Of a stretch of DNA of 64,000 nt, positions 1 to 64,000 are shown piece after piece. The stretch covers positions 1,550,001 through 1,614,000 of the forward strand of contig NZ_CP042172.1 of the NCBI RefSeq assembly GCF_005937985.2. The letters are read 5' to 3'. Numbering within the stretch: position 1 is the first letter of the stretch; each line of letters opens with the position of its first letter. The position numbers and the translations under genes are program-made. The notes under the pieces were generated by a model. The model did no database searches. It worked only from the letters and a program-made list of their open reading frames with translations, and had not been told where the DNA came from. This stretch comes from Arthrobacter sp. KBS0702. Lineage in GTDB: Bacteria > Actinomycetota > Actinomycetes > Actinomycetales > Micrococcaceae.

Positions 1-1
1 C

Positions 2-208
2 ATCACCGAGCAGGCCGTGGCGCTGCGCTTCGTTGTTCTGGCGGACCGGCTCTATGACAAGGACGTCCCGATCCTGGCCAGCGGCGTGCCGTTCGACCAG
101 CTGTTCACCGAGGAAATGATGACCGGCGGGTACATGAAGAAGTACTTCCGGGCCGTCTCCCGGCTCACCGCCCTGGCCCGGGAAGGCCAGAACCACGAGC
201 CGTCCTAG
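2..208 (+). CDS. zapE: ZapE/AFG1-family ATPase, C-terminal end (partial)
   Basis: This is the last 68 codons of a gene that begins before the window. The visible protein contains the run ALRFVVLADRLYDKDVPI, then ASGVPF, EEMMTGGYMKKYFRA and SRLTALAREGQ. These match the conserved C-terminal block of ZapE/AFG1-like P-loop ATPases, which bacteria use in division-associated or membrane-associated protein quality control. The Walker motifs lie outside the window. The gene ends at a TAG at 206-208. The family call is fairly firm; the exact role in this organism is inferred. Confidence 0.8.
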   Translation: MTEQAVALRFVVLADRLYDKDVPILASGVPFDQLFTEEMMTGGYMKKYFRAVSRLTALAREGQNHEPS

Positions 209-320
209 CGCTGAGTGCAATAGGAACCAACTAACTCGCGCAGTTGTCGTGTTGAGCGGTCAAAACGACAGCTACTTGCCAGCTGGTTGGGCTGGCGCCG
301 CGTTGGTCGTTAAACGACAA

Positions 321-356
321 AGGTGCCGGCGCCGCCTCTCGGCGGGACCGGCACCT
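321..356 (-). terminator. Hairpin terminator after the small antitoxin gene
   Basis: The arms AGGTGCCGG (321-329) and CCGGCACCT (348-356) enclose a second short stem CGCCG/CGGCG. Read on the minus strand the hairpin is followed by a T-rich stretch (CTTTGTCGTTT). It lies about 17 bp after the stop of the minus-strand gene at 373-639. It could also end transcription of zapE from the other side. Two weaker TGTCGT/ACGACA-type inverted motifs at about 245-319 fill the rest of this gap. Confidence 0.6.
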
Positions 357-372
357 CGCTGACGTACCTGGG

Positions 373-639
373 TCAGAGGCCCGGCTGCCGGGTTACCCCG
401 GGGACGGGCGGCTCTCCTGCGACGTGTGGCTCTGCGGCCGGGGCCGTTTCCGGCCGGCCGTCCGCGTTGTCCACGAAGTCGGAGGCGCCTCGCTGAGCGG
501 CATCGACCTTGTCGGCGTACTTTCCGCCGGTCTTCGAGTCGACGAAATCACCCGCCTTTTCGATTCCGTCCTTGATGGCCTGTTCGTTGCCACCAATCAG
601 ATGCTGAGCCTTGCCCTTTAGATCGTCAATTAAACCCAC
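373..639 (-). CDS. MT0933-like small antitoxin-family protein
   Basis: The protein has 88 residues and starts with GTG at 639, behind a clear ribosome binding site (GGGAGGT, about 3 bases before the start). The reading frame stays open further upstream, but only this start has such a site. The N-terminal half reads GLIDDLKGKAQHLIGGNEQ and then IKDGIEKAGDFVDSKTGGKY, the pattern of the actinobacterial MT0933/Rv0909 antitoxin family (short, helical, charged). The C-terminal third is low-complexity and rich in Pro and Ala. No toxin gene lies next to it, so it may be an orphan or have another role; family members are often found without partners. Confidence 0.75.
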   Translation of the reverse strand: MGLIDDLKGKAQHLIGGNEQAIKDGIEKAGDFVDSKTGGKYADKVDAAQRGASDFVDNADGRPETAPAAEPHVAGEPPVPGVTRQPGL

Positions 640-784
640 GGGCACCTCCCTTCGGTCGCGGAGCCAGATCGCTCCTAGCGTTTTCGATCCTAACCGGCGG
701 ATCGGGAGGTGCCAAGGGTGTACGCCCAGAGGAGAAAGACCCTGTGCCGGAGGGCAAACGCACCGGACCGCAAACGCGGGCATG

Positions 785-810
785 AAAAAAGCAGCCCCGT
801 AGGAGCTGCT
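785..810 (-). terminator. Rho-independent terminator of the tRNA cluster
   Basis: On the minus strand the arms AGCAGCTCC and GGGGCTGCT, separated by 3 bases, are followed by six T residues. The hairpin lies 5 bp after the 3' end of the last tRNA in the minus-strand cluster, the usual place for its terminator. Confidence 0.85.
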
Positions 811-814
811 CTTA

Positions 815-889
815 TGGTGGGCGATACTGGGATCGAACCAGTGACCTCTTCCGTGTCAGGGAAGCGCGCTACCGCTGCGCCAATCGCCC
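815..889 (-). tRNA. tRNA-Val (anticodon GAC), copy 1
   Basis: The minus strand folds into a full cloverleaf. The acceptor stem is GGGCGAT/ATCGCCC and the T-arm holds GGTTCGATCC. The anticodon stem CTTCC/GGAAG carries the loop CTGACAC, giving anticodon GAC (valine). The discriminator base is A and CCA is encoded. It is the last gene of the five-tRNA minus-strand cluster and is identical to the copy at 1071-1145. Confidence 0.97.
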
Positions 890-939
890 GCAACCGGAAG
901 GATCCGGAGTGGAGTTGTGTGAATCTGATGAAACAACAG

Positions 940-1012
<73 letters not shown>

Positions 1013-1070
1013 ATTTTTTAGTCCGTTCCGGCGGGGCCGGTGGTACTGGATCAAGCAAGTTTCCTTGCTT

Positions 1071-1145
1071 TGGTGGGCGATACTGGGATCGAACCAGTGA
1101 CCTCTTCCGTGTCAGGGAAGCGCGCTACCGCTGCGCCAATCGCCC
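1071..1145 (-). tRNA. tRNA-Val (anticodon GAC), copy 2
   Basis: Identical in sequence to the tRNA at 815-889, including the encoded CCA. It lies between tRNA-Cys and the first tRNA-Gly copy. The repeated Gly/Val order suggests that a Gly-Val unit of the cluster was duplicated. Confidence 0.97.
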
Positions 1146-1185
1146 CTTTAAATCCGGCCGAAACCGGAAACCAGGGTTTTCACCG

Positions 1186-1256
1186 AGGTGGGTACGGGAT
1201 TCGAACCCGTGTATACGGCTTTGCAGGCCGCTGCCTCGCCTCTCGGCCAACCCACC
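1186..1256 (-). tRNA. tRNA-Cys (anticodon GCA)
   Basis: The acceptor stem is GGTGGGT/ACCCACC. The anticodon stem GCGGC/GCCGT (last pair G-T) holds the loop CTGCAAA, giving GCA (cysteine). The T-arm is CGGGTTCGAATCCCG. CCA is not encoded. Gly-Cys-Val is a common order in actinobacterial tRNA clusters. Confidence 0.97.
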
Positions 1257-1309
1257 GTGTAGCTTCGGCTTCCTCAAAAAGAAAACCGCTGCCGTGACAG
1301 TGTCCTGCG

Positions 1310-1382
<73 letters not shown>

Positions 1383-1442
1383 AATGTTGCCTGCGATTCC
1401 CTGCCGTAATCGGCATTTCCTCGCGTTCCAACGAGTAAGAAC

Positions 1443-1471
1443 TCTATAGGAGGTTCAGTCAATCTACAAAT
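1443..1471 (-). promoter_or_regulatory. Candidate promoter of the tRNA cluster
   Basis: About 60 bp before the first tRNA the minus strand reads TTTGTA, then about 16 bases, then TATAGA. These resemble -35 and -10 boxes. The surrounding sequence is markedly richer in A and T than its neighbours. This is pattern matching only. Confidence 0.3.
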
Positions 1472-1675
1472 CGGGGCTGAATCCGCGCCGACGCACCCCC
1501 GCGCTTCCCTGCAATCTAGCGGTTTTTGCTAATTACAGATGTGTAATTCACGCCGTCCTTACGTGGCCTGGGCGGGGTGGCGGACATGGTGTCCGACGAC
1601 GACGGCGGCAGGCGCGGTCAGCGAAGGGGCGGCGCCCGGGCGGGGTTGCGAATCGTTGGGGTGAGCCTGTTCCGG

Positions 1676-1965
1676 CGATTTGCCACAGACGGCCGCTAAG
1701 TCAACCCGGTACGCGGCCATCTCTGGCCATTTGGCACGGCACGTACCGCCGCCGGCCTACCCGTGGCTTGCCCGGACCAGCCGCTCCGTCGATTTGCCAC
1801 AGACGGCGGCTAAGTCGATCCGGTGTGCGGCCATCTCTGTCCGTTTGGCACGGCACGTACCGCCGGCCTACCCGTGGCTTGCCCGGACCAGCCGCTCCGT
1901 CGAGTTGCCATAGACGGCCGCTAAGTCAACCCGGTATGCGGCCATCTCTGGCTATTGGGCGCGGC
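1676..1965. repeat. Tandem repeat, units of 114 and 111 bp, about 2.6 copies
   Basis: Units start at 1676, 1790 and 1901 with the phrase CGATTTGCCACAGACGG (CGAGTTGCCATAGACGG in the third). They run on through a shared 'GGCCATCTCTG' and 'CTACCCGTGGCTTGCCCGG'. Unit 2 lacks one GCC triplet of unit 1, and the third unit is cut off near 1965. Units differ by scattered substitutions, so the array is not very recent. One frame is open through the first two units but hits a stop at the start of the third and has no ribosome binding site. The gap 1383-2050 holds no other feature I can support. Confidence 0.9.
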
Positions 1966-2050
1966 GGGAGGAGCCCTGGACGCGTAGCGCCGACGTCGAA
2001 AGCGCCGATTTCGGATTTCCGCCGGGGTGGGCTAGCATTCAATGGCACCG

Positions 2051-2122
2051 GGGCGATTGGCGCAGTGGTAGCGCGCTTCGTTCACACCGAAGAGGTCACT
2101 GGTTCGAACCCAGTATCGCCCA
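2051..2122 (+). tRNA. tRNA-Val (anticodon CAC)
   Basis: The acceptor stem is GGGCGAT/ATCGCCC. The anticodon stem CTTCG/CGAAG holds the loop TTCACAC, giving CAC (valine). The T-arm is CTGGTTCGAACCCAG. The body closely resembles the GAC valine tRNAs at 815 and 1071 but is on the opposite strand. CCA is not fully encoded (CCT follows the discriminator A). Confidence 0.97.
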
Positions 2123-2209
2123 CCTGGAACATGGTCCGTTCCGCTCACAGAGCGGGGCGGGCCATTTTGTTTTCCCTTCAGCGTCCGACCCCTGTGAAAG
2201 AGTCTTTCT

Positions 2210-3055
2210 ATGACCGCCCCGCTTCTCGCCCACGCCACCGAATACGGCCGGATGTACGCACGTTCCACCACGGAACAGTTCTCCGTCCCGTCCATCACCA
2301 CCGTGATCGGGCAGCAGCCCCACGGCCTGGACGGCTGGTTCGGGTACATGGGCGCGAACAGCCTGGCCGCGGATCCCACCCTGCCCGCCATCCTGGGCAG
2401 CCCGGCCAAGATCCGCCAGGCGGTCAGCCGCGCCGCCAAGGCCGCCGAGACGCACCGGGACGACGCAGCCAAGCGCGGCGACCGGGTGCACAACTACTGC
2501 GAGCAGGTGGCCCTTCGCGCCCTGGGCCGGCCGCACCAGATGAAGGAAACCCGGGAAGCCCTGGCAGCCAACGGCGAGGAGGCGTTCGCCGCCCGCTTCG
2601 ACGAGTGGTGGGAGCTGTACCAGGTGGAGCCGATCGCCCCGGAGATTACGGTGTGGAACAAGACCGTGGGCTACGCCGGAACCCTTGACCTCGTCGCCAA
2701 AATCAACGGCCGCACCTGCCTCATCGACTACAAGACCAAGGGAACCAGCCGGGACGGCACGGTCAAGCCGCTCGATGCCAAGGTGGTCATGCAACTCGTG
2801 GCCGGCATGAAAGCGGAGGAAAGCCTGGTGGATCCGGTGGCAGGGGAGTGGGAGCCCTGGCAGCACGGCGACTCCCCGCTTCTCCTCGCCGTGGCCATCG
2901 GCGAGACAGAGGTGCGGCCGCAGCGGGCCAACCCGGACGTCCTTAAGCACCACTGGTGGAAGTTCTGTGCCCTGCGCCGCGTCTGGGAGATGTCCGCCGA
3001 CACCGTGGCCGCCGGCCCTGCCCTGCTGCCGATCGCTCCGCCGGCGGCCCGCTGA
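2210..3055 (+). CDS. PD-(D/E)XK (RecB/Cas4-like) nuclease-fold protein, 281 aa
   Basis: The C-terminal half carries the signature of PD-(D/E)XK nucleases. It has a Glu at about residue 145, then GYAGTLDLV with Asp160, then the strand LIDYKTK with Asp173 and Lys175, and a following QLVAG with Gln near 195. This spacing fits the RecB/Cas4/phage exonuclease subgroup. The N-terminal 100 residues (helical, with a GDRVHNYCEQ segment) may shape the active site. It sits alone between tRNA-Val and def, with no helicase or CRISPR genes nearby, so the substrate is unknown. The ATG at 2210 is the first sensible start; its ribosome binding site is weak. Confidence 0.7.
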   Translation: MTAPLLAHATEYGRMYARSTTEQFSVPSITTVIGQQPHGLDGWFGYMGANSLAADPTLPAILGSPAKIRQAVSRAAKAAETHRDDAAKRGDRVHNYCEQVALRALGRPHQMKETREALAANGEEAFAARFDEWWELYQVEPIAPEITVWNKTVGYAGTLDLVAKINGRTCLIDYKTKGTSRDGTVKPLDAKVVMQLVAGMKAEESLVDPVAGEWEPWQHGDSPLLLAVAIGETEVRPQRANPDVLKHHWWKFCALRRVWEMSADTVAAGPALLPIAPPAAR

Positions 3056-3125
3056 GCCGGAAACCGGAGGCTGCCACTAAACTGGACGGAATCCTGTAGC
3101 CGCCCACCGTGAGGACCGATTGCCC

Positions 3126-3716
3126 ATGGCCATTTTGAATATCCGCATCATCGGGGACCCTGTGCTGCGCACAGTTGCCGATCCCGTGACGGAATTCGGG
3201 CCTGAGCTGGAGAAGCTCGTTGCCGACATGACCGAAACCATGGAAGACGTGGAGGGCGCCGGCCTGGCCGCGCCGCAGGTCGGCATCAGCCAGCGGGTCT
3301 TCACCTACCGCATCCGCGGGGTGGAGGGCCACATCATCAATCCGGTGCTGGAGAACAGCGAAGACTTCCAGCCGGACGAGGTCGAAGGGTGCCTGTCCAT
3401 CCCGGGCCTGGGTTTCCCGGTCCGCCGGCACCGCGCCACCCGCGTCACCGGCGTTGACGTGCACGGCAAGCCGGTGGAACTGGAGGGCGAAGGCATGCTC
3501 GCCCGCGTCTTCCAGCACGAGACGGACCACTTGGACGGGATTCTCTTCACCGACCGGCTCGAAGGCGAGGACCGCAAAGCTGCGCTGCGTGCGATCCGGA
3601 ACGCCAACTACGACTCCATCACCGAGCAGACGACGTCGAAGCGGGCCAAAACGGTTGGTTCAAGCTTTGGCGGCGGCAGCTTCGGCACGGGTTCCTCCTT
3701 CGGAACCGGCCAGTGA
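3126..3716 (+). CDS. def: Peptide deformylase
   Basis: This enzyme removes the formyl group from the N-terminal methionine of new proteins. All three signature motifs are present: GAGLAAPQ (residues 45-51), EGCLS with metal ligand Cys89, and QHETDHLDG with His131, Glu132 and His135. The protein has 196 residues, longer than the minimal family because of a Gly/Ser/Phe-rich tail after residue 175 that is probably disordered. ATG 3126 is preferred to the in-frame TTG at 3120. The stop overlaps the start of fmt by 4 nt (GTGA), so the enzymes that add and remove the formyl group are translationally coupled. Confidence 0.97.
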   Translation: MAILNIRIIGDPVLRTVADPVTEFGPELEKLVADMTETMEDVEGAGLAAPQVGISQRVFTYRIRGVEGHIINPVLENSEDFQPDEVEGCLSIPGLGFPVRRHRATRVTGVDVHGKPVELEGEGMLARVFQHETDHLDGILFTDRLEGEDRKAALRAIRNANYDSITEQTTSKRAKTVGSSFGGGSFGTGSSFGTGQ

Positions 3717-4633
3717 GGGTCCTCTTCGCGGGTACCCCGGCCGTGGCCGTTCCGTCGCTGGACGCCCTCGTCGCGGCCGGGTTCGACGTCGTCGCCGTGC
3801 TGACCCGGCCGGACGCGCCGCTGGGGCGCAAGCGCGTGCTGACACCCTCGCCGGTTGCCGCCCGCGCCGCCGAACTCGGCATCGACATCATCCATGCCGC
3901 GAAGGTCGACGCGGCCGTGACCGCCCGGATCGAAGCGGCCGAGCCCGAGGTCGCCGCGATCGTCGCCTACGGCGGGCTCATTCCGCGCGCGGCACTGGAC
4001 ATTCCCCGGCACGGCTGGATCAACCTGCACTTTTCGCTGCTGCCAGCCTGGCGCGGGGCGGCGCCGGTGCAGCGTGCCTTGATCGCCGGCGACGACATCA
4101 CCGGGGCCGTGACCTTCCGGCTCGAGGAGGGCCTGGACACCGGACCGGTCTTCGGCACCCTGACCGAGGCCGTGGGACCTGAGGACACCGCGGGGGAGCT
4201 GCTGGAACGCCTCTCGCACAGCGGCGCCGTGCTGCTGACCCAGACGCTCTCCGCCGTCGAGGCCGGCAAGGCCAGCGCCGTCCCGCAGCAGGGCGAGGTC
4301 AGCCTGGCCCCCAAACTTAGCCTTGAGGACGGCCGCCTCGACTGGCAGCAGCCGGCCCTCGCGATTGGACGCCGGTCCCGCGGCGTAACACCGGAACCCG
4401 GCGCCTGGACGACACTGGACGGGCAGCGAATGAAGCTCGAACCTGTGCTGCTCCGGCCAGGCGCGCAACCGCTGCGCCCGGGGCAGCTGGCCCTGGATGG
4501 GAAGGCGGTCCTGGTCGGGACCGGCTCGCATCCGGTCGAACTCACCCGGATCCAGCCCTCGGGCAAGAAAATGATGACCGCCGCCGATTGGGCGCGCGGA
4601 CAGGCAACACTGGAAAGCGTGGTCTTCGAATGA
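3713..4633 (+). CDS. fmt: Methionyl-tRNA formyltransferase
   Basis: It transfers a formyl group from 10-formyltetrahydrofolate to initiator Met-tRNA. The 306-residue protein begins RVLFAGTPAVAVPSL and carries the catalytic triad Asn104, His106 (INLHFSLLPAWRG) and Asp142 (EEGLDTG). The C-terminal OB-fold domain runs from about residue 205. GTG start at 3713 overlaps the def stop by 4 nt, and the fmt stop overlaps rsmB by 4 nt (ATGA). It belongs to one operon with its neighbours. Confidence 0.97.
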   Translation: MRVLFAGTPAVAVPSLDALVAAGFDVVAVLTRPDAPLGRKRVLTPSPVAARAAELGIDIIHAAKVDAAVTARIEAAEPEVAAIVAYGGLIPRAALDIPRHGWINLHFSLLPAWRGAAPVQRALIAGDDITGAVTFRLEEGLDTGPVFGTLTEAVGPEDTAGELLERLSHSGAVLLTQTLSAVEAGKASAVPQQGEVSLAPKLSLEDGRLDWQQPALAIGRRSRGVTPEPGAWTTLDGQRMKLEPVLLRPGAQPLRPGQLALDGKAVLVGTGSHPVELTRIQPSGKKMMTAADWARGQATLESVVFE

Positions 4634-6204
4634 GCGACACCGGATCCAACGGCGGCAGCGGACAGGCCCCCGGCGGCCGCGGCGGCCAGGGCCACCGGGG
4701 CCCGCGGGGCGGCGTGCGGAGGAACGCGCAGGGACGGGAACGGAACCGCGGCCCGCAGCGCGGCTTCTCCGAAAACGCCCCCTCCCAGCGCACCCGGCGC
4801 GCCGACCCGGCCCGGCTCGTGGCCTTCGAGGTGCTGCGCGCCGTGGCCGCCGAGGACGCCTACGCGAACCTGGTGCTGCCGGCCCGGATCCGCCACCACG
4901 GACTGGACAAGCGCGACGCCGGATTCGCCACCGAACTCAGCTACGGCGCCCTCCGGGGGCAGGGCACCTACGACGCGATCCTCGCCCGCTGCGTGGACCG
5001 CCCGCTGGACCAGCTGGACCCGGCCATCCTGGACGCACTGCGGATCGGCGCCCACCAGCTGCTCGCCATGCGTGTCCCGGCGCACGCCGCCCTTGACGAA
5101 ACCGTGGGCCTGGCCCGCGCCGTGATCGGCGCCGGCCCGTCCGGCCTGATCAACGCCGTCCTCCGCAAGGTCTCCGCCCACACCCTCGAGGAGTGGCTCG
5201 AACTGCTCCTCAGCGACGAGCAGGACCAGACCAAGGTGGCCTCGGTCCGCTACGCCCACCCCGAGTGGATCGTCCGCGCCTTCCGGCAGTCCCTCGTGGC
5301 GCACGGACGCCCGGTTACGGAAATCAACGAGCTCCTCGAAGCGGACAACGCCGCACCCGTGGTGAACCTGGTGGCGCTGCCCGGCCTCGGCAGCCTCGAC
5401 GAGGCCCTGGAAAGCGGCGCCACCCCGGGGGAACTGGTCGAAGGATCGGCCCTCTCCAGCGGCGGAGACCTCGGCCGGCTCGCCTCGGTGCGGGACGGTA
5501 GCACCAGGGTCCAGGACGTCGGCTCGCAGCTGGTGGCCCGGGCCCTGGCATCGGTGGACCTGTCCAACGACTCCGGCGCCGAGCCAGGCGCCGACGGCGG
5601 CGAGGGCGAACGCTGGCTCGACCTGTGCGCCGGCCCGGGCGGCAAGGCAGCCCTGCTGGGCGCGCTTGCACGCCAGCATGGTGCCACCCTGCTGGCCAAT
5701 GAACCTGCCCCGCACCGCGCGAAGCTGGTCCGCCAGGCCCTGGCGGCGGTGCCGCACGAGGTCTGGCATGTCCGTACCGGCGACGGCCGCGAGGTCGGGT
5801 CGGAGATGGCGGAGAGCTTCGACCGGGTGCTCGTGGATGTGCCCTGCACCGGGCTGGGCGCATTGCGCCGCCGTCCGGAATCCCGCTGGCGGCGCACCCC
5901 CAAGGACCTGGTGGACCTTGGGCCGCTGCAGCGCGAACTGCTCAAATCTGCCCTCGACGCCGTCAAGCCCGGCGGCGTCGTCGCCTACGTGACCTGCTCC
6001 CCGCACCCGGCCGAGACCACCGCCGTCGTGAGCGACGCGCTGCGCAAGCGCGACGACCTCGAACTGCTCGACGCCGGCGCGGCCCTGGATGCGGTAAGCC
6101 TCACCGGACACCTCGAGGCCGGCCACGAGCTCACGGCCCAGCTGTGGCCGCACCGGCACAGGACCGACGCCATGTTCCTGGCGCTGATCCACAAGAAAGC
6201 CTGA
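4630..6204 (+). CDS. rsmB: 16S rRNA (cytosine-C5) methyltransferase RsmB
   Basis: It methylates C967 (E. coli numbering) of 16S rRNA with S-adenosylmethionine. The 524-residue protein has a Gly/Arg-rich, probably disordered first 50 residues, then a NusB-like RNA-binding domain. The Rossmann methyltransferase domain follows. Motif I is [10 protein letters not shown] (about residue 328). The two catalytic cysteines are Cys406 in DVPCTGLG and Cys456 in VTCSPHP, as in RsmB/RsmF enzymes. ATG at 4630 overlaps the fmt stop; the frame is open further upstream but that part lies inside fmt. The basic N-terminal extension is typical of actinobacterial versions. Confidence 0.95.
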
Positions 6205-6266
6205 GCTTCGGGCCATACTGGCACCAGCTCCCTGATCTTCCGACCAGCGCAACGACAAGGACATCC

Positions 6267-6923
6267 ATGGCCCACTGCTGCATCAACCCCAGCATCCTTT
6301 CGGCGGATTTCGCGAACCTCCAGTCGGAGCTCCACAAGATCAGGACCGCGGACGCGGTGCACGTTGACGTGATGGACAACCACTTTGTGCCGAACCTCTC
6401 GCTCGGCCTGCCGGTGGTCCAGCGCATCCAGGAAGTCAGTCCGATCCCGTTGGACGCCCACCTCATGATCGAGCACGCGGACCGCTGGGCGCCGGCCTAC
6501 GCCGACGCCGGCGTCGCGTCGGTGACCTTCCACGCCGAGGCATCGATTGCGCCGGTGAAGCTGGCCCGTGAACTGCGCGCCCGCGGCGCCAAGGCGGGGA
6601 TTGCGCTGCGGCCCGGGAGCGGGGTGGAGCCGTTCCTCGACATGCTCGGCGAGCTGGACATGATCCTCATCATGACGGTGGAGCCCGGCTTCGGCGGCCA
6701 GGAATTCCTGGACCTCACGCTGCCAAAGATCCGCCGGGCCCGGGCGGCCATCGACGCCTCGGGCCTGGACATCAAGCTGCAGGTCGACGGCGGCATCACC
6801 GAGGAGACCATCTGGCGGGCCGCCGAGGCGGGCGCCGACGTTTTTGTGGCCGGGTCCGCCGTCTACGGCGCCGATGACCCGGCCGACGCGATCGAGCGCC
6901 TGCGGGCCGCGGGCAGCCGCTAG
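6267..6923 (+). CDS. rpe: Ribulose-phosphate 3-epimerase
   Basis: It interconverts ribulose-5-phosphate and xylulose-5-phosphate in the pentose phosphate pathway. The 218-residue TIM barrel opens with [15 protein letters not shown] and has the catalytic regions [32 protein letters not shown] and LQVDGGI, all diagnostic. The frame is open to 6144, but ATG 6267 has an AAGGAC site and matches the family N-terminus. It supplies the pool of ribulose-5-phosphate that RibB uses a few genes later, which may explain its place before the riboflavin operon. Confidence 0.97.
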
Positions 6924-7010
6924 CCTGCCGAAACATGACGCAAACTGCATCTTCCATTGCACGGGAATAGCCGGACGGCACCCGGGGTTGTGTCAGAATA
7001 GCTACACACA

Positions 7011-7158
7011 TACGTGCTCCGGGGTCGGTGTAAGTCCGAACCGGCGGTCATAGTCCGCGACCCGCGAGCCGGCACTTCCCTCGGGAGGCAGCCGGCGGAC
7101 GGTTGAACCGGTGGAACTCCGGTACCGACAGTTAAAGTCTGGATGAGAGAAGCACGTA
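7011..7158 (+). ncRNA. FMN riboswitch (RFN element)
   Basis: The leader of the riboflavin operon has the strongly conserved RFN blocks. These are GGGGTCGGTGTAAGTCCG near the 5' side and AACCGGTGGAACTCCGGT, GACAGTTAAAGTCTGGATG and GAGAGAAGCACG near the 3' side. The outer P1 helix pairs TACGTGCT (7011-7018) with AGCACGTA (7151-7158). A GC-rich hairpin follows at about 7170-7191 without a T-tract. This suggests control of translation or Rho access rather than intrinsic termination. FMN binding should shut down the ribDEBAH operon. Confidence 0.96.
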
Positions 7159-7252
7159 CAGCTGTTACTGCGGCGCCCTGACGGTGCCGCGGAATTGCGC
7201 TGTCGTATACCCCCGGAGCCATCGCGGTTCTGAGGGAAGGAACGACACACAG

Positions 7253-7318
7253 ATGAACCCCTTGCGATGGCTCTTCGCCGACTCTGCGGTCCTGATGGAC
7301 GCGGCGGACGGCAGATGA
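7253..7318 (+). CDS. Short leader ORF coupled to ribD, 21 aa
   Basis: The reading frame MNPLRWLFADSAVLMDAADG plus Arg starts at an ATG with a strong purine-rich site (GGGAAGGAA, about 11 bases upstream). Its TGA at 7316-7318 overlaps the ribD ATG at 7315 as ATGA. The ribD start itself has no clear ribosome binding site of its own. Ribosomes finishing this short frame could therefore deliver ribD translation. No known family is recognised. It could also be a chance frame in the riboswitch expression platform. Confidence 0.45.
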   Translation: MNPLRWLFADSAVLMDAADGR

Positions 7319-8487
7319 GCGTTCAGCATTCGGCCGCCGGGCCGGAGTTCAAACTCAACCGGGATCAGCCCGACACACAAGTCTTCAATGCCGCCAGCTT
7401 CAGCGCTGCCGAGTCAGCCGCCATGGACAGCGCCCTGGCGGCCGCTGCGCAGGGCCCGCGCGGGGCGAACCCTCTGGTGGGCGCCGTCGTCATCGGAACA
7501 GACGGCACGCCCTTGGTCACCGGCTACCACCGCGGCGCCGGCACCGCCCACGCGGAGGGCGACGCCATCGCCCAAGCCGCGGCCGCCGGACTGGACCTCA
7601 CGGGCACCACCATGGTGGTCACGCTGGAGCCGTGCAACCATTGCGGCCGCACCGGCCCTTGCGCCCAGGCCATCATCGACGCCGGCGTGGCCGACGTCGT
7701 CTACGCGATCGATGACCCGCACGATCCCGCCGCCGGGGGAGCGGCGACGCTCCGCGCCGCCGGAGTGCGGGTCCGCTCCGGCCTGGGTGCCGTCGCCGCC
7801 CTGGACCTCAACCGGCGCTGGTTCGACGCCGTCGCCGCGAAAAGGCCGTTCGTCACCCTGCACATCGCCCAGACCCTTGACGGCCGGATCGCGGCCAGCG
7901 ACGGCACCAGCCAGTGGATCTCCAGTGCGGAGTCACTCGCGGACAACCATGCCCTGCGGGGCAGGATCGACGCCATCCTGGTGGGCACGCAGACCGTCTT
8001 GGTGGACAACCCGCGCCTTACGGCTCGCACCCCCGACGGCGAACTCGCCGAAAAGCAGCCGCTGCGCGCCGTGATGGGTCTCCGCGGGATTCCCGCGGAC
8101 GCCGCGGTCAACGGCGGCGACGGCAAGGTGCTGCACTTGCCAACCCGGGAGCCCCGCGAGGCCCTGGACCGGCTTTTCGACGCCGGCGTCCGGCACCTCA
8201 TGGTCGAGGGCGGCTCGCGGATCCTCAGCGCGTTCCTGGCCGCAGGCCTCGTCGACGAGCTGATCGTCTACCTGGCCCCCACGCTGCTGGGCTCCGGCAC
8301 CCTGGCCTTGGACGACCTCGGTATCGGCACCCTTGCCGATGCCCAGCATTGGGACTGGGACGGGGCCTCGGGCGGCGCCGTCCGGATGCTGGGCCGCGAC
8401 CTGCGGCTGCACCTGCGTCCCGCCACCAACTCTTCATCCGATTCCACACCGCGCAGTAACGCGGACACCGCCGCAGGAGGCAACTGA
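7315..8487 (+). CDS. ribD: Bifunctional riboflavin deaminase/reductase RibD
   Basis: It performs the second and third steps of riboflavin synthesis. The N-terminal zinc deaminase domain has HAEGDA (His79, Glu81) and PCNHCGRTGPC (Cys107, Cys116 as zinc ligands). The C-terminal NADPH reductase domain starts near residue 180 (RPFVTLHIAQTLDGRI) and includes GTQTVLVDNPRL and VEGGSRILS. Length is 390 residues from ATG 7315, a little long at the N-terminus; no in-frame start closer to the deaminase core leaves the domain whole. The start overlaps the stop of the leader ORF at 7253-7318. The stop shares one base with the start of the next gene. Confidence 0.95.
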   Translation: MSVQHSAAGPEFKLNRDQPDTQVFNAASFSAAESAAMDSALAAAAQGPRGANPLVGAVVIGTDGTPLVTGYHRGAGTAHAEGDAIAQAAAAGLDLTGTTMVVTLEPCNHCGRTGPCAQAIIDAGVADVVYAIDDPHDPAAGGAATLRAAGVRVRSGLGAVAALDLNRRWFDAVAAKRPFVTLHIAQTLDGRIAASDGTSQWISSAESLADNHALRGRIDAILVGTQTVLVDNPRLTARTPDGELAEKQPLRAVMGLRGIPADAAVNGGDGKVLHLPTREPREALDRLFDAGVRHLMVEGGSRILSAFLAAGLVDELIVYLAPTLLGSGTLALDDLGIGTLADAQHWDWDGASGGAVRMLGRDLRLHLRPATNSSSDSTPRSNADTAAGGN

Positions 8488-9125
8488 TGTTTACCGGAAT
8501 TATCGCCGAACAGGGGAAGGTGCTGTCCGTCGAGCGCGACGGCGACACCAGCGCCACGCTGCGCCTGCACGCCCCTGAGAGCACCGCTGGACTGGCCCAC
8601 GGCGGCTCGATCGCCGTCAACGGGGTCTGCCTGACGGCCACGGACATCGACGGCACGGACTTCAGCGTCGACGTCATGGGCGAAACCCTGATCCGGAGCA
8701 CCATTGGCGGGCTGGCCGCGGGAGACCCGGTCAACCTGGAACGCTGCGTCCCGGCCGGCGGCCGACTGGACGGCCATGTGGTGCAGGGGCACGTCGACGG
8801 CGTCGGCGAACTGCTGGAACGCGAAGCGCTCGGCAACTGGGACCGGCTGCGCTTCGCCGTGCCGGCCCCGCTGGCCCGCTACATCGCGGAGAAGGGCTCG
8901 ATCGCCGTCGACGGCGTGTCCCTGACCGTCACCGCCGTAAGCCCCGCCTCCGAGCCCGCCCCGTGGTTCGAGGTCGGCCTGATCCCCACGACGTTGGCCG
9001 AGACCGGTCTGGGCGGCAAATCGGTGGGCAGCCGCGTCAACCTCGAGGTGGACGTCCTGGCCAAGTACACCGAGCGGCTGCTCGCCTTCGCCCCCGCCGC
9101 GCAGACCCAGGCGGCCGCAAAATGA
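8487..9125 (+). CDS. ribE: Riboflavin synthase (alpha subunit)
   Basis: It converts two molecules of 6,7-dimethyl-8-ribityllumazine into riboflavin. The 212-residue protein starts [12 protein letters not shown], the hallmark N-terminus, and contains two similar lumazine-binding halves. The first has [12 protein letters not shown], the second [24 protein letters not shown] joins them. It is also called ribC in some species. The start shares a base with the ribD stop (TGATG) and the stop overlaps ribB (ATGA), so the genes are translated in series. Confidence 0.96.
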
Positions 9126-9802
9126 ACCGGCTGCAGGACACCCCGGGACTCACCGTCGACGCGCCGGCGCTGGACCCGATCGACGACGCCATCCGCGCCA
9201 TGGCGGCCGGCCGGCCGGTGCTGGTGGTCGATAACGAGGACCGTGAAAACGAAGGCGACATCATCTTCGCGGCGCAGCACGCCACCCCCGCACTGATGGG
9301 CTGGACCATCCGGTACAGCTCCGGCGTGATCTGCGTACCGATGCCAAGCGACCAGGCCGATGCGCTGGAGCTGCCGCCGATGGTTGCCATCAACCAGGAC
9401 GCCAAAGGCACCGCGTATACCGTGTCATGCGACGCCGCCGTGGGCGTGAGCACCGGAATCTCGGCCACGGACCGGGCGCTGACAGCCCGGATCCTGGCCG
9501 ATCCGACGAGCCAGCCGAATTCCCTGACCCGTCCCGGGCATGTTTTCCCGCTTCGCGCCGTTAAGGGGGGTGTGCGGGAACGTCCCGGCCACACCGAGGC
9601 AGCAGTGGAGCTGTGCCGGCTGGCCGGCCTCGAACCCGTAGGCGTAATTGCAGAGCTGGTGCACGACGACGGAGAGATGATGCGGCTGGACGGACTCCGG
9701 GGCTTCGCCCTCGAACATGGCTGTCCGCTGATTTCGATTGCCGACCTGGTGGCGTACCTCGAAGCCGGGAACCCCGGCAGCCACGCAGCGGCATCCGCCT
9801 GA
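9122..9802 (+). CDS. ribB: 3,4-dihydroxy-2-butanone-4-phosphate synthase (stand-alone RibB)
   Basis: It makes the four-carbon precursor of riboflavin from ribulose-5-phosphate. The acidic metal loop [10 protein letters not shown] (residues 37-46) is diagnostic. [12 protein letters not shown] and [10 protein letters not shown] follow, the latter being part of the conserved core. At 226 residues it is a single-domain enzyme: the frame stops before GTP cyclohydrolase II, which is a separate gene 23 bp downstream. Many actinobacteria have a fused RibBA instead. The start ATG overlaps the ribE stop. Confidence 0.95.
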
Positions 9803-9825
9803 CATCTTTGGATTGAGGAGAGACA

Positions 9826-10521
9826 ATGACGACTTCTGAAGCGCAGCCGGCCACCCCGGGACAGCAACCGCATCCGGTCAGCGGCGGACCGATCGTCCAG
9901 CTGCCCACCGCCTACGGAGACTTCGTGGCACAGGCCTGGACCGACCTGGCCACGGGTGCCGAGCACCTCGCCGTCAGCTCCCCGCTGCCGGCCACGGACG
10001 GCCAGGCGCCCCTGGTCCGGCTGCACTCCGAATGCCTCACCGGAGACGTGTTCGGTTCCTACCGCTGCGACTGCGGCGAACAGCTGGCCTACGCCCTGGA
10101 AATGATCCACGAATTCGGCGGCACGCTGCTCTACCTGCGCGGACAGGAAGGGCGCGGCATCGGCCTGGCCAACAAGATCAAGGCCTACGCCCTGCAGGAG
10201 GCCGGGTTCGACACGGTCGAGGCCAACGAGCAGCTGGGCCTGCCCGTGGATGCACGCTGCTACAAGGCCGCCGCGCAGATCCTGGCCGAGATGGGAATGC
10301 ATGAGATCCGCTTGCTGAGCAACAACCCTGACAAGCAGGACCGGCTGGCCCAGGCCGGCGTCCGGGTGGTCGAGATGGTCCCCACCGAGGTGCCGTCCCG
10401 GGAACAGAACCTCCGCTACCTGCAGACCAAGAAGGACCGGATGGACCACCGGCTGGTCCTGGACATGGAACCGGCCGCACCCGCCGCCGGACAGGGCGGT
10501 TTCGAGCACGAACAAGGCTAA
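9826..10521 (+). CDS. ribA: GTP cyclohydrolase II
   Basis: It opens GTP, the first committed step of riboflavin synthesis. The zinc site Cys70, Cys81 and Cys83 lies in [17 protein letters not shown], with the same 11 and 2 residue spacing as in E. coli. [10 protein letters not shown] and [13 protein letters not shown] follow, which form the GTP-binding and catalytic region. The 231-residue protein has an N-terminal extension of about 20 residues rich in Pro and Gln. A GAGGAGAGACA site precedes the ATG. It follows ribB without fusion. Confidence 0.96.
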
Positions 10522-10585
10522 GCAGCCGCCCGTCAATCCGACCAGCACCACCCCCTCCCATACACCTCCACAGCAAGGACAACGC

Positions 10586-11071
10586 ATGAGCGGCCACGGC
10601 GCCCCACAGATCGACCTCACCACCTTCAGCCCCGAGGACACCTCCGGGCTGAAACTTGCCATCGTCGCCGCAAGCTGGCACACGCAGATCATGGACGGAC
10701 TGCTCGACGGCGCGCTGCGCGCCGCCAAGGAAGCCGGCATCGGCGAACCGACCGTGCTGCGCGTCCCCGGCACCTTTGAGCTGCCCGTCGCCGCGGCCCG
10801 GCTGGCGCCGCACTTCGACGCCGTGGTGGCGCTCGGCGTCGTCGTCCGCGGTGGAACGCCGCACTTCGAGTACGTCTGCGAAGCGGCCACGCTCGGCCTG
10901 ACCGAGGTCAGCGTCCGTACCGGCGTGCCGGTGGGCTTCGGCGTGCTGACCTGCGACACCGAACAGCAGGGCATCGACCGGGCCGGCCTTCCCGGCTCCA
11001 CCGAGGACAAGGGGCACGAGGCCGTTACCGCCGCCCTGGCCACCGCCGTCACACTCAAGCAGTACTCCTAG
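10586..11071 (+). CDS. ribH: 6,7-dimethyl-8-ribityllumazine synthase
   Basis: It joins the products of the RibB and RibD branches. The 161-residue protein has the usual blocks: [10 protein letters not shown] near residue 23, [12 protein letters not shown] near 63, and the catalytic-histidine segment [15 protein letters not shown] near 90. It forms multimeric shells in most bacteria. It is the last gene of the riboflavin operon, 64 bp after ribA, with an AGGACAAC site before the ATG. Confidence 0.96.
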
Positions 11072-11152
11072 CTTGTGTATTCCCTCACATCCGGGCCGTC
11101 ATCCAGCGGCCCGGCAGGCGGCGTCTTGCCGTGAGCAAGTAGGCTGGAGGGC

Positions 11153-11416
11153 GTGAAGAATTTCGAGTCGCTGTTCGCAGAACTGAGTGAGAAGGCAGCC
11201 GCCCGCCCGGAGGGCTCCCGCACCGTCGCCGAACTGGATTCCGGAGTCCACGGCATCGGCAAGAAAGTCGTGGAGGAAGCCGCCGAGGTCTGGATGGCCG
11301 CCGAGTACGAATCCGACGAGGCCGCAGCGGAAGAAATTTCGCAGCTGCTCTATCACCTGCAGGTTCTGATGCTCGCCAAAGGACTCAGCCTGGAGGACGT
11401 CTACAAGCATCTCTAG
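11153..11416 (+). CDS. hisE: Phosphoribosyl-ATP pyrophosphatase
   Basis: It carries out the second step of histidine synthesis. At 87 residues it is a stand-alone MazG-fold enzyme. The helix [16 protein letters not shown] and the later [15 protein letters not shown] carry the acidic metal-binding residues of the family. GTG start at 11153. It is separate from hisI, which lies 2.7 kb downstream in front of trpE. It is followed by hisG after about 100 bp. Confidence 0.95.
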
Positions 11417-11420
11417 CCAC

Positions 11421-11457
11421 GTCGCGCCGTCCGCGGCGGACCGAGTCCGCCCGCGAC
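11421..11457. other. Strong hairpin between hisE and hisG
   Basis: GGCGGAC (11435-11441) pairs with GTCCGCC (11445-11451) across a 3-base loop. An outer stem pairs GTCGCG (11421-11426) with CGCGAC (11452-11457), leaving an 8-base bulge on the left. No T-tract follows, so a simple terminator is unlikely. It may tune the hisE/hisG ratio or protect an RNA end. Confidence 0.4.
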
Positions 11458-11520
11458 CCCTGCGCACCACGTGGCCCGCTGTGCCTGCACCGATGACTTC
11501 CTAACCAGAAAGAACTTCCC

Positions 11521-12363
11521 ATGCTGAGAGTTGCCGTCCCGAACAAGGGATCTCTGTCCGAAGCCGCTTCCGCCATGCTCGCCGAAGCGGGCTACCGCCA
11601 GCGCCGCGACAGCCGCGAACTGGTCATGGTGGACCCGGACAACGACATTGAATTCTTCTTCCTCCGCCCGCGCGACATCGCCGTCTATGTCGGCCAGGGC
11701 ACCCTGGACGTCGGCATCACCGGCCGCGACCTGCTGCTCGACGCCGAGGTGGAAGCCGAAGAACTGCTGCCGCTGGGCTTCGCCGCCTCCACGTTCCGGT
11801 TCGCCGGACCCGTCGGGGACTTCAGCTCCATCGACCAGCTTGAAGGCAAGCGCCTCGCCACCAGCTACGACGGTCTGCTCCGCGGCTACCTCGCCCAGCG
11901 CGGTATCAACGCAAAGGTCGTCCGGCTCGACGGCGCGGTCGAATCCTCCGTCCGGCTCGGCGTCGCGGACGCGATTGCCGACGTCGTGGAGACCGGGACC
12001 ACGCTGAAGGCCGCCGGGATGGAAATCTTCGGCGAACCGATCCTGAACTCCGAGTCGGTCCTGATCGGCCGCAAGGGCGAGCAGAACCCGGCCACCGAGG
12101 TACTGATCCGACGCCTCCAGGGTGTCCTGGTGGCCCGCCAGTACGTGCTGATGGACTACGACATCCGCAAGGAGCTGGTGGAGCAGGCCGCCGCCCTGAC
12201 GCCCGGCCTGGAGTCGCCCACCGTCTCGCCGCTCCGCGACTCGGACTGGGTGGCCGTCCGGTCCATGGTGCCCAAGAAGGAAACCAACCGGATCATGGAC
12301 GAGCTCTACGACCTCGGCGCCCGGGCCATCCTGGTCAGCAGCATCCACGCCTGCCGGATCTAG
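11521..12363 (+). CDS. hisG: ATP phosphoribosyltransferase (long form)
   Basis: It starts histidine synthesis by joining ATP and PRPP. The 280-residue protein opens [14 protein letters not shown] and has [20 protein letters not shown], the PRPP-binding signature. The length and the C-terminal region after about residue 200 ([20 protein letters not shown]) mark the long, self-sufficient form. That form has its own regulatory domain for histidine feedback, so HisZ is not needed. A CAGAAAGAAC stretch precedes the ATG. Confidence 0.96.
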
Positions 12364-12411
12364 CGGCCCGTCCGTGAAGCCATCAACCGTGAGCAAACTC
12401 CAGGAGCAGCC

Positions 12412-13188
12412 ATGTCCGTAGCCGTCCGCGTCATCCCGTGCCTGGACGTCGACGCCGGCCGTGTGGTCAAGGGGATCAACTTCGAAGGCCTGCGCGACGC
12501 CGGTGACCCGGTGGAGCTCGCACACCGCTACGACAACGGCGGCGCCGACGAACTGACCTTCCTCGACGTCACGGCGTCCTCGGGCAACCGCGAAACCACC
12601 TTCGACGTCGTCCGGCGCACCGCGGAGGAAGTCTTCATCCCGCTGACCGTCGGCGGCGGCGTCCGCGGCGTGGCGGAAGTAGACAAGCTGCTGCGCTATG
12701 GCGCGGACAAGGCCGCCATCAACACCGCGGCCGTGGCCCGGCCCGAGGTGATCGATGAGATCACCCGCCACTTCGGCTCCCAGGTCTTGGTGCTCTCCCT
12801 CGACGCGCGGCGCACCCGGCCCGGCTCCGAGCCGACGCCCTCCGGCTTCGAAGTCACCACCCACGGCGGACGCCAGGGGACAGGAATCGATGCCCTCGCC
12901 TGGGCCCGTGAGGCCGCCGACCGCGGCGTCGGCGAAATCCTACTCAACTCGATCGATGCCGACGGCACCAAGGACGGCTTCGACCTCGAACTCATCCGCC
13001 TGGCCCGCGCCGCGGTCAAGGTGCCGCTGATCGCCTCCGGCGGGGCCGGCCGGCCGGAGCACTTCCCGCCGGCCGTGGCCGCCGGCGCCGACGCCGTGCT
13101 GGCAGCCTCGGTCTTCCACTTCGGCCCGCTGGACATGATCGCCCAGGTCAAGGCCGCCATCCGCGAAGCAGGCTTCCAGGTCCGCTAG
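12412..13188 (+). CDS. hisF: Imidazole glycerol phosphate synthase, cyclase subunit
   Basis: With HisH (not in this window) it makes imidazole glycerol phosphate and the purine precursor AICAR. The 258-residue TIM barrel begins [17 protein letters not shown], holding the catalytic aspartate. LTVGGGVRG and [12 protein letters not shown] are the two phosphate-binding loops, and [13 protein letters not shown] carries the second aspartate. A CAGGAGCAGCC site precedes the ATG. A long inverted repeat follows the stop. Confidence 0.96.
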
Positions 13189-13215
13189 ACGGGCTACGGC
13201 GCCGCCGGCTTAAAC

Positions 13216-13278
13216 CAACGCGGGGCCACTTAGCGCCCATCCCGGAGGGGATTGTGGGCGTTAAGTGACCCCGCGTTG
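13216..13278. terminator. Long bidirectional hairpin between hisF and the convergent gene
   Basis: The left arm (CAACGCGGGGCCACTTAGCG and on, from 13216) pairs with the right arm ending GTGACCCCGCGTTG at 13278, about 23 pairs with few mismatches. It sits between convergent genes. There is no clear T-tract. The sequence has the look of a dispersed palindromic repeat used as a terminator. Confidence 0.7.
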
Positions 13279-13305
13279 CTGTGTGTGGGGGTGCTCTGTC
13301 GGGGA

Positions 13306-13950
13306 CTAGAGTCCGACTTCGGCGGACTGCAGCAGCGCGACGGCGTCCGGCTGGCCCTCGAAGGTCACCAGCGCGTGCCGGGTCCGGCCGTGGGCGTGCA
13401 TCAGCAGTTCGCCCGGCTCGCCCACAATCGCCACGGAGACGGGGGCGCGCTTGGCTACGTGCCGGGGACCGGACGGGCTCACCAGGACGATGCCCAGGTC
13501 CACGCCCCGGTAGAGAATGGCGGCGCGCTTGACCAGTTCGTCCCAGAGCGCGTCGGAGTAGGCCTCGTCCAGGGCGCGCGGCGCCCAGCGGTCGACCGCG
13601 CGGCGGACATCCTCGGTATGGACGAAGTATTCGATCAGGTTGGAGCTCTCGTCCAGGGCCTTGATCCGCATCGGCGAGAGCGCGGGCGGTCCGGCCCGGA
13701 AGGTGTTGACCAGCTTGGCGTAGGCTTCCGGGGTCTTGATGGTGGCGGCGAGTTCGGCCGTTGCCTGGTCCGAAGCCTTGGACAACCGCTTGATCAGGAG
13801 CCCGAGCCCGACGCGGGCTTTGCGCTCCCGCAGGTACAGGTGGGCGGCAAGGTCCCGGGTCTGCCAGCCCTTGCAGAGCGTGGGGGAGTCAGGGCCGGCC
13901 GCCAGCAGGGTTTCGGCCAGGACTTCTCGGGACGGTTCGACGAAATGCAT
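13306..13950 (-). CDS. TIGR03085-type DinB-fold metal-binding protein
   Basis: The 214-residue protein begins MHFVEPSREVLAETLLAAGP and continues TLCKGWQTRDLAAHLYLRER. This is the N-terminal pattern of actinobacterial mycothiol-dependent, maleylpyruvate-isomerase-like proteins. The His in DLAAHL and the later EYFVHTEDVRRA (with His) are likely metal ligands of the four-helix DinB fold. The frame is open for 13 more codons upstream, but the family N-terminus fits ATG 13950. It diverges from hisI. The substrate is unknown; a mycothiol-linked transferase role is inferred. Confidence 0.75.
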   Translation of the reverse strand: MHFVEPSREVLAETLLAAGPDSPTLCKGWQTRDLAAHLYLRERKARVGLGLLIKRLSKASDQATAELAATIKTPEAYAKLVNTFRAGPPALSPMRIKALDESSNLIEYFVHTEDVRRAVDRWAPRALDEAYSDALWDELVKRAAILYRGVDLGIVLVSPSGPRHVAKRAPVSVAIVGEPGELLMHAHGRTRHALVTFEGQPDAVALLQSAEVGL

Positions 13951-14094
13951 CACTTGTGAAACTAGCACGAGACGCCCTCCGGTGTGCACAGGAAGCGCCG
14001 CGGTTTTGGCCGCAACGGGCTTTTGGTGCGCATGTTAAGCGCGGGTCCGCCGGCGCAGGGCGGCGGCAGGCCCCGAGGCACTAGACTTGAGCTG

Positions 14095-14487
14095 ATGTCT
14101 GAGCAGCCCGCCCCCGCCCCCGTCAGCGAAACACCCCTCCCTGCCGGCCTGGCCGAGTCCCTGAAACGGGACAGCGCCGGCCTGGTGGCCGCGATCGTCC
14201 AGCAGTTCGACACCAACGAGGTGCTGATGCTCGGCTGGATGGATGACGAGGCTCTGCACCGCACCATGACCAGCGGACGGGTCACCTTCTACTCCCGCTC
14301 GCGGCAGGAATACTGGCGCAAGGGCGACACCTCCGGCCACGTGCAGTGGGTGAAGTCCCTCGCGCTGGACTGCGACGGCGACGCCCTGCTGGTCCGGGTC
14401 GACCAGGTCGGCGCCGCCTGCCACACGGGGACCCGGACGTGCTTCGACGGACGCGCGCTGGACGCCGTCGTCGGCGACGCCGACTGA
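14095..14487 (+). CDS. hisI: Phosphoribosyl-AMP cyclohydrolase
   Basis: It opens the adenine ring in the third histidine step. The 130-residue protein has [12 protein letters not shown], the block [19 protein letters not shown], and [20 protein letters not shown]. The latter two carry the zinc-binding cysteines and histidines of HisI. Only the cyclohydrolase domain is present; hisE is a separate gene at 11153. The start ATG 14095 fits the family better than upstream in-frame starts. It lies 88 bp before trpE, linking histidine and tryptophan genes. Confidence 0.95.
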
Positions 14488-14575
14488 CCCGGCGCACCCG
14501 CGGCGCAGCCCGGGCACTCGACGCCCCGGCACTTTGAAAGCAACAGAGCAAGAGAACAGGCGGAACACAACAGCC

Positions 14576-16144
14576 ATGCAGGACCTTGGAATCATCAGCC
14601 CCGGCCTGGACGAGTTCCGGGAACTCGCCGGGCACAGCCGTGTTATCCCGGTCCGGCTGAAGGTGCTGGCTGACGCCGAAACCCCGATCGGGCTGTACCG
14701 CAAACTCGCCCAGGGCCAGCCGGGGACGTTCCTGCTGGAGTCCGCCGCGGTGGGCGGCGCCTGGTCCCGCTACTCCTTCATCGGCGCACGCTCCCGCGCC
14801 ACGCTGACCACCAAGGACGGGCAGGCGCACTGGCTCGGCGAGCCGCCCGTCGGGGTCCCGCTGGACGGCAGCCCGGTCGATGCCATCCGGGACACCGTCC
14901 GGGCGCTGCACACCGAGCGCTTCGAGGGCCTTCCGCCCTTCACCTCCGGCCTGGTGGGGTTCCTCGGCTGGGAAACCGTCCGACACTGGGAAAAACTCAC
15001 CAGCCCGCCCGAGGACGACCTGGAACTGCCGGAAATGGCGCTGAACCTCGTGACGGACATGGCCGTGCACGACAACATGGACGGCACGGTGCTGCTGATC
15101 GCCAACGCGATCAACTTCGACAACAGCTCCGAACGCGTCGACGAAGCCTGGCACGACGCCGTCGCCCGGGTGAAGGCGCTGCTGGCGAAGATCAGCACCC
15201 CGACGGAGCAGCCCGTCTCCGTGCTCCAGCCCGCCGCCCTCGATTTCGCCTCGAGCGTGCAGGAACGCTGGGACGAAAACGACTACCTCGCCGCCCTGGA
15301 CCGCGGCAAGGAAGCGATCGTCGACGGCGAAGTCTTCCAGGTGGTGATCTCGCGCCGCTTCGAAATGGAATGCGGCGCCGATCCGCTGGACGTCTACCGC
15401 GTCCTGCGCAACACCAACCCCAGCCCCTATATGTACATCTTCAGCCTCGAGGATGCCGCCGGGCGCCAGTACTCGATCGTCGGCTCGTCCCCGGAGGCCC
15501 TCGTGACGGTTACCGGCGAGGAAGTCATCACCCACCCGATCGCCGGCTCCCGGCCGCGCGGCAAGACCATCGAGGCGGACAAGGCCCTCGCCGAGGAACT
15601 GCTCGCGGACCAGAAGGAACGCGCCGAGCACCTCATGCTGGTGGACTTGTCCCGCAACGACCTCTCCAAGGTCTGTGTGGCCGGAACCGTCGACGTCACG
15701 CAGTTCATGGAAGTGGAGCGGTTCAGCCACATCATGCACCTGGTGTCCACGGTGGTGGGCAAGCTCGCCCCGACCGCCACGGCCTACGACGTGCTCAAGG
15801 CGACCTTCCCGGCCGGAACGCTCTCCGGCGCCCCCAAGCCCCGCGCGCTGCGCCTCCTCGATGAGCTGGAACCCCACCGCCGCGGCATCTACGGCGGCGT
15901 GGTGGGTTACCTCGACTTCGCCGGCGACATGGACATGGCGATCGCCATCCGTTCCGCGCTGCTCCGCGACGGCCGCGCCTACGTTCAGGCCGGCGGCGGC
16001 ATCGTGGCCGACTCCGTCAACGCCACTGAGGCGCTCGAGACCATCAACAAGGCCGCCGCGCCGATGCGGGCCGTGCATACGGCGCAGTCGCTGCGCACCA
16101 TTACGGCAGAGACCGTGCCCGACGCCGGGACGGAGCAGCCATGA
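14576..16144 (+). CDS. trpE: Anthranilate synthase component I
   Basis: It makes anthranilate from chorismate with ammonia from TrpG, which is not in the window. The 522-residue protein has the N-terminal regulatory segment FLLESAAVGGAWSRYSFIGA with the LLES motif used in tryptophan feedback. The C-terminal chorismate-binding domain has DEVFQVVISRRFE-like and AGTLSGAPKPRALRLLDELE blocks and ends with QAGGGIVADSV. ATG 14576 is chosen over a TTG 14 codons earlier. No leader peptide rich in Trp codons was seen upstream. The stop overlaps the next gene as ATGA. Confidence 0.95.
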   Translation: MQDLGIISPGLDEFRELAGHSRVIPVRLKVLADAETPIGLYRKLAQGQPGTFLLESAAVGGAWSRYSFIGARSRATLTTKDGQAHWLGEPPVGVPLDGSPVDAIRDTVRALHTERFEGLPPFTSGLVGFLGWETVRHWEKLTSPPEDDLELPEMALNLVTDMAVHDNMDGTVLLIANAINFDNSSERVDEAWHDAVARVKALLAKISTPTEQPVSVLQPAALDFASSVQERWDENDYLAALDRGKEAIVDGEVFQVVISRRFEMECGADPLDVYRVLRNTNPSPYMYIFSLEDAAGRQYSIVGSSPEALVTVTGEEVITHPIAGSRPRGKTIEADKALAEELLADQKERAEHLMLVDLSRNDLSKVCVAGTVDVTQFMEVERFSHIMHLVSTVVGKLAPTATAYDVLKATFPAGTLSGAPKPRALRLLDELEPHRRGIYGGVVGYLDFAGDMDMAIAIRSALLRDGRAYVQAGGGIVADSVNATEALETINKAAAPMRAVHTAQSLRTITAETVPDAGTEQP

Positions 16145-16767
16145 CCGGCGCGGCAGGCACGATCAAGAGCACCAGCCCGGACGTTCCGCGCTGGGCCCGG
16201 AAGTCCACCCTGGTCCTGGTCATCGCGGCGCTGGCACTGGCCGTTTTCGGCACCACCACCCAGACCTGGCTGACGGTCCAGCTCGATCCCGGCCAGCTGG
16301 GCAAAGGCGTCAGCCAGAACGGGCTGCAGGTCCAGGGCAGCAAGGCCGCCACCACGGTCACCGCCCTCGCCCTGGTCGCCCTGGCCGGGGGACTCGCGGC
16401 GTCGATCGCCGGGCGCATCGCCCGCTGGGTCATCACGGCGATCATCCTGCTGGCCGCCGCGGGCATCGTGGCCGCTGCCGTAACCGTACTGTCCGACCCG
16501 CTGGCCGCGGCGCAGGGATCCATTGCCGCAGCCACCGGCATCAGCGGCAGCAACGTCCAGGTCGCCCTCACCGTGTTCCCGGTCCTCGCCGTCGTCGCCG
16601 GCTCCCTGCTCGGGATCAGCGCCCTCGCGATTGTTCCGGCCGGACGCTACTGGAAGAGCCGGACGAAGTACGACGCCGCCGCCACCGCCGGCGCTCCGGG
16701 CCCCGCCCAGCCGGCCGACGAGATCGACAGCTGGGACCGGCTCTCCCGCGGCGACGATCCCACCTGA
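16141..16767 (+). CDS. Tryptophan-operon-associated membrane protein
   Basis: This 208-residue protein overlaps the trpE stop by 4 nt. It has four hydrophobic stretches (about residues 20-38, 75-93, 98-118 and 145-165) and a periplasmic loop with TTQTWLTVQL after the first helix. That layout and position match the actinobacterial Trp-associated membrane protein family (TIGR02234/PF09534). Its function is not established; a role in tryptophan or precursor transport is only a guess from context. The C-terminus is hydrophilic. Confidence 0.85.
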   Translation: MTGAAGTIKSTSPDVPRWARKSTLVLVIAALALAVFGTTTQTWLTVQLDPGQLGKGVSQNGLQVQGSKAATTVTALALVALAGGLAASIAGRIARWVITAIILLAAAGIVAAAVTVLSDPLAAAQGSIAAATGISGSNVQVALTVFPVLAVVAGSLLGISALAIVPAGRYWKSRTKYDAAATAGAPGPAQPADEIDSWDRLSRGDDPT

Positions 16768-16881
16768 GACCAGGCAGCGGGCACGCCCGGCAAGGCTCCC
16801 TGCAGCGTGCCCGGTAACGCGGCCAATGACGCCGCCAAAAAATGGCAGAATGTAAGCAGTATTGATCCTGAGGAGATTTCC

Positions 16882-17169
16882 ATGAGCAAAGCCCCTGTTT
16901 CCGCACCCCAGCCCGCCGCCGGCACCGGCGTCTACGACGGCGTCGACCACAGCGAGCCCACCGGCCACGGCAACAGCCCGGCGGCCTGGACCACCGTGAT
17001 CATCATGCTGGTCGGCGCCCTCATCGCAGCCATCGCCTTCGTGATCGCCAACACCCCGATCTTCATCGCCGGTGCGGCCGTCATGCTGATCGGCCTGGTG
17101 GTGGGCTTTGCCATGCGCAAGGCCGGTTACGGCGTCGGCGGCAGCAAGCTGAAGAACTCCGGCCACTAG
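16882..17169 (+). CDS. HGxxPAAW-family small membrane protein
   Basis: The 95-residue protein has the family motif HGNSPAAW near residue 33, followed by two membrane helices (about 37-57 and 61-81) and a basic end. A GAGGAGATTTCC site precedes ATG 16882. It is a usual neighbour of trpC in Micrococcaceae and relatives. Its function is unknown. The 1 to 2 bp gap to trpC shows that the two are co-translated. Confidence 0.85.
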   Translation: MSKAPVSAPQPAAGTGVYDGVDHSEPTGHGNSPAAWTTVIIMLVGALIAAIAFVIANTPIFIAGAAVMLIGLVVGFAMRKAGYGVGGSKLKNSGH

Positions 17170-17171
17170 GA

Positions 17172-17987
17172 GTGAGTGTTCTCGATGACATCAACGCCGG
17201 TGTCAGGGAGGATATGGAGGCCCGCCAGCGCCTCGTCACGCTCGCCGAACTGAAGGAGCGTGCCGCGGCGGCGGTCCCGGCTCGCGACGCGTGGGCCGCC
17301 CTGGGCGGCCCGTCGGACCGGACGCAGCTCAAGGTCATCGCCGAAATCAAGCGCCGCAGCCCCTCCAAGGGCGCACTTGCGAGCATCGCGGACCCGGCCT
17401 CCCTCGCCGTGCAGTACGCCGACGGCGGCGCGGCCGTGATCAGCGTCCTGACGGAGCAGCGCCGTTTCAACGGCTCGCTGGCCGACCTCGACGCCGTCCG
17501 GGCAGCCGTGGACGTCCCGCTGCTGCGCAAGGACTTCATGATCGACGAGTACCAGATCTGGGAGGCCCGTGCCCACGGCGCCGACCTGATCCTGCTGATC
17601 GTCGCCTCGCTCTCCGACGCGCAGCTGCACGAGTACAGCGCCCTCAGCCGCGAGCTGGGAATGAACGTGCTCGTGGAGACCCACACGGCCGGCGAAGTTG
17701 AACGCGCCGTCGCCGCCGGGGCGCGGATCATCGGCGTCAACGTCCGGAACCTCAAAACGCTCGACGTCGACCGGTCCGTCTTCTCGGAGCTCGCCGCCGG
17801 CATCCCCGCCGGGGCACTCGTCGTGGGCGAGTCCGGCGTGCGCGGCGTCGACGACGTCCGGCACTACGCGGCCAGCGGCGCCAACGCAGTCCTGGTGGGC
17901 GAGGCGCTCGTCAGCGATGCGACGCCCCGCGACCGGATCGCCGAATTCATGGCGGCCGGAGCCGAAGAAATCGCCGCACGTCCCTGA
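17172..17987 (+). CDS. trpC: Indole-3-glycerol phosphate synthase
   Basis: It closes the indole ring in tryptophan synthesis. The 271-residue TIM barrel starts SVLDDINAGVREDMEARQ. It has the catalytic lysine segment VIAEIKRRSPSKG, then PLLRKDFMIDEYQI, NVLVETHTAGEV, IIGVNVRNLKTL and VGESGVRG, all typical. GTG 17172 lies directly after the stop of the preceding gene; its ribosome binding site is part of that gene's end. trpD and trpF are not nearby. Confidence 0.96.
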   Translation: MSVLDDINAGVREDMEARQRLVTLAELKERAAAAVPARDAWAALGGPSDRTQLKVIAEIKRRSPSKGALASIADPASLAVQYADGGAAVISVLTEQRRFNGSLADLDAVRAAVDVPLLRKDFMIDEYQIWEARAHGADLILLIVASLSDAQLHEYSALSRELGMNVLVETHTAGEVERAVAAGARIIGVNVRNLKTLDVDRSVFSELAAGIPAGALVVGESGVRGVDDVRHYAASGANAVLVGEALVSDATPRDRIAEFMAAGAEEIAARP

Positions 17988-18067
17988 CCCGCGGCCCGGC
18001 CGGGCATCCGGCCGGAGACCGCGGTGCGTCCGCGCGGCACCCAAGACCCAGATAGCAGTGGAACAGG

Positions 18068-19429
18068 ATGGTGAGACTGATGGTCGATGCGCCAACAGCC
18101 GGCTCAGACGAAAACCCCGTAGACGCCTTCCTGGAGGGCAGCCGGCCGGATGAGGACGGGCCGCAAAGCGCGCCGTCCCTGCGGCACGCCCCGGGACCCT
18201 ACTTCGGCTCGTACGGCGGGCGCTGGATGCCCGAGTCCCTCATTGCCGCGCTGGACGAACTTGAAGACACCTTCGAGAAGGCCAAGGCGGACCCCGAGTT
18301 CACCGCACAGATCGCGGACCTGAACAAGAACTACTCCGGCCGCCCCTCGCTGCTCACCGAGGCCAAGCGCTTCGCCGAGCACGCCGGGGGAGTCCGCGTC
18401 TTCCTCAAGCGCGAGGACCTGAACCACACCGGCTCGCACAAGATCAACAACGTTCTGGGCCAGGCGCTGCTCGCCAAGCGCATGGGCAAGACCCGCATCA
18501 TCGCCGAAACCGGCGCCGGCCAGCACGGTGTGGCCAGCGCCACCGCCGCCGCCCTGCTCGGCCTGGAGTGCGTGGTCTACATGGGCGCCGAAGACTGCCG
18601 CCGGCAGGCCCTCAACGTGGCCCGGATGGAGCTCCTCGGCGCCACCGTCATTCCGGTGACCAACGGTTCGCAGACGCTCAAGGACGCCATCAACGAGGCC
18701 CTCCGCGACTGGGTCGCCAACGTGGACACCACCCACTACCTGCTGGGCACCGCTGCCGGGGCGCACCCATTCCCGGCCATGGTCCGGTACTTCCACGAAG
18801 TTATTGGCGAGGAGGCCCGCGCCCAGATCCTGGAGCAGGCCGGGCGACTGCCGGACGCGGTCTGCGCCTGCGTCGGCGGCGGCTCCAACGCCATCGGCAT
18901 TTTCCACGGCTTCCTGGACGACCCCTCGGTCAGGATCTACGGCTTCGAAGCCGGCGGCGAAGGTGTCGAAACCGGACGCCACTCCGCCACCATTACGCTC
19001 GGCAAGCCCGGCGTGCTGCACGGCGCCCGCTCCTACCTGATGCAGGACGACGACGGCCAGACCATCGAGTCCCACTCCATCTCGGCCGGCCTTGACTACC
19101 CGGGCGTCGGGCCGGAGCACGCCTACCTCGCCGACATCGGCCGGGTCAGCTACGAGCCCATCACGGACAGCGAAGCCATGGAGGCCTTCCGGCTGCTCTG
19201 CCGCACCGAGGGCATCATTCCGGCCATCGAGTCCGCGCACGCACTGGCCGGCGCCATCAAGGTCGGCCAGCGGCTGGCCGCCGAAACCGGAGACGCTGCC
19301 GACAAGATCCTGATCGTGAACCTCTCCGGCCGCGGCGACAAGGACGTGGCCACCGCCGCGGAATGGTTCAACCTGCTGGACAAGGATTCAGCCGAAGCCG
19401 AGATCGCCCAGGAGGGGGAACAGCTGTGA
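18068..19429 (+). CDS. trpB: Tryptophan synthase, beta subunit
   Basis: It joins indole and serine with PLP. The PLP lysine is Lys125 in [17 protein letters not shown] binds the PLP phosphate and [11 protein letters not shown] is the catalytic loop. The 453-residue form has about 40 extra N-terminal residues compared with E. coli TrpB, as in other actinobacteria. ATG 18068 gives the longest form; ATG 18080 is a good alternative because GGTGAG precedes it. The stop overlaps trpA (GTGA). Confidence 0.96.
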
Positions 19430-20271
19430 GTACCGCCGAAAACAGCCCCGAGAGCCGCACCGAGACCACGGTGCCGAGCGGCAGCAAGTCCGCGGCAGCG
19501 ATCGACCGGGCCAAGGCCCAGGGCCGGTCCGCCCTCATCGGTTACCTGCCCGCCGGGTACCCGAGCGTTGAGGACACCATCGCCGCGGGCATTGCCCTCG
19601 CCGAAAACGGCGCCGACCTGATCGAGATCGGCATCCCCTATTCCGACCCGGTGATGGACGGCCAGGTCATCCAGGCCGCCACCACCGAGGCCCTTGCCAA
19701 GGGCTTCCACGTCGACCAGGTGTTCGACGTCGTGCGCGCCATCACGAGCAAGACCGAGGCCGCGGTCCTCGTCATGACCTACTGGAACCCCGTGGTCCGG
19801 ATGGGCGTCGACGAATTCTCCCGCCGGCTGGCCGAAGCCGGGGGAGCAGGGCTCATCACCCCGGACCTGATCCCGGACGAGGCCGCGGAATGGATGGCTG
19901 CCTCGGACAAGTACGGCCTGGACCGCGTCTTCCTCGTGGCGCCCTCCTCGTCGCCGGAGCGGATGAAGCGGACCGTTGAGGCGAGCCGCGGCTTCGTCTA
20001 CGCCGTCTCCATCATGGGCGTCACCGGGGCCCGCACCTCGGTCAGCTCTGCTGCCAAGGACGTCGTCGCGGCGGCCCACGCGGCCGGCGCCGAACGGGTC
20101 TGCGTCGGCCTGGGTGTCTCGAACGCCGGCCACGTCCGCGAAATCGCGGCCTACGCGGATGGAGTCATCGTCGGCACGGCCCTCGTCGCGGCGATCGGTG
20201 AGGGCGGCGTGGATGCTGTAGCGTCCTTGACGAAAGAGCTCAGCACCGGCCTTACCAAGGAAGAAGCGTAA
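19426..20271 (+). CDS. trpA: Tryptophan synthase, alpha subunit
   Basis: It splits indole-3-glycerol phosphate and passes indole to TrpB. The 281-residue barrel has the catalytic glutamate and aspartate in [15 protein letters not shown], then [24 protein letters not shown] and [16 protein letters not shown] 19426 overlaps the trpB stop and has a strong GGAGGGGGAAC site. About 30 residues at the N-terminus (Ser/Thr-rich) extend the usual length. Confidence 0.96.
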
Positions 20272-20274
20272 GCA

Positions 20275-21528
20275 ATGCAGTCAGTCCTCCACGCGGCAGC
20301 GATGGTTCCCGCGAGCATTCCGAGCCCGGACTGGTCCGGCTTCGATATCCCGCTGCCCTGGGGGTCCCTGCGTATCCACGCCTACGCGCTGTGCATCCTC
20401 GCCGGCATCATCGCCGGGCTCTGGCTCACCTCAGTGCGCTGGGCCCGTCGCGGTGCGCCTGAGGGCAGCGTCTGGGACATCGCCATCTGGGCTATTCCCT
20501 TCGGCATCATCGGCGGCCGGCTCTACCACGTGGTGTCCTCCCCGGACGCCTACTTCGGCCCGGGCTTCGACGGCACAGGTGACCTTTCCCTGATCCCGCA
20601 GATCCAGCGCGGCGGCCTGGGAATCTGGGGTGCCGTGGTGCTGGGCGCGGTCGGCGCCTGGATCGGTTGCCGCCGGGCCGGTGTGAAGCTCAGCGCCTTC
20701 GTGGACGCCGCGGCGCCCGGGCTGCTGCTGGCACAGGCCATCGGCCGCTGGGGAAACTACTTCAACCAGGAACTTTTCGGCGGTCCCACCACCCTGCCCT
20801 GGGGGCTGCAGATCGACGCCGACAACCCCAACTTCCCGGCCGGCATGCCCGCCGATACGCTGTTCCACCCGACCTTCCTCTACGAGTCCGTCTGGAACCT
20901 CGTGGGAGTGGCGGTGCTGCTGCTTTTGGACCGGAAGTTCTCCTTCCGCCGCGCACGGCTGTTCTGGCTCTACGCCATCTACTACACCCTGGGCCGCGTC
21001 TGGATCGAGGCCATGCGGATCGACGACGCCGAACAGATCAACCTCTTTGGCATCACCACCCGGCTCAACGTCTGGACCAGCATCTTTGTGCTGCTCGCCG
21101 CCCTGGTAGCCTTCATCGTCCTGGGCCTGCGCAAGCGCGACGTGCCGGACACCCCCTACCTGCCCGGACGGGAGCCCGAACCCGCGGTCGACGCCGAGGA
21201 CGCCGCAGCCACGACGGACGCCCCGGCCGAGGACGGGGACGGGGACGATGCCGGCAAGGTCGACGCCGAGCATGCCGTCAGGCACGACACCGACGACGAC
21301 GCCGACAGGGTCGCGGTACCCGTCCGCCATGCGGACTCTGCTGTCTCAGATACTGAGTCGCGTGATAATCTCCCGGGTAACCAAAGCGGTCCGCGCCGCG
21401 CTTCGGCCCCAGCCGTTGCGACCGCGGAATCCACCGGCGGCACCAAGCCCGCCCACGGAGAACCCGAAGCCGGAACACCCGGCCACCGGGTCTCCGAAAC
21501 CGCGCCGGAAGCTGACAGCACCAAGTAG
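20275..21528 (+). CDS. lgt: Prolipoprotein diacylglyceryl transferase (first copy)
   Basis: This membrane enzyme adds diacylglycerol to the lipobox cysteine of prolipoproteins. It has about seven membrane helices, the signature IGRWGNYFNQELFG, and the actinobacterial variant GGLGIWGAV where E. coli has a histidine. The arginine in GRVWIEAMRI is also kept. After residue about 285 comes an acidic, Ala/Asp-rich tail of some 130 residues that is probably disordered and cytoplasmic. It starts 3 bp after trpA. A second lgt lies at 49023-49976. Confidence 0.93.
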   Translation: MQSVLHAAAMVPASIPSPDWSGFDIPLPWGSLRIHAYALCILAGIIAGLWLTSVRWARRGAPEGSVWDIAIWAIPFGIIGGRLYHVVSSPDAYFGPGFDGTGDLSLIPQIQRGGLGIWGAVVLGAVGAWIGCRRAGVKLSAFVDAAAPGLLLAQAIGRWGNYFNQELFGGPTTLPWGLQIDADNPNFPAGMPADTLFHPTFLYESVWNLVGVAVLLLLDRKFSFRRARLFWLYAIYYTLGRVWIEAMRIDDAEQINLFGITTRLNVWTSIFVLLAALVAFIVLGLRKRDVPDTPYLPGREPEPAVDAEDAAATTDAPAEDGDGDDAGKVDAEHAVRHDTDDDADRVAVPVRHADSAVSDTESRDNLPGNQSGPRRASAPAVATAESTGGTKPAHGEPEAGTPGHRVSETAPEADSTK

Positions 21529-21660
21529 CTCAGCACCGGAAAACGGGCTCCAGGGCGACCGCCGGCTGGGCTCGAGTCCACAGCGTCGTGGCGACAGGGT
21601 TGCATCGAACAGCAGACAGCTGGACGCTATGCAAGCCCGGGGCCGGCGGCCGCGTAACTG

Positions 21661-21690
21661 TTCGTGCAGGAAGCGGCGCTGGCCTACAAT
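21661..21690 (+). promoter_or_regulatory. Candidate gltB promoter
   Basis: In the 263-bp gap between lgt and gltB, TTCGTG (21661-21666) and TACAAT (21685-21690) are 18 bp apart and resemble -35 and -10 boxes, leaving a leader of about 95 nt. No riboswitch was recognised. Pattern match only. Confidence 0.35.
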
Positions 21691-21791
21691 TCGAGTAGGA
21701 AAATCACGTTGTTGTGCCCGTCACACCGGCGCACCGATTCGGGCCAATGTTGTCCCTCCCATACGCACGATCAGGAGGAAGGACGTCTCCC

Positions 21792-26400
<4,609 letters not shown>

Positions 26401-26408
<8 letters not shown>

Positions 26409-27858
26409 TCCACGCGGATTTCTGAAAGTACGCCAGCGTGAAACCCAGCCGCGCCGTCCCGTCCCGGTCCGGATCATGGACTGGAAAGAGGTCTACGAAG
26501 CCCAGGAAAAGGGCGTACTGAAGAGCCAGGCCGGCCGCTGCATGGACTGCGGCGTCCCGTTCTGCCACCAGGGCTGCCCGCTGGGGAACCTCATCCCGGA
26601 GTGGAACGACCTCGTCTGGCGGGACAAGGGCGAGGAAGCGATGGAGCGGCTGCACGCCACCAACAACTTCCCCGAGTTCACCGGGCGGCTTTGCCCGGCG
26701 CCCTGCGAAGCGTCCTGCGTGCTGGGCATCAACCAGCCGGCCGTGACCATCAAGCAGGTTGAGGTCTCGATCGTGGACCAGGCCTTCGACAACGGCTGGG
26801 TTACCCCGCTGCCGCCGGCCCGCCTTTCCGGCAAGACCGTCGCCGTCGTCGGCTCCGGCCCTGCCGGACTCGCCGTCGCCCAGCAGCTCACCCGGGTGGG
26901 CCACACCGTCGCCGTCTACGAGCGGGACGACAAGATCGGCGGCCTGCTGCGGTACGGCATCCCCGATTTCAAGATGGAAAAAGAACACGTGGACCGCCGC
27001 CTGGACCAGATGAAGGCCGAAGGCACCCGCTTCCGCACCGGCGTCGCCGTCGGCACCGACGTGACCTGGGAGCAGCTGCGGCGCCGCTATGACGCGGTTG
27101 TGGTGGCCACCGGCGCCACCGTCCCGCGGGACCTGCCCATCCCCGGCCGCGAGCTCGAGGGCGTGCACTTCGCGATGGACTACCTGGTCCCCGCGAACCG
27201 CGTGGTGGCCGGCGAGGCCGTGGAGAACCAGATCAACGCCGCCGGCAAGCACGTCGTCATCCTCGGCGGCGGCGACACCGGCGCGGACTGCCTGGGCACC
27301 GCACACCGGCACCAGGCCGCGTCGGTGACCACTCTGGCCATCGGCAAGCAGCCGTCCGCCGAGCGGGCCGCCCACCAGCCCTGGCCGACTTTCCCCACCC
27401 TGTTCGAGGTGGCCAGTGCGCACGAGGAGGGCGGCGAACGCACCTACCTGGCGTCCACCGTCGAATTCGTGGGCGAGAACGGCAAGCTGACCGGCGTGAA
27501 GGTCGCGGAGACCGAATTCGTCGGGGGCTTGCGCCTGCCGAAGGCCGGCACCGAGCGGATCATCCCGGCGGACCTCGTCTTCCTGTCCCTGGGCTTCACC
27601 GGCGCCGAACCCGCCGGTATCACCGAGCAGGTGCACGCCGAATTCGACGGCCGCGGCAACGTGGCCCGGGACGGCTACTACATGACCAACACCGAAGGGG
27701 TCTTCGTCGCCGGCGACGCCGGCCGAGGCCAGTCCCTGATTGTCTGGGCGATCGCTGAGGGCCGCGCCTGCGCCGCCGCCGTGGACAAGTTCCTGATGGG
27801 CAGCACCATTCTCCCGGCGCCTGTGGCGCCGACCGATCGGGCGATTGCCGTCCTGTAG
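26401..27858 (+). CDS. gltD: Glutamate synthase, small subunit
   Basis: It carries electrons from NADPH to GltB. The 485-residue protein has the N-terminal iron-sulfur cysteines in [17 protein letters not shown] and [12 protein letters not shown]. The FAD-binding [15 protein letters not shown] follows near residue 145, and an NADPH-binding [14 protein letters not shown] near 285. The C-terminal FAD motif is [20 protein letters not shown] 26401 lies inside the end of gltB, so the two subunits are translationally coupled. Confidence 0.97.
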
Positions 27859-27950
27859 TCCGGTCCCGGCCCCGTCGGGGCCCGGGCCGGACACCGGCCG
27901 TTCTTCCCCGCGACAACTTAAAACAACCAAGAGACAACTAGGGTAGGTAT

Positions 27951-29450
27951 ATGAGACGCGCTAAAATTGTGGCCACCTTCGGACCGGCGATCGCGAGCTT
28001 CGAGAACACGCTGGCCGTGCTGGAAGCCGGGGTCGACGTGGCCCGGATGAACATGAGCCACGGAGACTACTCCGTGCACGACAACACCTACGACAACGTC
28101 CGCAAGGCCGCCGGGCAGCTCGGCAAGGCCGTCGCCATCATGGCCGACCTGCAGGGCCCCAAGATCCGCCTCGGACGCTTCGTGGACGGCCCGCACCTGC
28201 TCGCCGTCGGTGACACCTTCACGATCACCACCGAGGACGTCCCCGGCACCAAGGACATCTGCTCCACGACGCTCAAGAGCCTCACCGAGGACGTCAACCC
28301 GGGTGATGCACTGCTGATCGACGACGGCAAGGTCGCCCTGCGCGCCATCGAGGTCGACGACGTCAAGGTCGTCGCGCAGGTGGTCGTTGGCGGCTACGTG
28401 TCCAACAACAAGGGAATCAACCTGCCGGGCGTGGCCGTCAACGTCCCCGCGCTGAGCGAAAAGGATGAGGACGACCTCCGCTGGGCCATGCGCCGCGGCG
28501 TGGACATGGTGGCCCTCTCCTTTGTCCGCGACGCCTCGGACATCAAGCGCGTCCACGAAATCATGGACGAAGAAGGCCGCCGCGTGCCGGTGATCGCCAA
28601 GATCGAAAAGCCGCAGGCCGTGGAGCAGCTCCCGGAAATCATCGACGCCTTCGACGCCATCATGGTGGCTCGTGGCGACCTCGGTGTGGAGCTTCCGCTC
28701 GAGGAAGTGCCGATCGTGCAGAAGCGCGCCGTCGAGCTCGCCCGCCGCTGGGCCAAGCCGGTCATCGTGGCCACCCAGGTGCTCGAATCCATGATCGACA
28801 ACCCGCGCCCGACGCGCGCCGAGGCCTCCGACTGCGCCAACGCCGTGCTCGACGGCGCGGACGCCGTCATGCTCTCGGGCGAGACCAGCGTGGGCAAGTT
28901 CCCGATCGAGACCGTCAAGACCATGGCCCGGATCATTGAATCCACCGAGGTCCACGGCCTGGAGCGCGTCCCCCCGCTGGGCACCAAGCCCAAGACGCGC
29001 GGCGGCGCCATCACCCGTGCCGCCGTCGAAATCGCCGACCAGCTGGAAGCGAAGTACATCTGTACCTTCACCCAGTCCGGCGACTCCGCCCGCCGCCTTT
29101 CGCGGCTGCGCCCGATCCGTCCGGTCTTCGCGTTCACCCCGGTGGAGCACGTCTGGAACCAGCTCGCGCTGACCTGGGGCATCCAGCCGGTACTGGTCCC
29201 GATGGTGGGCCACACCGACGAGATGACCGCCCAGGTTGACCGCAACCTGCTCGAGATGGACCTGGTCGAGGACGGCGACATGGTGGTCATCGCCGCCGGA
29301 TCGCCTCCCGGCAAGGCCGGTTCGACCAACATGCTCAAGGTCCACAAGGTGGGTGACCTGGCCGACGCCGGCAGCCACGGCGACAACGCCGTCACCAAGG
29401 ACAAGCTCGGCCCTTGGCCGGAAAAGAAGAAGAAGAACTCCAAGATCTAG
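27951..29450 (+). CDS. pyk: Pyruvate kinase
   Basis: It makes pyruvate and ATP from phosphoenolpyruvate. The 499-residue protein opens AKIVATFGPAIASFE and has ARMNMSHG, IMVARGDLGVELPLEEV, the catalytic lysine segment VIAKIEKPQA, and DGADAVMLSGETSVGKFP. The C-terminal allosteric domain follows from about residue 345. It lies 92 bp after gltD and ends at a strong hairpin. Convergent to the ANTAR regulator gene, an arrangement also seen in other actinobacteria. Confidence 0.97.
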   Translation: MRRAKIVATFGPAIASFENTLAVLEAGVDVARMNMSHGDYSVHDNTYDNVRKAAGQLGKAVAIMADLQGPKIRLGRFVDGPHLLAVGDTFTITTEDVPGTKDICSTTLKSLTEDVNPGDALLIDDGKVALRAIEVDDVKVVAQVVVGGYVSNNKGINLPGVAVNVPALSEKDEDDLRWAMRRGVDMVALSFVRDASDIKRVHEIMDEEGRRVPVIAKIEKPQAVEQLPEIIDAFDAIMVARGDLGVELPLEEVPIVQKRAVELARRWAKPVIVATQVLESMIDNPRPTRAEASDCANAVLDGADAVMLSGETSVGKFPIETVKTMARIIESTEVHGLERVPPLGTKPKTRGGAITRAAVEIADQLEAKYICTFTQSGDSARRLSRLRPIRPVFAFTPVEHVWNQLALTWGIQPVLVPMVGHTDEMTAQVDRNLLEMDLVEDGDMVVIAAGSPPGKAGSTNMLKVHKVGDLADAGSHGDNAVTKDKLGPWPEKKKKNSKI

Positions 29451-29470
29451 TTCTTCCCAGGTATGGCAAA

Positions 29471-29513
29471 GGGAGGGTCCCCGCCGCTGAACATCAGCGG
29501 CGGGGACCCTCCC
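29471..29513. terminator. Bidirectional terminator between pyk and pdtaR
   Basis: A perfect 20-bp inverted repeat: arm 1 at 29471-29490 (GGGAGGGTCCCCGCCGCTGA), a 3-base loop, and its exact reverse complement at 29494-29513. TTATTGTTG follows on the plus strand and TTTGCC on the minus strand, so it can end both convergent transcripts. Confidence 0.93.
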
Positions 29514-29555
29514 TTATTGTTGCCTGGCCCTTTTGTTGCGTGGCCGGCGTGGAGC

Positions 29556-30161
29556 CTAGTTGACCTGGTTGATGATGGTCTCGGCAACCTCGCGCATGCT
29601 CAGGCGGCGGTCCATCGAGGTCTTCTGGATCCAGCGGAACGCTTCCGGCTCCGTCAGGCCCATCTTGGTGGTGAGCAGGCTCTTGGCGCGTTCAACGAGC
29701 TTGCGGGTGGCGAACTGCTCCTGCAGGTCGCTGACCTCGCTTTCAAGGGCCTTGATTTCCTCGTGCCGGGACAGAGCGATCTCCAGGGCCGGGATCAGGT
29801 CCGCCGGGGTGAAAGGCTTCACCACGTAGGCCATGGCGCCGGCGTCGCGGGCGCGCTCCACCAGTTCCTTCTGGCTGAACGCGGTCAGCAGCACCACGGG
29901 GGCGATGCGGGCCTTGACGATCTTTTCGGCGGCGGAGATCCCGTCCATGACAGGCATCTTGACGTCCATCAGGACGAGGTCCGGCTTCAGTTCCTCCGCG
30001 AGCTGTACGGCCTTCTCGCCGTTGTCCGCTTCGCCGACGACGTCGTAGCCCTCGCCGCGCAGGATCTCGATGATGTCCAGGCGGATGAGGGTCTCATCCT
30101 CGGCGACCACGACGCGGCGCGCCGGCTGGGAAGTGGGGGTTGACTCCGTCTGTTCTGACAC
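29556..30161 (-). CDS. pdtaR: PdtaR-type response regulator with ANTAR domain
   Basis: The 201-residue protein has a receiver domain (acidic pair Glu21/Asp22, phosphorylation site Asp66 in LVLMDVKMP, conserved Lys in VVKPF). A short coiled segment (EEIKALESEVSDLQEQF) leads to an ANTAR RNA-binding domain, RKLVERAKSLLTTKMGLTEPEAF. ANTAR proteins bind paired hairpins and prevent transcription termination. In mycobacteria PdtaR works with the sensor kinase PdtaS; no kinase gene lies here, so the partner is elsewhere. The ATG has GGAGTACCC upstream. Confidence 0.93.
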   Translation of the reverse strand: MSEQTESTPTSQPARRVVVAEDETLIRLDIIEILRGEGYDVVGEADNGEKAVQLAEELKPDLVLMDVKMPVMDGISAAEKIVKARIAPVVLLTAFSQKELVERARDAGAMAYVVKPFTPADLIPALEIALSRHEEIKALESEVSDLQEQFATRKLVERAKSLLTTKMGLTEPEAFRWIQKTSMDRRLSMREVAETIINQVN

Positions 30162-30368
30162 GGGTACTCCTTGGAAAGGTACGGCGGGAACTAGACCATC
30201 TGAGGCAAGTCCGCTGGTGTACTGGGGGCCGGTAGGGATCGATGCGGCGTCACTGGCGCGATTCTGGAATTCAGCCTATCTGCATGTAGAGTAATTTCGC
30301 GCACCGGAAGCGATCGCGTTGCTCACAGCAGCCTGGAGCAAGCGAATATGACAGCCGGTGTACTCCGC

Positions 30369-30450
30369 GCCCGAGTGGCGGAATTGGCAGACGCGCCGCA
30401 CTCAAAATGCGGTATCGAAAGGTGTGTGGGTTCGAGTCCCACCTCGGGCA
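30369..30450 (+). tRNA. tRNA-Leu (anticodon CAA)
   Basis: A complete class II tRNA. The acceptor stem is GCCCGAG/CTCGGGC and the anticodon stem CCGCA/TGCGG holds loop CTCAAAA, giving CAA (leucine). A long variable arm precedes the T-arm GTGGGTTCGAGTCCCAC. CCA is not encoded. Its 3' end (from 30429) and 11 bp beyond are repeated at 34259, and shorter or imperfect versions at 41333 and 42228. This marks it as the integration target of the accessory region that follows. Confidence 0.97.
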
Positions 30451-30461
30451 CAGTGTTTCCG
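30429..30461 (+). repeat. Attachment-site core at the tRNA-Leu 3' end (attL-like)
   Basis: These 33 bp, which span the T-arm and acceptor end of tRNA-Leu and 11 flanking bases, are exactly repeated at 34259-34291. A 29-bp version lies at 42228-42256 and an imperfect one at 41333-41355. tRNA 3' ends are the usual targets of tyrosine-recombinase integrative elements. No integrase gene is seen in the window. Confidence 0.75.
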
Positions 30462-30466
30462 GAGGT

Positions 30467-30486
30467 CAGAGGCCTGTGGGCCTCTG
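30467..30486 (+). terminator. Short hairpin after tRNA-Leu
   Basis: CAGAGGCC (30467-30474) and GGCCTCTG (30479-30486) form a perfect 8-bp stem with a 4-base loop, 17 bp after the tRNA. No T-tract follows. It probably helps 3'-end processing or termination together with the next hairpin. Confidence 0.55.
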
Positions 30487-30510
30487 AGTGTGCACAAACT
30501 GTTCACTGAT

Positions 30511-30533
30511 GGACCCCCCTCGGGGGCCCTTTT
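30511..30533 (+). terminator. GC hairpin with T-run after tRNA-Leu
   Basis: CCCCC and GGGGG around a TC loop are followed by CCCTTTTG. This is a likely rho-independent terminator for tRNA-Leu. From about 30534 to 31002 I see no convincing gene, only a weakly repeat-like stretch (a TGTTCATG... and CGCATGACCTG segment like that in the 34.6 and 41.7 kb repeats). Confidence 0.6.
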
Positions 30534-31002
30534 GTTGGTGGCTGTGCCTTGTCCTGGGTTTGGGCAGCGGTGTCGCTGGTTATCTGTTCATGGCGGGGAG
30601 GGTCTTGAACCGCATGACCTGATGCCGGCTGGGCGAGCGGAGTCGCCTCGGCTCGTTTGCACTAATTCCGGTCACGACTGTTCATGGCAAGATTTCCGGA
30701 TCTGTCTTTGTCGTACCGGGTTGTGTTGAGAGTGGGCAGATGCGGCTCGAACGGTTCTTGCCTGTGTGTCGAATATTTCTGGCCCTGCACGGGAAGCTGA
30801 AACTGGCTCCACGCTGTGACGATGGTGAGCGACGAAAACCGAGCCACGGCGTCCGGACCGCACACCCATCTTCAGCCGTGGATAGTCCGAATTGATCCAG
30901 CTGTGGGAGCTTAAGAGCGCGCAGGCGATCAGAGTCTTTGGGTGTTTTCGTGGCGCCCGTTGGCGGAGCGTCTCACACACCCGATGCTTGACTTGGGTCG
31001 GG

Positions 31003-31392
31003 TCACAAACCCTGTTGGTCTGTGGGTGGGTGTTCGGCCACGCAGAAGAGGTTCCCCTCCCGGTCAGCAAGGGTGGTCCACTGCACGTGTGGGAATTCGT
31101 CAAGGACGTCCCACTGGTAAGTGGCACCGAGGTCGAGGAGGCGTCTGACCTCGGCCTGTCGTGACCCCCAGGGCACGGTCAGATCTAGGTGGAACGTTTG
31201 GTGCTCGGGGCGAGGACCGGTCATGGGTTGGAAGAACATTGCGAACCCTCCGGGACCCGCAGATGGCAGGTAGACGCTGTCGCCGCCCGGTGAGGGCAAG
31301 GCGCCGGTCACGGACGCCCAAAAATCGGCAAGCGTGGCTGGATTCTGAGCCTCCAGGTTGATCGCACCAAGGGTGATCTGATGTGTCGTCAT
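31003..31392 (-). CDS. VOC-family (glyoxalase-like) protein
   Basis: The 129-residue protein starts MTTHQITLGAINLEAQNPAT and has ADFWASVTGA, then FHLDLTV and LADREGNLFCVAEHP. These are the two beta-alpha-beta-beta halves of a VOC-fold protein, with His and Glu residues placed as possible metal ligands. Related proteins are often called glyoxalase-like and the substrate is usually unknown. ATG 31392 is preferred over longer in-frame starts because it begins the domain. Its ribosome binding site is weak. Confidence 0.75.
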   Translation of the reverse strand: MTTHQITLGAINLEAQNPATLADFWASVTGALPSPGGDSVYLPSAGPGGFAMFFQPMTGPRPEHQTFHLDLTVPWGSRQAEVRRLLDLGATYQWDVLDEFPHVQWTTLADREGNLFCVAEHPPTDQQGL

Positions 31393-31549
31393 GGTTGCAA
31401 CGCTTACAGGATCCTCGGACAGCCTCTCGTTAGTGCACGGCGGCGTCGATGCCTCCCGAGACTGAGGCGTCATCCCCAGCCGTCGCAGGTTCCACCTTTC
31501 GGAGGCCAACTCAAACATAATGGCTCCGCCCCCGGCGTTCAGCCGCAGC

Positions 31550-32329
31550 TCAGCCGGTGCTATCGAGGATCAGGCGCGCCGCCTCCGTTGGTTGGTCCCA
31601 GTGCGGGAAGTGACCGCAGCTTTCGAACCAGTGGAGCGTTGCGTCCGGGAACAGCTCCATGGCCCGCGCCGCCTCACTGGGAGCGGTGACCTTGTCCTTC
31701 CGCCCCCATCCAATGACCACTTTGCCCTTGAGTGAACCGGCCGGTGCGCCTTCCTGGCGGGGTCCGTGAATCAGCGCGTTGAGGGCAGGGTCCAGACTGG
31801 TCGATGTCTTGAACCCGCGAAGTTCATGCAGGACCAAATCCTGCGGCAGCTTCCATGGATGGGCGGAGAACTGAGCCAACAGGGCCGTGCGGCCAACGGG
31901 GTTGCCCGTGAGGAAGGGGAGCGCCGGTTGGATACGGCGTACCAGTGCGACGGATGCCTTGATGCTTGCTCCAAAGATCGCTGCCTGGCGGTCATTCCAG
32001 AATCCACCAGGGTCCAGTGCGATCGTGGTGCCAGCGTGCCCTCGCCGTGCCATTTCCATCGCCATCCGGGCGCCCATGGAGCTGCCTGCCAGATCAATGT
32101 CGCCCAGTTCCGCGTCGCGGATAAAGGCTTCGACGGCATCGGTCAGCGTGGCAATGGTGGTTTCGCCGGCCAGCGGCGCGGATTCGCCGCAACCGGGGAG
32201 GTCGACGGCGATGACATCGCGTTCAGCGGCCAGCGCCGGGATTATCGGGTTCCAGTTGCCAATACTGGAACCGAGCCCATGGATCAGGAGGAGTGGCTTA
32301 CCGGAGCCTTGCCGGGTTGAGTGCAACAT
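31550..32329 (-). CDS. Alpha/beta hydrolase
   Basis: The 259-residue protein has the oxyanion segment LLLIHGLGSS, the nucleophile elbow GSSMG with Ser84, an aspartate in GWGRKDKVTAPSE, and the histidine in SCGHFPHWDQP. This is a complete catalytic triad. The spacing and HGLGSS pattern resemble esterases and C-C hydrolases of aromatic breakdown, but the substrate cannot be read from sequence. ATG 32329 is chosen because upstream codons do not fit the fold. Confidence 0.85.
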   Translation of the reverse strand: MLHSTRQGSGKPLLLIHGLGSSIGNWNPIIPALAAERDVIAVDLPGCGESAPLAGETTIATLTDAVEAFIRDAELGDIDLAGSSMGARMAMEMARRGHAGTTIALDPGGFWNDRQAAIFGASIKASVALVRRIQPALPFLTGNPVGRTALLAQFSAHPWKLPQDLVLHELRGFKTSTSLDPALNALIHGPRQEGAPAGSLKGKVVIGWGRKDKVTAPSEAARAMELFPDATLHWFESCGHFPHWDQPTEAARLILDSTG

Positions 32330-32521
32330 GACTTCACTGTAGTGGGCGGTGCAACATCTCCGGCCAGGGGTCACCTGTCGAAAGGCCCGACGGTGCAGCG
32401 ATACGCGGTCAGGCAGCGCATCCAAACGCCTCAGGTCGAACACATCTCAGGCAGGGCGAAGAGTCCAACCGCCACGTTGTCGGGGCCCTGAATTCCAGGA
32501 TGTTACCGGCGCCGATGCCCT

Positions 32522-32725
32522 GTGGAGAAGGAATACTCACAGAACCTCCAGCGCGAGGGCAAATGGGTCAGCATCTGGCGAGTAGTCGGAGAGTACGCCA
32601 ACTACTCGGTATTCGAAGCGGAGAGCAACGACGAACTGCACGAGATGATCTCGAACCTGCCCTTGTTCCCGTTCATGGACATCGGGATAATTCCGCTGGC
32701 CAAGCACCCCTCGGACATCCACTAG
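32522..32725 (+). pseudogene. Muconolactone isomerase remnant, N-terminally truncated
   Basis: The 67 readable residues (EKEYSQNLQREGKWVSIWRV, then VGEYANYSVFEAESNDELHE, then LPLFPFMDI and HPSDI) match the C-terminal two thirds of muconolactone delta-isomerase (CatC). The usual first 25 or so residues with the catalytic N-terminal strand are missing, and the bases upstream do not encode them. It could start at GTG 32522, but a full fold is unlikely. It is directly followed by a YciI-family gene of a related fold. No other catechol-pathway genes remain nearby. Confidence 0.65.
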
Positions 32726-33022
32726 ATGCCCTACCTAATTGAGACCTATGACAAGCCGGATGCGGAAGCGTTGCGATTGGCGGTACGCGAGGAGCACCTG
32801 CGCTACCTGGACAGCCGCGCCGGGCTGCTGCTGGCCTGCGGTGCCAAACTCTCCGACGACGGGCAAACTGCTTCCGGAGGAATCTACCTGCTGGACGTGG
32901 AGGACCGGACGGCGGCGGAGGAATTTATCGCCGCCGACCCATTTAGCCGCGCCGGATTGTTCCGGCAAGTGGTGGTTGCGCGCTGGCGCAAAGCATATTT
33001 AGACGGCAAGAACTGCCTCTAA
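32726..33022 (+). CDS. YciI-family protein
   Basis: A 98-residue protein starting MPYLIETYDKPDAEALRLAV, with REEHLRYLDSR, then GGIYLLDVEDRTAAEEFIAADPF. This is the YciI ferredoxin-like fold with the conserved His in EEH and the Asp/Pro in ADPF. Family members are small putative enzymes or dimeric binding proteins of unknown substrate. The start directly follows the stop of the isomerase remnant (TAGATG). A rho-independent terminator follows. Confidence 0.85.
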   Translation: MPYLIETYDKPDAEALRLAVREEHLRYLDSRAGLLLACGAKLSDDGQTASGGIYLLDVEDRTAAEEFIAADPFSRAGLFRQVVVARWRKAYLDGKNCL

Positions 33023-33057
33023 GCTGATATGTAGCGGGATTATCAAGAAGGCAGGGG

Positions 33058-33095
33058 AAAGCGGTCCGCGCTCGAGAGAGCCGCGGGCCGCTTTT
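33058..33095 (+). terminator. Rho-independent terminator after the YciI gene
   Basis: GCGGTCCGCG (33061-33070) pairs with CGCGGGCCGC (33082-33091) with one mismatch, followed by TTTTGCTT. It is a standard intrinsic terminator 40 bp after the YciI stop. Confidence 0.88.
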
Positions 33096-33322
33096 GCTTA
33101 TGTTTTCCGCCAGTGTGGTCTGGGGGCATTCGCCATAGTCAGGGATGCCTGAACTTAGAATGACCAACGTCATCGATCGCATAACCTCCTCGGGATACGG
33201 GGGCCTGTTCTAAGCAAGGGCTCATCCCACCTGGGCCCGATTCGTTCACTCCCAACCGAACTGCAAGGCCCCCTGCGCTCCTAGGGTTATGCAGTTGTAG
33301 CACCCAACTGGATTTGAGGTAC

Positions 33323-33751
33323 TTAGTCGGGTGGGAGTTCGAAGCGGGCGCCCAGTTCGGTGAGCGCTCCGAAGAGATCAGGCACACCCCACCATTCGAC
33401 AGCGCGCCCGTCCTCAAAGCGGAGGATGTGCATGGAGGCTATCTTCACCGGTTTGCCGGTAGCGGCCAACCCCAGAAAGTGCCCTGTGTTCGTCCCCTGC
33501 CAGGTTATCCGGCCGGCAACCTTATCGCCTTCGACGACGGTGTCCTCGACGGTCCCCGTGAAGCCGGAGAAGCCGGCATGGAGCCCTTGCATCCAGGAGA
33601 CAATTCCGGCCAGACCTGGAAGCTGTCCGGGACCGGCACTCCGGTCTTCAATGCCAGTGCTGACGACCTGGGCCAGCGCATCCTCGTCATTTGCGGCAAC
33701 GGCTGCAATGAGCCGCTCGTACGCCTGCCGCAGTTCTTCACTGTTGCTCAT
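33323..33751 (-). CDS. SnoaL-like ester cyclase family protein
   Basis: The 142-residue protein has EELRQAYERLIAAVAANDEDAL at the N-terminus. The later VEGDKVAGRITWQGTNTGHFLGL and HILRFEDGRAVEWWGVPD are the strands and conserved HxxRF-DG-xxEWW pattern of SnoaL/NTF2-like ester cyclases. These act in polyketide ring closure or as general small-molecule hydrolases; no polyketide genes are near. Start ATG 33751 has GAGGAACC just before it. Confidence 0.85.
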   Translation of the reverse strand: MSNSEELRQAYERLIAAVAANDEDALAQVVSTGIEDRSAGPGQLPGLAGIVSWMQGLHAGFSGFTGTVEDTVVEGDKVAGRITWQGTNTGHFLGLAATGKPVKIASMHILRFEDGRAVEWWGVPDLFGALTELGARFELPPD

Positions 33752-33836
33752 GGTTCCTCCTCGAACGACGCATCCTGGTAGCCGAAATTGCTCTTACGAC
33801 CAAGTTTCAACACCGCGGCGGGCAGGCACAAGGGCG

Positions 33837-34019
33837 TCACATATTCAGGTGTCTGCCTCTGGCCCGCGTGACGGCCAGAGGTTTTGCCCGGCTTGTCAGG
33901 TGGAGGCGGCGCGCGGTGATGACCATGTCCAGCCATGCGTCGCCGAGCATCCACGCGGCCATAACGTCGGTGAGCCAGTGGTGTCCGAAGTGTACGCGGC
34001 TCAGTCCGAATGAATGGCT
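33837..34019 (-). pseudogene. PAP2-family phosphatase, 3' fragment
   Basis: The minus strand encodes FGLSRVHFGHHWLTDVMAAW and then MLGDAWLDMVITARRLH to a stop at 33837. SRVxxGxHxxxDV is the third conserved motif of PAP2 phosphatases, with the catalytic histidine. An in-frame stop codon (34020-34022) cuts it off upstream, and the first two motifs are absent. The break lies about 70 bp before the 660-bp duplicated segment, so insertion of that element may have removed the 5' part. Confidence 0.75.
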
Positions 34020-34146
34020 TTAGCTCATCGGGGCGTCAGGTCCTGTCCGTTCTTCGGCGAGGGGGGCACCATTGGAGCGAAATCGCGCCCCGCCCGGGCG
34101 GCCGTTTATGCAGCCTGGCTGGGGGCACCGAAGTGGGCAAAAAAGG

Positions 34147-34169
34147 GGGTGTGCACAATGTGCACACCC
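34147..34169. repeat. Perfect palindrome in repeat copy A
   Basis: GGGTGTGCACA (34147-34157), one centre base, and TGTGCACACCC (34159-34169). The same 23 bp occur at 41221-41243. Arms are perfect over 11 bp. It could bind a dimeric protein such as a recombination accessory factor or repressor. Confidence 0.85.
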
Positions 34170-34258
34170 TGGGCTTCGGAGCGGGTCGTACTGGTGACGG
34201 ACTGGGCCGGATTGGCGATGTTTGCCGGAAAGTGGCGGCTTTTCGACTGCTGGAACCC

Positions 34259-34291
34259 GGTTCGAGTCCCACCTCGGGCACAGTGTTTCCG
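34259..34291 (+). repeat. tRNA-Leu attachment core, copy in repeat A
   Basis: 33 bp identical to 30429-30461 at the tRNA-Leu 3' end. The base before it differs (C instead of G), which sets the left limit of identity. It probably marks the right end of a 3.8-kb insertion (30.46-34.26 kb). Confidence 0.75.
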
Positions 34292-34318
34292 CTGTTCAGG
34301 GGCTTTTTGGTGTTTCTG

Positions 34319-34337
34319 GTGGGCACATTGTGCACAC
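34319..34337. repeat. Second palindrome in repeat copy A
   Basis: GTGGGCACA (34319-34327), T, TGTGCACAC (34329-34337): one mismatch in nine pairs. The corresponding sequence in copy B (41393-41411) has changed on both arms and still pairs perfectly. Confidence 0.75.
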
Positions 34338-34659
34338 TCTTGCCTCTGATCTGATGTTCCGGATGTGCGGGGTCCCGGCAGCGGCCTATTCGGTTTTCTG
34401 GGGGAGCGGCTGCCTACGGCGGACCGGGCACCGCCCTGTGGTCCCTTTTCTGGGTTTCATCCTTGTCCGTCCTTCCCTTGAGGTTTGCGTTCATCACTTC
34501 ATGGTGGCCACGGCCGCGCACGACATGATTTGCTCATTATTCGTTCGATCGACCTCGGGGTTGCGGCTGGTCCGGATTTTCCGTTCTGTTGCCTGTTCAT
34601 GCAGGAATGCGTCGGGAACGGCATGACATGGCCACTGCTCCGGAGCTGATCATGAGCTC

Positions 34660-34826
34660 GCAGAGCCTGGCCGGTCGGCTGGCGCGCCGGCGTCGGGGGC
34701 GAGTTGTAGGAGTTGGTGGGCCTTGCTGCCTCTGCCTTCCCACCCGTTGATGAAGGCGATGGCGGTGCGGATGGGGGCGGAGTGTCGGGTACTGCTGGGT
34801 GTGTATGCGTGGATCAGCGCCCAGAG
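34660..34826 (-). pseudogene. C-terminal coding remnant in repeat A (unknown family)
   Basis: The minus strand reads LWALIHAYTPSSTRHSAPIR, then TAIAFINGWEGRGSKAHQLL, then QLAPDAGAPADRPGSASS to a TGA at 34660. An in-frame TAG bounds it upstream. Repeat B (41725) encodes the same kind of ending in the same frame (INFWEGHGSKAHRFLQI ... SGSASS, stop). Conserved protein similarity and stop position suggest a real gene end that travels with the element. I do not recognise the family; a recombinase or transposase tail is possible. Confidence 0.4.
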
Positions 34827-34861
34827 CTAGTGTGCTGCGGCAGGGTCTAGGCGTTGTGCTG

Positions 34862-34898
34862 GCACCTCGGCACCTCGGCACCTCGGCACCTCGGCACT
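34862..34898. repeat. Microsatellite of 8-bp unit GCACCTCG
   Basis: Four perfect copies of GCACCTCG from 34862 to 34893 and a partial fifth. It lies just beyond the 3' end of the M48 protease gene and may vary in copy number by slippage. Confidence 0.9.
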
Positions 34899-34918
34899 TA
34901 GGCCTCAGACTCAATGGC

Positions 34919-37024
34919 TCAGGGCTGTCCTCTGCGATACCGGCGGCGCGCGGCCACTGTGGCGTAACGGACAGGGACTACCAGGCCAACAATCAAGATT
35001 GAGACCGCAAGACCACGCTCCATGGCGGTAGACCAGATGGACCAGAGAAGGTTTATAGGGGCCGAGTCAGTGCTTGCGAACCAGAAAACAGCCACACCAA
35101 GGGCACAAAACCCCAAGCTCAACGGCCCGGCGATGAAAACTTTCGCAGGACCCGCGACGGGGTCGATCAAACAAAGAATTGCACCCGTGGCTACCCAGCA
35201 GACCACGGTCGTCGATACCCACAAGGAGTTAGCCTGAGCAGCAGCCTCGGTTGTCGTGATCGGACCGGTGAGCAGAAGTTGCGAGACTAGGAAAATGCTC
35301 CCCGCAAGGCCTGCCGCGAGGCCTAAGACCAGCGGAAACCGGAGCGTTCTGCCGGTCGCTGAAAGGGCGGGGCTCGAATACGTGGCCCCGGATGTGTGGC
35401 TCGGGAAATACATCCATTCCCGGGCACCGCGTCGACGTGACATGGGTCCAAGGAGCGCAGCTATGAAGGCCACGACAGTCAGCAACACTGCCAAACCAAT
35501 TCCTGGCCATTCGTCGTAGCCATCCTGGATCCACATGGAGGCCCCCAACCACCCGAAGCTCGTCAACGCTAGGTCCAGGCTGTCCCCGATCCATGTGGCC
35601 ACTAGGAAGATAGCGATGTTGAGCAGCACGGCAGGGAGCCAGAAGTGCCATGGACGTGTCACGAGAAGCGCTAAGGGTAGGCAAACAGCTCCGAACGCTG
35701 CGCAGATAAATACTGTGCCAAGGCCGGCAATTATGGGGGCGATCAATGTCATGGGGTCCAACAGGGCCGAGGCGTCCTGACCGATCCCTGCCAACGAGAT
35801 GAGTTGTCCAAGTGCCAAGCCCGCCGACACACCCGCTGCCGTTATGAAGACACCGCACATCGTCTGCGAGCCGGGCCTATTGGTTCCATGAGCCAAGGAA
35901 TAGGCGAATTGTGATCTCCAGATGTCCAGACCCACGGTCAATCCCAAGAGTGACCCCGTCACCGCCGCTGATGTCCAGATTCCGCCCAGAACGATTTCTG
36001 TTCCGGACAGCAATGGAGTCGCCGTGCTGACCACCAGTGGACCCAGAACTCCAGCAAGGAGTCCCGCACAGAGTGCTTGGAGAAAGCTGCTGCCAGTCGC
36101 CAGATGTGGCGACTCGAGGACATCGAGCCGTTCGGTCCGCGTCGGGTGGCGCATGCGCAAGCGCCGAAGCCAATTGAGAGGACTGCCGGTGCCCAGCAGG
36201 CCCAAACCCGACCTTACGGCCTCTAGCGATGGTAGCTCCGCAGTGGCTCGAAGGTCCGCGTCGTACTCGCGTGCCCTGAGCACGGCGGCCGTCACGATCT
36301 CCACAACAACGGCAAGCAATGCCGCGCGCCATAGATAGTTGGGGAGGACGGAAGGGCCCTCCCACAAAGCCCCCACTATTGGGAACAAAAGGGCCAACAG
36401 CGCCACGTACCAAGCGCTACGTGCCGTCCAGGCCAGTTCTACGTCCCGGTGCCGGATGTGCGCGAACTCGTGGAGCACTACGCCATCCGCCGGCCCTGGC
36501 CGCACCAACATGCCCACGATCTTGGGTGGAAGCGCCACAGCGGGCGAGCCCGGCCTCCCGAACGAGAAGGCGTCGCCCATCCTTGCGGGTCCAATGTACA
36601 GCCTCGGCACCCGGAGCAAACTTGCCTGCGAAGCCAACTGTCCAAAACGCTCCACCACCGCCTGATGCTTTGGCATCGGCAGCTCAAGCGTACGACGGCG
36701 CCTGATCACAGAGGGGACGGCGTATAACACCGCTACAGCGAGCCCTGCCACCAGGACTGCACCCGCAAATGACCACAAACCACGCCTGAACTCAGTAGGA
36801 GCCGTGCAGCCCCGTTGCTGGTCAACTTCCAAGGCTAAGCAGTTATTGAGCGCCTGTATCCACTCTTTCCCCAGGACTACGTTGTGCATCCAGGAACCCA
36901 CGAATAGGCCAACGCCAAGGAGGGCGGCAATGAACAGGAGATACAACCCCGTGGTCGGTGCCGGAAATGCAAGTACATTGACACGGCGAACCACCACGGT
37001 TGAGGCCAACGGGTTCTTTTCCAC
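34919..37024 (-). CDS. M48/M56-like integral-membrane zinc metalloprotease, 701 aa
   Basis: The N-terminal third has two membrane helices (about 26-45 and 85-104) around a loop with Cys62 and Cys73. A protease core follows with HEFAH (residues 185-189) as zinc motif and a likely third ligand Glu253 in REYDAD, as in M48 proteases. The C-terminal 400 residues hold about nine more hydrophobic stretches. That is much larger than HtpX (about 290 residues), so it is an unusual family member. Sequence here looks richer in A and T than the housekeeping block (not calculated). It lies 40 bp after the gene at 37065-37553 and probably forms an operon with it. Confidence 0.8.
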   Translation of the reverse strand: MEKNPLASTVVVRRVNVLAFPAPTTGLYLLFIAALLGVGLFVGSWMHNVVLGKEWIQALNNCLALEVDQQRGCTAPTEFRRGLWSFAGAVLVAGLAVAVLYAVPSVIRRRRTLELPMPKHQAVVERFGQLASQASLLRVPRLYIGPARMGDAFSFGRPGSPAVALPPKIVGMLVRPGPADGVVLHEFAHIRHRDVELAWTARSAWYVALLALLFPIVGALWEGPSVLPNYLWRAALLAVVVEIVTAAVLRAREYDADLRATAELPSLEAVRSGLGLLGTGSPLNWLRRLRMRHPTRTERLDVLESPHLATGSSFLQALCAGLLAGVLGPLVVSTATPLLSGTEIVLGGIWTSAAVTGSLLGLTVGLDIWRSQFAYSLAHGTNRPGSQTMCGVFITAAGVSAGLALGQLISLAGIGQDASALLDPMTLIAPIIAGLGTVFICAAFGAVCLPLALLVTRPWHFWLPAVLLNIAIFLVATWIGDSLDLALTSFGWLGASMWIQDGYDEWPGIGLAVLLTVVAFIAALLGPMSRRRGAREWMYFPSHTSGATYSSPALSATGRTLRFPLVLGLAAGLAGSIFLVSQLLLTGPITTTEAAAQANSLWVSTTVVCWVATGAILCLIDPVAGPAKVFIAGPLSLGFCALGVAVFWFASTDSAPINLLWSIWSTAMERGLAVSILIVGLVVPVRYATVAARRRYRRGQP

Positions 37025-37064
37025 ACTTCCACCCCTCTACTGGGCTTACAGGCTAAAGAAAGAA

Positions 37065-37553
37065 CTAGTTGCCAAGCACCCCAATGATCGCGTTTCCTAA
37101 CAGAACAGCTTTGTCCTCGTCAAGCCCCAATCGGGCGGACTGCTCTTTGGCAGCCGCAAAAATTTGCGCCCGCTGTGCCTTGGTTAGATCCATCTCATCA
37201 GGCGGAGATGCCTGGTCGGTACGCCCCCGCAACACTCGCTTCAGGGCATCCGAGATGGGGGATTTGGCCGCATCTTTGGCGACGTCGCGTAGCAGGTCGC
37301 CCACGAAACCAATGACAAACTCGGCTACTGCCATGGCGAAGGGAGTCAACAAGACCAGTTCAAGGCCGAATCCTACTGCTTCGTCTTTCTTGATGAGCAT
37401 TAGAGTCGATTGTGGATGTGCATAGTATTCCTCAACGACTTCGTCGAACGTCATCAACTCATCGGGCGCCGCACGATCAATGACCAACCTGGCCAGCTCG
37501 GTAATCAACTCGCGTGACTGGTCCGCTGGCAGGTCCGTTCGTGGCTCTCCCAC
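37065..37553 (-). CDS. Hypothetical protein paired with the membrane protease, 162 aa
   Basis: I do not recognise a family. Residues 1-50 are charged and helical (ELITELARLVIDRAAPDELM), then a hydrophobic stretch (FGLELVLLTPFAMAVAEFVIGFVG, about 62-85) could be a membrane segment. The C-terminus is charged, with a TKAQRAQIFAAAKEQSARLG helix. GTG 37553 has GGGAGAA upstream. It is the first gene of a two-gene minus-strand operon with the 701-aa protease, so it could be a substrate, adaptor or inhibitor of it. Confidence 0.65.
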   Translation of the reverse strand: MGEPRTDLPADQSRELITELARLVIDRAAPDELMTFDEVVEEYYAHPQSTLMLIKKDEAVGFGLELVLLTPFAMAVAEFVIGFVGDLLRDVAKDAAKSPISDALKRVLRGRTDQASPPDEMDLTKAQRAQIFAAAKEQSARLGLDEDKAVLLGNAIIGVLGN

Positions 37554-37768
37554 GGGGTTCTCCCTTAATGAGATTCAGCCAGACTGTGAGGCGTCTGTGG
37601 TGGGAGTTATTGTGCCGCTAACAGGGAGGGAGCACAAGTGCTCCGGAGGCGCTTTGCACGCGCTGAGGTGTTATGGGAGGGACAGAATTACACGGCCAGC
37701 AGTCCAAACTTCCGAACCGGCAGTCGTTCCTTCTTGCCGGACAACTTCCAGCGGACAATGAATAGCTG

Positions 37769-37991
37769 AAGGCCGCCGTCCTTCTCGAATCCGCCGCCCG
37801 GAACCACCCTCTCGTGGACGGGAACAAGCGCACCTCCTTTGACCCTGATGGTGCTATTCCTGTGGCTGGACAGCTACCGGCACGACTTCAACACAGATGA
37901 CGCCTTCGCCCTGGTTGTCGGTGTCACCGAGGGCCGCCTCGGGCTGGAAGAATCCAGTCCCCGGATCGGGGCCCGCATCTGCTCCCGTTAG
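37769..37991 (+). pseudogene. Doc (Fic-fold) toxin remnant, frameshifted
   Basis: The plus strand encodes KAAVLLESAARNHPLVDGNK and RTSF, holding the Doc/Fic core HxxxDGNKR. One extra base after TTT at about 37840-37847 shifts the frame. Reading continues as MVLFLWLDSYRHDFNTDDAF then ALVVGVTEGRLGLEES to a TAG at 37989. The N-terminal half of Doc (about 50 residues) is missing. No antitoxin gene (Phd-like) is seen. Its stop overlaps the 3' end of the convergent peptidase gene by 4 bp. Confidence 0.75.
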
Positions 37992-38932
37992 CCGTTGTAG
38001 ATAGGTGTCGCCGGGAAGTATTGGTTGCATCCCCGGAGTCCGTAGTTGTACCCGTAATCAATGGAGTCGGACCGCTCTTGTAGTGTTCCGTGGTCCCTGT
38101 TGACTTCAGATTCCGATGAAGCGATGGTCGTTAGAAGCCGCTGGATGTCGCCTAGATCGTTGGGATACTCCAGGAATCCGGACTGTTGGGCGAAGTACAC
38201 CCAGGCGCCGGCAATGCAGTCGGCCTGATTCTCCAGCTGGATGCTCTCCTGGAGCGTACTGCCTGGCGGTACCCCCATGATGTTCTGGATATGGTGTCCC
38301 CATTCGTGTGCGTAGCCGACAGCGGGGGCTGCGTCTCCGATCTCCGAATAGAACAGCCACAGGCTGTCTTGACCCGTGTAGATCGCCCGATCGCCGCCGC
38401 AGTACATGTAGGACAAGTGGTTGTATGCGGCAATATTGCCATCCGATGCACGGCAGGCGGTCGGGCCGGCCTGGTCCGCGGCTATGTAGTAGAAGTTGGA
38501 GGGCCGGTTGGCGGCCCCGTAGAGCTCGTCAAACATTGGCGAGATGAGCGCGAGGATGTGGGTCAGGTAGGTGGGCATGTCGGCGTAGTTGTGACATCCC
38601 TCGTGGGACCCTCCCGGGCAGAAGACCTGCGGTTGGTTCGCTGCGAGTTCTTGGGCGGTCGCCGGAGCGGCAGCGGCAATTTTCGTGTTGGTAGGTTCCG
38701 GAGTGCGTGTGACCATCACGGTTGCGGCCGTGGAGGGCATCACGTCTGTTGGCTTGACTGTGGGGGTGGCTGCCGGTGTCCCGCTGGACGGCGGTGGTGG
38801 GGGAGTCACGGACACGGTTTCGGTTACCGTCTGAGTTGCGGTGGGTCCGGTGGCGCCAGGAACTGCCGTGCACGATGTCAGGAATACTGTCGTAGCTGCG
38901 ATGAATAGGGTCGGGGCAACATGGCGGTTCAT
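37988..38932 (-). CDS. Lipoprotein neutral zinc metallopeptidase (YpfJ-like)
   Basis: The 314-residue protein has a lipoprotein signal with lipobox LTSC (Cys21), then a Thr/Pro-rich linker to about residue 90. The peptidase domain carries HEWGHH (residues 209-214) and a downstream ENQAD with the third ligand Glu234, as in the neutral zinc metallopeptidase family PF04228. Cysteine pairs at 105/113, 160 and 178, 239 and near the end could form disulfides. It acts outside the membrane, anchored by lipid after Lgt processing. The substrate is unknown. Confidence 0.85.
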   Translation of the reverse strand: MNRHVAPTLFIAATTVFLTSCTAVPGATGPTATQTVTETVSVTPPPPPSSGTPAATPTVKPTDVMPSTAATVMVTRTPEPTNTKIAAAAPATAQELAANQPQVFCPGGSHEGCHNYADMPTYLTHILALISPMFDELYGAANRPSNFYYIAADQAGPTACRASDGNIAAYNHLSYMYCGGDRAIYTGQDSLWLFYSEIGDAAPAVGYAHEWGHHIQNIMGVPPGSTLQESIQLENQADCIAGAWVYFAQQSGFLEYPNDLGDIQRLLTTIASSESEVNRDHGTLQERSDSIDYGYNYGLRGCNQYFPATPIYNG

Positions 38933-39046
38933 GGCTGGGTCCTCTGCTTAGCTGAGACCGCAACAGATGCCCATCCATCCCCTGTGCGTCAGGGTAGCGG
39001 CTCGGTTCAGGCTTGTCATCCCCTCAACACAAGAGGCATCGGATAG

Positions 39047-39342
39047 CGGCCGGCGCCGGCCCGCGAAATCTACGTCTCGCGACTGTTCAAGAAGGCCTCC
39101 GCGTACGCCGAACTGACCTGCGACCGCTGGTACATCCTCTCGGCCAAACACGGTCTCCTCCACCCTGACGAGATCATCCAACCCTACGACATGCGGCTCG
39201 GAACGAACCATCCGACATCGCCGCCGGCGTCCGAAACCAGCTCGCCCTCGAACTCGCCGACCTCCAAGACGCTTCACTGGTCGGCCTGGCGAATGTTGCC
39301 CCAGTAGTAGTGGCCCACAAGACAGGTACCCTCCAGTGGTGA
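39047..39342 (+). pseudogene. DUF6884-like protein remnant, frameshifted
   Basis: After an in-frame stop at 39044, the plus strand reads AREIYVSRLFKKASAYAELT, then CDRWYILSAKHGLLHPDEII and QPYDMRLG. This is the pattern of phage and island proteins of the DUF6884 type (YxxSxLFxxxxxYAExxxDxWYILSAxHGL). The match then jumps to another frame (EPSDIAAGVRNQLALELADL) ending at a TGA at 39340. There is no start codon or ribosome binding site. It is a decayed island gene. Confidence 0.6.
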
Positions 39343-39464
39343 CCCAGAGGCGGCTTGGTCCATACACTTCGGTTTAGCCGTTATTTCGGCGGCCGACCAT
39401 TTTACGAGTGCCCGTCGGCACCCGTTGGTCTCGGCGCAACATCGGCCCCGCAGAGGAGGACCCG

Positions 39465-41081
39465 ATGAGGTTCTCAACAACATTGTCCCTGCCACACCAG
39501 CGGCGGGCTTCCGTCCGAAGCCAGGAAGAACTGGGCACCGGCGAACGCCGGTTCCGCCGGGGGGCATCCGCATCCCTCCGGTTCCGGCGGCGAGTAGCCA
39601 TCATCAGCACTATCCTGATGGCACTCATGCTTGTCGGCAATATCCCGGCGACTGCCGCGGCCACCGTGACCTCCACAATCCCGGTCGGGCCAAATCCGCA
39701 GGGCGTTGCGTTCAGCCCGGACGGGTCGACAGCCTACGTCACCGACAATCACGGCGTCTCGGTCATCAGTGTCCCGTCGGGCACCGTGACCTCCACGATC
39801 CCGGTCATATCGGAAGCTCTGGCGTTCACCCCTGAAGGGTCGACAGCCTACGTCACCAACTACGGTTCCAACACGGTGTCCGTCATCGGTGTCGCATCGG
39901 GCACGGTGAACTCCACGATCCCGGTCGGGTCTCCACGCGGTGTCGCGTTCACCCCGGACGGGTCGACAGCCTACGTCACCAACTACAGTTCCAACACGGT
40001 CTCCGTCATCGGTGTCGCGTCGGGCACGGTGAACTCCACGATCCCGGTCGGGACAAAGCCGCTCGGTGTAGCGGTCAGCCCGGACGGGTCGAGAGCCTAC
40101 GTCACCAACCCCGGTTCCAGCACGGTGTCCGTCATCGCTGTCGCGTCGGGCACGGTAACAGCCACGATCTACGTCGTGGGGGCGCCCGGCGGTGTTGCGT
40201 TCACCCCGGACGGGTCGAGAGCCTACGTCTCCAACTACGGTTCCAACACGGTGTCGGTCATCGGTGTCGCGTCGGGCACCGTGACCTCCACGATAACCGT
40301 CGGGTCGGCTCCGTGGGGTGTTGCGGTCAGCCCGGACGGGTCGACAGCCTACGTGGCCAACCAAGGTTCCAACACGGTGTCTGTTATCGCTGTCGCATCG
40401 GGCACGGTGACGTCTACAATCCCGGTCGGGGACAGTCCGGCGAATGTTGCGGTCAGCCCGGACGGGTCGACAGCCTACGTCACCAACTACCTTTCCAGCA
40501 CGGTGTCGGTCATCACGGTGAACCCGGCGCCCCCGGTGTTCACCGCGGCCACACCCCCAACCACCGCCACCGTCGGTGCGGCATACACCTACACCTTCAC
40601 CGCCACCGGTAACCCGGCATCGCACTTTACGGTGTCCTCGGGTTCCCTGCCGGCAGGTCTGGGCCTGAATACGACCACCGGTGTCCTTTCCGGCAACCCG
40701 ACCACGGCCGGCCAGGCAACTTTTACGGTGAATGCCACCAACGGGGTCAGCCCTGACGCGGTCACGGACTCCATCACGATCACCGTGAACCCCGCACAGG
40801 CAGCCCCGGTGTTCACCGCGGCCACGCCCCCGACCAAAGTGAGCACCCGCACCTTTTACACCTACACCTTCACCGCTACCGGTAGCCCGGCCCCAACCTT
40901 CCGCGTATCCTCCGGCGCACTGCCAACAGGGCTGAGCCTGAACTCCACCACCGGGGTCCTCTCCGGCACCCCGACCACGGCCGGCCAGGCAACGTTTACA
41001 GTGACCGCCACCAACGGGGTCAGCCCCGACGCGGTCACATCACGCATCACGATCAAAGTGAACAAAGCCCCGGCCCGCTGA
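39465..41081 (+). CDS. Secreted YVTN beta-propeller protein with two Ig-like repeats
   Basis: The 538-residue protein has a long basic N-terminus, then a hydrophobic signal segment (AIISTILMALMLVGN) and a cleavage region PATAAA near residue 65. Seven YVTN repeats of about 41 residues follow (each like TVTSTIPVG...GVAFSPDGSTAYV...NTVSVI), enough for a complete seven-blade propeller. Two putative Ig-like (He_PIG type) repeats of about 85 residues (FTAATPPT...GLSLNSTTGVLSGTPTTAG) end the protein. There is no LPXTG or membrane anchor. ATG 39465 has AGAGGAGGACC upstream. It probably acts in binding or adhesion outside the cell. Confidence 0.85.
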   Translation: MRFSTTLSLPHQRRASVRSQEELGTGERRFRRGASASLRFRRRVAIISTILMALMLVGNIPATAAATVTSTIPVGPNPQGVAFSPDGSTAYVTDNHGVSVISVPSGTVTSTIPVISEALAFTPEGSTAYVTNYGSNTVSVIGVASGTVNSTIPVGSPRGVAFTPDGSTAYVTNYSSNTVSVIGVASGTVNSTIPVGTKPLGVAVSPDGSRAYVTNPGSSTVSVIAVASGTVTATIYVVGAPGGVAFTPDGSRAYVSNYGSNTVSVIGVASGTVTSTITVGSAPWGVAVSPDGSTAYVANQGSNTVSVIAVASGTVTSTIPVGDSPANVAVSPDGSTAYVTNYLSSTVSVITVNPAPPVFTAATPPTTATVGAAYTYTFTATGNPASHFTVSSGSLPAGLGLNTTTGVLSGNPTTAGQATFTVNATNGVSPDAVTDSITITVNPAQAAPVFTAATPPTKVSTRTFYTYTFTATGSPAPTFRVSSGALPTGLSLNSTTGVLSGTPTTAGQATFTVTATNGVSPDAVTSRITIKVNKAPAR

Positions 41082-41220
41082 GCGAAAACCACGCCGACAC
41101 CCGGCAGAAGCTGCGAAACGACGGCGAGCTCACGTCGGCGCCAGCTCATTGCGTTCGCGGATGAAAACCCGGACGGCCGTTTAAGCAGCGGGTTGGAGTC
41201 GGCGAAGCGGTCAAGAAAGG

Positions 41221-41243
41221 GGGTGTGCACAATGTGCACACCC
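41221..41243. repeat. Perfect palindrome in repeat copy B
   Basis: Same 23-bp perfect inverted repeat as at 34147-34169. Its conservation while neighbouring bases have changed suggests that the palindrome itself matters or that the duplication is recent at this end. Confidence 0.85.
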
Positions 41244-41332
41244 TGGGCTTCGGATCGGGTCGTACTGGCGTCGGACTGGGCCGGATTGGCGATGTTTGCG
41301 GGGGACTGGCGGAAATTCAAGGGCTGGAACCC

Positions 41333-41355
41333 GGTTCGAGTCCCACGTCGGGCAC
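41333..41355 (+). repeat. tRNA-Leu attachment core, copy in repeat B (imperfect)
   Basis: GGTTCGAGTCCCAC, then G in place of C, then TCGGGCAC. It corresponds to 30429-30451 with one mismatch. Likely an old insertion end. Confidence 0.65.
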
Positions 41356-41392
41356 GTGTTTTCCCTGTTCAGGGGCTTTTTGGTGTCTATTC

Positions 41393-41411
41393 GTGTGGAC
41401 AGTGTCCACAC
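41393..41411. repeat. Second palindrome in repeat copy B (compensatory change)
   Basis: GTGTGGACA (41393-41401), G, TGTCCACAC (41403-41411), nine perfect pairs. Relative to copy A, a C-to-G change on the left arm is matched by G-to-C on the right. Confidence 0.8.
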
Positions 41412-41724
41412 TCTCCAGCCTCTGATCTGATGTTCCGGGTGTGTGGGGTCCCGGATACACTTATTCGGTTGTATGGGGGAGCGGCCGGCTACGGCGGACC
41501 GCGGACCGCCCGGTGGGGGCTTTGCTGGGAGTTCATCTTTGTTCGTCCTTCCGTTTGGTTTCGCGTTCACCAGTTCATGGTGGCTAGGGCCGCGTACAAC
41601 ATGACTTACTGATTATTCTTTCGATCGGGCTCGTGTTGGGGCCGGAGACGGTTTTTCGCTCAGGTACCTGTTCATGCAGGAAGGCGGGCGGAACGGCATG
41701 ACCTGGCAACCGATCCGGAGCCGA

Positions 41725-41826
41725 TCATGAGCTCGCTGAGCCTGACCTGGTGGTGGCCGGGCCGGCCTCGAGTGTGATTTGCAGGAACCGATGGGCTTTG
41801 CTGCCATGGCCTTCCCAAAAGTTAAT
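41725..41826 (-). pseudogene. C-terminal coding remnant in repeat B (unknown family)
   Basis: The minus strand reads INFWEGHGSKAHRFLQI and then TLEAGPATTRSGSASS to a TGA at 41725, matching the ending in copy A (34660) residue for residue at many positions, with the same stop. Upstream similarity fades at about 41826. Family not recognised. Confidence 0.4.
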
Positions 41827-41927
41827 CCGCCGCCGCAGCCATGATTTTCCCGTCACCGCCGCATCCGCCCGTCGACGTGGGGCCGCTGGTGGTGGCGTCC
41901 TTCCTCGACCGCGCGGAGGAACTGGGC

Positions 41928-42066
41928 TCAGCGCCTCGTCTCGTACCGGGTCAGGACCACGCCGTCGGGAAACGTCCGCGTCTCCACCAGGTTCAGGTAC
42001 GCCCAGCTGTCCAGCGAGGTGAAGAACGGAGTGCCGCCGCCCACCAGGCCCGGATGGGTGGCTAGG
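41928..42066 (-). pseudogene. DHFR/RibD_C-type reductase, 3' fragment
   Basis: The minus strand reads LVGGGTPFFTSLDSWAYLNL and then VETRTFPDGVVLTRYETRR to a TGA at 41928. This is the C-terminal end of the dihydrofolate-reductase-like RibD_C family (VVGGGTPFF...LVETRTFxxGVVxLRY). The first three quarters of the gene are missing. Between this fragment and 42374 I see only repeat C. An intact member of the family lies at 60894. Confidence 0.75.
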
Positions 42067-42150
42067 GAGGCTTCCAGCGGGTAAGGGGTGGTTCAGGAAA
42101 CCTTGGCCCCCAGGAGTCCAAATATCGATCCAACGCCCATCTTCCAGACT

Positions 42151-42256
42151 GTCGACGTACTGGTGCCGGATTGGGCCGGATTGCGGAGGTTCTCGGGGGA
42201 GTGGCGGAAATGCAAGGGCTGGAACCCGGTTCGAGTCCCACCTCGGGCACAGTGTT
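42151..42256 (+). repeat. tRNA-Leu-type repeat, copy C
   Basis: About 105 bp like the centre of copies A and B: ACGTACTGGTGCCGGATTGG, then GGAGTGGCGGAAATGCAAGG, then GCTGGAACCC and the 29-bp tRNA core (42228-42256). It lacks the flanking palindromes. GAGTGGCGGAA matches the D-arm region of tRNA-Leu, which supports descent from the whole tRNA with loss of the anticodon arm. It is the last copy before the next intact genes. Confidence 0.75.
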
Positions 42257-42374
42257 ATCTCAGTTTCAGACGGGTTTTCGGTCCCCCGACAATGGACCTC
42301 ACGGCAATGGATAGTTACCTTGCTTGAGTTCGGCAGCGCCGCGTTTGATGAGCGCCCGGGCGTAGATTAGGTCC

Positions 42375-43199
42375 GTGGCAAAGAACAGCGCTTTCGGAGA
42401 GTACCTGCAGGCGCGCCGAAAGCTTGTCCGGCCGGAGGACGTCGAACTGCCCAGCTATGGACGGCGCCGGGTTCCGGGTCTTCGCCGTGAAGAGGTTGCA
42501 GGCCTAGCAGGCATCAGTGTGGATTACTACGTGCGCCTGGAGCAGGGCAAAGACCACCACCCATCCCCGCAAGTACTCGACGCTCTGGCACGCGCCCTGC
42601 GTCTGGACCCGCCCTCAACCGTCCATCTACACCGGCTCGCGCAACCGGTCCTGCAGGCCGTGGCCAGTCCTGCGCCGGCCGGGGTGGCGGAAGGTTTGTC
42701 GTATTTGCTCGTCACGCTGGCGCACGTTCCTGCCTTCGTTCAGGACCGCTACATGAACGTCCTCGCCGCCAATCCGCTGGCCGTTGCCCTGTCACCGAGA
42801 AACGAACCCGGCACGAACGTGTTGCGGGCAGCATTTTTGGATCCCGCCGAACGTGAGCTCTACGAGGACTGGGAACACGTCATGGAAGACGCGACCGCGG
42901 GGCTCCGCGCAGCTGTGGGGGAGCGCATCAACGACCCACAACTCGAGGCGCTGGTCATTGAGCTATCAGAGCGCAGCACGTACTTCCGCCAGCTTTGGGG
43001 GCGCCACGATGTCCGCCCCAAGGTGGCGGGCAAGCGCCTGCTGCATCACCCGGTGGTGGGCGAACTCGAGCTCTTCCACGAAAAACTGGCCGTCACCGGA
43101 ACGGACGGTCAGCTCCTGGTCATTCACCACGCCGAGCCAGGCAGCGCCTCCGAACGGGCACTGGAACGACTGGCCCGGACACTCCCGGGCACGGCCTAA
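42375..43199 (+). CDS. XRE-family regulator with MmyB-like ligand domain
   Basis: The 274-residue protein has an N-terminal helix-turn-helix (FGEYLQARRKLVRPEDVELP, then PGLRREEVAGLAGISVDYYV and RLEQGKDHHPSPQVLDALA). A C-terminal MmyB-type PAS-like domain follows from about residue 105 (VQDRYMNVLAANPLAVAL). Family members often control an oxidoreductase gene next door. Here an SDR and a beta-hydroxyacid-dehydrogenase-like gene follow on the same strand. GTG 42375 start. Confidence 0.9.
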   Translation: MAKNSAFGEYLQARRKLVRPEDVELPSYGRRRVPGLRREEVAGLAGISVDYYVRLEQGKDHHPSPQVLDALARALRLDPPSTVHLHRLAQPVLQAVASPAPAGVAEGLSYLLVTLAHVPAFVQDRYMNVLAANPLAVALSPRNEPGTNVLRAAFLDPAERELYEDWEHVMEDATAGLRAAVGERINDPQLEALVIELSERSTYFRQLWGRHDVRPKVAGKRLLHHPVVGELELFHEKLAVTGTDGQLLVIHHAEPGSASERALERLARTLPGTA

Positions 43200-43403
43200 A
43201 CCTCCAGCCATGGCGGATCCAAATCACGCCAAAGGTAGCCACGGTATTCATATGAATCACAGGGTTCTGGCTGCCTGATTCCTGCGGGAGCACACTGAAT
43301 CCCGGAGCTGCCTAGACCCCGTGCTCCTTCAGGCTTGCAGCCGAAGGACGCCGGGCGGCTCCTGCGAAAAACACCTCCCACCTGCCGAAAGAAGACCAAC
43401 CCC

Positions 43404-44330
43404 ATGGCAAGAATCACCACCCGGTTCGGGTTTAGCTCCACCACCTCGGATGTCACCGAGGGCATCGACTTCACCGGAAAGCGCGTCATCGTCACCGGCG
43501 GCGCCTCCGGCATCGGAATCGAAACAGCGCGCGCGTTCGCCAACATCGGGGCCGAAGTCACCCTGGCGGTGCGCAACGTCAAGGCCGCGACGCCAGTAGC
43601 GGAAGAATTGCGCGAGTCAACAGGTAACAGCAAGATCTTCGTGGGCCGAATGGACCTGGCCGACCTGTCCACCATCACCGAATTCGCCGACGAGTGGACC
43701 GGCCCGCTGGACGTGCTGGTCAACAATGCCGGCATCATGGCGCTGCCCGAACTTGAGCGAACCCCGGAGGGCTGGGAAATGCAGTTCGCCACGAACTATC
43801 TGGGCCACTTCGCCCTCGCACAGGCCCTGCATGGAGCCCTCGCCGAGGCGGGGAACGCCCGTATCGTGTCCCTGAGCTCCAGCGGACACCTGTTCTCCCC
43901 GGTCATCTTCGATGACCCTCACTTCAACTTCATCCCCTATGACGCTCTTGTCGCCTACGGGCAGTCCAAGACCGCCTCAACCTTGTTCGCCGTGGGCGTC
44001 ACCGCACGCTGGGCCAAGGACGGCATCACTTCCAACGCCGTCATGCCTGGGGCCATCGCCACAAACCTTCAGCGCCATACCGGCGGCCTGCGCACCCCCA
44101 TCGAACGCCAGAAAACTCCCCAGCAGGGTGCGGCGACCACCCTGTATGTGGCGACTTCCCCCGAGCTTGAGGGCATCGGCGGACGCTACTTTGAGGACGT
44201 CAACGAGGCTCGTACCGTGGACCACCGAGGCCCCGACTACACCGGCGTGGCACCCTACGCACTCGATCCGGCCAACGCTGAGCGCCTCTGGGATCTCTCG
44301 ACCGAACTCCTGGCCGGGAAGACTGCATGA
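43404..44330 (+). CDS. Short-chain dehydrogenase/reductase
   Basis: The 308-residue protein has the cofactor motif TGGASGIG (31-38), NNAG (107-110), a catalytic Ser near 158-160 (VSLSSSGH) and Tyr185/Lys189 in YGQSK. The length and HFNFIPYDALVAYGQSK region resemble the oxidoreductase/retinol-dehydrogenase-like SDR group; the substrate is unknown. ATG 43404 fits better than an upstream in-frame start. It overlaps the next gene by 4 nt (ATGA). It is probably a target of the XRE regulator upstream. Confidence 0.9.
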   Translation: MARITTRFGFSSTTSDVTEGIDFTGKRVIVTGGASGIGIETARAFANIGAEVTLAVRNVKAATPVAEELRESTGNSKIFVGRMDLADLSTITEFADEWTGPLDVLVNNAGIMALPELERTPEGWEMQFATNYLGHFALAQALHGALAEAGNARIVSLSSSGHLFSPVIFDDPHFNFIPYDALVAYGQSKTASTLFAVGVTARWAKDGITSNAVMPGAIATNLQRHTGGLRTPIERQKTPQQGAATTLYVATSPELEGIGGRYFEDVNEARTVDHRGPDYTGVAPYALDPANAERLWDLSTELLAGKTA

Positions 44331-45358
44331 AAGCCATCAACCCCTCCACGCAGAAAGACAACGACATGACCGGCAGCGCCGGCTCACCTGACGCAACACC
44401 GACCACACTGGCGAACACCCCCGGCACTGCCTTGGAACTGAGTGTCGGCTGGGTCGGACTCGGAGACCAAGGTGCCCCCATGGCACGGGCCATCGCCGAG
44501 GCCGGCTTCGAACTGAACGTCTGGGTCCGACGCGAGGCTTCCCTGGACGCTCTTGACGGACTTCCTTATGTCCGACACGACACCCTCGCCGCGCTCGGCG
44601 CAGCCAGTGACATGGTCGGATTGTGCCTCCGCGAGGACTCCGACGTCGAAGAGGTCCTCACCGACGGCGGCCTGCTAGGAAGCCTGCGGCCGGGCACCAT
44701 CCTCGTCAACCATGGCACGGGACTTCCGGGCTACGCCGCCGCCTTGGCCGAGCGGGCCGCCGACGTAGGGGTCCTCGTCCTGGATGCACCGGTCAGTGGC
44801 GGTCGGCCCGGAGCCGAAGCACGTCAGCTGACGACTATCGTCGGCGGCCCCAGCCACGCGCTGGCCACGGTCCGGCCCGTCTTTGAAGCGTTCTCCAGGA
44901 AGGTCTCCCACATGGGCGCCGGCGGGTCGGGTCAGACAGGAAAACTCATCAACAATGCCCTGTTGATGATGAACCAGAAGAACGTCCAGGACATCCTGGC
45001 CCTGGCCAACAATCTGGACCTCGACCTCGGCGCGCTAACGGACCTGCTGCTCTTCGGAACCGGCCGCAGCTTTGCCCTCGAGGCACTCACCGGTGCCGTC
45101 ACCACCACCAATGCCGACCACCTTAAGGACCTGCAGATCATCGACATGGACATCTTCGCTGCGGCCATGACAAGCCTCGGTCAGGACGTCACAGCCATCG
45201 ACACTTACGCACGCTCCGGCGCCCGCGGCCTGCCCTCTGCCGCCCACTTGATCGCCGGGGCGCCGGTGTCTTCCACCGGTAGCGCGTCCGGCTCCCCGCT
45301 GGGCGCCACGAGTAGCTGTTGTCCTGGTGCGTCCCGGACGCGGAAAGTCTTTGGGTAA
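44327..45358 (+). CDS. NAD(P)-dependent beta-hydroxyacid-dehydrogenase-like oxidoreductase
   Basis: The 343-residue protein has the Rossmann motif VGWVGLGDQGAPMARAI near residue 40, the substrate-binding DAPVSGGRPGAEA, and the catalytic Lys in GQTGKLINN. These mark the 3-hydroxyisobutyrate dehydrogenase/imine reductase superfamily. The last 30 residues (SSTGSASGSPLG onward) are low-complexity and unlike the family, which may reflect a late frameshift. ATG 44366 is an alternative start. A hairpin terminator follows. Confidence 0.85.
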   Translation: MKAINPSTQKDNDMTGSAGSPDATPTTLANTPGTALELSVGWVGLGDQGAPMARAIAEAGFELNVWVRREASLDALDGLPYVRHDTLAALGAASDMVGLCLREDSDVEEVLTDGGLLGSLRPGTILVNHGTGLPGYAAALAERAADVGVLVLDAPVSGGRPGAEARQLTTIVGGPSHALATVRPVFEAFSRKVSHMGAGGSGQTGKLINNALLMMNQKNVQDILALANNLDLDLGALTDLLLFGTGRSFALEALTGAVTTTNADHLKDLQIIDMDIFAAAMTSLGQDVTAIDTYARSGARGLPSAAHLIAGAPVSSTGSASGSPLGATSSCCPGASRTRKVFG

Positions 45359-45360
45359 CG

Positions 45361-45394
45361 CGCCGGTAGGCCCGGTAGTCCGGGCCTACCGGCG
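45361..45394. terminator. Hairpin between convergent oxidoreductase genes
   Basis: CGCCGGTAGGCCCG (45361-45374) and CGGGCCTACCGGCG (45381-45394) form a perfect 14-bp stem. It lies between the convergent genes ending at 45358 and 45433. No T-tract is clear. Confidence 0.8.
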
Positions 45395-45432
45395 TTACGG
45401 TCCGGAGGACCGGGCCCTATCGATTGAAGTGC

Positions 45433-46407
45433 TTAGTATCCGGCGACGGCGTGTGGGACGTAGGGGCTCTCCAGTTCCGCCTTTTCCTCCGGGGTGAGCG
45501 TCAGCTCCAGTGAGGCTATGGCGTCCTGGAGATGGGCCGGTTTGCTGGCGCCGACGATCGGCGCGCTGACCACGTTGTTGGCCCGAACCCACGCCAGGGC
45601 TATCTGGGCGCGGGGCACTCCGCGGCGTTCGGCGATGTCACGCACCGCCTCGGCGACCGCCCGGTCGCTTTCCTCGGTGGTGTAGAGCGTCTTGCCAAAT
45701 TCGTCCTTTTCCGAGCGGTTGGTTTTCTCGTCCCAGTCCCGTGTGAGCTTCCCGCGTGCCAGCGGGCTCCAGGGCAGAACCCCGATCTTCTGGTCGGCGC
45801 ATAAGGGGAGCATTTCGCGTTCCTCCTCCCGGTAGACCAAGTTGTAGTGGTCCTGCATCGTGACGAAACGGGTCCATCCGTTCAACCGCTGGAGGTACAG
45901 GGCTTTGCTGAACTGCCAGCCGGCCATCGATGAGGCGCCAATGTAGCGGACCTTCCCGGCTTTGACGACGTCGTGGAGGGCTTCCAGGGTCTCCTCGATC
46001 GGCGTGGCCGGGTCCCAGCGGTGAATCTGGTAGAGATCCACGTAGTCTGTCCCCAACCGGGTGAGGCTGGCATCAAGTTCCGCGAAGATGGCCTTGCGCG
46101 AGAGCCCCCGCCCGTTCGGGCTCTGGCGCATCGCTCCGTGCACCTTGGTGGCGATGATGGTTTCCTCCCGGCGGGTGAAATCGGCCAGAGCCCGGCCCAC
46201 TATTTCCTCGCTGGAACCGTTGGAGTAAACGTTGGCAGTGTCAAAGAAGTTGATGCCTGCCTCCGCGGCCTGGCGGATCAGGGGGCGGCTCTCGTCCTCT
46301 GGCAGGGTCCAAGCATGTGTGCCCCGCCCCGGGTCCCCATATGTCATGCACCCCAGTGCCAACGGTGAGATGTCCATGCCGGTGTTTCCGAGTTTGATGT
46401 ATTCCAC
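45433..46407 (-). CDS. Aldo/keto reductase
   Basis: The 324-residue TIM-barrel protein starts VEYIKLGNTGMDISPLALGC and has the catalytic Tyr in DTANVYSNGSSE and Lys in ATKVHGAM. YVDLYQIHRWDPATPIEETL, VRYIGASSM and the NADPH-binding VGASKPAHLQDAI follow. It belongs to the YajO/Gfo-type AKR group that reduces small aldehydes and ketones. GTG 46407 has GGAGGAGAAGGC directly upstream, which decides the start over a longer open frame. Confidence 0.92.
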   Translation of the reverse strand: MEYIKLGNTGMDISPLALGCMTYGDPGRGTHAWTLPEDESRPLIRQAAEAGINFFDTANVYSNGSSEEIVGRALADFTRREETIIATKVHGAMRQSPNGRGLSRKAIFAELDASLTRLGTDYVDLYQIHRWDPATPIEETLEALHDVVKAGKVRYIGASSMAGWQFSKALYLQRLNGWTRFVTMQDHYNLVYREEEREMLPLCADQKIGVLPWSPLARGKLTRDWDEKTNRSEKDEFGKTLYTTEESDRAVAEAVRDIAERRGVPRAQIALAWVRANNVVSAPIVGASKPAHLQDAIASLELTLTPEEKAELESPYVPHAVAGY

Positions 46408-46570
46408 GCCTTCTCCTCCGTCAAACAGTCCCGGGCCAGGCTGCGGCCCAGGCCCACGGTATGTGAAAAAGTCCGCTTTGTGGGAACCGCCCAGCCGGAT
46501 TACACCCTGCCGACCAGAGTGATGGGCGCCCGCGGGCTCCGGACCATACCCCGGCCGGCGGGCGCCTATG

Positions 46571-46789
46571 TCATGACACGTGCTCGGGCACGGAGCTTGG
46601 CTCCAGCAGGCGGCGGTAGTCCCGGGCGAGGTCCTGCAGCTGTTCATCTGTCAGGTCGCGTACCCCGTGCAGGACAAAGGGGCTGAGCCATTGCATTCCA
46701 AGCCGACGGGCCGTGGCTTGCAGAGGGATGAGGATGTCAAAAGACTTCGCCACCATCCCGTAGGCACCGGGAACGATGAATGTGTCCAA
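46571..46789 (-). pseudogene. NAD(P)H quinone oxidoreductase (KefF-like), C-terminal fragment
   Basis: The 72 codons read VPGAYGMVAKSFDILIPLQA, then TARRLGMQWLSPFVLHGVRD and LTDEQLQDLARDYRRLL. This matches the last third of flavodoxin-fold quinone reductases (FxATARxxGMxWLxPFVxHG). The FMN-binding N-terminal part is missing, and the DNA up to 46924 does not encode it. Probably a broken gene. Confidence 0.65.
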
Positions 46790-46924
46790 GGCGCCTGTCT
46801 GTCCGGCTGCAGCTTCAGCGGTTAGATAGTGCCCGTTGGAAGCGCGCTTGGCTTTGCCGTCGGCGGAAACCTAGTGGTGCCGGACCGGCCTCGCTGCGGC
46901 GGAAGGCCAGAGGCAGCAATATTC

Positions 46925-49033
46925 TCACCGCACCATTGATGAAGGGGGCAGCGGCAACTCATCCGCCGGGTACCGCTGCGCCGCGGCGTCCATCAGGCGG
47001 CCCCATTGGCCGCCGGCAATGTCGGCGCCGTCCACGCCCACGTAGTACTTGCCGTTGATGGTGATGTCCTGGTTGACCCATTTCGGCCCGATGCCCTGGT
47101 AGCTACCGAACCAGGATGCTGTGGCAATGGCGGAGGTCGCACCCACGGTCCACGTCATGGTGTTTCCATCGGTGGTGCCGGTCTTGGCGAAGATGTCCGA
47201 ACTCTTGGAGACCGGGATGTTCCAGCCCGAGCCCCGGGTCAGCACATTCTTCAGGGCGTAGGTCACGCCCGCCGCGACGTCGGGATCGATCGCCTGCCGG
47301 CAGTTCCCGTCTGGCACCGGATAGTTCCGGCCATGCGGCCCGGTGACAGACTCCAGGGCAACCGGGTCACAGTGCACGCCGTTGGCGGCGAACGTGGCGT
47401 AGGCATTTGCCATGGACAACGGCGCGACGTCCTGGGTCCCGATCAGGCTGGCGACGCTGGACAGGTCGTAGGGCTGGTTCGTATGTCCGTTCACGACTCC
47501 GGCCGCCGTCGCCATTTTCTGGATATTGCAGAAATCAAGCTGCGCAGCGGATTGGAAGGTGATCGTATTGATCGACTGGTAGAGGCCCTGCAGGACGCTC
47601 ATGCGGACGTAATGGTCCGGGTCGTCGTTCGGCAGGAGGTGGGTCCCGGCTGCGGGGTCGTACGAGCCTGTGGTGGTGCCGCAGGAGTTCTTCCAGGGAA
47701 ACCCCGCTTTGTAGAGGCGGACCGACCCATCCAGCTGGGTAGCCATGGATTTGCCGGAGTTGAGCCATTCAGCAAAGATGAACGGCTTCATTGTGGAGCC
47801 GATCTGGAATCCGCCAGCGCCATCGAGCGGCTGGCCGTTCGCATCGCGCTCCGGTAGCGCGAAGTTTCCCATGTAGTTCCCCGGTGCCGTCTCGGGGTTG
47901 TAGACGGTGTTCTGCGCCATGGTCAATACCTTGCCGGTGCCAGGTTGTACGCTGACCAGCGAGGAACCGCGCTGCAAGGGATCGGAGGCGGCCATGGCCG
48001 CGTTGACCTGGTCCTGGGCGACCTTTTGCAGGGTCGGGTCCAACGTCGTGCGGATGGTTAGACCGCCCAGGTACAGGAGCTTCTTGCGGGCCGCTTCGTC
48101 GGCGCCGAACTCGGGATCGTTGAGAATCAACCGCTGGACGTAGTCGCAGAAATACGGCGCCGTTAAGGCGCCGAAGCATCCCTGCCTGTTTGGATGGACG
48201 CTGAGTCCGATGGGCGCATGGGTGGCCGCGTCGTGTTGGGCCGCGGTGATGCGCCCCTGCTGGAGCATCTTGTCCAGGACTTCGTTGCGGCGGGACACCA
48301 CGTGGTCGGGCTCGGTGAGCGGGTCGTAATACACCGGGCTGTTCACGACGCCGGCCAGGGCTGCGGCTTCGGGCAGCGTCAGATCGCTGGCGGGCACATT
48401 AAAGTACTCGTGGGCGGCCGCATCGATGCCGTAGGCGCCGTTGCCGAAATAGACGACATTGAGGTAGCCCTGCAGGATCTGGTCCTTGGAGTAGGTCTTC
48501 TCCAGGGCGATGGCGAGCTTCATTTCCCGCAGTTTGTCGCCGATCGTCTTGGCGTAGCCAAGCTTGACGTCGTCACCTTTGCCCTGCGCGACCAGGGATT
48601 CAATGATCATGTTGTTCACATACTGCTGCGTGATGGTGGAGGCGCCTTGGCGGCCTCCCTGGGCGGTGGCCACGAGGGCCCGCAGGATCCCGGTGGTATC
48701 GATTCCGCCGTGATGGTAGAAGCGTGCGTCTTCGATGGAGACGATGCCGTCCCGGATGAACGGGGACATCTTGTCCAAGGTCACGGGCGCGCGGTTTTCG
48801 GCGTAGAAGGACGCGATCACTGATCCGTCGCTTGCCAGAACCTTCGAGGCGGCGGGCGGCGCGTTGAGGTTCAGGTCGTCGGGGAGCCGGTCGAACATGC
48901 CGATGGAACTGCTGACGGCGGATCCGGCCATCGCCGTGGCAGGCAGGAAAAGCCCTGCGACAAGAATTCCGCACGCGGCCCCGGCCGCGATGAACGCCAG
49001 GACAGCACGCCAGCGTGACCTCCTATTCGGCAT
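46925..49033 (-). CDS. Class A penicillin-binding protein (glycosyltransferase/transpeptidase)
   Basis: It polymerises and crosslinks peptidoglycan. The 702-residue protein has a basic start and one membrane helix (about 10-37). The glycosyltransferase domain has SIEDARFYHHGGID with catalytic Glu about 101, STITQQYVNN and YLNVVYFGNGAYGID. The transpeptidase domain has the SxxK motif STMK (Ser413), SIN (487-489) and KTG in AKTGTTDGN. There is no PASTA domain. ATG 49033 (or GTG 49036) lies inside the end of the second lgt gene, so the two are coupled. Confidence 0.93.
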   Translation of the reverse strand: MPNRRSRWRAVLAFIAAGAACGILVAGLFLPATAMAGSAVSSSIGMFDRLPDDLNLNAPPAASKVLASDGSVIASFYAENRAPVTLDKMSPFIRDGIVSIEDARFYHHGGIDTTGILRALVATAQGGRQGASTITQQYVNNMIIESLVAQGKGDDVKLGYAKTIGDKLREMKLAIALEKTYSKDQILQGYLNVVYFGNGAYGIDAAAHEYFNVPASDLTLPEAAALAGVVNSPVYYDPLTEPDHVVSRRNEVLDKMLQQGRITAAQHDAATHAPIGLSVHPNRQGCFGALTAPYFCDYVQRLILNDPEFGADEAARKKLLYLGGLTIRTTLDPTLQKVAQDQVNAAMAASDPLQRGSSLVSVQPGTGKVLTMAQNTVYNPETAPGNYMGNFALPERDANGQPLDGAGGFQIGSTMKPFIFAEWLNSGKSMATQLDGSVRLYKAGFPWKNSCGTTTGSYDPAAGTHLLPNDDPDHYVRMSVLQGLYQSINTITFQSAAQLDFCNIQKMATAAGVVNGHTNQPYDLSSVASLIGTQDVAPLSMANAYATFAANGVHCDPVALESVTGPHGRNYPVPDGNCRQAIDPDVAAGVTYALKNVLTRGSGWNIPVSKSSDIFAKTGTTDGNTMTWTVGATSAIATASWFGSYQGIGPKWVNQDITINGKYYVGVDGADIAGGQWGRLMDAAAQRYPADELPLPPSSMVR

Positions 49034-49976
49034 CACGGTGCTCCCCGCGCGTGGTCGAGGCCGGCTCGGGAGTCTGGGCGGATGCGGGCGCCGGGTCGAC
49101 GGCGGGAGGCGCGTCGCCGCCGTCGGGCGCCGGTCCAGGAAGCGCGACCGAGCGCTGCCGACGGAACGTGAGCAGGAACCCGGCCGCGCCGGCGAGGAAG
49201 ATCAGGGCTGCCACCCAGGTGTTTACCCGAAGCCCCAGAACCAGGTTGGCGTAGTCGGAGCGCATCAGCTCAAAGGCGAAGCGACCGGCCGTGTAGCCTG
49301 CGACGTACAGGGCAAAGATGCTCCCGGCGCCGAGGCTGAACCGCCGGTCCAGGTAGAGGATCAGCAGGCCGACGGCGACGCACCAGAGCGATTCGTAGAG
49401 GAATGTCGGCTGGAAGTAGCCGAGGACCAGCGGGGTGCCCGAGGCGTCGGTGACGGCAGAGCCGGAACCGTCCATCTGGTGGATCTGCAGTTTCCACGGC
49501 AGCCCGGTCGGGTCGCCGTAGAGTTCGTTGTTGAACCAGTTCCCCCACCTGCCGAGAGCCTGGGCAAACAGCACGCCCGGGGCCACCACGTCGAGGAAAC
49601 CGACAAAGGACACTCCGGCCCTGCGGCAGCCGATCCACGCACCCACGCAGCCCAGCGCGATCGCGCCCCAGATGCCCAGGCCGCCGTCCCAAATTGCGAA
49701 CGCGTTCCAAGGATTCTTGCCAGGGACGAAATAGAGTTCCGGATCGGTGATCACGTGGTAGATCCGGCCGCCGATGATTCCCGCCGGCACCGCCCAGACG
49801 CAGATGTCCAGGACCTGGCCGGGGCGGCCGCCGCGGGCCAGCCATCGGTGGGACCCCAGCCAGACCGCCAGCGCTATGCCGGCCATGATGCAGAGGGCAT
49901 AGAAGTGAATGGTCAGCGGTCCTACATGGAAGGCGCTGACGGTCGGGGACGGAATGAAGGAATCACCGGCGGTCAT
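49023..49976 (-). CDS. lgt: Prolipoprotein diacylglyceryl transferase (second copy)
   Basis: The 317-residue membrane protein has the Lgt signature LGRWGNWFNNELYG, GGLGIWGAI, and GRFAFELMRSD with the conserved arginine. Its acidic/Pro-rich tail is short, unlike the copy at 20275. It overlaps the penicillin-binding protein gene by about 11 nt and diverges from a MarR regulator. A paralogue in an operon with a wall synthase suggests a special or inducible role, for example under envelope stress. Confidence 0.92.
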   Translation of the reverse strand: MTAGDSFIPSPTVSAFHVGPLTIHFYALCIMAGIALAVWLGSHRWLARGGRPGQVLDICVWAVPAGIIGGRIYHVITDPELYFVPGKNPWNAFAIWDGGLGIWGAIALGCVGAWIGCRRAGVSFVGFLDVVAPGVLFAQALGRWGNWFNNELYGDPTGLPWKLQIHQMDGSGSAVTDASGTPLVLGYFQPTFLYESLWCVAVGLLILYLDRRFSLGAGSIFALYVAGYTAGRFAFELMRSDYANLVLGLRVNTWVAALIFLAGAAGFLLTFRRQRSVALPGPAPDGGDAPPAVDPAPASAQTPEPASTTRGEHRDAE

Positions 49977-50030
49977 AGCGGTCCTGTCTAAGAGATGGCG
50001 CGGCAGGACACGGACAAATTGGTTCTGCCA

Positions 50031-50044
50031 CAGAATTATTCTAG
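50031..50044. promoter_or_regulatory. Candidate MarR operator between lgt2 and the MarR gene
   Basis: CAGAATTATTCTAG at 50031-50044 is a near-perfect palindrome (AGAAT-T-ATTCT core) in the 97-bp divergent intergenic region, 30 bp before the MarR start. MarR proteins usually bind such sites in their own divergent promoter. Pattern match only. Confidence 0.35.
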
Positions 50045-50073
50045 GACCGACTGTATCGGGCTAAGCTGGGCAG

Positions 50074-50598
50074 ATGATGAGGGCCGCAGAATCCGCACCG
50101 GAATCCGAGACTGCCGGGGGTACGGCCCACGCATGGTCGTTAACCGGGGTGATCACCCGTCTGCGCCGTGTCCTGCGTTCAAGCGTGCGTCAGGAGTTTC
50201 CATGGGAATCACTCCCGATGGCCCAAGTGGAGATCATGCAGCGGCTGGCTGATGAACCCGGGCTGGGCATCAGCGGCCTCGCGTCACGGCAGCGGCTGGC
50301 AGTCAACACGGTCAGCAACCTGGTCCAGCATCTGGTGGTTTCCGGGCTCGTCGAACGTCTCACCCGCCCGGGCGACCGTCGCTCTGTAAGCCTCAACTTG
50401 ACGGACGAGGGAACGTCGGTGCTCAACGCATGGCAGGAGGCGAATGACCGCCGCATTGGGCAGGCGCTGCAACGACTGCCCGAGGATTCCCAGAGGGCCA
50501 TCGAAAACGCCGTCCCAGCCCTTGCGGCCCTTGCAACCCTGCTGGAGTCCGACGACCAGGCCCAGGGCGAACGCACAGACGCAGGCAGAGCACCTTAA
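50074..50598 (+). CDS. MarR-family transcriptional regulator
   Basis: The 174-residue protein has a MarR winged helix-turn-helix: LADEPGLGISGLASRQRLAV, then NTVSNLVQHLVVSGLVERLT and the wing RPGDRRSVSLNLT. N- and C-terminal helices form the dimer. It diverges from the lgt2-PBP operon and probably controls it. The ligand is unknown. Confidence 0.88.
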   Translation: MMRAAESAPESETAGGTAHAWSLTGVITRLRRVLRSSVRQEFPWESLPMAQVEIMQRLADEPGLGISGLASRQRLAVNTVSNLVQHLVVSGLVERLTRPGDRRSVSLNLTDEGTSVLNAWQEANDRRIGQALQRLPEDSQRAIENAVPALAALATLLESDDQAQGERTDAGRAP

Positions 50599-50738
50599 CG
50601 CCCCGGGCCACGCCACGTTGGCCCGCAAGTAGTGCATTTCTCCTGACTGAGTTGCCGCGGACAGCCTCTGTCTCCGTCGGGAAGAAATGATGAAGTCACA
50701 GGGGTCAAACGCAGCGCCCCGGTTCTAATATGATTTTT

Positions 50739-50785
50739 AGGATGTGGCTCCGGGCAGCTGTTTTCGGGGGCCGGAGCCACATCCT
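50739..50785. terminator. 15-bp stem hairpin between convergent genes
   Basis: AGGATGTGGCTCCGG (50739-50753) and its reverse complement CCGGAGCCACATCCT (50771-50785) form a perfect stem with a 17-base loop, in the gap after the MarR gene and the convergent gene ending at 50813. No T-tract follows on either strand. Confidence 0.6.
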
Positions 50786-50812
50786 TGTGCGGCGGGACGT
50801 CGTACCGCCGGA

Positions 50813-51442
50813 TCAGATGGTTGTGAACCGAACGGCTGCCGCGCCGGTGAGGGCGCCCGGGGGCATTTTCCGGTTCATGAGGACCATGAGGAGGTGGTGG
50901 GCAGCCCCCTGGAGAGGCTCACCGTCGCCAAAGCCCCAGTCGAGGTCGTTGGCTTCGAATCGGATGCCAGCCAGGTCAAGCCGGAAGTGTTTCTGGCTGA
51001 GCGGGCTCGTTGCATGGTCGAGGACCGTGAGGAGGTTGGCGTCTCTGACAGGGTGTTCGATGCCAAGCGGGATTGTAACGTCCAGGCCGTGGACGATGTC
51101 GTGGGTGAGTGCTCCTTGGAGGCCGCCGCCTGGTGGTTTCCACTTGGTGTTTTCATTTGCCTGCCAGCGGTCGAGCAGCGTGCTGACGGGTGCCCGGGCA
51201 TCGTGGCGGGCGACGCGATCTGCCATGCGGGTGAAGTTGCCGCGGGAGCGGATCATCTCTACTGCGAACTGTGGGGTAGAGAGGCGCAGGGGCATGGTCA
51301 TGTGTGCAACAACTTCGCGGACCCGCCAGCCCTTGCACAGCGAGGCGGTGTCCCAGTCCTGGTGGGTGAGTTCTTTCAGGATATGGCTGAATTGCCGCCG
51401 CTCGCTGGTTATGGCGGCCATGAGGTCGTTGCCGGGGCTCAT
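50813..51442 (-). CDS. Mycothiol-dependent maleylpyruvate-isomerase-like (DinB-fold) protein
   Basis: The 209-residue protein has the N-terminal pattern of the family: ERRQFSHILKELTHQDWDTA, then SLCKGWRVREVVAHMTM. The His in VVAHM and the later LTHDIVHGLDVTIPLG are likely metal ligands. Its start overlaps the stop of the SRPBCC gene by 4 nt, so it is the third gene of the ArsR-SRPBCC-DinB operon. The substrate is unknown. Confidence 0.85.
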   Translation of the reverse strand: MSPGNDLMAAITSERRQFSHILKELTHQDWDTASLCKGWRVREVVAHMTMPLRLSTPQFAVEMIRSRGNFTRMADRVARHDARAPVSTLLDRWQANENTKWKPPGGGLQGALTHDIVHGLDVTIPLGIEHPVRDANLLTVLDHATSPLSQKHFRLDLAGIRFEANDLDWGFGDGEPLQGAAHHLLMVLMNRKMPPGALTGAAAVRFTTI

Positions 51443-51882
51443 CGGTTAGCTCCGGTCCGCTCGGTCAGGTAGGTGTCGAACCGATCCAAGGAAGTGAGGA
51501 ATCCGGCCTGTGCGGCGGGGTCCATCATTGGCGCTGGGACGTGGGTTTGCACTATGTCGACTTGGGTCCGGCGGGTTCCAAGCTCCGTGAAGGTGATAGT
51601 CACGGTCATCCCGGAGTGGTCTTCGATCCAGGACAGTCGATCCGGCGGGTTCACCTCGAGGTACCGAGCGCTGGTCGGGTAGGTGCTGCCGTCGCCGTCG
51701 TTGACCATAACCGTCGTGAAGGCACCTCCGACGCGGGCGTCTACGGTGATCGTCTTCAAGGGCGTGGTGACGCCGATCGGGCCCCAGAAGTGAGTCAGAT
51801 GCTCGGGGTCGATCATGCAGTCGAAGACCAGCTGCCGCGGCGCCTCGAAGGTGCGGGTGAAACGGAGGGTGTTCTCATTCAT
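51439..51882 (-). CDS. SRPBCC (AHSA1-like) protein, operon 1
   Basis: The 147-residue protein has the AHSA1/START-like pattern: LRFTRTFEAPRQLVFDCMID, PEHLTHFWGP, GGAFTTVMVNDGDGSTYP, then SWIEDHSGMTVTITFTEL. Such small binding proteins are commonly paired with ArsR regulators. ATG 51882 has a GGAGATCAC site and is preferred over ATG 51894. It overlaps the ArsR gene by 8 nt. Confidence 0.88.
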   Translation of the reverse strand: MNENTLRFTRTFEAPRQLVFDCMIDPEHLTHFWGPIGVTTPLKTITVDARVGGAFTTVMVNDGDGSTYPTSARYLEVNPPDRLSWIEDHSGMTVTITFTELGTRRTQVDIVQTHVPAPMMDPAAQAGFLTSLDRFDTYLTERTGANR

Positions 51883-52231
51883 TGTGATCTCCATTCAGGG
51901 GTTCTTGCAGGGTGCGGAGGTGTTGGTCGAGCTTGTCGAAGCGCTCCGACCAAAGACGCCGGTTTTCCTCGATCCAGTCCGCCGCGACATTGAGGGCCTG
52001 TAACTCCAAGTGGCAGGGGCGGAACTGGGCCTGCCGGCCCCGGCTGATCAGCCCCGACCGCTCAAGCACCTTCAAGTGCTTGGATACGCCGGGAAGGCTC
52101 AGCTTGAACGGCTCCGCCAGTTCATTGACTGTTGCGTCACCACGTGCGAGCCGGACCACGATTGCCCGCCGTGTCGGATCAGAGAGTGCGCTGAACATCG
52201 CATCCAGCTGCTGTTCTTCCGCTACCGTCAT
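51875..52231 (-). CDS. ArsR-family regulator, operon 1
   Basis: The 118-residue winged-helix protein reads DAMFSALSDPTRRAIVVRLA, then GDATVNELAEPFKLSLPGVS and KHLKVLERSGLISRGRQAQF, the classic ArsR N-terminus and recognition helix. It lacks the cysteine metal site of ArsR/SmtB, as do other ArsR proteins paired with SRPBCC genes. ATG 52231 has GGGAGGACCTT. A 14-bp palindrome lies in the spacer of its predicted promoter. Confidence 0.9.
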   Translation of the reverse strand: MTVAEEQQLDAMFSALSDPTRRAIVVRLARGDATVNELAEPFKLSLPGVSKHLKVLERSGLISRGRQAQFRPCHLELQALNVAADWIEENRRLWSERFDKLDQHLRTLQEPLNGDHNE

Positions 52232-52261
52232 AAGGTCCTCCCATATCTCTTCACGTGGATT

Positions 52262-52308
52262 ACTTTACTGATCGGTTAATTAACCGTCAAGCAAATAAAC
52301 GTTTGCTT
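52262..52308 (-). promoter_or_regulatory. Promoter and operator of ArsR operon 1
   Basis: On the minus strand, TTGACG (52285-52290) and TAAAGT (52262-52267) are exactly 17 bp apart. The spacer holds the perfect palindrome CGGTTAATTAACCG (52273-52286), so a bound dimer would cover the core promoter. A second inverted repeat, AAGCAAA/TTTGCTT (52289-52308), overlaps the -35 box from upstream. The layout fits autorepression by the ArsR protein of this operon. Confidence 0.65.
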
Positions 52309-52373
52309 GGCCGCCCGGCCCGTTGGGGGGGGGTTGCTTCGAAAACGCAGCCCTCCCTGGCCATTCAGGAAGA

Positions 52374-52433
52374 GCAACCAATGGTTGCGCATGCAGGAGG
52401 GATGCCCTAAAGTCAGGTGCAACCAAAGGTTGC
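52374..52433 (+). promoter_or_regulatory. Promoter flanked by two identical operators, ArsR operon 2
   Basis: GCAACC-N3-GGTTGC occurs at 52374-52388 and again at 52419-52433, exactly 45 bp apart. Between them, TTGCGC (52385-52390, overlapping the first site) and TAAAGT (52408-52413) are 17 bp apart and form the likely promoter. The second site then covers the start of transcription. The second repeat extends to 10-bp arms (52415-52437). The likely regulator is the ArsR protein at 52914. Confidence 0.7.
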
Positions 52434-52452
52434 ACCTAGATAGGAGAACGCC

Positions 52453-52917
52453 ATGGAGTTCGCCAGCATCGAGAGAGAGATTCACATCGACGCCGCCCCC
52501 GAGGTGGTGTACGGGGTCATCAGCATGCCCGAGCACCTTCGGGAGTGGTGGCCGGATAAGGCAGAGATCGAACCCACGGCCGGCGCCACCGGAGTCATCT
52601 CATTTGGTGACCGGTCTGCGCCAGACGTCAAGATCGTGGCTCTTACGGTGGTGGCGGCCGATCCGTTCCGGCGGTTCTCCTTCCGGTGGGTATACGACGA
52701 CGGGGAGACCGCGACGCCAGCCAACTCACTGTTGGTAACCTTCGACCTGATTCCATCAGGTGTCGGCACACTGCTGCGCTTTACTGAGACCGGGTTCCGC
52801 GAGAAGGGCTGGGAATCGGCCGTCCTCGAGAAGCAGTACCGCGAGCACGCCAGCGGCTGGGACTATTTCCTGCCCCGTCTCCTCACTTACGTCGCTCGGC
52901 TGGTCTCGACGCCGTGA
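52453..52917 (+). CDS. SRPBCC (AHSA1-like) protein, operon 2
   Basis: The 154-residue protein begins EREIHIDAAPEVVYGVISMP and has HLREWWPDKAEIEP, FSFRWVYDDGE and LLRFTETGF, then a C-terminal helix GWDYFLPRLLTYV. This is the AHSA1/START-like fold. Its gene lies just after two operators and overlaps the ArsR gene by 4 nt (GTGA). A TAGGAGAACGCC site precedes the ATG. Confidence 0.88.
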   Translation: MEFASIEREIHIDAAPEVVYGVISMPEHLREWWPDKAEIEPTAGATGVISFGDRSAPDVKIVALTVVAADPFRRFSFRWVYDDGETATPANSLLVTFDLIPSGVGTLLRFTETGFREKGWESAVLEKQYREHASGWDYFLPRLLTYVARLVSTP

Positions 52918-53252
52918 ACACCGCCATCGACGACGAGCTGTGGTCGGCGGTGGGGGATTCGACCCGGAGACGGATGCTGGACCTGCTGCTGACCGACGGC
53001 GAAGGCACGGCGACCACGCTGAGCCGCCAACTGCCCATCACACGTCAGGCGGTCGCTAAACACCTCGGCGTCCTCCAACGAGTCGGAATGGTCCAGGTAA
53101 CGAATTCAGGACGGGAGCGCATCTTCGAGGTGAGCCAGGCCCAGCTCGCCCGCGCCGTCGCGCAACTGTCATCAGTCGGGGCCGCGTGGGACGCCAGGTT
53201 GCACCGCATCAAGGGAATCGCCGAAGCAATCCAGCGCGACCAGGAGCGATGA
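52914..53252 (+). CDS. ArsR-family regulator, operon 2
   Basis: The 112-residue protein reads DDELWSAVGDSTRRRMLDLL, then ATTLSRQLPITRQAVAKHLG and VLQRVGMVQVTNSGRERIFE, an ArsR-type winged helix without metal-binding cysteines. GTG 52914 overlaps the SRPBCC stop. It is the likely repressor for the paired sites at 52374-52433. It is distinct from the ArsR at 51875, so the two modules are not simple recent copies. Confidence 0.9.
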   Translation: MNTAIDDELWSAVGDSTRRRMLDLLLTDGEGTATTLSRQLPITRQAVAKHLGVLQRVGMVQVTNSGRERIFEVSQAQLARAVAQLSSVGAAWDARLHRIKGIAEAIQRDQER

Positions 53253-53279
53253 CGCACCATTGGATTCGGGCAGTCGTGG

Positions 53280-54464
53280 TCAGGCTGCCGGGGTGGCGCC
53301 GTCGAGCGGGTTGCGCATCACCCCGGTTCGCCGACCGAACGGCACCATCTGTTCGTACTCCCGCACCGGAATGCTGTGCCCGAACCAGAACTCGCCGGTC
53401 TCGGCTACCAGGTCGAGGACTCGTCGCTTCACTGCCGACGCCGGGTCGAACAGCATCACCCGCCCGCCGCGGGCGGGTGATTCGGTCAGGTCCCAGACGC
53501 CGGTGACCCGTCCGTCTTGGAGCACGACCGAGGTGGCATTTCCGCCGCGGTCGTAGACCAGAGCCTCATGTTCCGCGTCGATGAGCCGTGCACGTTCGCG
53601 ATAGCCCATCGTGTACGGGTCCAGTTGTGGCAGCAGCCGGACTAGGGGCGTACGTCCTCCCGGGACGGGCTGTCCATCCTTGGTGTCGTAGGTTTTCAAC
53701 CACTGCTGCCCGGCGGCCGGGCCATTGATGGTCTGCAACTCGTCGGCCATGCGGCCGAGTGCGGCCCGGACCCGTTGAGCCGGCAATCCCGTCCACCACA
53801 CAACATCTGCAAACGACACGGGCCCGTAGCTTTCCACGTACCTGCGGATGAGCTCATCCGTCGCAGTCTCGCCGTCGTAGGCAGCCAGGTCCAGGTCCGG
53901 GAAGGCGTGGTCCCAGCGACGGTACCGGTAGCTGGTGCTGGTGCGACCACCGGCCGGGCGATCGCGGACGATTCTCGCCTCATCGCACAGGAGCGCCACC
54001 ACGGCGGCCAGATCGGCGTGGTGCACCCGGGAGCGCAGTTCCGACGTGGTCAGCGACTCCTGGCCCAAGGCCTCAAGAACGAGGGGTGCGACGCGGCGAA
54101 ACACGCCCGGATCGAGGCGAAGCCACTTCCGATCGCGGCCCAGGGTGAGCTCAACGGTCGCAGCGAAGGCAATCTGGGCCATGGCCCGGGTCAAAAGGAA
54201 CACGGTTCCACGCATGACTTTCAGCCGGACAAGCGAGCGGTGTTCATAGACCTCGATGTCGAGGTCGTCGGTCGTGAAGTCGCCGATTCGCGCTTTCAAT
54301 GACAGGTAGGGCGTTCCGGGCAGAGTCGAGTGCAGCCCGACGGTATCGCGCGCCACCCGCAGCACACCCTCCGCCGAGGAGGTGACCGGCGAGTCCAGGT
54401 GGTGCCGCCATGTGGCAGTTGCGGTCAGGTTCGGGGGACCTGCCGAGCGCGCTGCGTGTGCCAC
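53280..54464 (-). CDS. Winged-helix DNA-binding domain protein (HTH_42/YcaQ-like)
   Basis: The 394-residue protein has GVLRVARDTVGLHSTLPGTP and YLSLKARIGDFTTDDLDIEV near the N-terminus, and RRYVESYGPVSFADVVWWTG and RVRAALGRMADEL in the middle. Late motifs are LLPQLDPYTMGYRERARLID and RGGNATSVVLQDGRVTGVWD. These match actinobacterial HTH_42 family proteins, relatives of DNA-crosslink glycosylases such as YcaQ/AlkX, though many family members lack known activity. Convergent to the ArsR gene, with a 27-bp gap. Start GTG 54464. Confidence 0.8.
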   Translation of the reverse strand: MAHAARSAGPPNLTATATWRHHLDSPVTSSAEGVLRVARDTVGLHSTLPGTPYLSLKARIGDFTTDDLDIEVYEHRSLVRLKVMRGTVFLLTRAMAQIAFAATVELTLGRDRKWLRLDPGVFRRVAPLVLEALGQESLTTSELRSRVHHADLAAVVALLCDEARIVRDRPAGGRTSTSYRYRRWDHAFPDLDLAAYDGETATDELIRRYVESYGPVSFADVVWWTGLPAQRVRAALGRMADELQTINGPAAGQQWLKTYDTKDGQPVPGGRTPLVRLLPQLDPYTMGYRERARLIDAEHEALVYDRGGNATSVVLQDGRVTGVWDLTESPARGGRVMLFDPASAVKRRVLDLVAETGEFWFGHSIPVREYEQMVPFGRRTGVMRNPLDGATPAA

Positions 54465-54796
54465 AGGGCTATCGTGAGCAGGCCGGTATACTCCTGCCAG
54501 AGCCGTTCGGCCCGAAGCCGCACCGGGGGCAGCCCAACACCCATATGCATCGGTGCATCATGATGGTCCACCTGTCCCGCCAGAGCCTCAGTGCAGGCAC
54601 GGCTTCGGACTACGGAGGGCTCTGGTGCCGAGGAGCTAGTGTCCACACTTTGGATCGCGGACGGGTTGCTTGGGGTCGTTTCAGCGTTGCCTCGCGTACC
54701 CTGTCCGGCGGGGTCTGGGCGGGGTCGGGAATTCCAGGGCCGTCGTATTCGTTGCAGTTCCGTCAGACAAGAACGCCAGAAAAGAGAAGCACCATA
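54465..54796. other. Intergenic region, no gene seen
   Basis: This 332-bp divergent gap between the HTH_42 gene and the DUF4193 gene must hold both promoters. I could not pick out convincing -35/-10 pairs or a regulatory RNA. Open frames here are out of keeping with any family. Confidence 0.6.
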
Positions 54797-55099
54797 GTGG
54801 CAACCGATTACGACGAAGTACGTTCCGATGTCAAGGAATCCCAGGAGCGCTCACTCGAGGCGCTGCAGTCCGCCAACGCCCCGGACGCCCGCAGCGTCGT
54901 CCGAGAGCTGGACGAGTCCGACGCACTGGACGAGGCCATGACCCCCGGCGGGGAATTTGTCGCGGAGGAACTTATTGTTCAAGTCATCCCGCAGGCAGAG
55001 GACGAGTTCACTTGTTACTCGTGTTTCCTGGTTAGGCACCGGTCCCAGCTCGCACGCGAAAGCAAGGGCCATTCGTACTGCGTCGAGTGCGAAGGCTAG
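54797..55099 (+). CDS. DUF4193 domain protein
   Basis: The 100-residue protein starts VATDYDEVRSDVKESQERSL (GTG 54797). It ends with EELIVQVIPQAEDEFTCYSC, FLVRHRSQLARE and YCVECEG. The two CxxC pairs form a zinc ribbon, as in actinobacterial DUF4193 proteins. Members are small, widely kept in actinobacteria and of unknown function; a link to RNA polymerase or redox sensing is only speculative. Its TAG stop overlaps the stop of the convergent gene in the palindrome CTAG. Confidence 0.9.
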   Translation: MATDYDEVRSDVKESQERSLEALQSANAPDARSVVRELDESDALDEAMTPGGEFVAEELIVQVIPQAEDEFTCYSCFLVRHRSQLARESKGHSYCVECEG

Positions 55100-55344
55100 T
55101 CCGGGTAGCTAGCAAGGATGTAGTCGCCGGCTGCGGGACCGGCCATTCGTCGTCGGCTGCCACTGGGATCTATCCCGTGGCGCCGGATGGCGGACCGGAA
55201 GGCAAAGTCTTCCACCGGCTTGATGTTGTGCAGCATGCACCAGCTGGTGTACAGACCGTAGAGGCAGTCCGGTCCCAATGGATCGTGCGTTTCATCGGGG
55301 ACTGTGGCGTCCAGGAGGAATCGTGTGATGTGCGAGGTGGCCAT
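55096..55344 (-). CDS. Small conserved-looking hypothetical protein, 82 aa
   Basis: ATG 55344 has a GGAACGGAG site. The protein reads ATSHITRFLLDATVPDETHD, then PLGPDCLYGLYTSWCMLHNI and KPVEDFAFRSAIRRHGIDPS, with a basic SRRRMAGPAAGDYIL end. The LYxxYxxWCxxxNxxPxxxxxF pattern recalls the small winged domain at the end of some phage primases, but the similarity is weak. Convergent with DUF4193, sharing the CTAG at 55096-55099. Function unknown. Confidence 0.6.
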   Translation of the reverse strand: MATSHITRFLLDATVPDETHDPLGPDCLYGLYTSWCMLHNIKPVEDFAFRSAIRRHGIDPSGSRRRMAGPAAGDYILASYPD

Positions 55345-55810
55345 TCCGGGCTCCGTTCCTCGGGTGCATCCGTGGTGCCGCCGTGCTGCTACAGCGGCTC
55401 TCTTCGTGGCCGTGCACCCGGCCGTGAAGGACCAAATACCCTAGGGTTTTTGGACTCTCTGAATTTACGTCGCCTTCGAGAGCGTGTCCAGAGTGGTCAT
55501 CAGGCGCGAATGTCCCGCTGGGATCAAGGGGGAGTGGCGTGTGTCGGGTGATCCGCATCCGACGTTTCAGTCCAAAATGTCCGGTTCTGCAACTGCCTTC
55601 CGGTACCACCATCAGAACCGCCGGCTGCTTGACGGCTCCAACGGAGCCCGGACCGGTGTCTAGGTGGCCAGGGCTTGGCACTACAAGAGACCGCCAGTTA
55701 CTTCTTCGCGAAGATCCCTGCGCCCTCCGGACCAGCATGCGCCCTACTCGGTCTAATCGCCAGCGGGCCAGCCGTTACTTCCGGCGGCGGCCTGGCGACG
55801 CCGCGACCGT
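55345..55810. other. Intergenic region before repeat D, no gene seen
   Basis: Apart from the 10-bp palindrome ACCCTAGGGT near 55438, nothing here can be supported. The region runs into the degenerate tRNA-type repeat at 55811. Confidence 0.5.
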
Positions 55811-55916
55811 TTGAACGGGTCGAACTGGCGCCGGACTGGGTGGATCGCGAAAGTTTGCGGGGGGAGTGGGGGAAATTCCCGGGTGGAACCGGTTCTGGCC
55901 CCACGCAGGGCAGGAG
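55811..55916 (+). repeat. Degenerate tRNA-Leu-type repeat, copy D
   Basis: It starts TTGAACGGGTCGAACTGGCG, like GGTCGTACTGG in copies A and B, and keeps GCCGGACTGGG, GTTTGCGGGGGGAGTGG and GGAAATTCC. The core is degenerate: GGTTCTGGCCCCACGCAGGG against GGTTCGAGTCCCACCTCGGG. It lies 13.5 kb beyond copy C and outside any visible island, so the element is dispersed in the genome rather than limited to the tRNA-Leu site. Confidence 0.6.
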
Positions 55917-56008
55917 CCTTGTCTTCGAAGCCACCCTCTCAGGCCCGTCCGGTACCCTCTGCTTAGCGCCAGGCACCGAGGGCCGCGGCAGGGAGAGGAT
56001 GGTCACCC

Positions 56009-56551
56009 GTGTTTTCGTTCCAAACCGGATACCCGATGTGGCCGGCGGGGCCGCATTTTGTCGGGCTCAAGATCGCCTTGGCGGCCCTGGCCATCGCCCT
56101 GCTACTGCGCATGCGCCGGCGGGTCTGGGCGCGGTTGCGGGGCCTGGAGTGGCGGCGGATGGCCCTTGCCTGTGGTGCCGCAGCCGGACTCTTCTACGCA
56201 GTCTGGATTTTCTACCTGAGCGGCACGATGCCCGCGGTGACGGTTGCCTACAACTGGAGTACGGCCTGGCTCGCGCTGGACGGGTTCGAGGCTGTTGCGG
56301 CGCTCCTGACGGCGGCCTTCTTCTTCAAGGGAAGTCCGTACGCCGCACTGAGCGCTGCAGCCTTCTCCACGAGCCTGTGCATCGACGCACTCTTCGACGT
56401 CGCCACCGCGGCCCAAGGCCCGCCCCTGACGACGGCGATCCTCGAGGCCGCCCTCGTTGAACTGCCGTTCGCCGGCCTCTCCGCAGTCCTCGCCGTGAAG
56501 CTCCTTGCCGCGGGGCGCCAGCCGAGTCGGCCGAGCCAGCCCCGCGGCTGA
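56009..56551 (+). CDS. Predicted four-helix membrane protein, 180 aa
   Basis: Hydrophobic stretches lie at about residues 17-35, 51-70, 86-106 and 112-132, with a final one near 145-167. Between the first two is a basic loop (RMRRRVWARLRGLEWRR). No family is recognised; the pattern (WNSTAW-like YNWSTAWLALDGFEA and SLCIDALFDV) recalls small actinobacterial membrane proteins of unknown role. GTG 56009 has GGGAGAGGATGG upstream. It stands alone between gaps. Confidence 0.7.
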   Translation: MFSFQTGYPMWPAGPHFVGLKIALAALAIALLLRMRRRVWARLRGLEWRRMALACGAAAGLFYAVWIFYLSGTMPAVTVAYNWSTAWLALDGFEAVAALLTAAFFFKGSPYAALSAAAFSTSLCIDALFDVATAAQGPPLTTAILEAALVELPFAGLSAVLAVKLLAAGRQPSRPSQPRG

Positions 56552-56922
56552 AGATTTCCTGCACGGACGCGGCGCAAGCGGCTCCCGGACTACGGGTTGG
56601 TGTCGCCGCCGGGGGTGCTCAGGGCAGTCGGTTGGCCCTGTCCGCCGCCGCGGCGTCCCTGGCCGTTGGTGCGGGGCGACCGGCGCCCCGCCGACGCTGT
56701 CTGGGTAGGTGGGCTGTTCCACTGGGTAGCTCCTCACGGCTGAATATTCCAGCCCCAGGTAAAAGGTAGAAGACCGGACGGATCCTGAACCCCCGGTCCG
56801 GCGGGAGTCGCGTGCTTGGGCACCGAGCCCGGGATGTAGAGTCGCGGTTAACCTTCGTCCGGGGCCAACCGTCTGATCCAACGCCGCCCCGTCCGCGCCA
56901 ACCCCACCGAGAAGAGCCCACC
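56552..56922. other. Intergenic region, no gene seen
   Basis: This 371-bp stretch has open frames on both strands but none with family-like sequence or a good start. It should hold the promoter of the NmrA-like gene; I could not identify boxes with confidence. Confidence 0.5.
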
Positions 56923-57843
56923 ATGACCGCCAGCACCGTCCTCGTCGCCGGAGCCACCGGTGACCTTGGCCGCCGCGTTGTTCGCGAGCTCCTCCGGCAG
57001 CCCGGCACCCTCGTCCGGGTCCTGACCCGCCCCGGCAGCGGCAAGGCCCACGCAATCTTCGGCGGGCAGGAGCGCGTGGAAGTCCATGAGGCCAACTACA
57101 CGGACAGGCCCGCCCTCGTCGCAGCGTTGGCCGGCGTCGACGCCGTCGTCTCGGCCGTCAGCGGTGCGCGTCCGGTCATCGTCGACGTCCAGCGGGCACT
57201 CCTCGCCGCCGCCGTCGAAGCCGGCGTGGCACGGTTCATCCCGTCGGACTACTCCGCCGACTACCGCCGGATCACCCCCGGCAGCAACCGCAACTTCGAG
57301 CTGCGCCGTGAGTTCGCCGGGGAGCTTGACGCGGCGCCCCTTCGCGTGACGTCCGTCCTCAACGGCGCGTTCTCGGACATGCTCACCGGGCAGGCGCCGA
57401 TGATTCTGTTCTCCCGGCACCGGGTCCTGTACTGGTCCGCACCGGACCAAATCCTTGACTTTACGACCAAGGACGACGTCGCTCGCGTCGTCGCGCTTGT
57501 GGCCCTCGACGGGGACGCGCCCCGGGTCGTCGAAGTCGCCGGAGACCGCGTCAGCGCCCGCACCATCGCCCAAACCATGACCGAACTCACCGGAACTACC
57601 TTTTCACCGCAGTGGGCCGGGACCACGGGGACCCTGCTGGCGATGAGCAAGATCGGCCGGCGCTTGTCCAAAGACAAGGGCGAGGCATTCCCCGCGTGGC
57701 AAGGCATGCAGTACTTCGTCAGCATGTTCAGCGGCGAAGCCGAACTTCGCCATGTTGATAACGACCGCTACGGCCCGCAGCCATGGACCTCGGTCCGCGA
57801 CGTCCTGGAAGCTCACCTGCTGGAGTCCGGGCCGGCCCGGTAG
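56923..57843 (+). CDS. NmrA-like NAD(P)-binding protein
   Basis: The 306-residue protein starts TASTVLVAGATGDLGRRVVR, the GxxGxxG of an atypical SDR. VLTRPGSGKAHAIFGG, VDAVVSAVSGARPVIVDVQ, and RFIPSDYSADYRR match the NmrA/isoflavone-reductase-like group, where FIPSDYS is a hallmark. The catalytic Tyr/Lys of classical SDRs is not clear, so it may be a redox sensor or a reductase. ATG 56923 is chosen to begin the Rossmann fold. Confidence 0.88.
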   Translation: MTASTVLVAGATGDLGRRVVRELLRQPGTLVRVLTRPGSGKAHAIFGGQERVEVHEANYTDRPALVAALAGVDAVVSAVSGARPVIVDVQRALLAAAVEAGVARFIPSDYSADYRRITPGSNRNFELRREFAGELDAAPLRVTSVLNGAFSDMLTGQAPMILFSRHRVLYWSAPDQILDFTTKDDVARVVALVALDGDAPRVVEVAGDRVSARTIAQTMTELTGTTFSPQWAGTTGTLLAMSKIGRRLSKDKGEAFPAWQGMQYFVSMFSGEAELRHVDNDRYGPQPWTSVRDVLEAHLLESGPAR

Positions 57844-57866
57844 AACCCTGGCACTGGGGGCGCCGG

Positions 57867-58430
57867 TCACTGGGCGATAGCGGGCCGTGTGCCCATCCAT
57901 TCGGCACGAAGTATGGAAAAGACCTCCTTGTCGTAACGATTCCCGTCATAGACCCAGCTGCTGCGGAGAACGCCGTCGGAATGCATACGCAGTCGCCGAG
58001 CGACCGCAACACTGCGGTCGTTGTCGGTGCGGCATCGCCATTCAACGCGAGACATTCCCCGCTCTAAGAAGGCCCACTCCATAAGCAGTTCGACCGACCG
58101 GGTGATAAGGCCGCGGCCGACAGCCTGCGGTTCGAGCCAGCAACCGACCTCACAAATGCCCCAGACCGGATCAAACGCGACAAACATCACGCCTCCGATG
58201 ATCTTGCCGTCCGCCCAGAGGCCATAAATTCGCGCGCCATCATTCGCGGTGGCCGCAGCGTAGCGCTGAAGGGTGGCACGGGCCCCGTCTACGGTATCGG
58301 TGACAAATGCCGGTCCGACCCAGGGCCGGATATGGTCCCTGGCCCTGTTCATATGGTCGGCAAACTCGCCGGCCTGCCATGGCTCAAGAGGCTTCAAAAT
58401 GACCCCGTCGCGCACGACTTTTTCAAACAT
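57867..58430 (-). CDS. GNAT-family N-acetyltransferase (RimJ/RimL type)
   Basis: The 187-residue protein reads VILKPLEPWQAGEFADHMNR, then IIGGVMFVAFDPVWGICEVG and the acetyl-CoA region EPQAVGRGLITRSVELLMEW. VEWRCRTDNDRSVAVARRL follows. This matches GNAT enzymes that acetylate ribosomal proteins or amino groups. ATG 58430 has GGAGAACCT directly upstream. The substrate is unknown. Confidence 0.9.
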   Translation of the reverse strand: MFEKVVRDGVILKPLEPWQAGEFADHMNRARDHIRPWVGPAFVTDTVDGARATLQRYAAATANDGARIYGLWADGKIIGGVMFVAFDPVWGICEVGCWLEPQAVGRGLITRSVELLMEWAFLERGMSRVEWRCRTDNDRSVAVARRLRMHSDGVLRSSWVYDGNRYDKEVFSILRAEWMGTRPAIAQ

Positions 58431-58660
58431 AGGTTCTCCAGGGGTCTGCCCAGGGCGTGGTTGCACCGGGGTGGTTGATTTTCTCGGACGGGTCCGGTGG
58501 CCAGCAACCGCGTGGAACGTGGCACGGGCCCTTCGCTGTGATCATACGTCGCACCGTCTGGCCGAACGGGGGAGCTGAAGGGGTTGCAGCGTCCCGTTGA
58601 CACTGTTCAGGGCCGCGAGGAGACTTTCTTTTGGGGGTGCCTCTTCGAAAGGAGCCCGAA

Positions 58661-59266
58661 ATGCCGTGGCATATCGAGGGCACGTATTTTGAGAATTGCA
58701 ATTGCAACATGGTCTGCCCGTGTACGGCTTCAGGGCAGACGGCACCGGCGGATAACGAACGCTGCAACGTGGCCTTGGCTTTCCACGTCGAGACCGGCGA
58801 AGTAAACGGTGTCGACGTCGGCGGTCTGACAGTCTGCGTCCTTGCCGACACGCCGGCCCTGATGAGTGACGGCGGCTGGAAAGTCGGACTTCTGCTCGAT
58901 GCCGCCGCCTCAGCTGAGCAGGCCGAAGCGCTCGGCGCAGTCTTCGGCGGCCAGCTCGGCGGACCGATGGAGGGCCTCGCCCCCCTGATCGGTGAAATGG
59001 CGGGCATGGAGTCCCTCACCATGGCCTACGCCGACGACGGGCGGGTTCACCGGGTCCGGATTGGCAGTGCCGTCGACATGGTGGTCGAGGACTTCGTGTC
59101 ACCCTTTGATGCCACAGGACGAGGAGTGACAATCAGCGGCGTTGGATTCCCTGCGGACACCTTGGCAGCTGGCACAGCCAGTACCGCCCACGTTGAGGCG
59201 CTCGGAATGACCTGGGACAACGCCGGGAAGAACTCCTTCTCGGCCCCCTTCGCCTGGTCCGCCTAA
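58661..59266 (+). CDS. DUF1326 domain protein
   Basis: The 201-residue protein begins PWHIEGTYFENCNCNMVCPC. The cysteines 13, 15, 19 and 21 look like a metal or redox site. A beta-rich domain with GVDVGGLTVCVL and LLLDAAASAEQAEALGAVFG follows, typical of DUF1326. Function is not established. The start has AAAGGAGCCCG upstream. It runs directly into the DUF2182 gene (TAA then GTG), a pairing seen in other actinobacteria and proteobacteria. Confidence 0.88.
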   Translation: MPWHIEGTYFENCNCNMVCPCTASGQTAPADNERCNVALAFHVETGEVNGVDVGGLTVCVLADTPALMSDGGWKVGLLLDAAASAEQAEALGAVFGGQLGGPMEGLAPLIGEMAGMESLTMAYADDGRVHRVRIGSAVDMVVEDFVSPFDATGRGVTISGVGFPADTLAAGTASTAHVEALGMTWDNAGKNSFSAPFAWSA

Positions 59267-60031
59267 GTGCCCGGCAGGAGCAGCCTGACGCTCAGCCGCC
59301 ATGCCGCAGAGTTGGCACTGATCGGGTGTGCCGCCCTGGCGTGGTATTTCACGTTCTCCGGCCTCGCCGACATGTCGGGGCCGGGAACCATGGGGCTGGG
59401 GCTCCTGGGCTTCTTGGGCGTCTGGACGCTGATGATGGCGGCCATGATGCTGCCGGCCTTGGCGCCTCTCACCTCGACGTACCTCAGGTCGATCCGGGCC
59501 GTCCGCAGCCGTCGGGTCCGTGCCATCCGAACCATCGCCCTGGTTGGCGGTTACCTGGTGACGTGGATCGGATTTGGAGTCGTTGCCTACGCGGCCGCGG
59601 CGCTCGCCGGGTTGCTTGCTGAGGACGCGGCGGACGTCGCACCCTGGGTGGGAGCTGGAGTGCTCGTGGCGGCCGGCGCCTACCAGCTGACGCCGCTGAA
59701 GGATTTCTGTCTCCGGCACTGCCGGTCGCCCGTAGCGTTCCTGTTGCACGTATCCGGGTACAAGGGCCGCCTGCGGGATGTCCGCGTCGGCATGTACCAC
59801 GGGGTGTATTGCGTGGGTTGCTGTTGGGGGCTGATGGTGGTGCTCGTTGCTGTGGGCGTGATGAACCTGGCATGGATGGCGGTGCTTACGGCGGTGATCT
59901 TCCTTGAGAAGACGTGGAAATACGGGCCCACCCTCAGCCGGATCACTGGCGTCGCACTGATCGTCTTTGCGCTCTTCGTTCCTGCCCACCCGGAGCTGCT
60001 GCCAGGTCTCCACATGATGACGGCCATGTGA
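59267..60031 (+). CDS. DUF2182 predicted metal-binding membrane protein
   Basis: The 254-residue protein has about six membrane helices. It carries the hallmark MMAAMMLPALAPLTSTYLRS, then LTPLKDFCLRHCRSP, and GMYHGVYCVGCCWGLM with several cysteines and a histidine. Met-, His- and Cys-rich sites in membrane helices suggest handling of a soft metal such as copper or nickel, but that is inferred. The GTG start directly follows the DUF1326 stop, so the two proteins probably work together. Confidence 0.88.
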   Translation: MPGRSSLTLSRHAAELALIGCAALAWYFTFSGLADMSGPGTMGLGLLGFLGVWTLMMAAMMLPALAPLTSTYLRSIRAVRSRRVRAIRTIALVGGYLVTWIGFGVVAYAAAALAGLLAEDAADVAPWVGAGVLVAAGAYQLTPLKDFCLRHCRSPVAFLLHVSGYKGRLRDVRVGMYHGVYCVGCCWGLMVVLVAVGVMNLAWMAVLTAVIFLEKTWKYGPTLSRITGVALIVFALFVPAHPELLPGLHMMTAM

Positions 60032-60094
60032 GGAAAGGCAACCCCAGCCGCCCCTTGGTCAACGGCAACGGGGTCTGGATGGTTTGATTGGTCG

Positions 60095-60838
60095 GTGCTC
60101 CGTTTCAAACGTCTTTTGGTTTTCAGCGTGTTCGCGGTCTGCGTCATCGCCGCATTCTCGTTCTGGGCGGTCCGGCAGCCCGGTGCCGACGCTCGCACGG
60201 CCCTGGCTCCGCCGCCGCGGGCGGGGGCAAAACTCACCTCCTCCGGCCTCACCACCGCCGTGAACGTGACCCGGAGCGCTGATGCCGAGTGGCTTACCCG
60301 GGCCGCCGAGCTGACCGGGATCCCGGCCCGCGCGCTCCGTGCCTATGTTGCGGCTGCAGCCACGGCCAACGATTCCGCTCCGGGGTGCAGGATCGGCTGG
60401 AACACCGTGGCCGCCGTCGGCTTCGTCGAATCGGCGCACGGAACCTACGGCGGCGGCAACCTCAACACTGCAGGGCAGGCGAGCGGGCCAATCATCGGCC
60501 CGAGCCTCAACGGCGCCGGATTCGCCGCCATCGCGGACACGGACGCGGGAGCCCTTGACGGTGACGCCCGCTGGGACCACGCCGTCGGACCCATGCAGTT
60601 CATTCCCTCCACGTGGCGGCTTGTAGGGCGGGACGGCAACGGGGACGGAACAGCGGACCCGTTCAATATTGACGACGCCGCGCTCAGCGCGGCGGCCTAT
60701 CTGTGCGCCCACGGCCGTGACCTTTCGACGGCGCAAGGATGGACCGACGCCATCTACTCCTACAACCAGTCCGCGTCCTACTTGAGGCAGGTGCGGGACG
60801 AAGCCACCGCCTACGCCGAGAAGGCGGGCACCTCTTGA
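60095..60838 (+). CDS. Membrane-anchored lytic transglycosylase (SLT_2 type)
   Basis: It cleaves peptidoglycan glycan strands. The 247-residue protein has an N-terminal membrane segment (about 7-26), a linker, then an SLT domain with catalytic Glu112 in VGFVESAHG. GPMQFIPSTWRL, DPFNIDDAALSAAAYLCAHG and YSYNQSASYLRQV are typical of the family. GTG 60095 start. It may belong to a transcription unit with the DUF genes before it, with a 63-bp gap. Confidence 0.92.
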   Translation: MLRFKRLLVFSVFAVCVIAAFSFWAVRQPGADARTALAPPPRAGAKLTSSGLTTAVNVTRSADAEWLTRAAELTGIPARALRAYVAAAATANDSAPGCRIGWNTVAAVGFVESAHGTYGGGNLNTAGQASGPIIGPSLNGAGFAAIADTDAGALDGDARWDHAVGPMQFIPSTWRLVGRDGNGDGTADPFNIDDAALSAAAYLCAHGRDLSTAQGWTDAIYSYNQSASYLRQVRDEATAYAEKAGTS

Positions 60839-60893
60839 GCCGTGGGGTTCGATCACCATAGAGTGACCGCAAACGACAAGCCCAGGAGATGAC

Positions 60894-61553
60894 ATGTCCC
60901 TCGTCCGCGTGCACAACTTCTCGATCTCGCTCGACGGCTTCGGCACCGGCGAGGGCCAGAAACTCGACGCTCCGTTCGGCCACGCCGGCTCGCGGCTCAT
61001 GGAGTGGGCCTTCGAGACACGTACCTTCCGCCAGATGGGCTTCCACGGCGAGTCGGAGGGATCGTTCGGCGTTGACGAGGCGTTTGCGAGCGGCTGGGCA
61101 CCCGGAGTCGGTGCGGAGATCATGGGGCGCAACAAGTTCGGCCCGCAGCGCGGCCCCTGGGCGGACGAGGAATGGAGGGGATGGTGGGGCGATAACCCTG
61201 TCTTCCACACACCGGTCGTCGTCCTGACCCACCATCCCCGGCCGGTATTGGAAATGGAAGGGGGAACAACGTTCCATTTCGTCGATGCCGACCCTGTCAC
61301 GGCGCTCAAGCAGGCACGCGCCCTGGCAGGTGACCTCGACGTCCGGATCGGCGGCGGCGTCAGCACCGTCAGACAGTTCCTCGAAGCCGATCTGATCGAC
61401 CACATGCACATCGTCGTCGTGCCGATCCTCCTTGGCCGGGGCGAACGGCTCTGGGACGGGCTCGAGGGACTCGAACAGCGCTTTGCCATCGAAACGACTC
61501 CTTCTCCAGCGGGAGTCGTCCATATGATCTTCAGCCGTCGCACGGCCCGGTAG
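60894..61553 (+). CDS. Dihydrofolate-reductase-like (RibD_C) family protein
   Basis: The 219-residue protein starts SLVRVHNFSISLDGFGTGEG and has EIMGRNKFGP, FHTPVVVLTHHPRP, and IGGGVSTVRQFLEADLIDHM, then VVVPILLGRGERLWDGL. This is the DHFR/RibD_C fold that uses NADPH; actual substrates are mostly unknown. A CAGGAGATGAC site precedes the ATG. A 3' fragment of another member lies at 41928. Confidence 0.9.
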   Translation: MSLVRVHNFSISLDGFGTGEGQKLDAPFGHAGSRLMEWAFETRTFRQMGFHGESEGSFGVDEAFASGWAPGVGAEIMGRNKFGPQRGPWADEEWRGWWGDNPVFHTPVVVLTHHPRPVLEMEGGTTFHFVDADPVTALKQARALAGDLDVRIGGGVSTVRQFLEADLIDHMHIVVVPILLGRGERLWDGLEGLEQRFAIETTPSPAGVVHMIFSRRTAR

Positions 61554-61566
61554 ACAGACTGGTGCC

Positions 61567-62640
61567 GTGAGCGGAACCCGGTGGGTGCTGCACGTCGATC
61601 TCGACCAGTTCATCGCGGCGGTCGAAGTACTGCGGCGGCCGGAGCTGGCGGGCAAGCCGATCATCGTTGGCGGGCGGGGCGACCCCACGGAACGGGCTGT
61701 GGTGTCGACCGCATCCTACGAGGCCAGGGCCTTCGGTGTGGGTTCGGGAATGCCCTTGCGCGTTGCCGCCCGGAAAGTGCCCGACGCCGTGATCCTGCCC
61801 GTTGACCAGGAGGCCTACCTCGCCGCGTCCGAAACGGTCATGGCGACCCTGCGTGCGCAGCCCGGCGCCACCGTGCAGGTGCTGGGCTGGGACGAAGCCT
61901 TTGTCGGCATTGAGTCAGCGGATCCGGAGGCCTATGCCCGGCAAGTACAGGCCGCCGTCCTGGACCGGACACGGCTGCACTGCAGCGTGGGCATCGGCGA
62001 TACCTTGGTCCGGGCCAAGGTCGCCACCGGTTTCGGCAAGCCGGCCGGCGTCTTCCGGCTCACGGCCGGAAACTGGCTCGAGGTCATGGGGGCCCGTCCC
62101 ACCAAGGAACTGTGGGGCGTGGGGACGAAGGTCTCCGCCCGGCTGGCCAAACTGGGCATCAACACCGTCTCCGAGCTCGCCGCCTCCGACCCTGCGGACC
62201 TGGTCCCGGAGTTCGGCCCCACGATGGGTCCCTGGTACGCGGAACTCGGACGCGGGGACGGCGCCAGCGTTGTGGACGACACCCCGTGGGTGGCGCGAGG
62301 GCACAGCCGGGAGACAACCTTCCAACAGGACCTGACCGAACCGGCCCAGGTGGACGCCGCCATCAGGGAGCTGGCAGCGCGGGTCCTGGAGGACGTAGCA
62401 GCCGAAGGACGGCCCGTGATTGGGCTGACCCTGAAAGTACGGTACGCGCCGTTTTCGACCACGACCCACGCGCGGAAGATTCCCCAGACTCTCGACCGGA
62501 ACGAAATTCTCGCGCGGGCTCTGGACCTCGCCGCCGGAATCGAAGCAGGCCGGCCCATCCGTCTTCTTGGCCTGCGGGCCGAAATGCCAATGCCTGACGA
62601 CGCCCGAAAGAGCCATACCCCGACGCGCGGCGGCTGGTGA
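61567..62640 (+). CDS. dinB: Y-family DNA polymerase (DinB/Pol IV type) with Ile at the steric gate
   Basis: It copies damaged DNA. The 357-residue protein has the catalytic acids Asp11 (HVDLDQFIAAVE) and Asp109/Glu110 (LGWDEAFVG). Finger and palm motifs SYEARAFGVGSGMPL and CSVGIGDTLVRAKVA follow, and the little-finger domain starts near residue 230. The steric-gate position after DQF is Ile16; most Pol IV enzymes have Phe or Tyr there, which exclude ribonucleotides. Mycobacterial DinB2 has Leu at this place and uses rNTPs. No clear beta-clamp motif is seen at the C-terminus. GTG 61567 start, 13 bp after the preceding gene. Confidence 0.92.
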   Translation: MSGTRWVLHVDLDQFIAAVEVLRRPELAGKPIIVGGRGDPTERAVVSTASYEARAFGVGSGMPLRVAARKVPDAVILPVDQEAYLAASETVMATLRAQPGATVQVLGWDEAFVGIESADPEAYARQVQAAVLDRTRLHCSVGIGDTLVRAKVATGFGKPAGVFRLTAGNWLEVMGARPTKELWGVGTKVSARLAKLGINTVSELAASDPADLVPEFGPTMGPWYAELGRGDGASVVDDTPWVARGHSRETTFQQDLTEPAQVDAAIRELAARVLEDVAAEGRPVIGLTLKVRYAPFSTTTHARKIPQTLDRNEILARALDLAAGIEAGRPIRLLGLRAEMPMPDDARKSHTPTRGGW

Positions 62641-62654
62641 CCCCGCAATTCCGT

Positions 62655-63233
62655 TCAGGCGCGGTGGCCAACCAGCTTCATCATTTCCCGTGAGAACGCC
62701 GCCAGGTCCATCGGCCATCGCGAGGTGACGAGATTTCCATCGACCACCACCTCGGCATCTTCCCACGTCCCGCCGGCGCCGGTGATCTCCTCCGGCACCC
62801 CGTCGCCCCAATAGGAGGTGAGCCGCCGCCCCTTGACGAGATCCGCGGAAACCAGGAGATACGGACCATGGCAGATAGCGGCGACCGGTTTGTTGGCGGC
62901 AAAAAACGAGCGCGCAATTTCCACTGCCCTGGCGTTGTTCCTCACCGTGGTCGGTGCACCATCAGGTTTGCCGCCCGGGACGACGAGAAGGTCGTAGTCC
63001 TCGGGGACGACGTCGCTGATGCGCTTGTTTGCGACGACGTAGTACCAGCTGCTCTCGCCCGTGATCCTGCCCTCTTCCGGTGCAGCGATGTCGACTGCCC
63101 ACCCGGCCTCGACGAGGCGGAAGACGGGCACGTACAGTTCCAGGTCTTCAAACTTGTCGGCGGAAAGGACGAGCGCTTTCGGAGACCCGCCATCGACCGT
63201 CTGCGGTACCTTGCCGTACTCGGGAACTGCCAT
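62655..63233 (-). CDS. DJ-1/PfpI-family protein
   Basis: The 192-residue protein has the acid residues in DKFEDLELYVP, LLVVPGGKPDG, and the nucleophile elbow AAICHGPYLLVSA with Cys121 and His122. HWxxG-type glyoxalase or protease activities are known in this family, as are general stress roles. The end LVTSRWPMDLAAFSREMM is typical of PfpI-like members. ATG 63233 starts the fold; the frame is open 8 codons further. Convergent with dinB. Confidence 0.9.
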   Translation of the reverse strand: MAVPEYGKVPQTVDGGSPKALVLSADKFEDLELYVPVFRLVEAGWAVDIAAPEEGRITGESSWYYVVANKRISDVVPEDYDLLVVPGGKPDGAPTTVRNNARAVEIARSFFAANKPVAAICHGPYLLVSADLVKGRRLTSYWGDGVPEEITGAGGTWEDAEVVVDGNLVTSRWPMDLAAFSREMMKLVGHRA

Positions 63234-63351
63234 AGCGCAATTGTAGGTGCGGCCCATGCTGTCCGACAGGGCCCATGGAACGGCCCCGCCACCGGCCGGT
63301 AAAGCGCCGTCACGTTATGGTTGGTCCAAGACGTCTATATCGGGAGGGTGC

Positions 63352-63813
63352 ATGCCGTACGTCGTTGATTTCCAGAACGTTTCCACTGTCGGCCTGGAGT
63401 CATCCCCGGTCGCCGAGGCGCTCGCCGGGCTGCGCGCCAACGAGGCCCGCTACTACCGCAATAAGTACGCCCACGTCTTCACCGTCAGCCCTGCCGGCGA
63501 GGTTCCGGAGGTCATAGAACGGGTCAGCCGGATCCTCAGGGAGGAGCGCGAGATTGTCATCGGCTCGCGGCCGCTCGAGGCCGCCGGCTTCGAAGTCGAC
63601 GGCTTGCGGATGGACTATGTGTTCTACGAGTTGGGGCTGTCCATCAACGTCATGTACAGCATCGAGGACGGCGGGAAGCGCGCAGTGGGCTTCAAACTGT
63701 CCGAGGGTATGGAGGTCCCGGAGGAACTGGCAGCGTTCAAGTTCGCCCGGCAAAAATCAAAGCTGGCCGGCGTCATCCGCGGCTCCTACTTCGTGATCAA
63801 AGGCCAGTACTGA
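63352..63813 (+). CDS. Hypothetical protein, 153 aa
   Basis: ATG 63352 has GGGAGGGTGC directly upstream. The protein reads PYVVDFQNVSTVGLESSPVA, then RANEARYYRNKYAHVFTVSP and ERVSRILREEREIVIGSRPL. It continues MDYVFYELGLSINVMYSIED. Alternating strands and helices suggest a compact soluble domain; I do not recognise the family. The stop is directly next to the stop of the convergent gene at the window end. Confidence 0.7.
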   Translation: MPYVVDFQNVSTVGLESSPVAEALAGLRANEARYYRNKYAHVFTVSPAGEVPEVIERVSRILREEREIVIGSRPLEAAGFEVDGLRMDYVFYELGLSINVMYSIEDGGKRAVGFKLSEGMEVPEELAAFKFARQKSKLAGVIRGSYFVIKGQY

Positions 63814-64000
63814 TCAGAGGCCGCGGCGCCCCACCCACGCCCCGTGCAGCAGCGGAACAACCGAGACGATCATCAGCACGCCGCCGAGTACGGCGTCGTC
63901 CGCCCGTACGATGGAACCCGCGATCAGCAGGGCGCCGAAAATCAGCGCCGATGCCGCCCGCCGCACCGTGCGGTCCAGCCGCGCCAGCTGACGCTCCAGG
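63814..64000 (-). CDS. C-terminal end of a membrane protein (UbiB/ABC1-like tail), partial
   Basis: Only the last 61 codons are visible on the minus strand, running off the window at 64000. They read LERQLARLDRTVRRAASALI, then FGALLIAGSIV and LGGVLMIVSVVPLLHGAWVG. Two membrane helices after a basic amphipathic segment resemble the C-terminus of UbiB/AarF-type atypical kinases, but other membrane proteins end this way too. The TGA is at 63814-63816. Confidence 0.5.
   Translation of the reverse strand, partial: LERQLARLDRTVRRAASALIFGALLIAGSIVRADDAVLGGVLMIVSVVPLLHGAWVGRRGL

Follow-up and report, generated by a model that had tools for sequence, protein, structure and literature searches.

A probable tRNA-Leu(CAA) accretion array of integrase-less units in Arthrobacter sp. 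KBS0702, with an apparent arm-site code in its relatives

The window, a stretch of 64,000 nucleotides from Arthrobacter sp. KBS0702 (G000), holds an intact tRNA-Leu(CAA) gene followed by copies of its own 3' end (Table 1). The initial annotation reported these copies from the letters alone, and they are real: 33 of 33 bases match at 34259-34291, 22 of 23 at 41333-41355, and 29 in succession from 42228, the stretch 42228-42260 differing from the 33-mer at three positions that all fall within its last four bases. Shuffled sequence gave 0.00 matches to the 33-mer; the exact core pattern (S at the changed base) occurs at only these four places in the 3.65-Mb genome, and five matches are found with up to one mismatch, at most one beyond the four. 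A search with a generic tRNA 3'-end pattern found nothing. The copies are the central part of a longer repeat that forms an att site, whose core is the final 23 nt of the tRNA, and those at 34259 and 41333 are embedded in a repeat of ~600-700 bp that is 75-84% alike by segment. The window contains the tRNA site, three further sites and one decayed site.

Table 1. Features of the tRNA-Leu(CAA) locus, in window coordinates
Feature	Position	Strand	Basis or remark
Intact tRNA-Leu(CAA)	30369..30451	+	ARAGORN; Rfam RF00005; anchors the array
Extra DNA relative to G024	30452..60077		Synteny with 80 kb of G024
Unit 1	30452..34258		Glyoxalase-like, alpha/beta hydrolase, YCII and SnoaL genes (Pfam)
Inverted repeat AGAGGCC-TGTG-GGCCTCT	30468..30485	+	Just 3' of the tRNA, in unit 1 left end
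P' arm site GTGTGCACA, class GC	30488..30496	+	Unit 1 left end, 59 bp past core start
Glyoxalase-like gene, unit 1	31003-31518	-	Pfam
Alpha/beta hydrolase gene, unit 1	31550-32443	-	Pfam
YCII gene, unit 1	32726-33022	+	Pfam
SnoaL gene, unit 1	33323-33751	-	Pfam
P-arm palindrome GTGTGCACAATGTGCACAC, class GC	34149..34167		110 bp left of core
att core copy, 33/33	34259..34291	+	Exact repeat of 33-mer 30429-30461
Unit 2	34292..41332		Four ORFs scanned with Pfam
P' palindrome GTGGGCACATTGTGCACAC, class GC	34319..34337		Unit 2 left end; one arm base off
DUF4192 gene 3'-part remnant	34689..34817	-	Unit 2 left end; tblastn; intact relative is PF13830
M48-like membrane protease, unit 2	34919-37024	-	Pfam
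ORF without Pfam match, unit 2	37065-37553	-	Pfam scan
Zn_peptidase, unit 2	37988-38932	-	Pfam
Lactonase-like beta-propeller with He_PIG, unit 2	39408-41081	+	Pfam
P-arm palindrome GTGTGCACAATGTGCACAC, class GC	41223..41241		Left of 41333 core
att core copy, 22/23	41333..41355	+	One change
Unit 3, ~0.9 kb	41356..42227		DUF4192 3' remnants inside (tblastn)
P' palindrome GTGTGGACAGTGTCCACAC, class GG	41393..41411		Unit 3 left end
DUF4192 3' remnants, unit 3	41705-41826	-	tblastn
Fourth att site	42154..42256	+	Partial P arm and 29-bp core match
Fifth att site, decayed	55809..55912	+	nhmmer E 2.1e-14; 7/23 core bases changed

Units 1 and 2 have core and arm sites at each end, and thus keep both attL and attR; a Pfam scan of their eight ORFs found no transfer families. 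At the right end of unit 3 we looked for a palindrome and found none, and the site at 42154..42256 yielded neither a P palindrome nor a P' site. The inverted repeat just 3' of the tRNA is possibly its terminator. DUF4192 was considered as a constant component of the elements and rejected, as it adjoins the site in some units and lies kilobases or tens of kilobases off in others.

Synteny redraws the extent of the inserted DNA. The initial annotation ended it at 42.3 kb and placed housekeeping genes only before 30.2 kb; the extra DNA instead extends to ~60.1 kb, and lgt-like and penicillin-binding-protein-like genes lie at 46.9-50.0 kb. The block that starts at ~60.08 kb in the window lies near the tRNA in the chromosome of G024, which has a single core, lacks the inserted zone in the 80 kb compared and has no site except the tRNA. 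The empty tRNA-Leu site sought in a relative is present in G024 as a single core with no array, but it is not base-perfect, for 1.3 kb of other sequence and an altered gene order lie beside the tRNA. Elsewhere, parts of unit 1 recur: its hydrolase region is 94-95% identical in the arrays of G073, G026 and G098 (the DNA upstream of the tRNA is 87-88% identical in G026 and G098, where it was measured), and in G073 a unit of 2.2 kb, bounded on each side by an att site, carries the left end, hydrolase and right end of unit 1. Hydrolase copies of 92-93% identity also occur in G011 and G017, well away from the array, so its high identity is not special to arrays.

Across the relatives, the att site comprises a 19-bp palindrome 110 bp to the left, the 23-bp tRNA core, and GTGTNNACA arm sites ~60 bp to the right. 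The palindrome stands at about -110 in 49 of 56 distinct internal sites, with its symmetry kept in 98.1% of cells and 28 cells changed on both sides. None of 500 shuffles reached the palindrome's values for symmetry, two-sided changed cells or covariation; the other two of five measures did not rise above shuffles (419/500 for pairs changed on both sides, 90/500 for further pair types). A profile of the whole site matched 188 times, in 32 of 34 genomes chosen from the genus, with no match in G017 or G024. Statements on single sites cover those listed, and "first" internal site means the first listed; among the listed sites the farthest lies 548 kb from the tRNA, on the 5.28-Mb chromosome of G087.

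The array integrase family, a tyrosine type of ~376 aa, has a protein match in 76 of 150 genomes, and among the matches listed all 30 of 30 loci lie just 3' of the tRNA. Eleven of 81 distinct integrase loci are without a core and fall outside the 70 that have core and half-site; a tRNA sits beside the integrase in 68 of these 70 (63 recognised by their exact 5' end, five by ARAGORN), and the remaining two are both partial matches, one cut by a contig end. An earlier set of 49 loci left out six remote integrases (62-65% identity, no core or half-site), and G026 and G009 failed its strict pattern. Solved structures in the PDB match the central and catalytic parts, IntI4 among them weakly (E 1.9e-6); the N-terminus has no solved-structure match, and residues 1-69 have no Pfam match. 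In G020, TrbL, TraG-type and TrwC proteins are encoded behind the integrase. In a search of 21 genomes, TrwC, a MOBF relaxase, was found in 15 of the 17 that have a head integrase, 20-104 kb downstream of the tRNA; the four without one (G000, G031, G018, G012) have no TrwC. Behind the integrase, the first unit frequently exceeds 100 kb, so the right end of the ICE (integrative and conjugative element) is not delimited.

In the KBS0702 genome neither the array integrase nor the TrwC relaxase is matched, so the search for the integrase elsewhere in this genome, which the initial annotation suggested, found none of this family. The genome's five PF00589 matches all fall outside the array. The view that the stacked units lost their integrases is not borne out for these units: tblastn found no remnants of this family in the internal units examined from seven genomes, although partial integrases occur at internal cores in a few others.

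In the relatives, the N-terminal strand of the integrase predicts two variable bases of the arm site, here NN, in 63 of 65 classifiable loci (the 70 less five classed as "other"), and NN and strand class agree in 54 of 57. The strand classes were defined after the first loci had been seen, and many later loci from the contig search belong to genomes already in the set, so the later loci widen the pattern without testing it blindly. In 22 pairs of different class that we chose, the stretch from core to codon 45 differs as one block, at 63-84% identity, while integrase codons 46-366 are 81-95% identical. The part of the integrase that goes with the two letters is the part that would read the arm sites. 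The arm palindromes might instead bind a regulator or directionality factor, the match between integrase and P' arm being mere linkage over ~105 bp, and we regard this as a serious possibility, if not the favored one. The ICE backbone encodes small proteins that look winged-helix-like by eye, and a block that differs as one could co-travel without contact. Nor do the P palindromes heed the head integrase: their class matched its class in 4 of 15 cases against 3.4 expected (p 0.45; first listed internal sites, classes read by eye, G119 and G104 left out for want of a palindrome or a core), so a match of the palindromes to the integrase class of their own element was not upheld. Against linkage, the second P' site has the identical NN in 66 of 70 loci, and few mismatched combinations occur despite 16 changes of NN and 15 of strand class on the tree. 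The two ends of one unit share a class in 14 of 28 cases (6.6 expected, p 0.0004), but a same-junction control is also raised (13 of 37, 8.4 expected, p 0.04).

The window is probably a tRNA-Leu(CAA) accretion array, in which ICE-driven stacking of non-autonomous units resembling CIMEs (cis-mobilizable elements) goes together with an apparent NN arm code. The stacked site-specific insertion first proposed for this tRNA 3' end is borne out by the att arms at the copies, the array-free G024 and the integrase at the tRNA in relatives. An ICE of the relatives, with its tyrosine integrase, T4SS genes and MOBF relaxase, would integrate at the last 23 nt of the tRNA through a predicted attP with the palindrome at -110 in its P arm and two GTGTNNACA sites in its P' arm. 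Integrase-less units with the common core and arms would be inserted at the same site, each insertion displacing older units away from the tRNA, and a unit could move with integrase provided by an ICE in the same cell, either in cis as a composite or in trans. With neither integrase nor TrwC matched in the KBS0702 genome, units 1 to 3 should be immobile there. The units may have arisen through decay of an ICE or as separate satellites; their left ends are unlike the integrase end, and a few genomes have partial integrases at internal cores. Because NN goes with the N-terminal strand, left-end classes point to past integrase classes, and GC at the left ends of units 1 and 2, with GG at that of unit 3, suggests two different ones. 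An orphan palindrome without a core in G020 speaks against accretion.

Other histories must be weighed against ICE-driven accretion. Separate tRNA elements may have inserted in turn, each with its own integrase later lost, and partial integrases do lie at internal cores in a few genomes (the two loci without a tRNA and a fragment beside a core in G121), as do integrase fragments mid-array in G026. Internal units, however, have a common P arm and a few left-end types; this, the lack of remnants in the internal units examined from seven genomes and the small G073 unit that repeats the ends and hydrolase of unit 1 make such a history improbable. That the copies arose through homologous duplication of a 700-bp repeat, with no site-specific recombination, is highly improbable: the repeats are ~80% alike with long common flanks, but at 56 sites different left ends abut one common right end at the core, and G024 has no copy except the tRNA.

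Integron-like capture, in which the ICE-derived head integrase collects small integrase-less cassettes that move singly in trans, the four arm classes being compatibility groups, is a bolder reading that we hold only tentatively. Arm classes would then swap as a module of ~240 bp comprising the P' arm and the integrase N-terminus. One head integrase accompanies many units without one, a small unit is common to different species, and the integrase partly tracks its host (Mantel r 0.57, p 0.0005, 30 heads), a correlation too partial to support strictly vertical inheritance. On the other side, the integrase accompanies ICE genes, and since it stands on the array's side of the site, any cassette captured at the tRNA would push it away; nor do the P palindromes follow its class.

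The accretion reading also bears on the order of insertion. The core match lengths of 33, 29 and 23 had been taken as a stepwise ladder of decay, which we have dropped: the lengths vary chiefly with the left-end type that supplies the sequence right of the core, and the "GGGCACGTGTTTTC" form right of the 41333 core recurs in 8 other sites of 56. The C-to-G change at 41333, unique among 48 aligned sites, may be decay; the more distal core at 42228 is unchanged. The whole-site profile score, in contrast, becomes lower the farther a site stands from the tRNA (141 listed sites in 27 genomes, low scores falling outside the list; mean Spearman rho -0.36, negative in 21 genomes and positive in 6, with none of 400 permutations as low), a gradient that fits the newest unit standing next to the tRNA.

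Integrons combine one integrase near a primary site with an array of integrase-less units. The arrays share this plan, but their sites are tRNA cores with arms, and their integrase lies among ICE genes. According to the portions of PMC3146451 available, the ssrA islands of Dehalococcoides are likewise tandem units split by RNA-gene 3'-end repeats, 15 of them without an integration module, and are discussed there as possible cis-mobilizable elements; they use a serine recombinase and a tmRNA target, with repeats within 100 kb. Here a tyrosine integrase goes with tRNA-Leu, listed sites reach out to ~550 kb, the head carries relaxase and T4SS genes, and the arm palindromes are conserved. CIMEs, in the available part of PMC5704250, have no integration or transfer genes, keep their att sites and stand in tandem with an ICE or IME at a gene end, much like our integrase-less, att-bounded units; relative to that account, the present arrays are genus-wide, with two-armed junction sites, four arm classes and small shared units. 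RUSTI, an actinobacterial ICE of Glutamicibacter, also lies at tRNA-Leu with an imperfect 3'-end repeat but is a single element in the sections available (PMC5526665). Accretion of CIME-like units, a known kind of process seen here at large scale, is the best reading. Among the matches listed in literature searches, no title or abstract opening on Arthrobacter arrays, tRNA-Leu ICEs or accretion described the array, and none on arm-site specificity described the arm code.

In these soil bacteria of the Arthrobacter group, a large variable region hangs on a single tRNA gene. Its arrays supply natural att sites by the dozen, together with integrases whose variants match them, and so make arm-site choice by a tyrosine integrase and any helper-driven movement of units directly testable. 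If the tentative integron-like reading were true, a history of compatibility groups would be readable from two bases per site; and two bases in a dead element would, provided the code holds, identify the class of integrase that moved it.

The initial annotation had reported that the 3' end of an intact tRNA-Leu(CAA) gene recurs behind that gene, and this recurrence holds at all three further places, against an expectation of 0.00 in shuffles. A genome-wide search of the window genome confines the exact core pattern to these places; with a mismatch allowed, five core matches are counted, so one extra copy may exist. The copies sit within a wider repeat: positions 34117-34830 and 41191-41826 resemble each other at 75-84%, depending on the segment, and keep a constant spacing; their middle part is also present at 42154-42276. 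This repeat is an att site. Its copies in relatives have a common anatomy: a palindrome, GTGTNNACA-N-TGTNNACAC, lies at -110, and between it and the 23-nt tRNA core is a conserved stretch; a further GTGTNNACA site lies on the right-hand side, ~60 bp from where the core starts.

Features of the window and, where named, of the compared genome G031
Feature	Position	Strand	Remark
tRNA-Leu(CAA) gene	30369-30451		
Unit 1	30452-34258		
Copy of tRNA 3' end	34259		33 bases, exact
Unit 2	34292-41332		
DUF4192 gene or remnant	34689-34817		
Lactonase-like beta-propeller protein	39408-41081	+	126-bp repeats, then He_PIG domains
Copy of tRNA 3' end	41333		23 bases, one change
Unit 3	41356-42227		
DUF4192 gene or remnant	41705-41826		
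Copy of tRNA 3' end	42228		29 bases
Penicillin-binding-protein-like gene and adjoining lgt-like gene	46925-49976	-	Transgly and Transpeptidase in the first
Decayed fifth att site	55809-55912		
Recombinase trios (G031:C1)	1411128-1413486, 2403289-2405647, 2412525-2414883		three adjacent tyrosine recombinases each

The palindrome was found in 49 of 56 distinct sites. Across 260 kb of G031 its motif occurs only beside cores (0 in 3 shuffles); G020 has one copy without an adjoining core, and G012 has two ~370 bp right of a core. Of 432 cells, 98.1% are paired, and 28 are altered on both sides, values that none of 500 shuffles reaches; of the five symmetry measures, two are no higher than in shuffles. 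The palindrome stays symmetric even as its central bases vary, and these data support a putative two-fold protein site. Each internal junction of this kind looks like an attP, apparently composed of one unit's P arm (left of the core), the core, and the next unit's P' arm (right of it).

In a DNA search of 59 genomes, the window genome counted, the repeat had matches in 36, all of the same genus; of the 37 genomes of that genus only G027 (68% complete) had none, and the 22 from other genera gave 0. A profile made from 48 sites (E <= 0.001) gave 188 matches in 32 of 34 chosen same-genus genomes, with up to 14 per genome; the core pattern is present in 146 of 150 genomes, a tally that counts the tRNA gene itself and so says little alone. 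Among the matches listed, the most distant sites lie 548 kb (G087) and about 557 kb (G162) from the tRNA, which are tRNA-to-site distances rather than demonstrated array lengths, and one match in G022 is far off and in opposite orientation. The farther a site lies from the tRNA, the lower its profile score tends to be (for 141 sites among the matches listed, in 27 genomes, the mean rho is -0.36, with 21 genomes negative and 6 positive, and none of 400 permutations reaches so low a value), a gradient that fits insertion beside the tRNA and outward displacement of older units. G017 keeps a head integrase, a copy directly behind tRNA-Leu, yet the profile matches no further att sites there.

In a PF00589 search of eight genomes, G020, G026, G035, and G022 showed an integrase domain that lies 633-635 bp past the tRNA-core start. 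A protein search detected integrase relatives in 76 of 150 genomes, a count that includes partial genes as well as distant proteins of 31-42% identity. All 30 integrase loci among the matches listed adjoin tRNA-Leu. The 116 loci given yielded 81 distinct ones with an N-terminal match and then 70 with core and half-site; the tRNA is present at 68 of these (recognised in 63 by its exact 5' end and in 5 by ARAGORN), some with partial or broken integrases, and the two without the tRNA are both partial integrase matches, of which one is truncated at a contig end. Arthrobacter and Pseudarthrobacter account for the named carriers of core-associated integrases; a remote relative without a core comes from one Paenarthrobacter MAG. 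Integrases of 63-65% identity on other contigs (L173, L174, L176, and L177 in G021, G096, G097, and G101) have neither tRNA core nor half-site upstream, and either a different target site or plasmid carriage may apply to them. In many heads (L065-L094) an inverted repeat, judged by eye and differing in sequence, directly follows the core, as if the element supplied a terminator for the tRNA.

Behind the G020 integrase lie NlpC/P60, TrbL/VirB6, TraG-type, and TrwC (MOBF relaxase) proteins. TrwC occurs in 16 of 21 genomes searched, 15 times at 20-104 kb downstream of the tRNA and in G017 at a distant place. A head integrase is present in 17 of the 21, and only G017 and G161 among them lack TrwC behind the tRNA. 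Neither TrwC nor head integrase was found in the window genome, G031, G018, or G012, the last having a distant integrase (40% identity) away from the tRNA site.

The tRNA of G024 is followed by an apparently empty site: there is a single core and no profile match, the 12 kb upstream is 90% identical to the window genome, and the block starting ~29.7 kb beyond the tRNA in the window (60.08 kb) sits 1.4-13 kb from the G024 tRNA in altered order. Within the 80 kb of G024 that was compared, nothing matches the zone at 30.45-60.08 kb over 300 bases or more; the 1.3 kb beside the G024 tRNA is other sequence. This zone, absent from the compared part of G024, holds the penicillin-binding-protein-like gene and an adjoining lgt-like gene, perhaps second copies of housekeeping genes.

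No remnants of the head integrase were found in internal units in the stretches examined of the window genome, G031, G014, G098, G086, G119, and G106. The one weak match to the integrase query, in G031 (30% identity), is a recombinase of a three-gene group, and the G031 array contains a 150-residue PF00589 fragment unmatched by the array-integrase query. One of the three G031 recombinase trios lies within the array; they look like a separate recombinase-triad element. For the unit 1 hydrolase region, the arrays of G073, G026, and G098 show 94-95% identity (DNA upstream of the tRNA, 87-88% for G026 and G098). Two G073 sites 2.2 kb apart enclose a unit matching the ends of unit 1 (left 88%, right 80%), with the hydrolase as its only ORF >200 aa and without the glyoxalase and YCII-SnoaL parts. 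Copies of this hydrolase region that lie far from the array in G011 and G017 are 92-93% identical as well, which argues against any special role for arrays. In G145 the protease part of unit 2 has an 86% identical counterpart. A number of units contain a DUF4192 gene or have one close by, either intact or reduced to a 3' remnant (also at L010, L012, and L115).

At the P' site the two variable bases (NN) track integrase residues 17-19: GT goes with MVR, TG with MVL or MVV, GG with MVC, and GC with TVR. This arm code, first noticed in 30 heads and then extended to more loci, holds at 49 of 49 loci with a strictly detectable site and at 63 of 65 classifiable loci out of 70 (five "other"); it fails at L222 and at the partial L241, where the second site nevertheless conforms. 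On a tree of 57 longer integrases, built from about residue 49 onward, NN changes 16 times and the N-terminal strand class 15 times, and 54 of the 57 obey the rule. In 22 hand-chosen pairs, those of different class are 63-84% identical from core to codon 45 and 81-95% beyond, and those of the same class 77-98% throughout. Since different-class pairs diverge as a block up to codon 45 and stay more alike beyond it, the P' arm and the integrase N-terminal part appear to be exchanged as one. The integrase may contact NN, which is identical in the second P' site at 66 of 70 loci; linkage alone could produce the match. Among the sites listed, the first internal palindrome agrees with the head integrase class in 4 of 15 cases (3.4 expected), which speaks against wider use of the code; within-unit class agreement (14 of 28) is above chance, as is its control.

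Among known systems, CIME/ICE accretion (PMC5704250) and the Dehalococcoides ssrA islands (PMC3146451) come closest, and units 1 and 2 have three features of CIMEs (cis-mobilizable elements). In layout the array also resembles an integron, with one integrase beside many integrase-less units. The titles and abstract openings listed in the literature searches contain no description of the array scale, the double-armed junctions, a small unit common to different species, or the arm code, and these are the novel aspects of the system.
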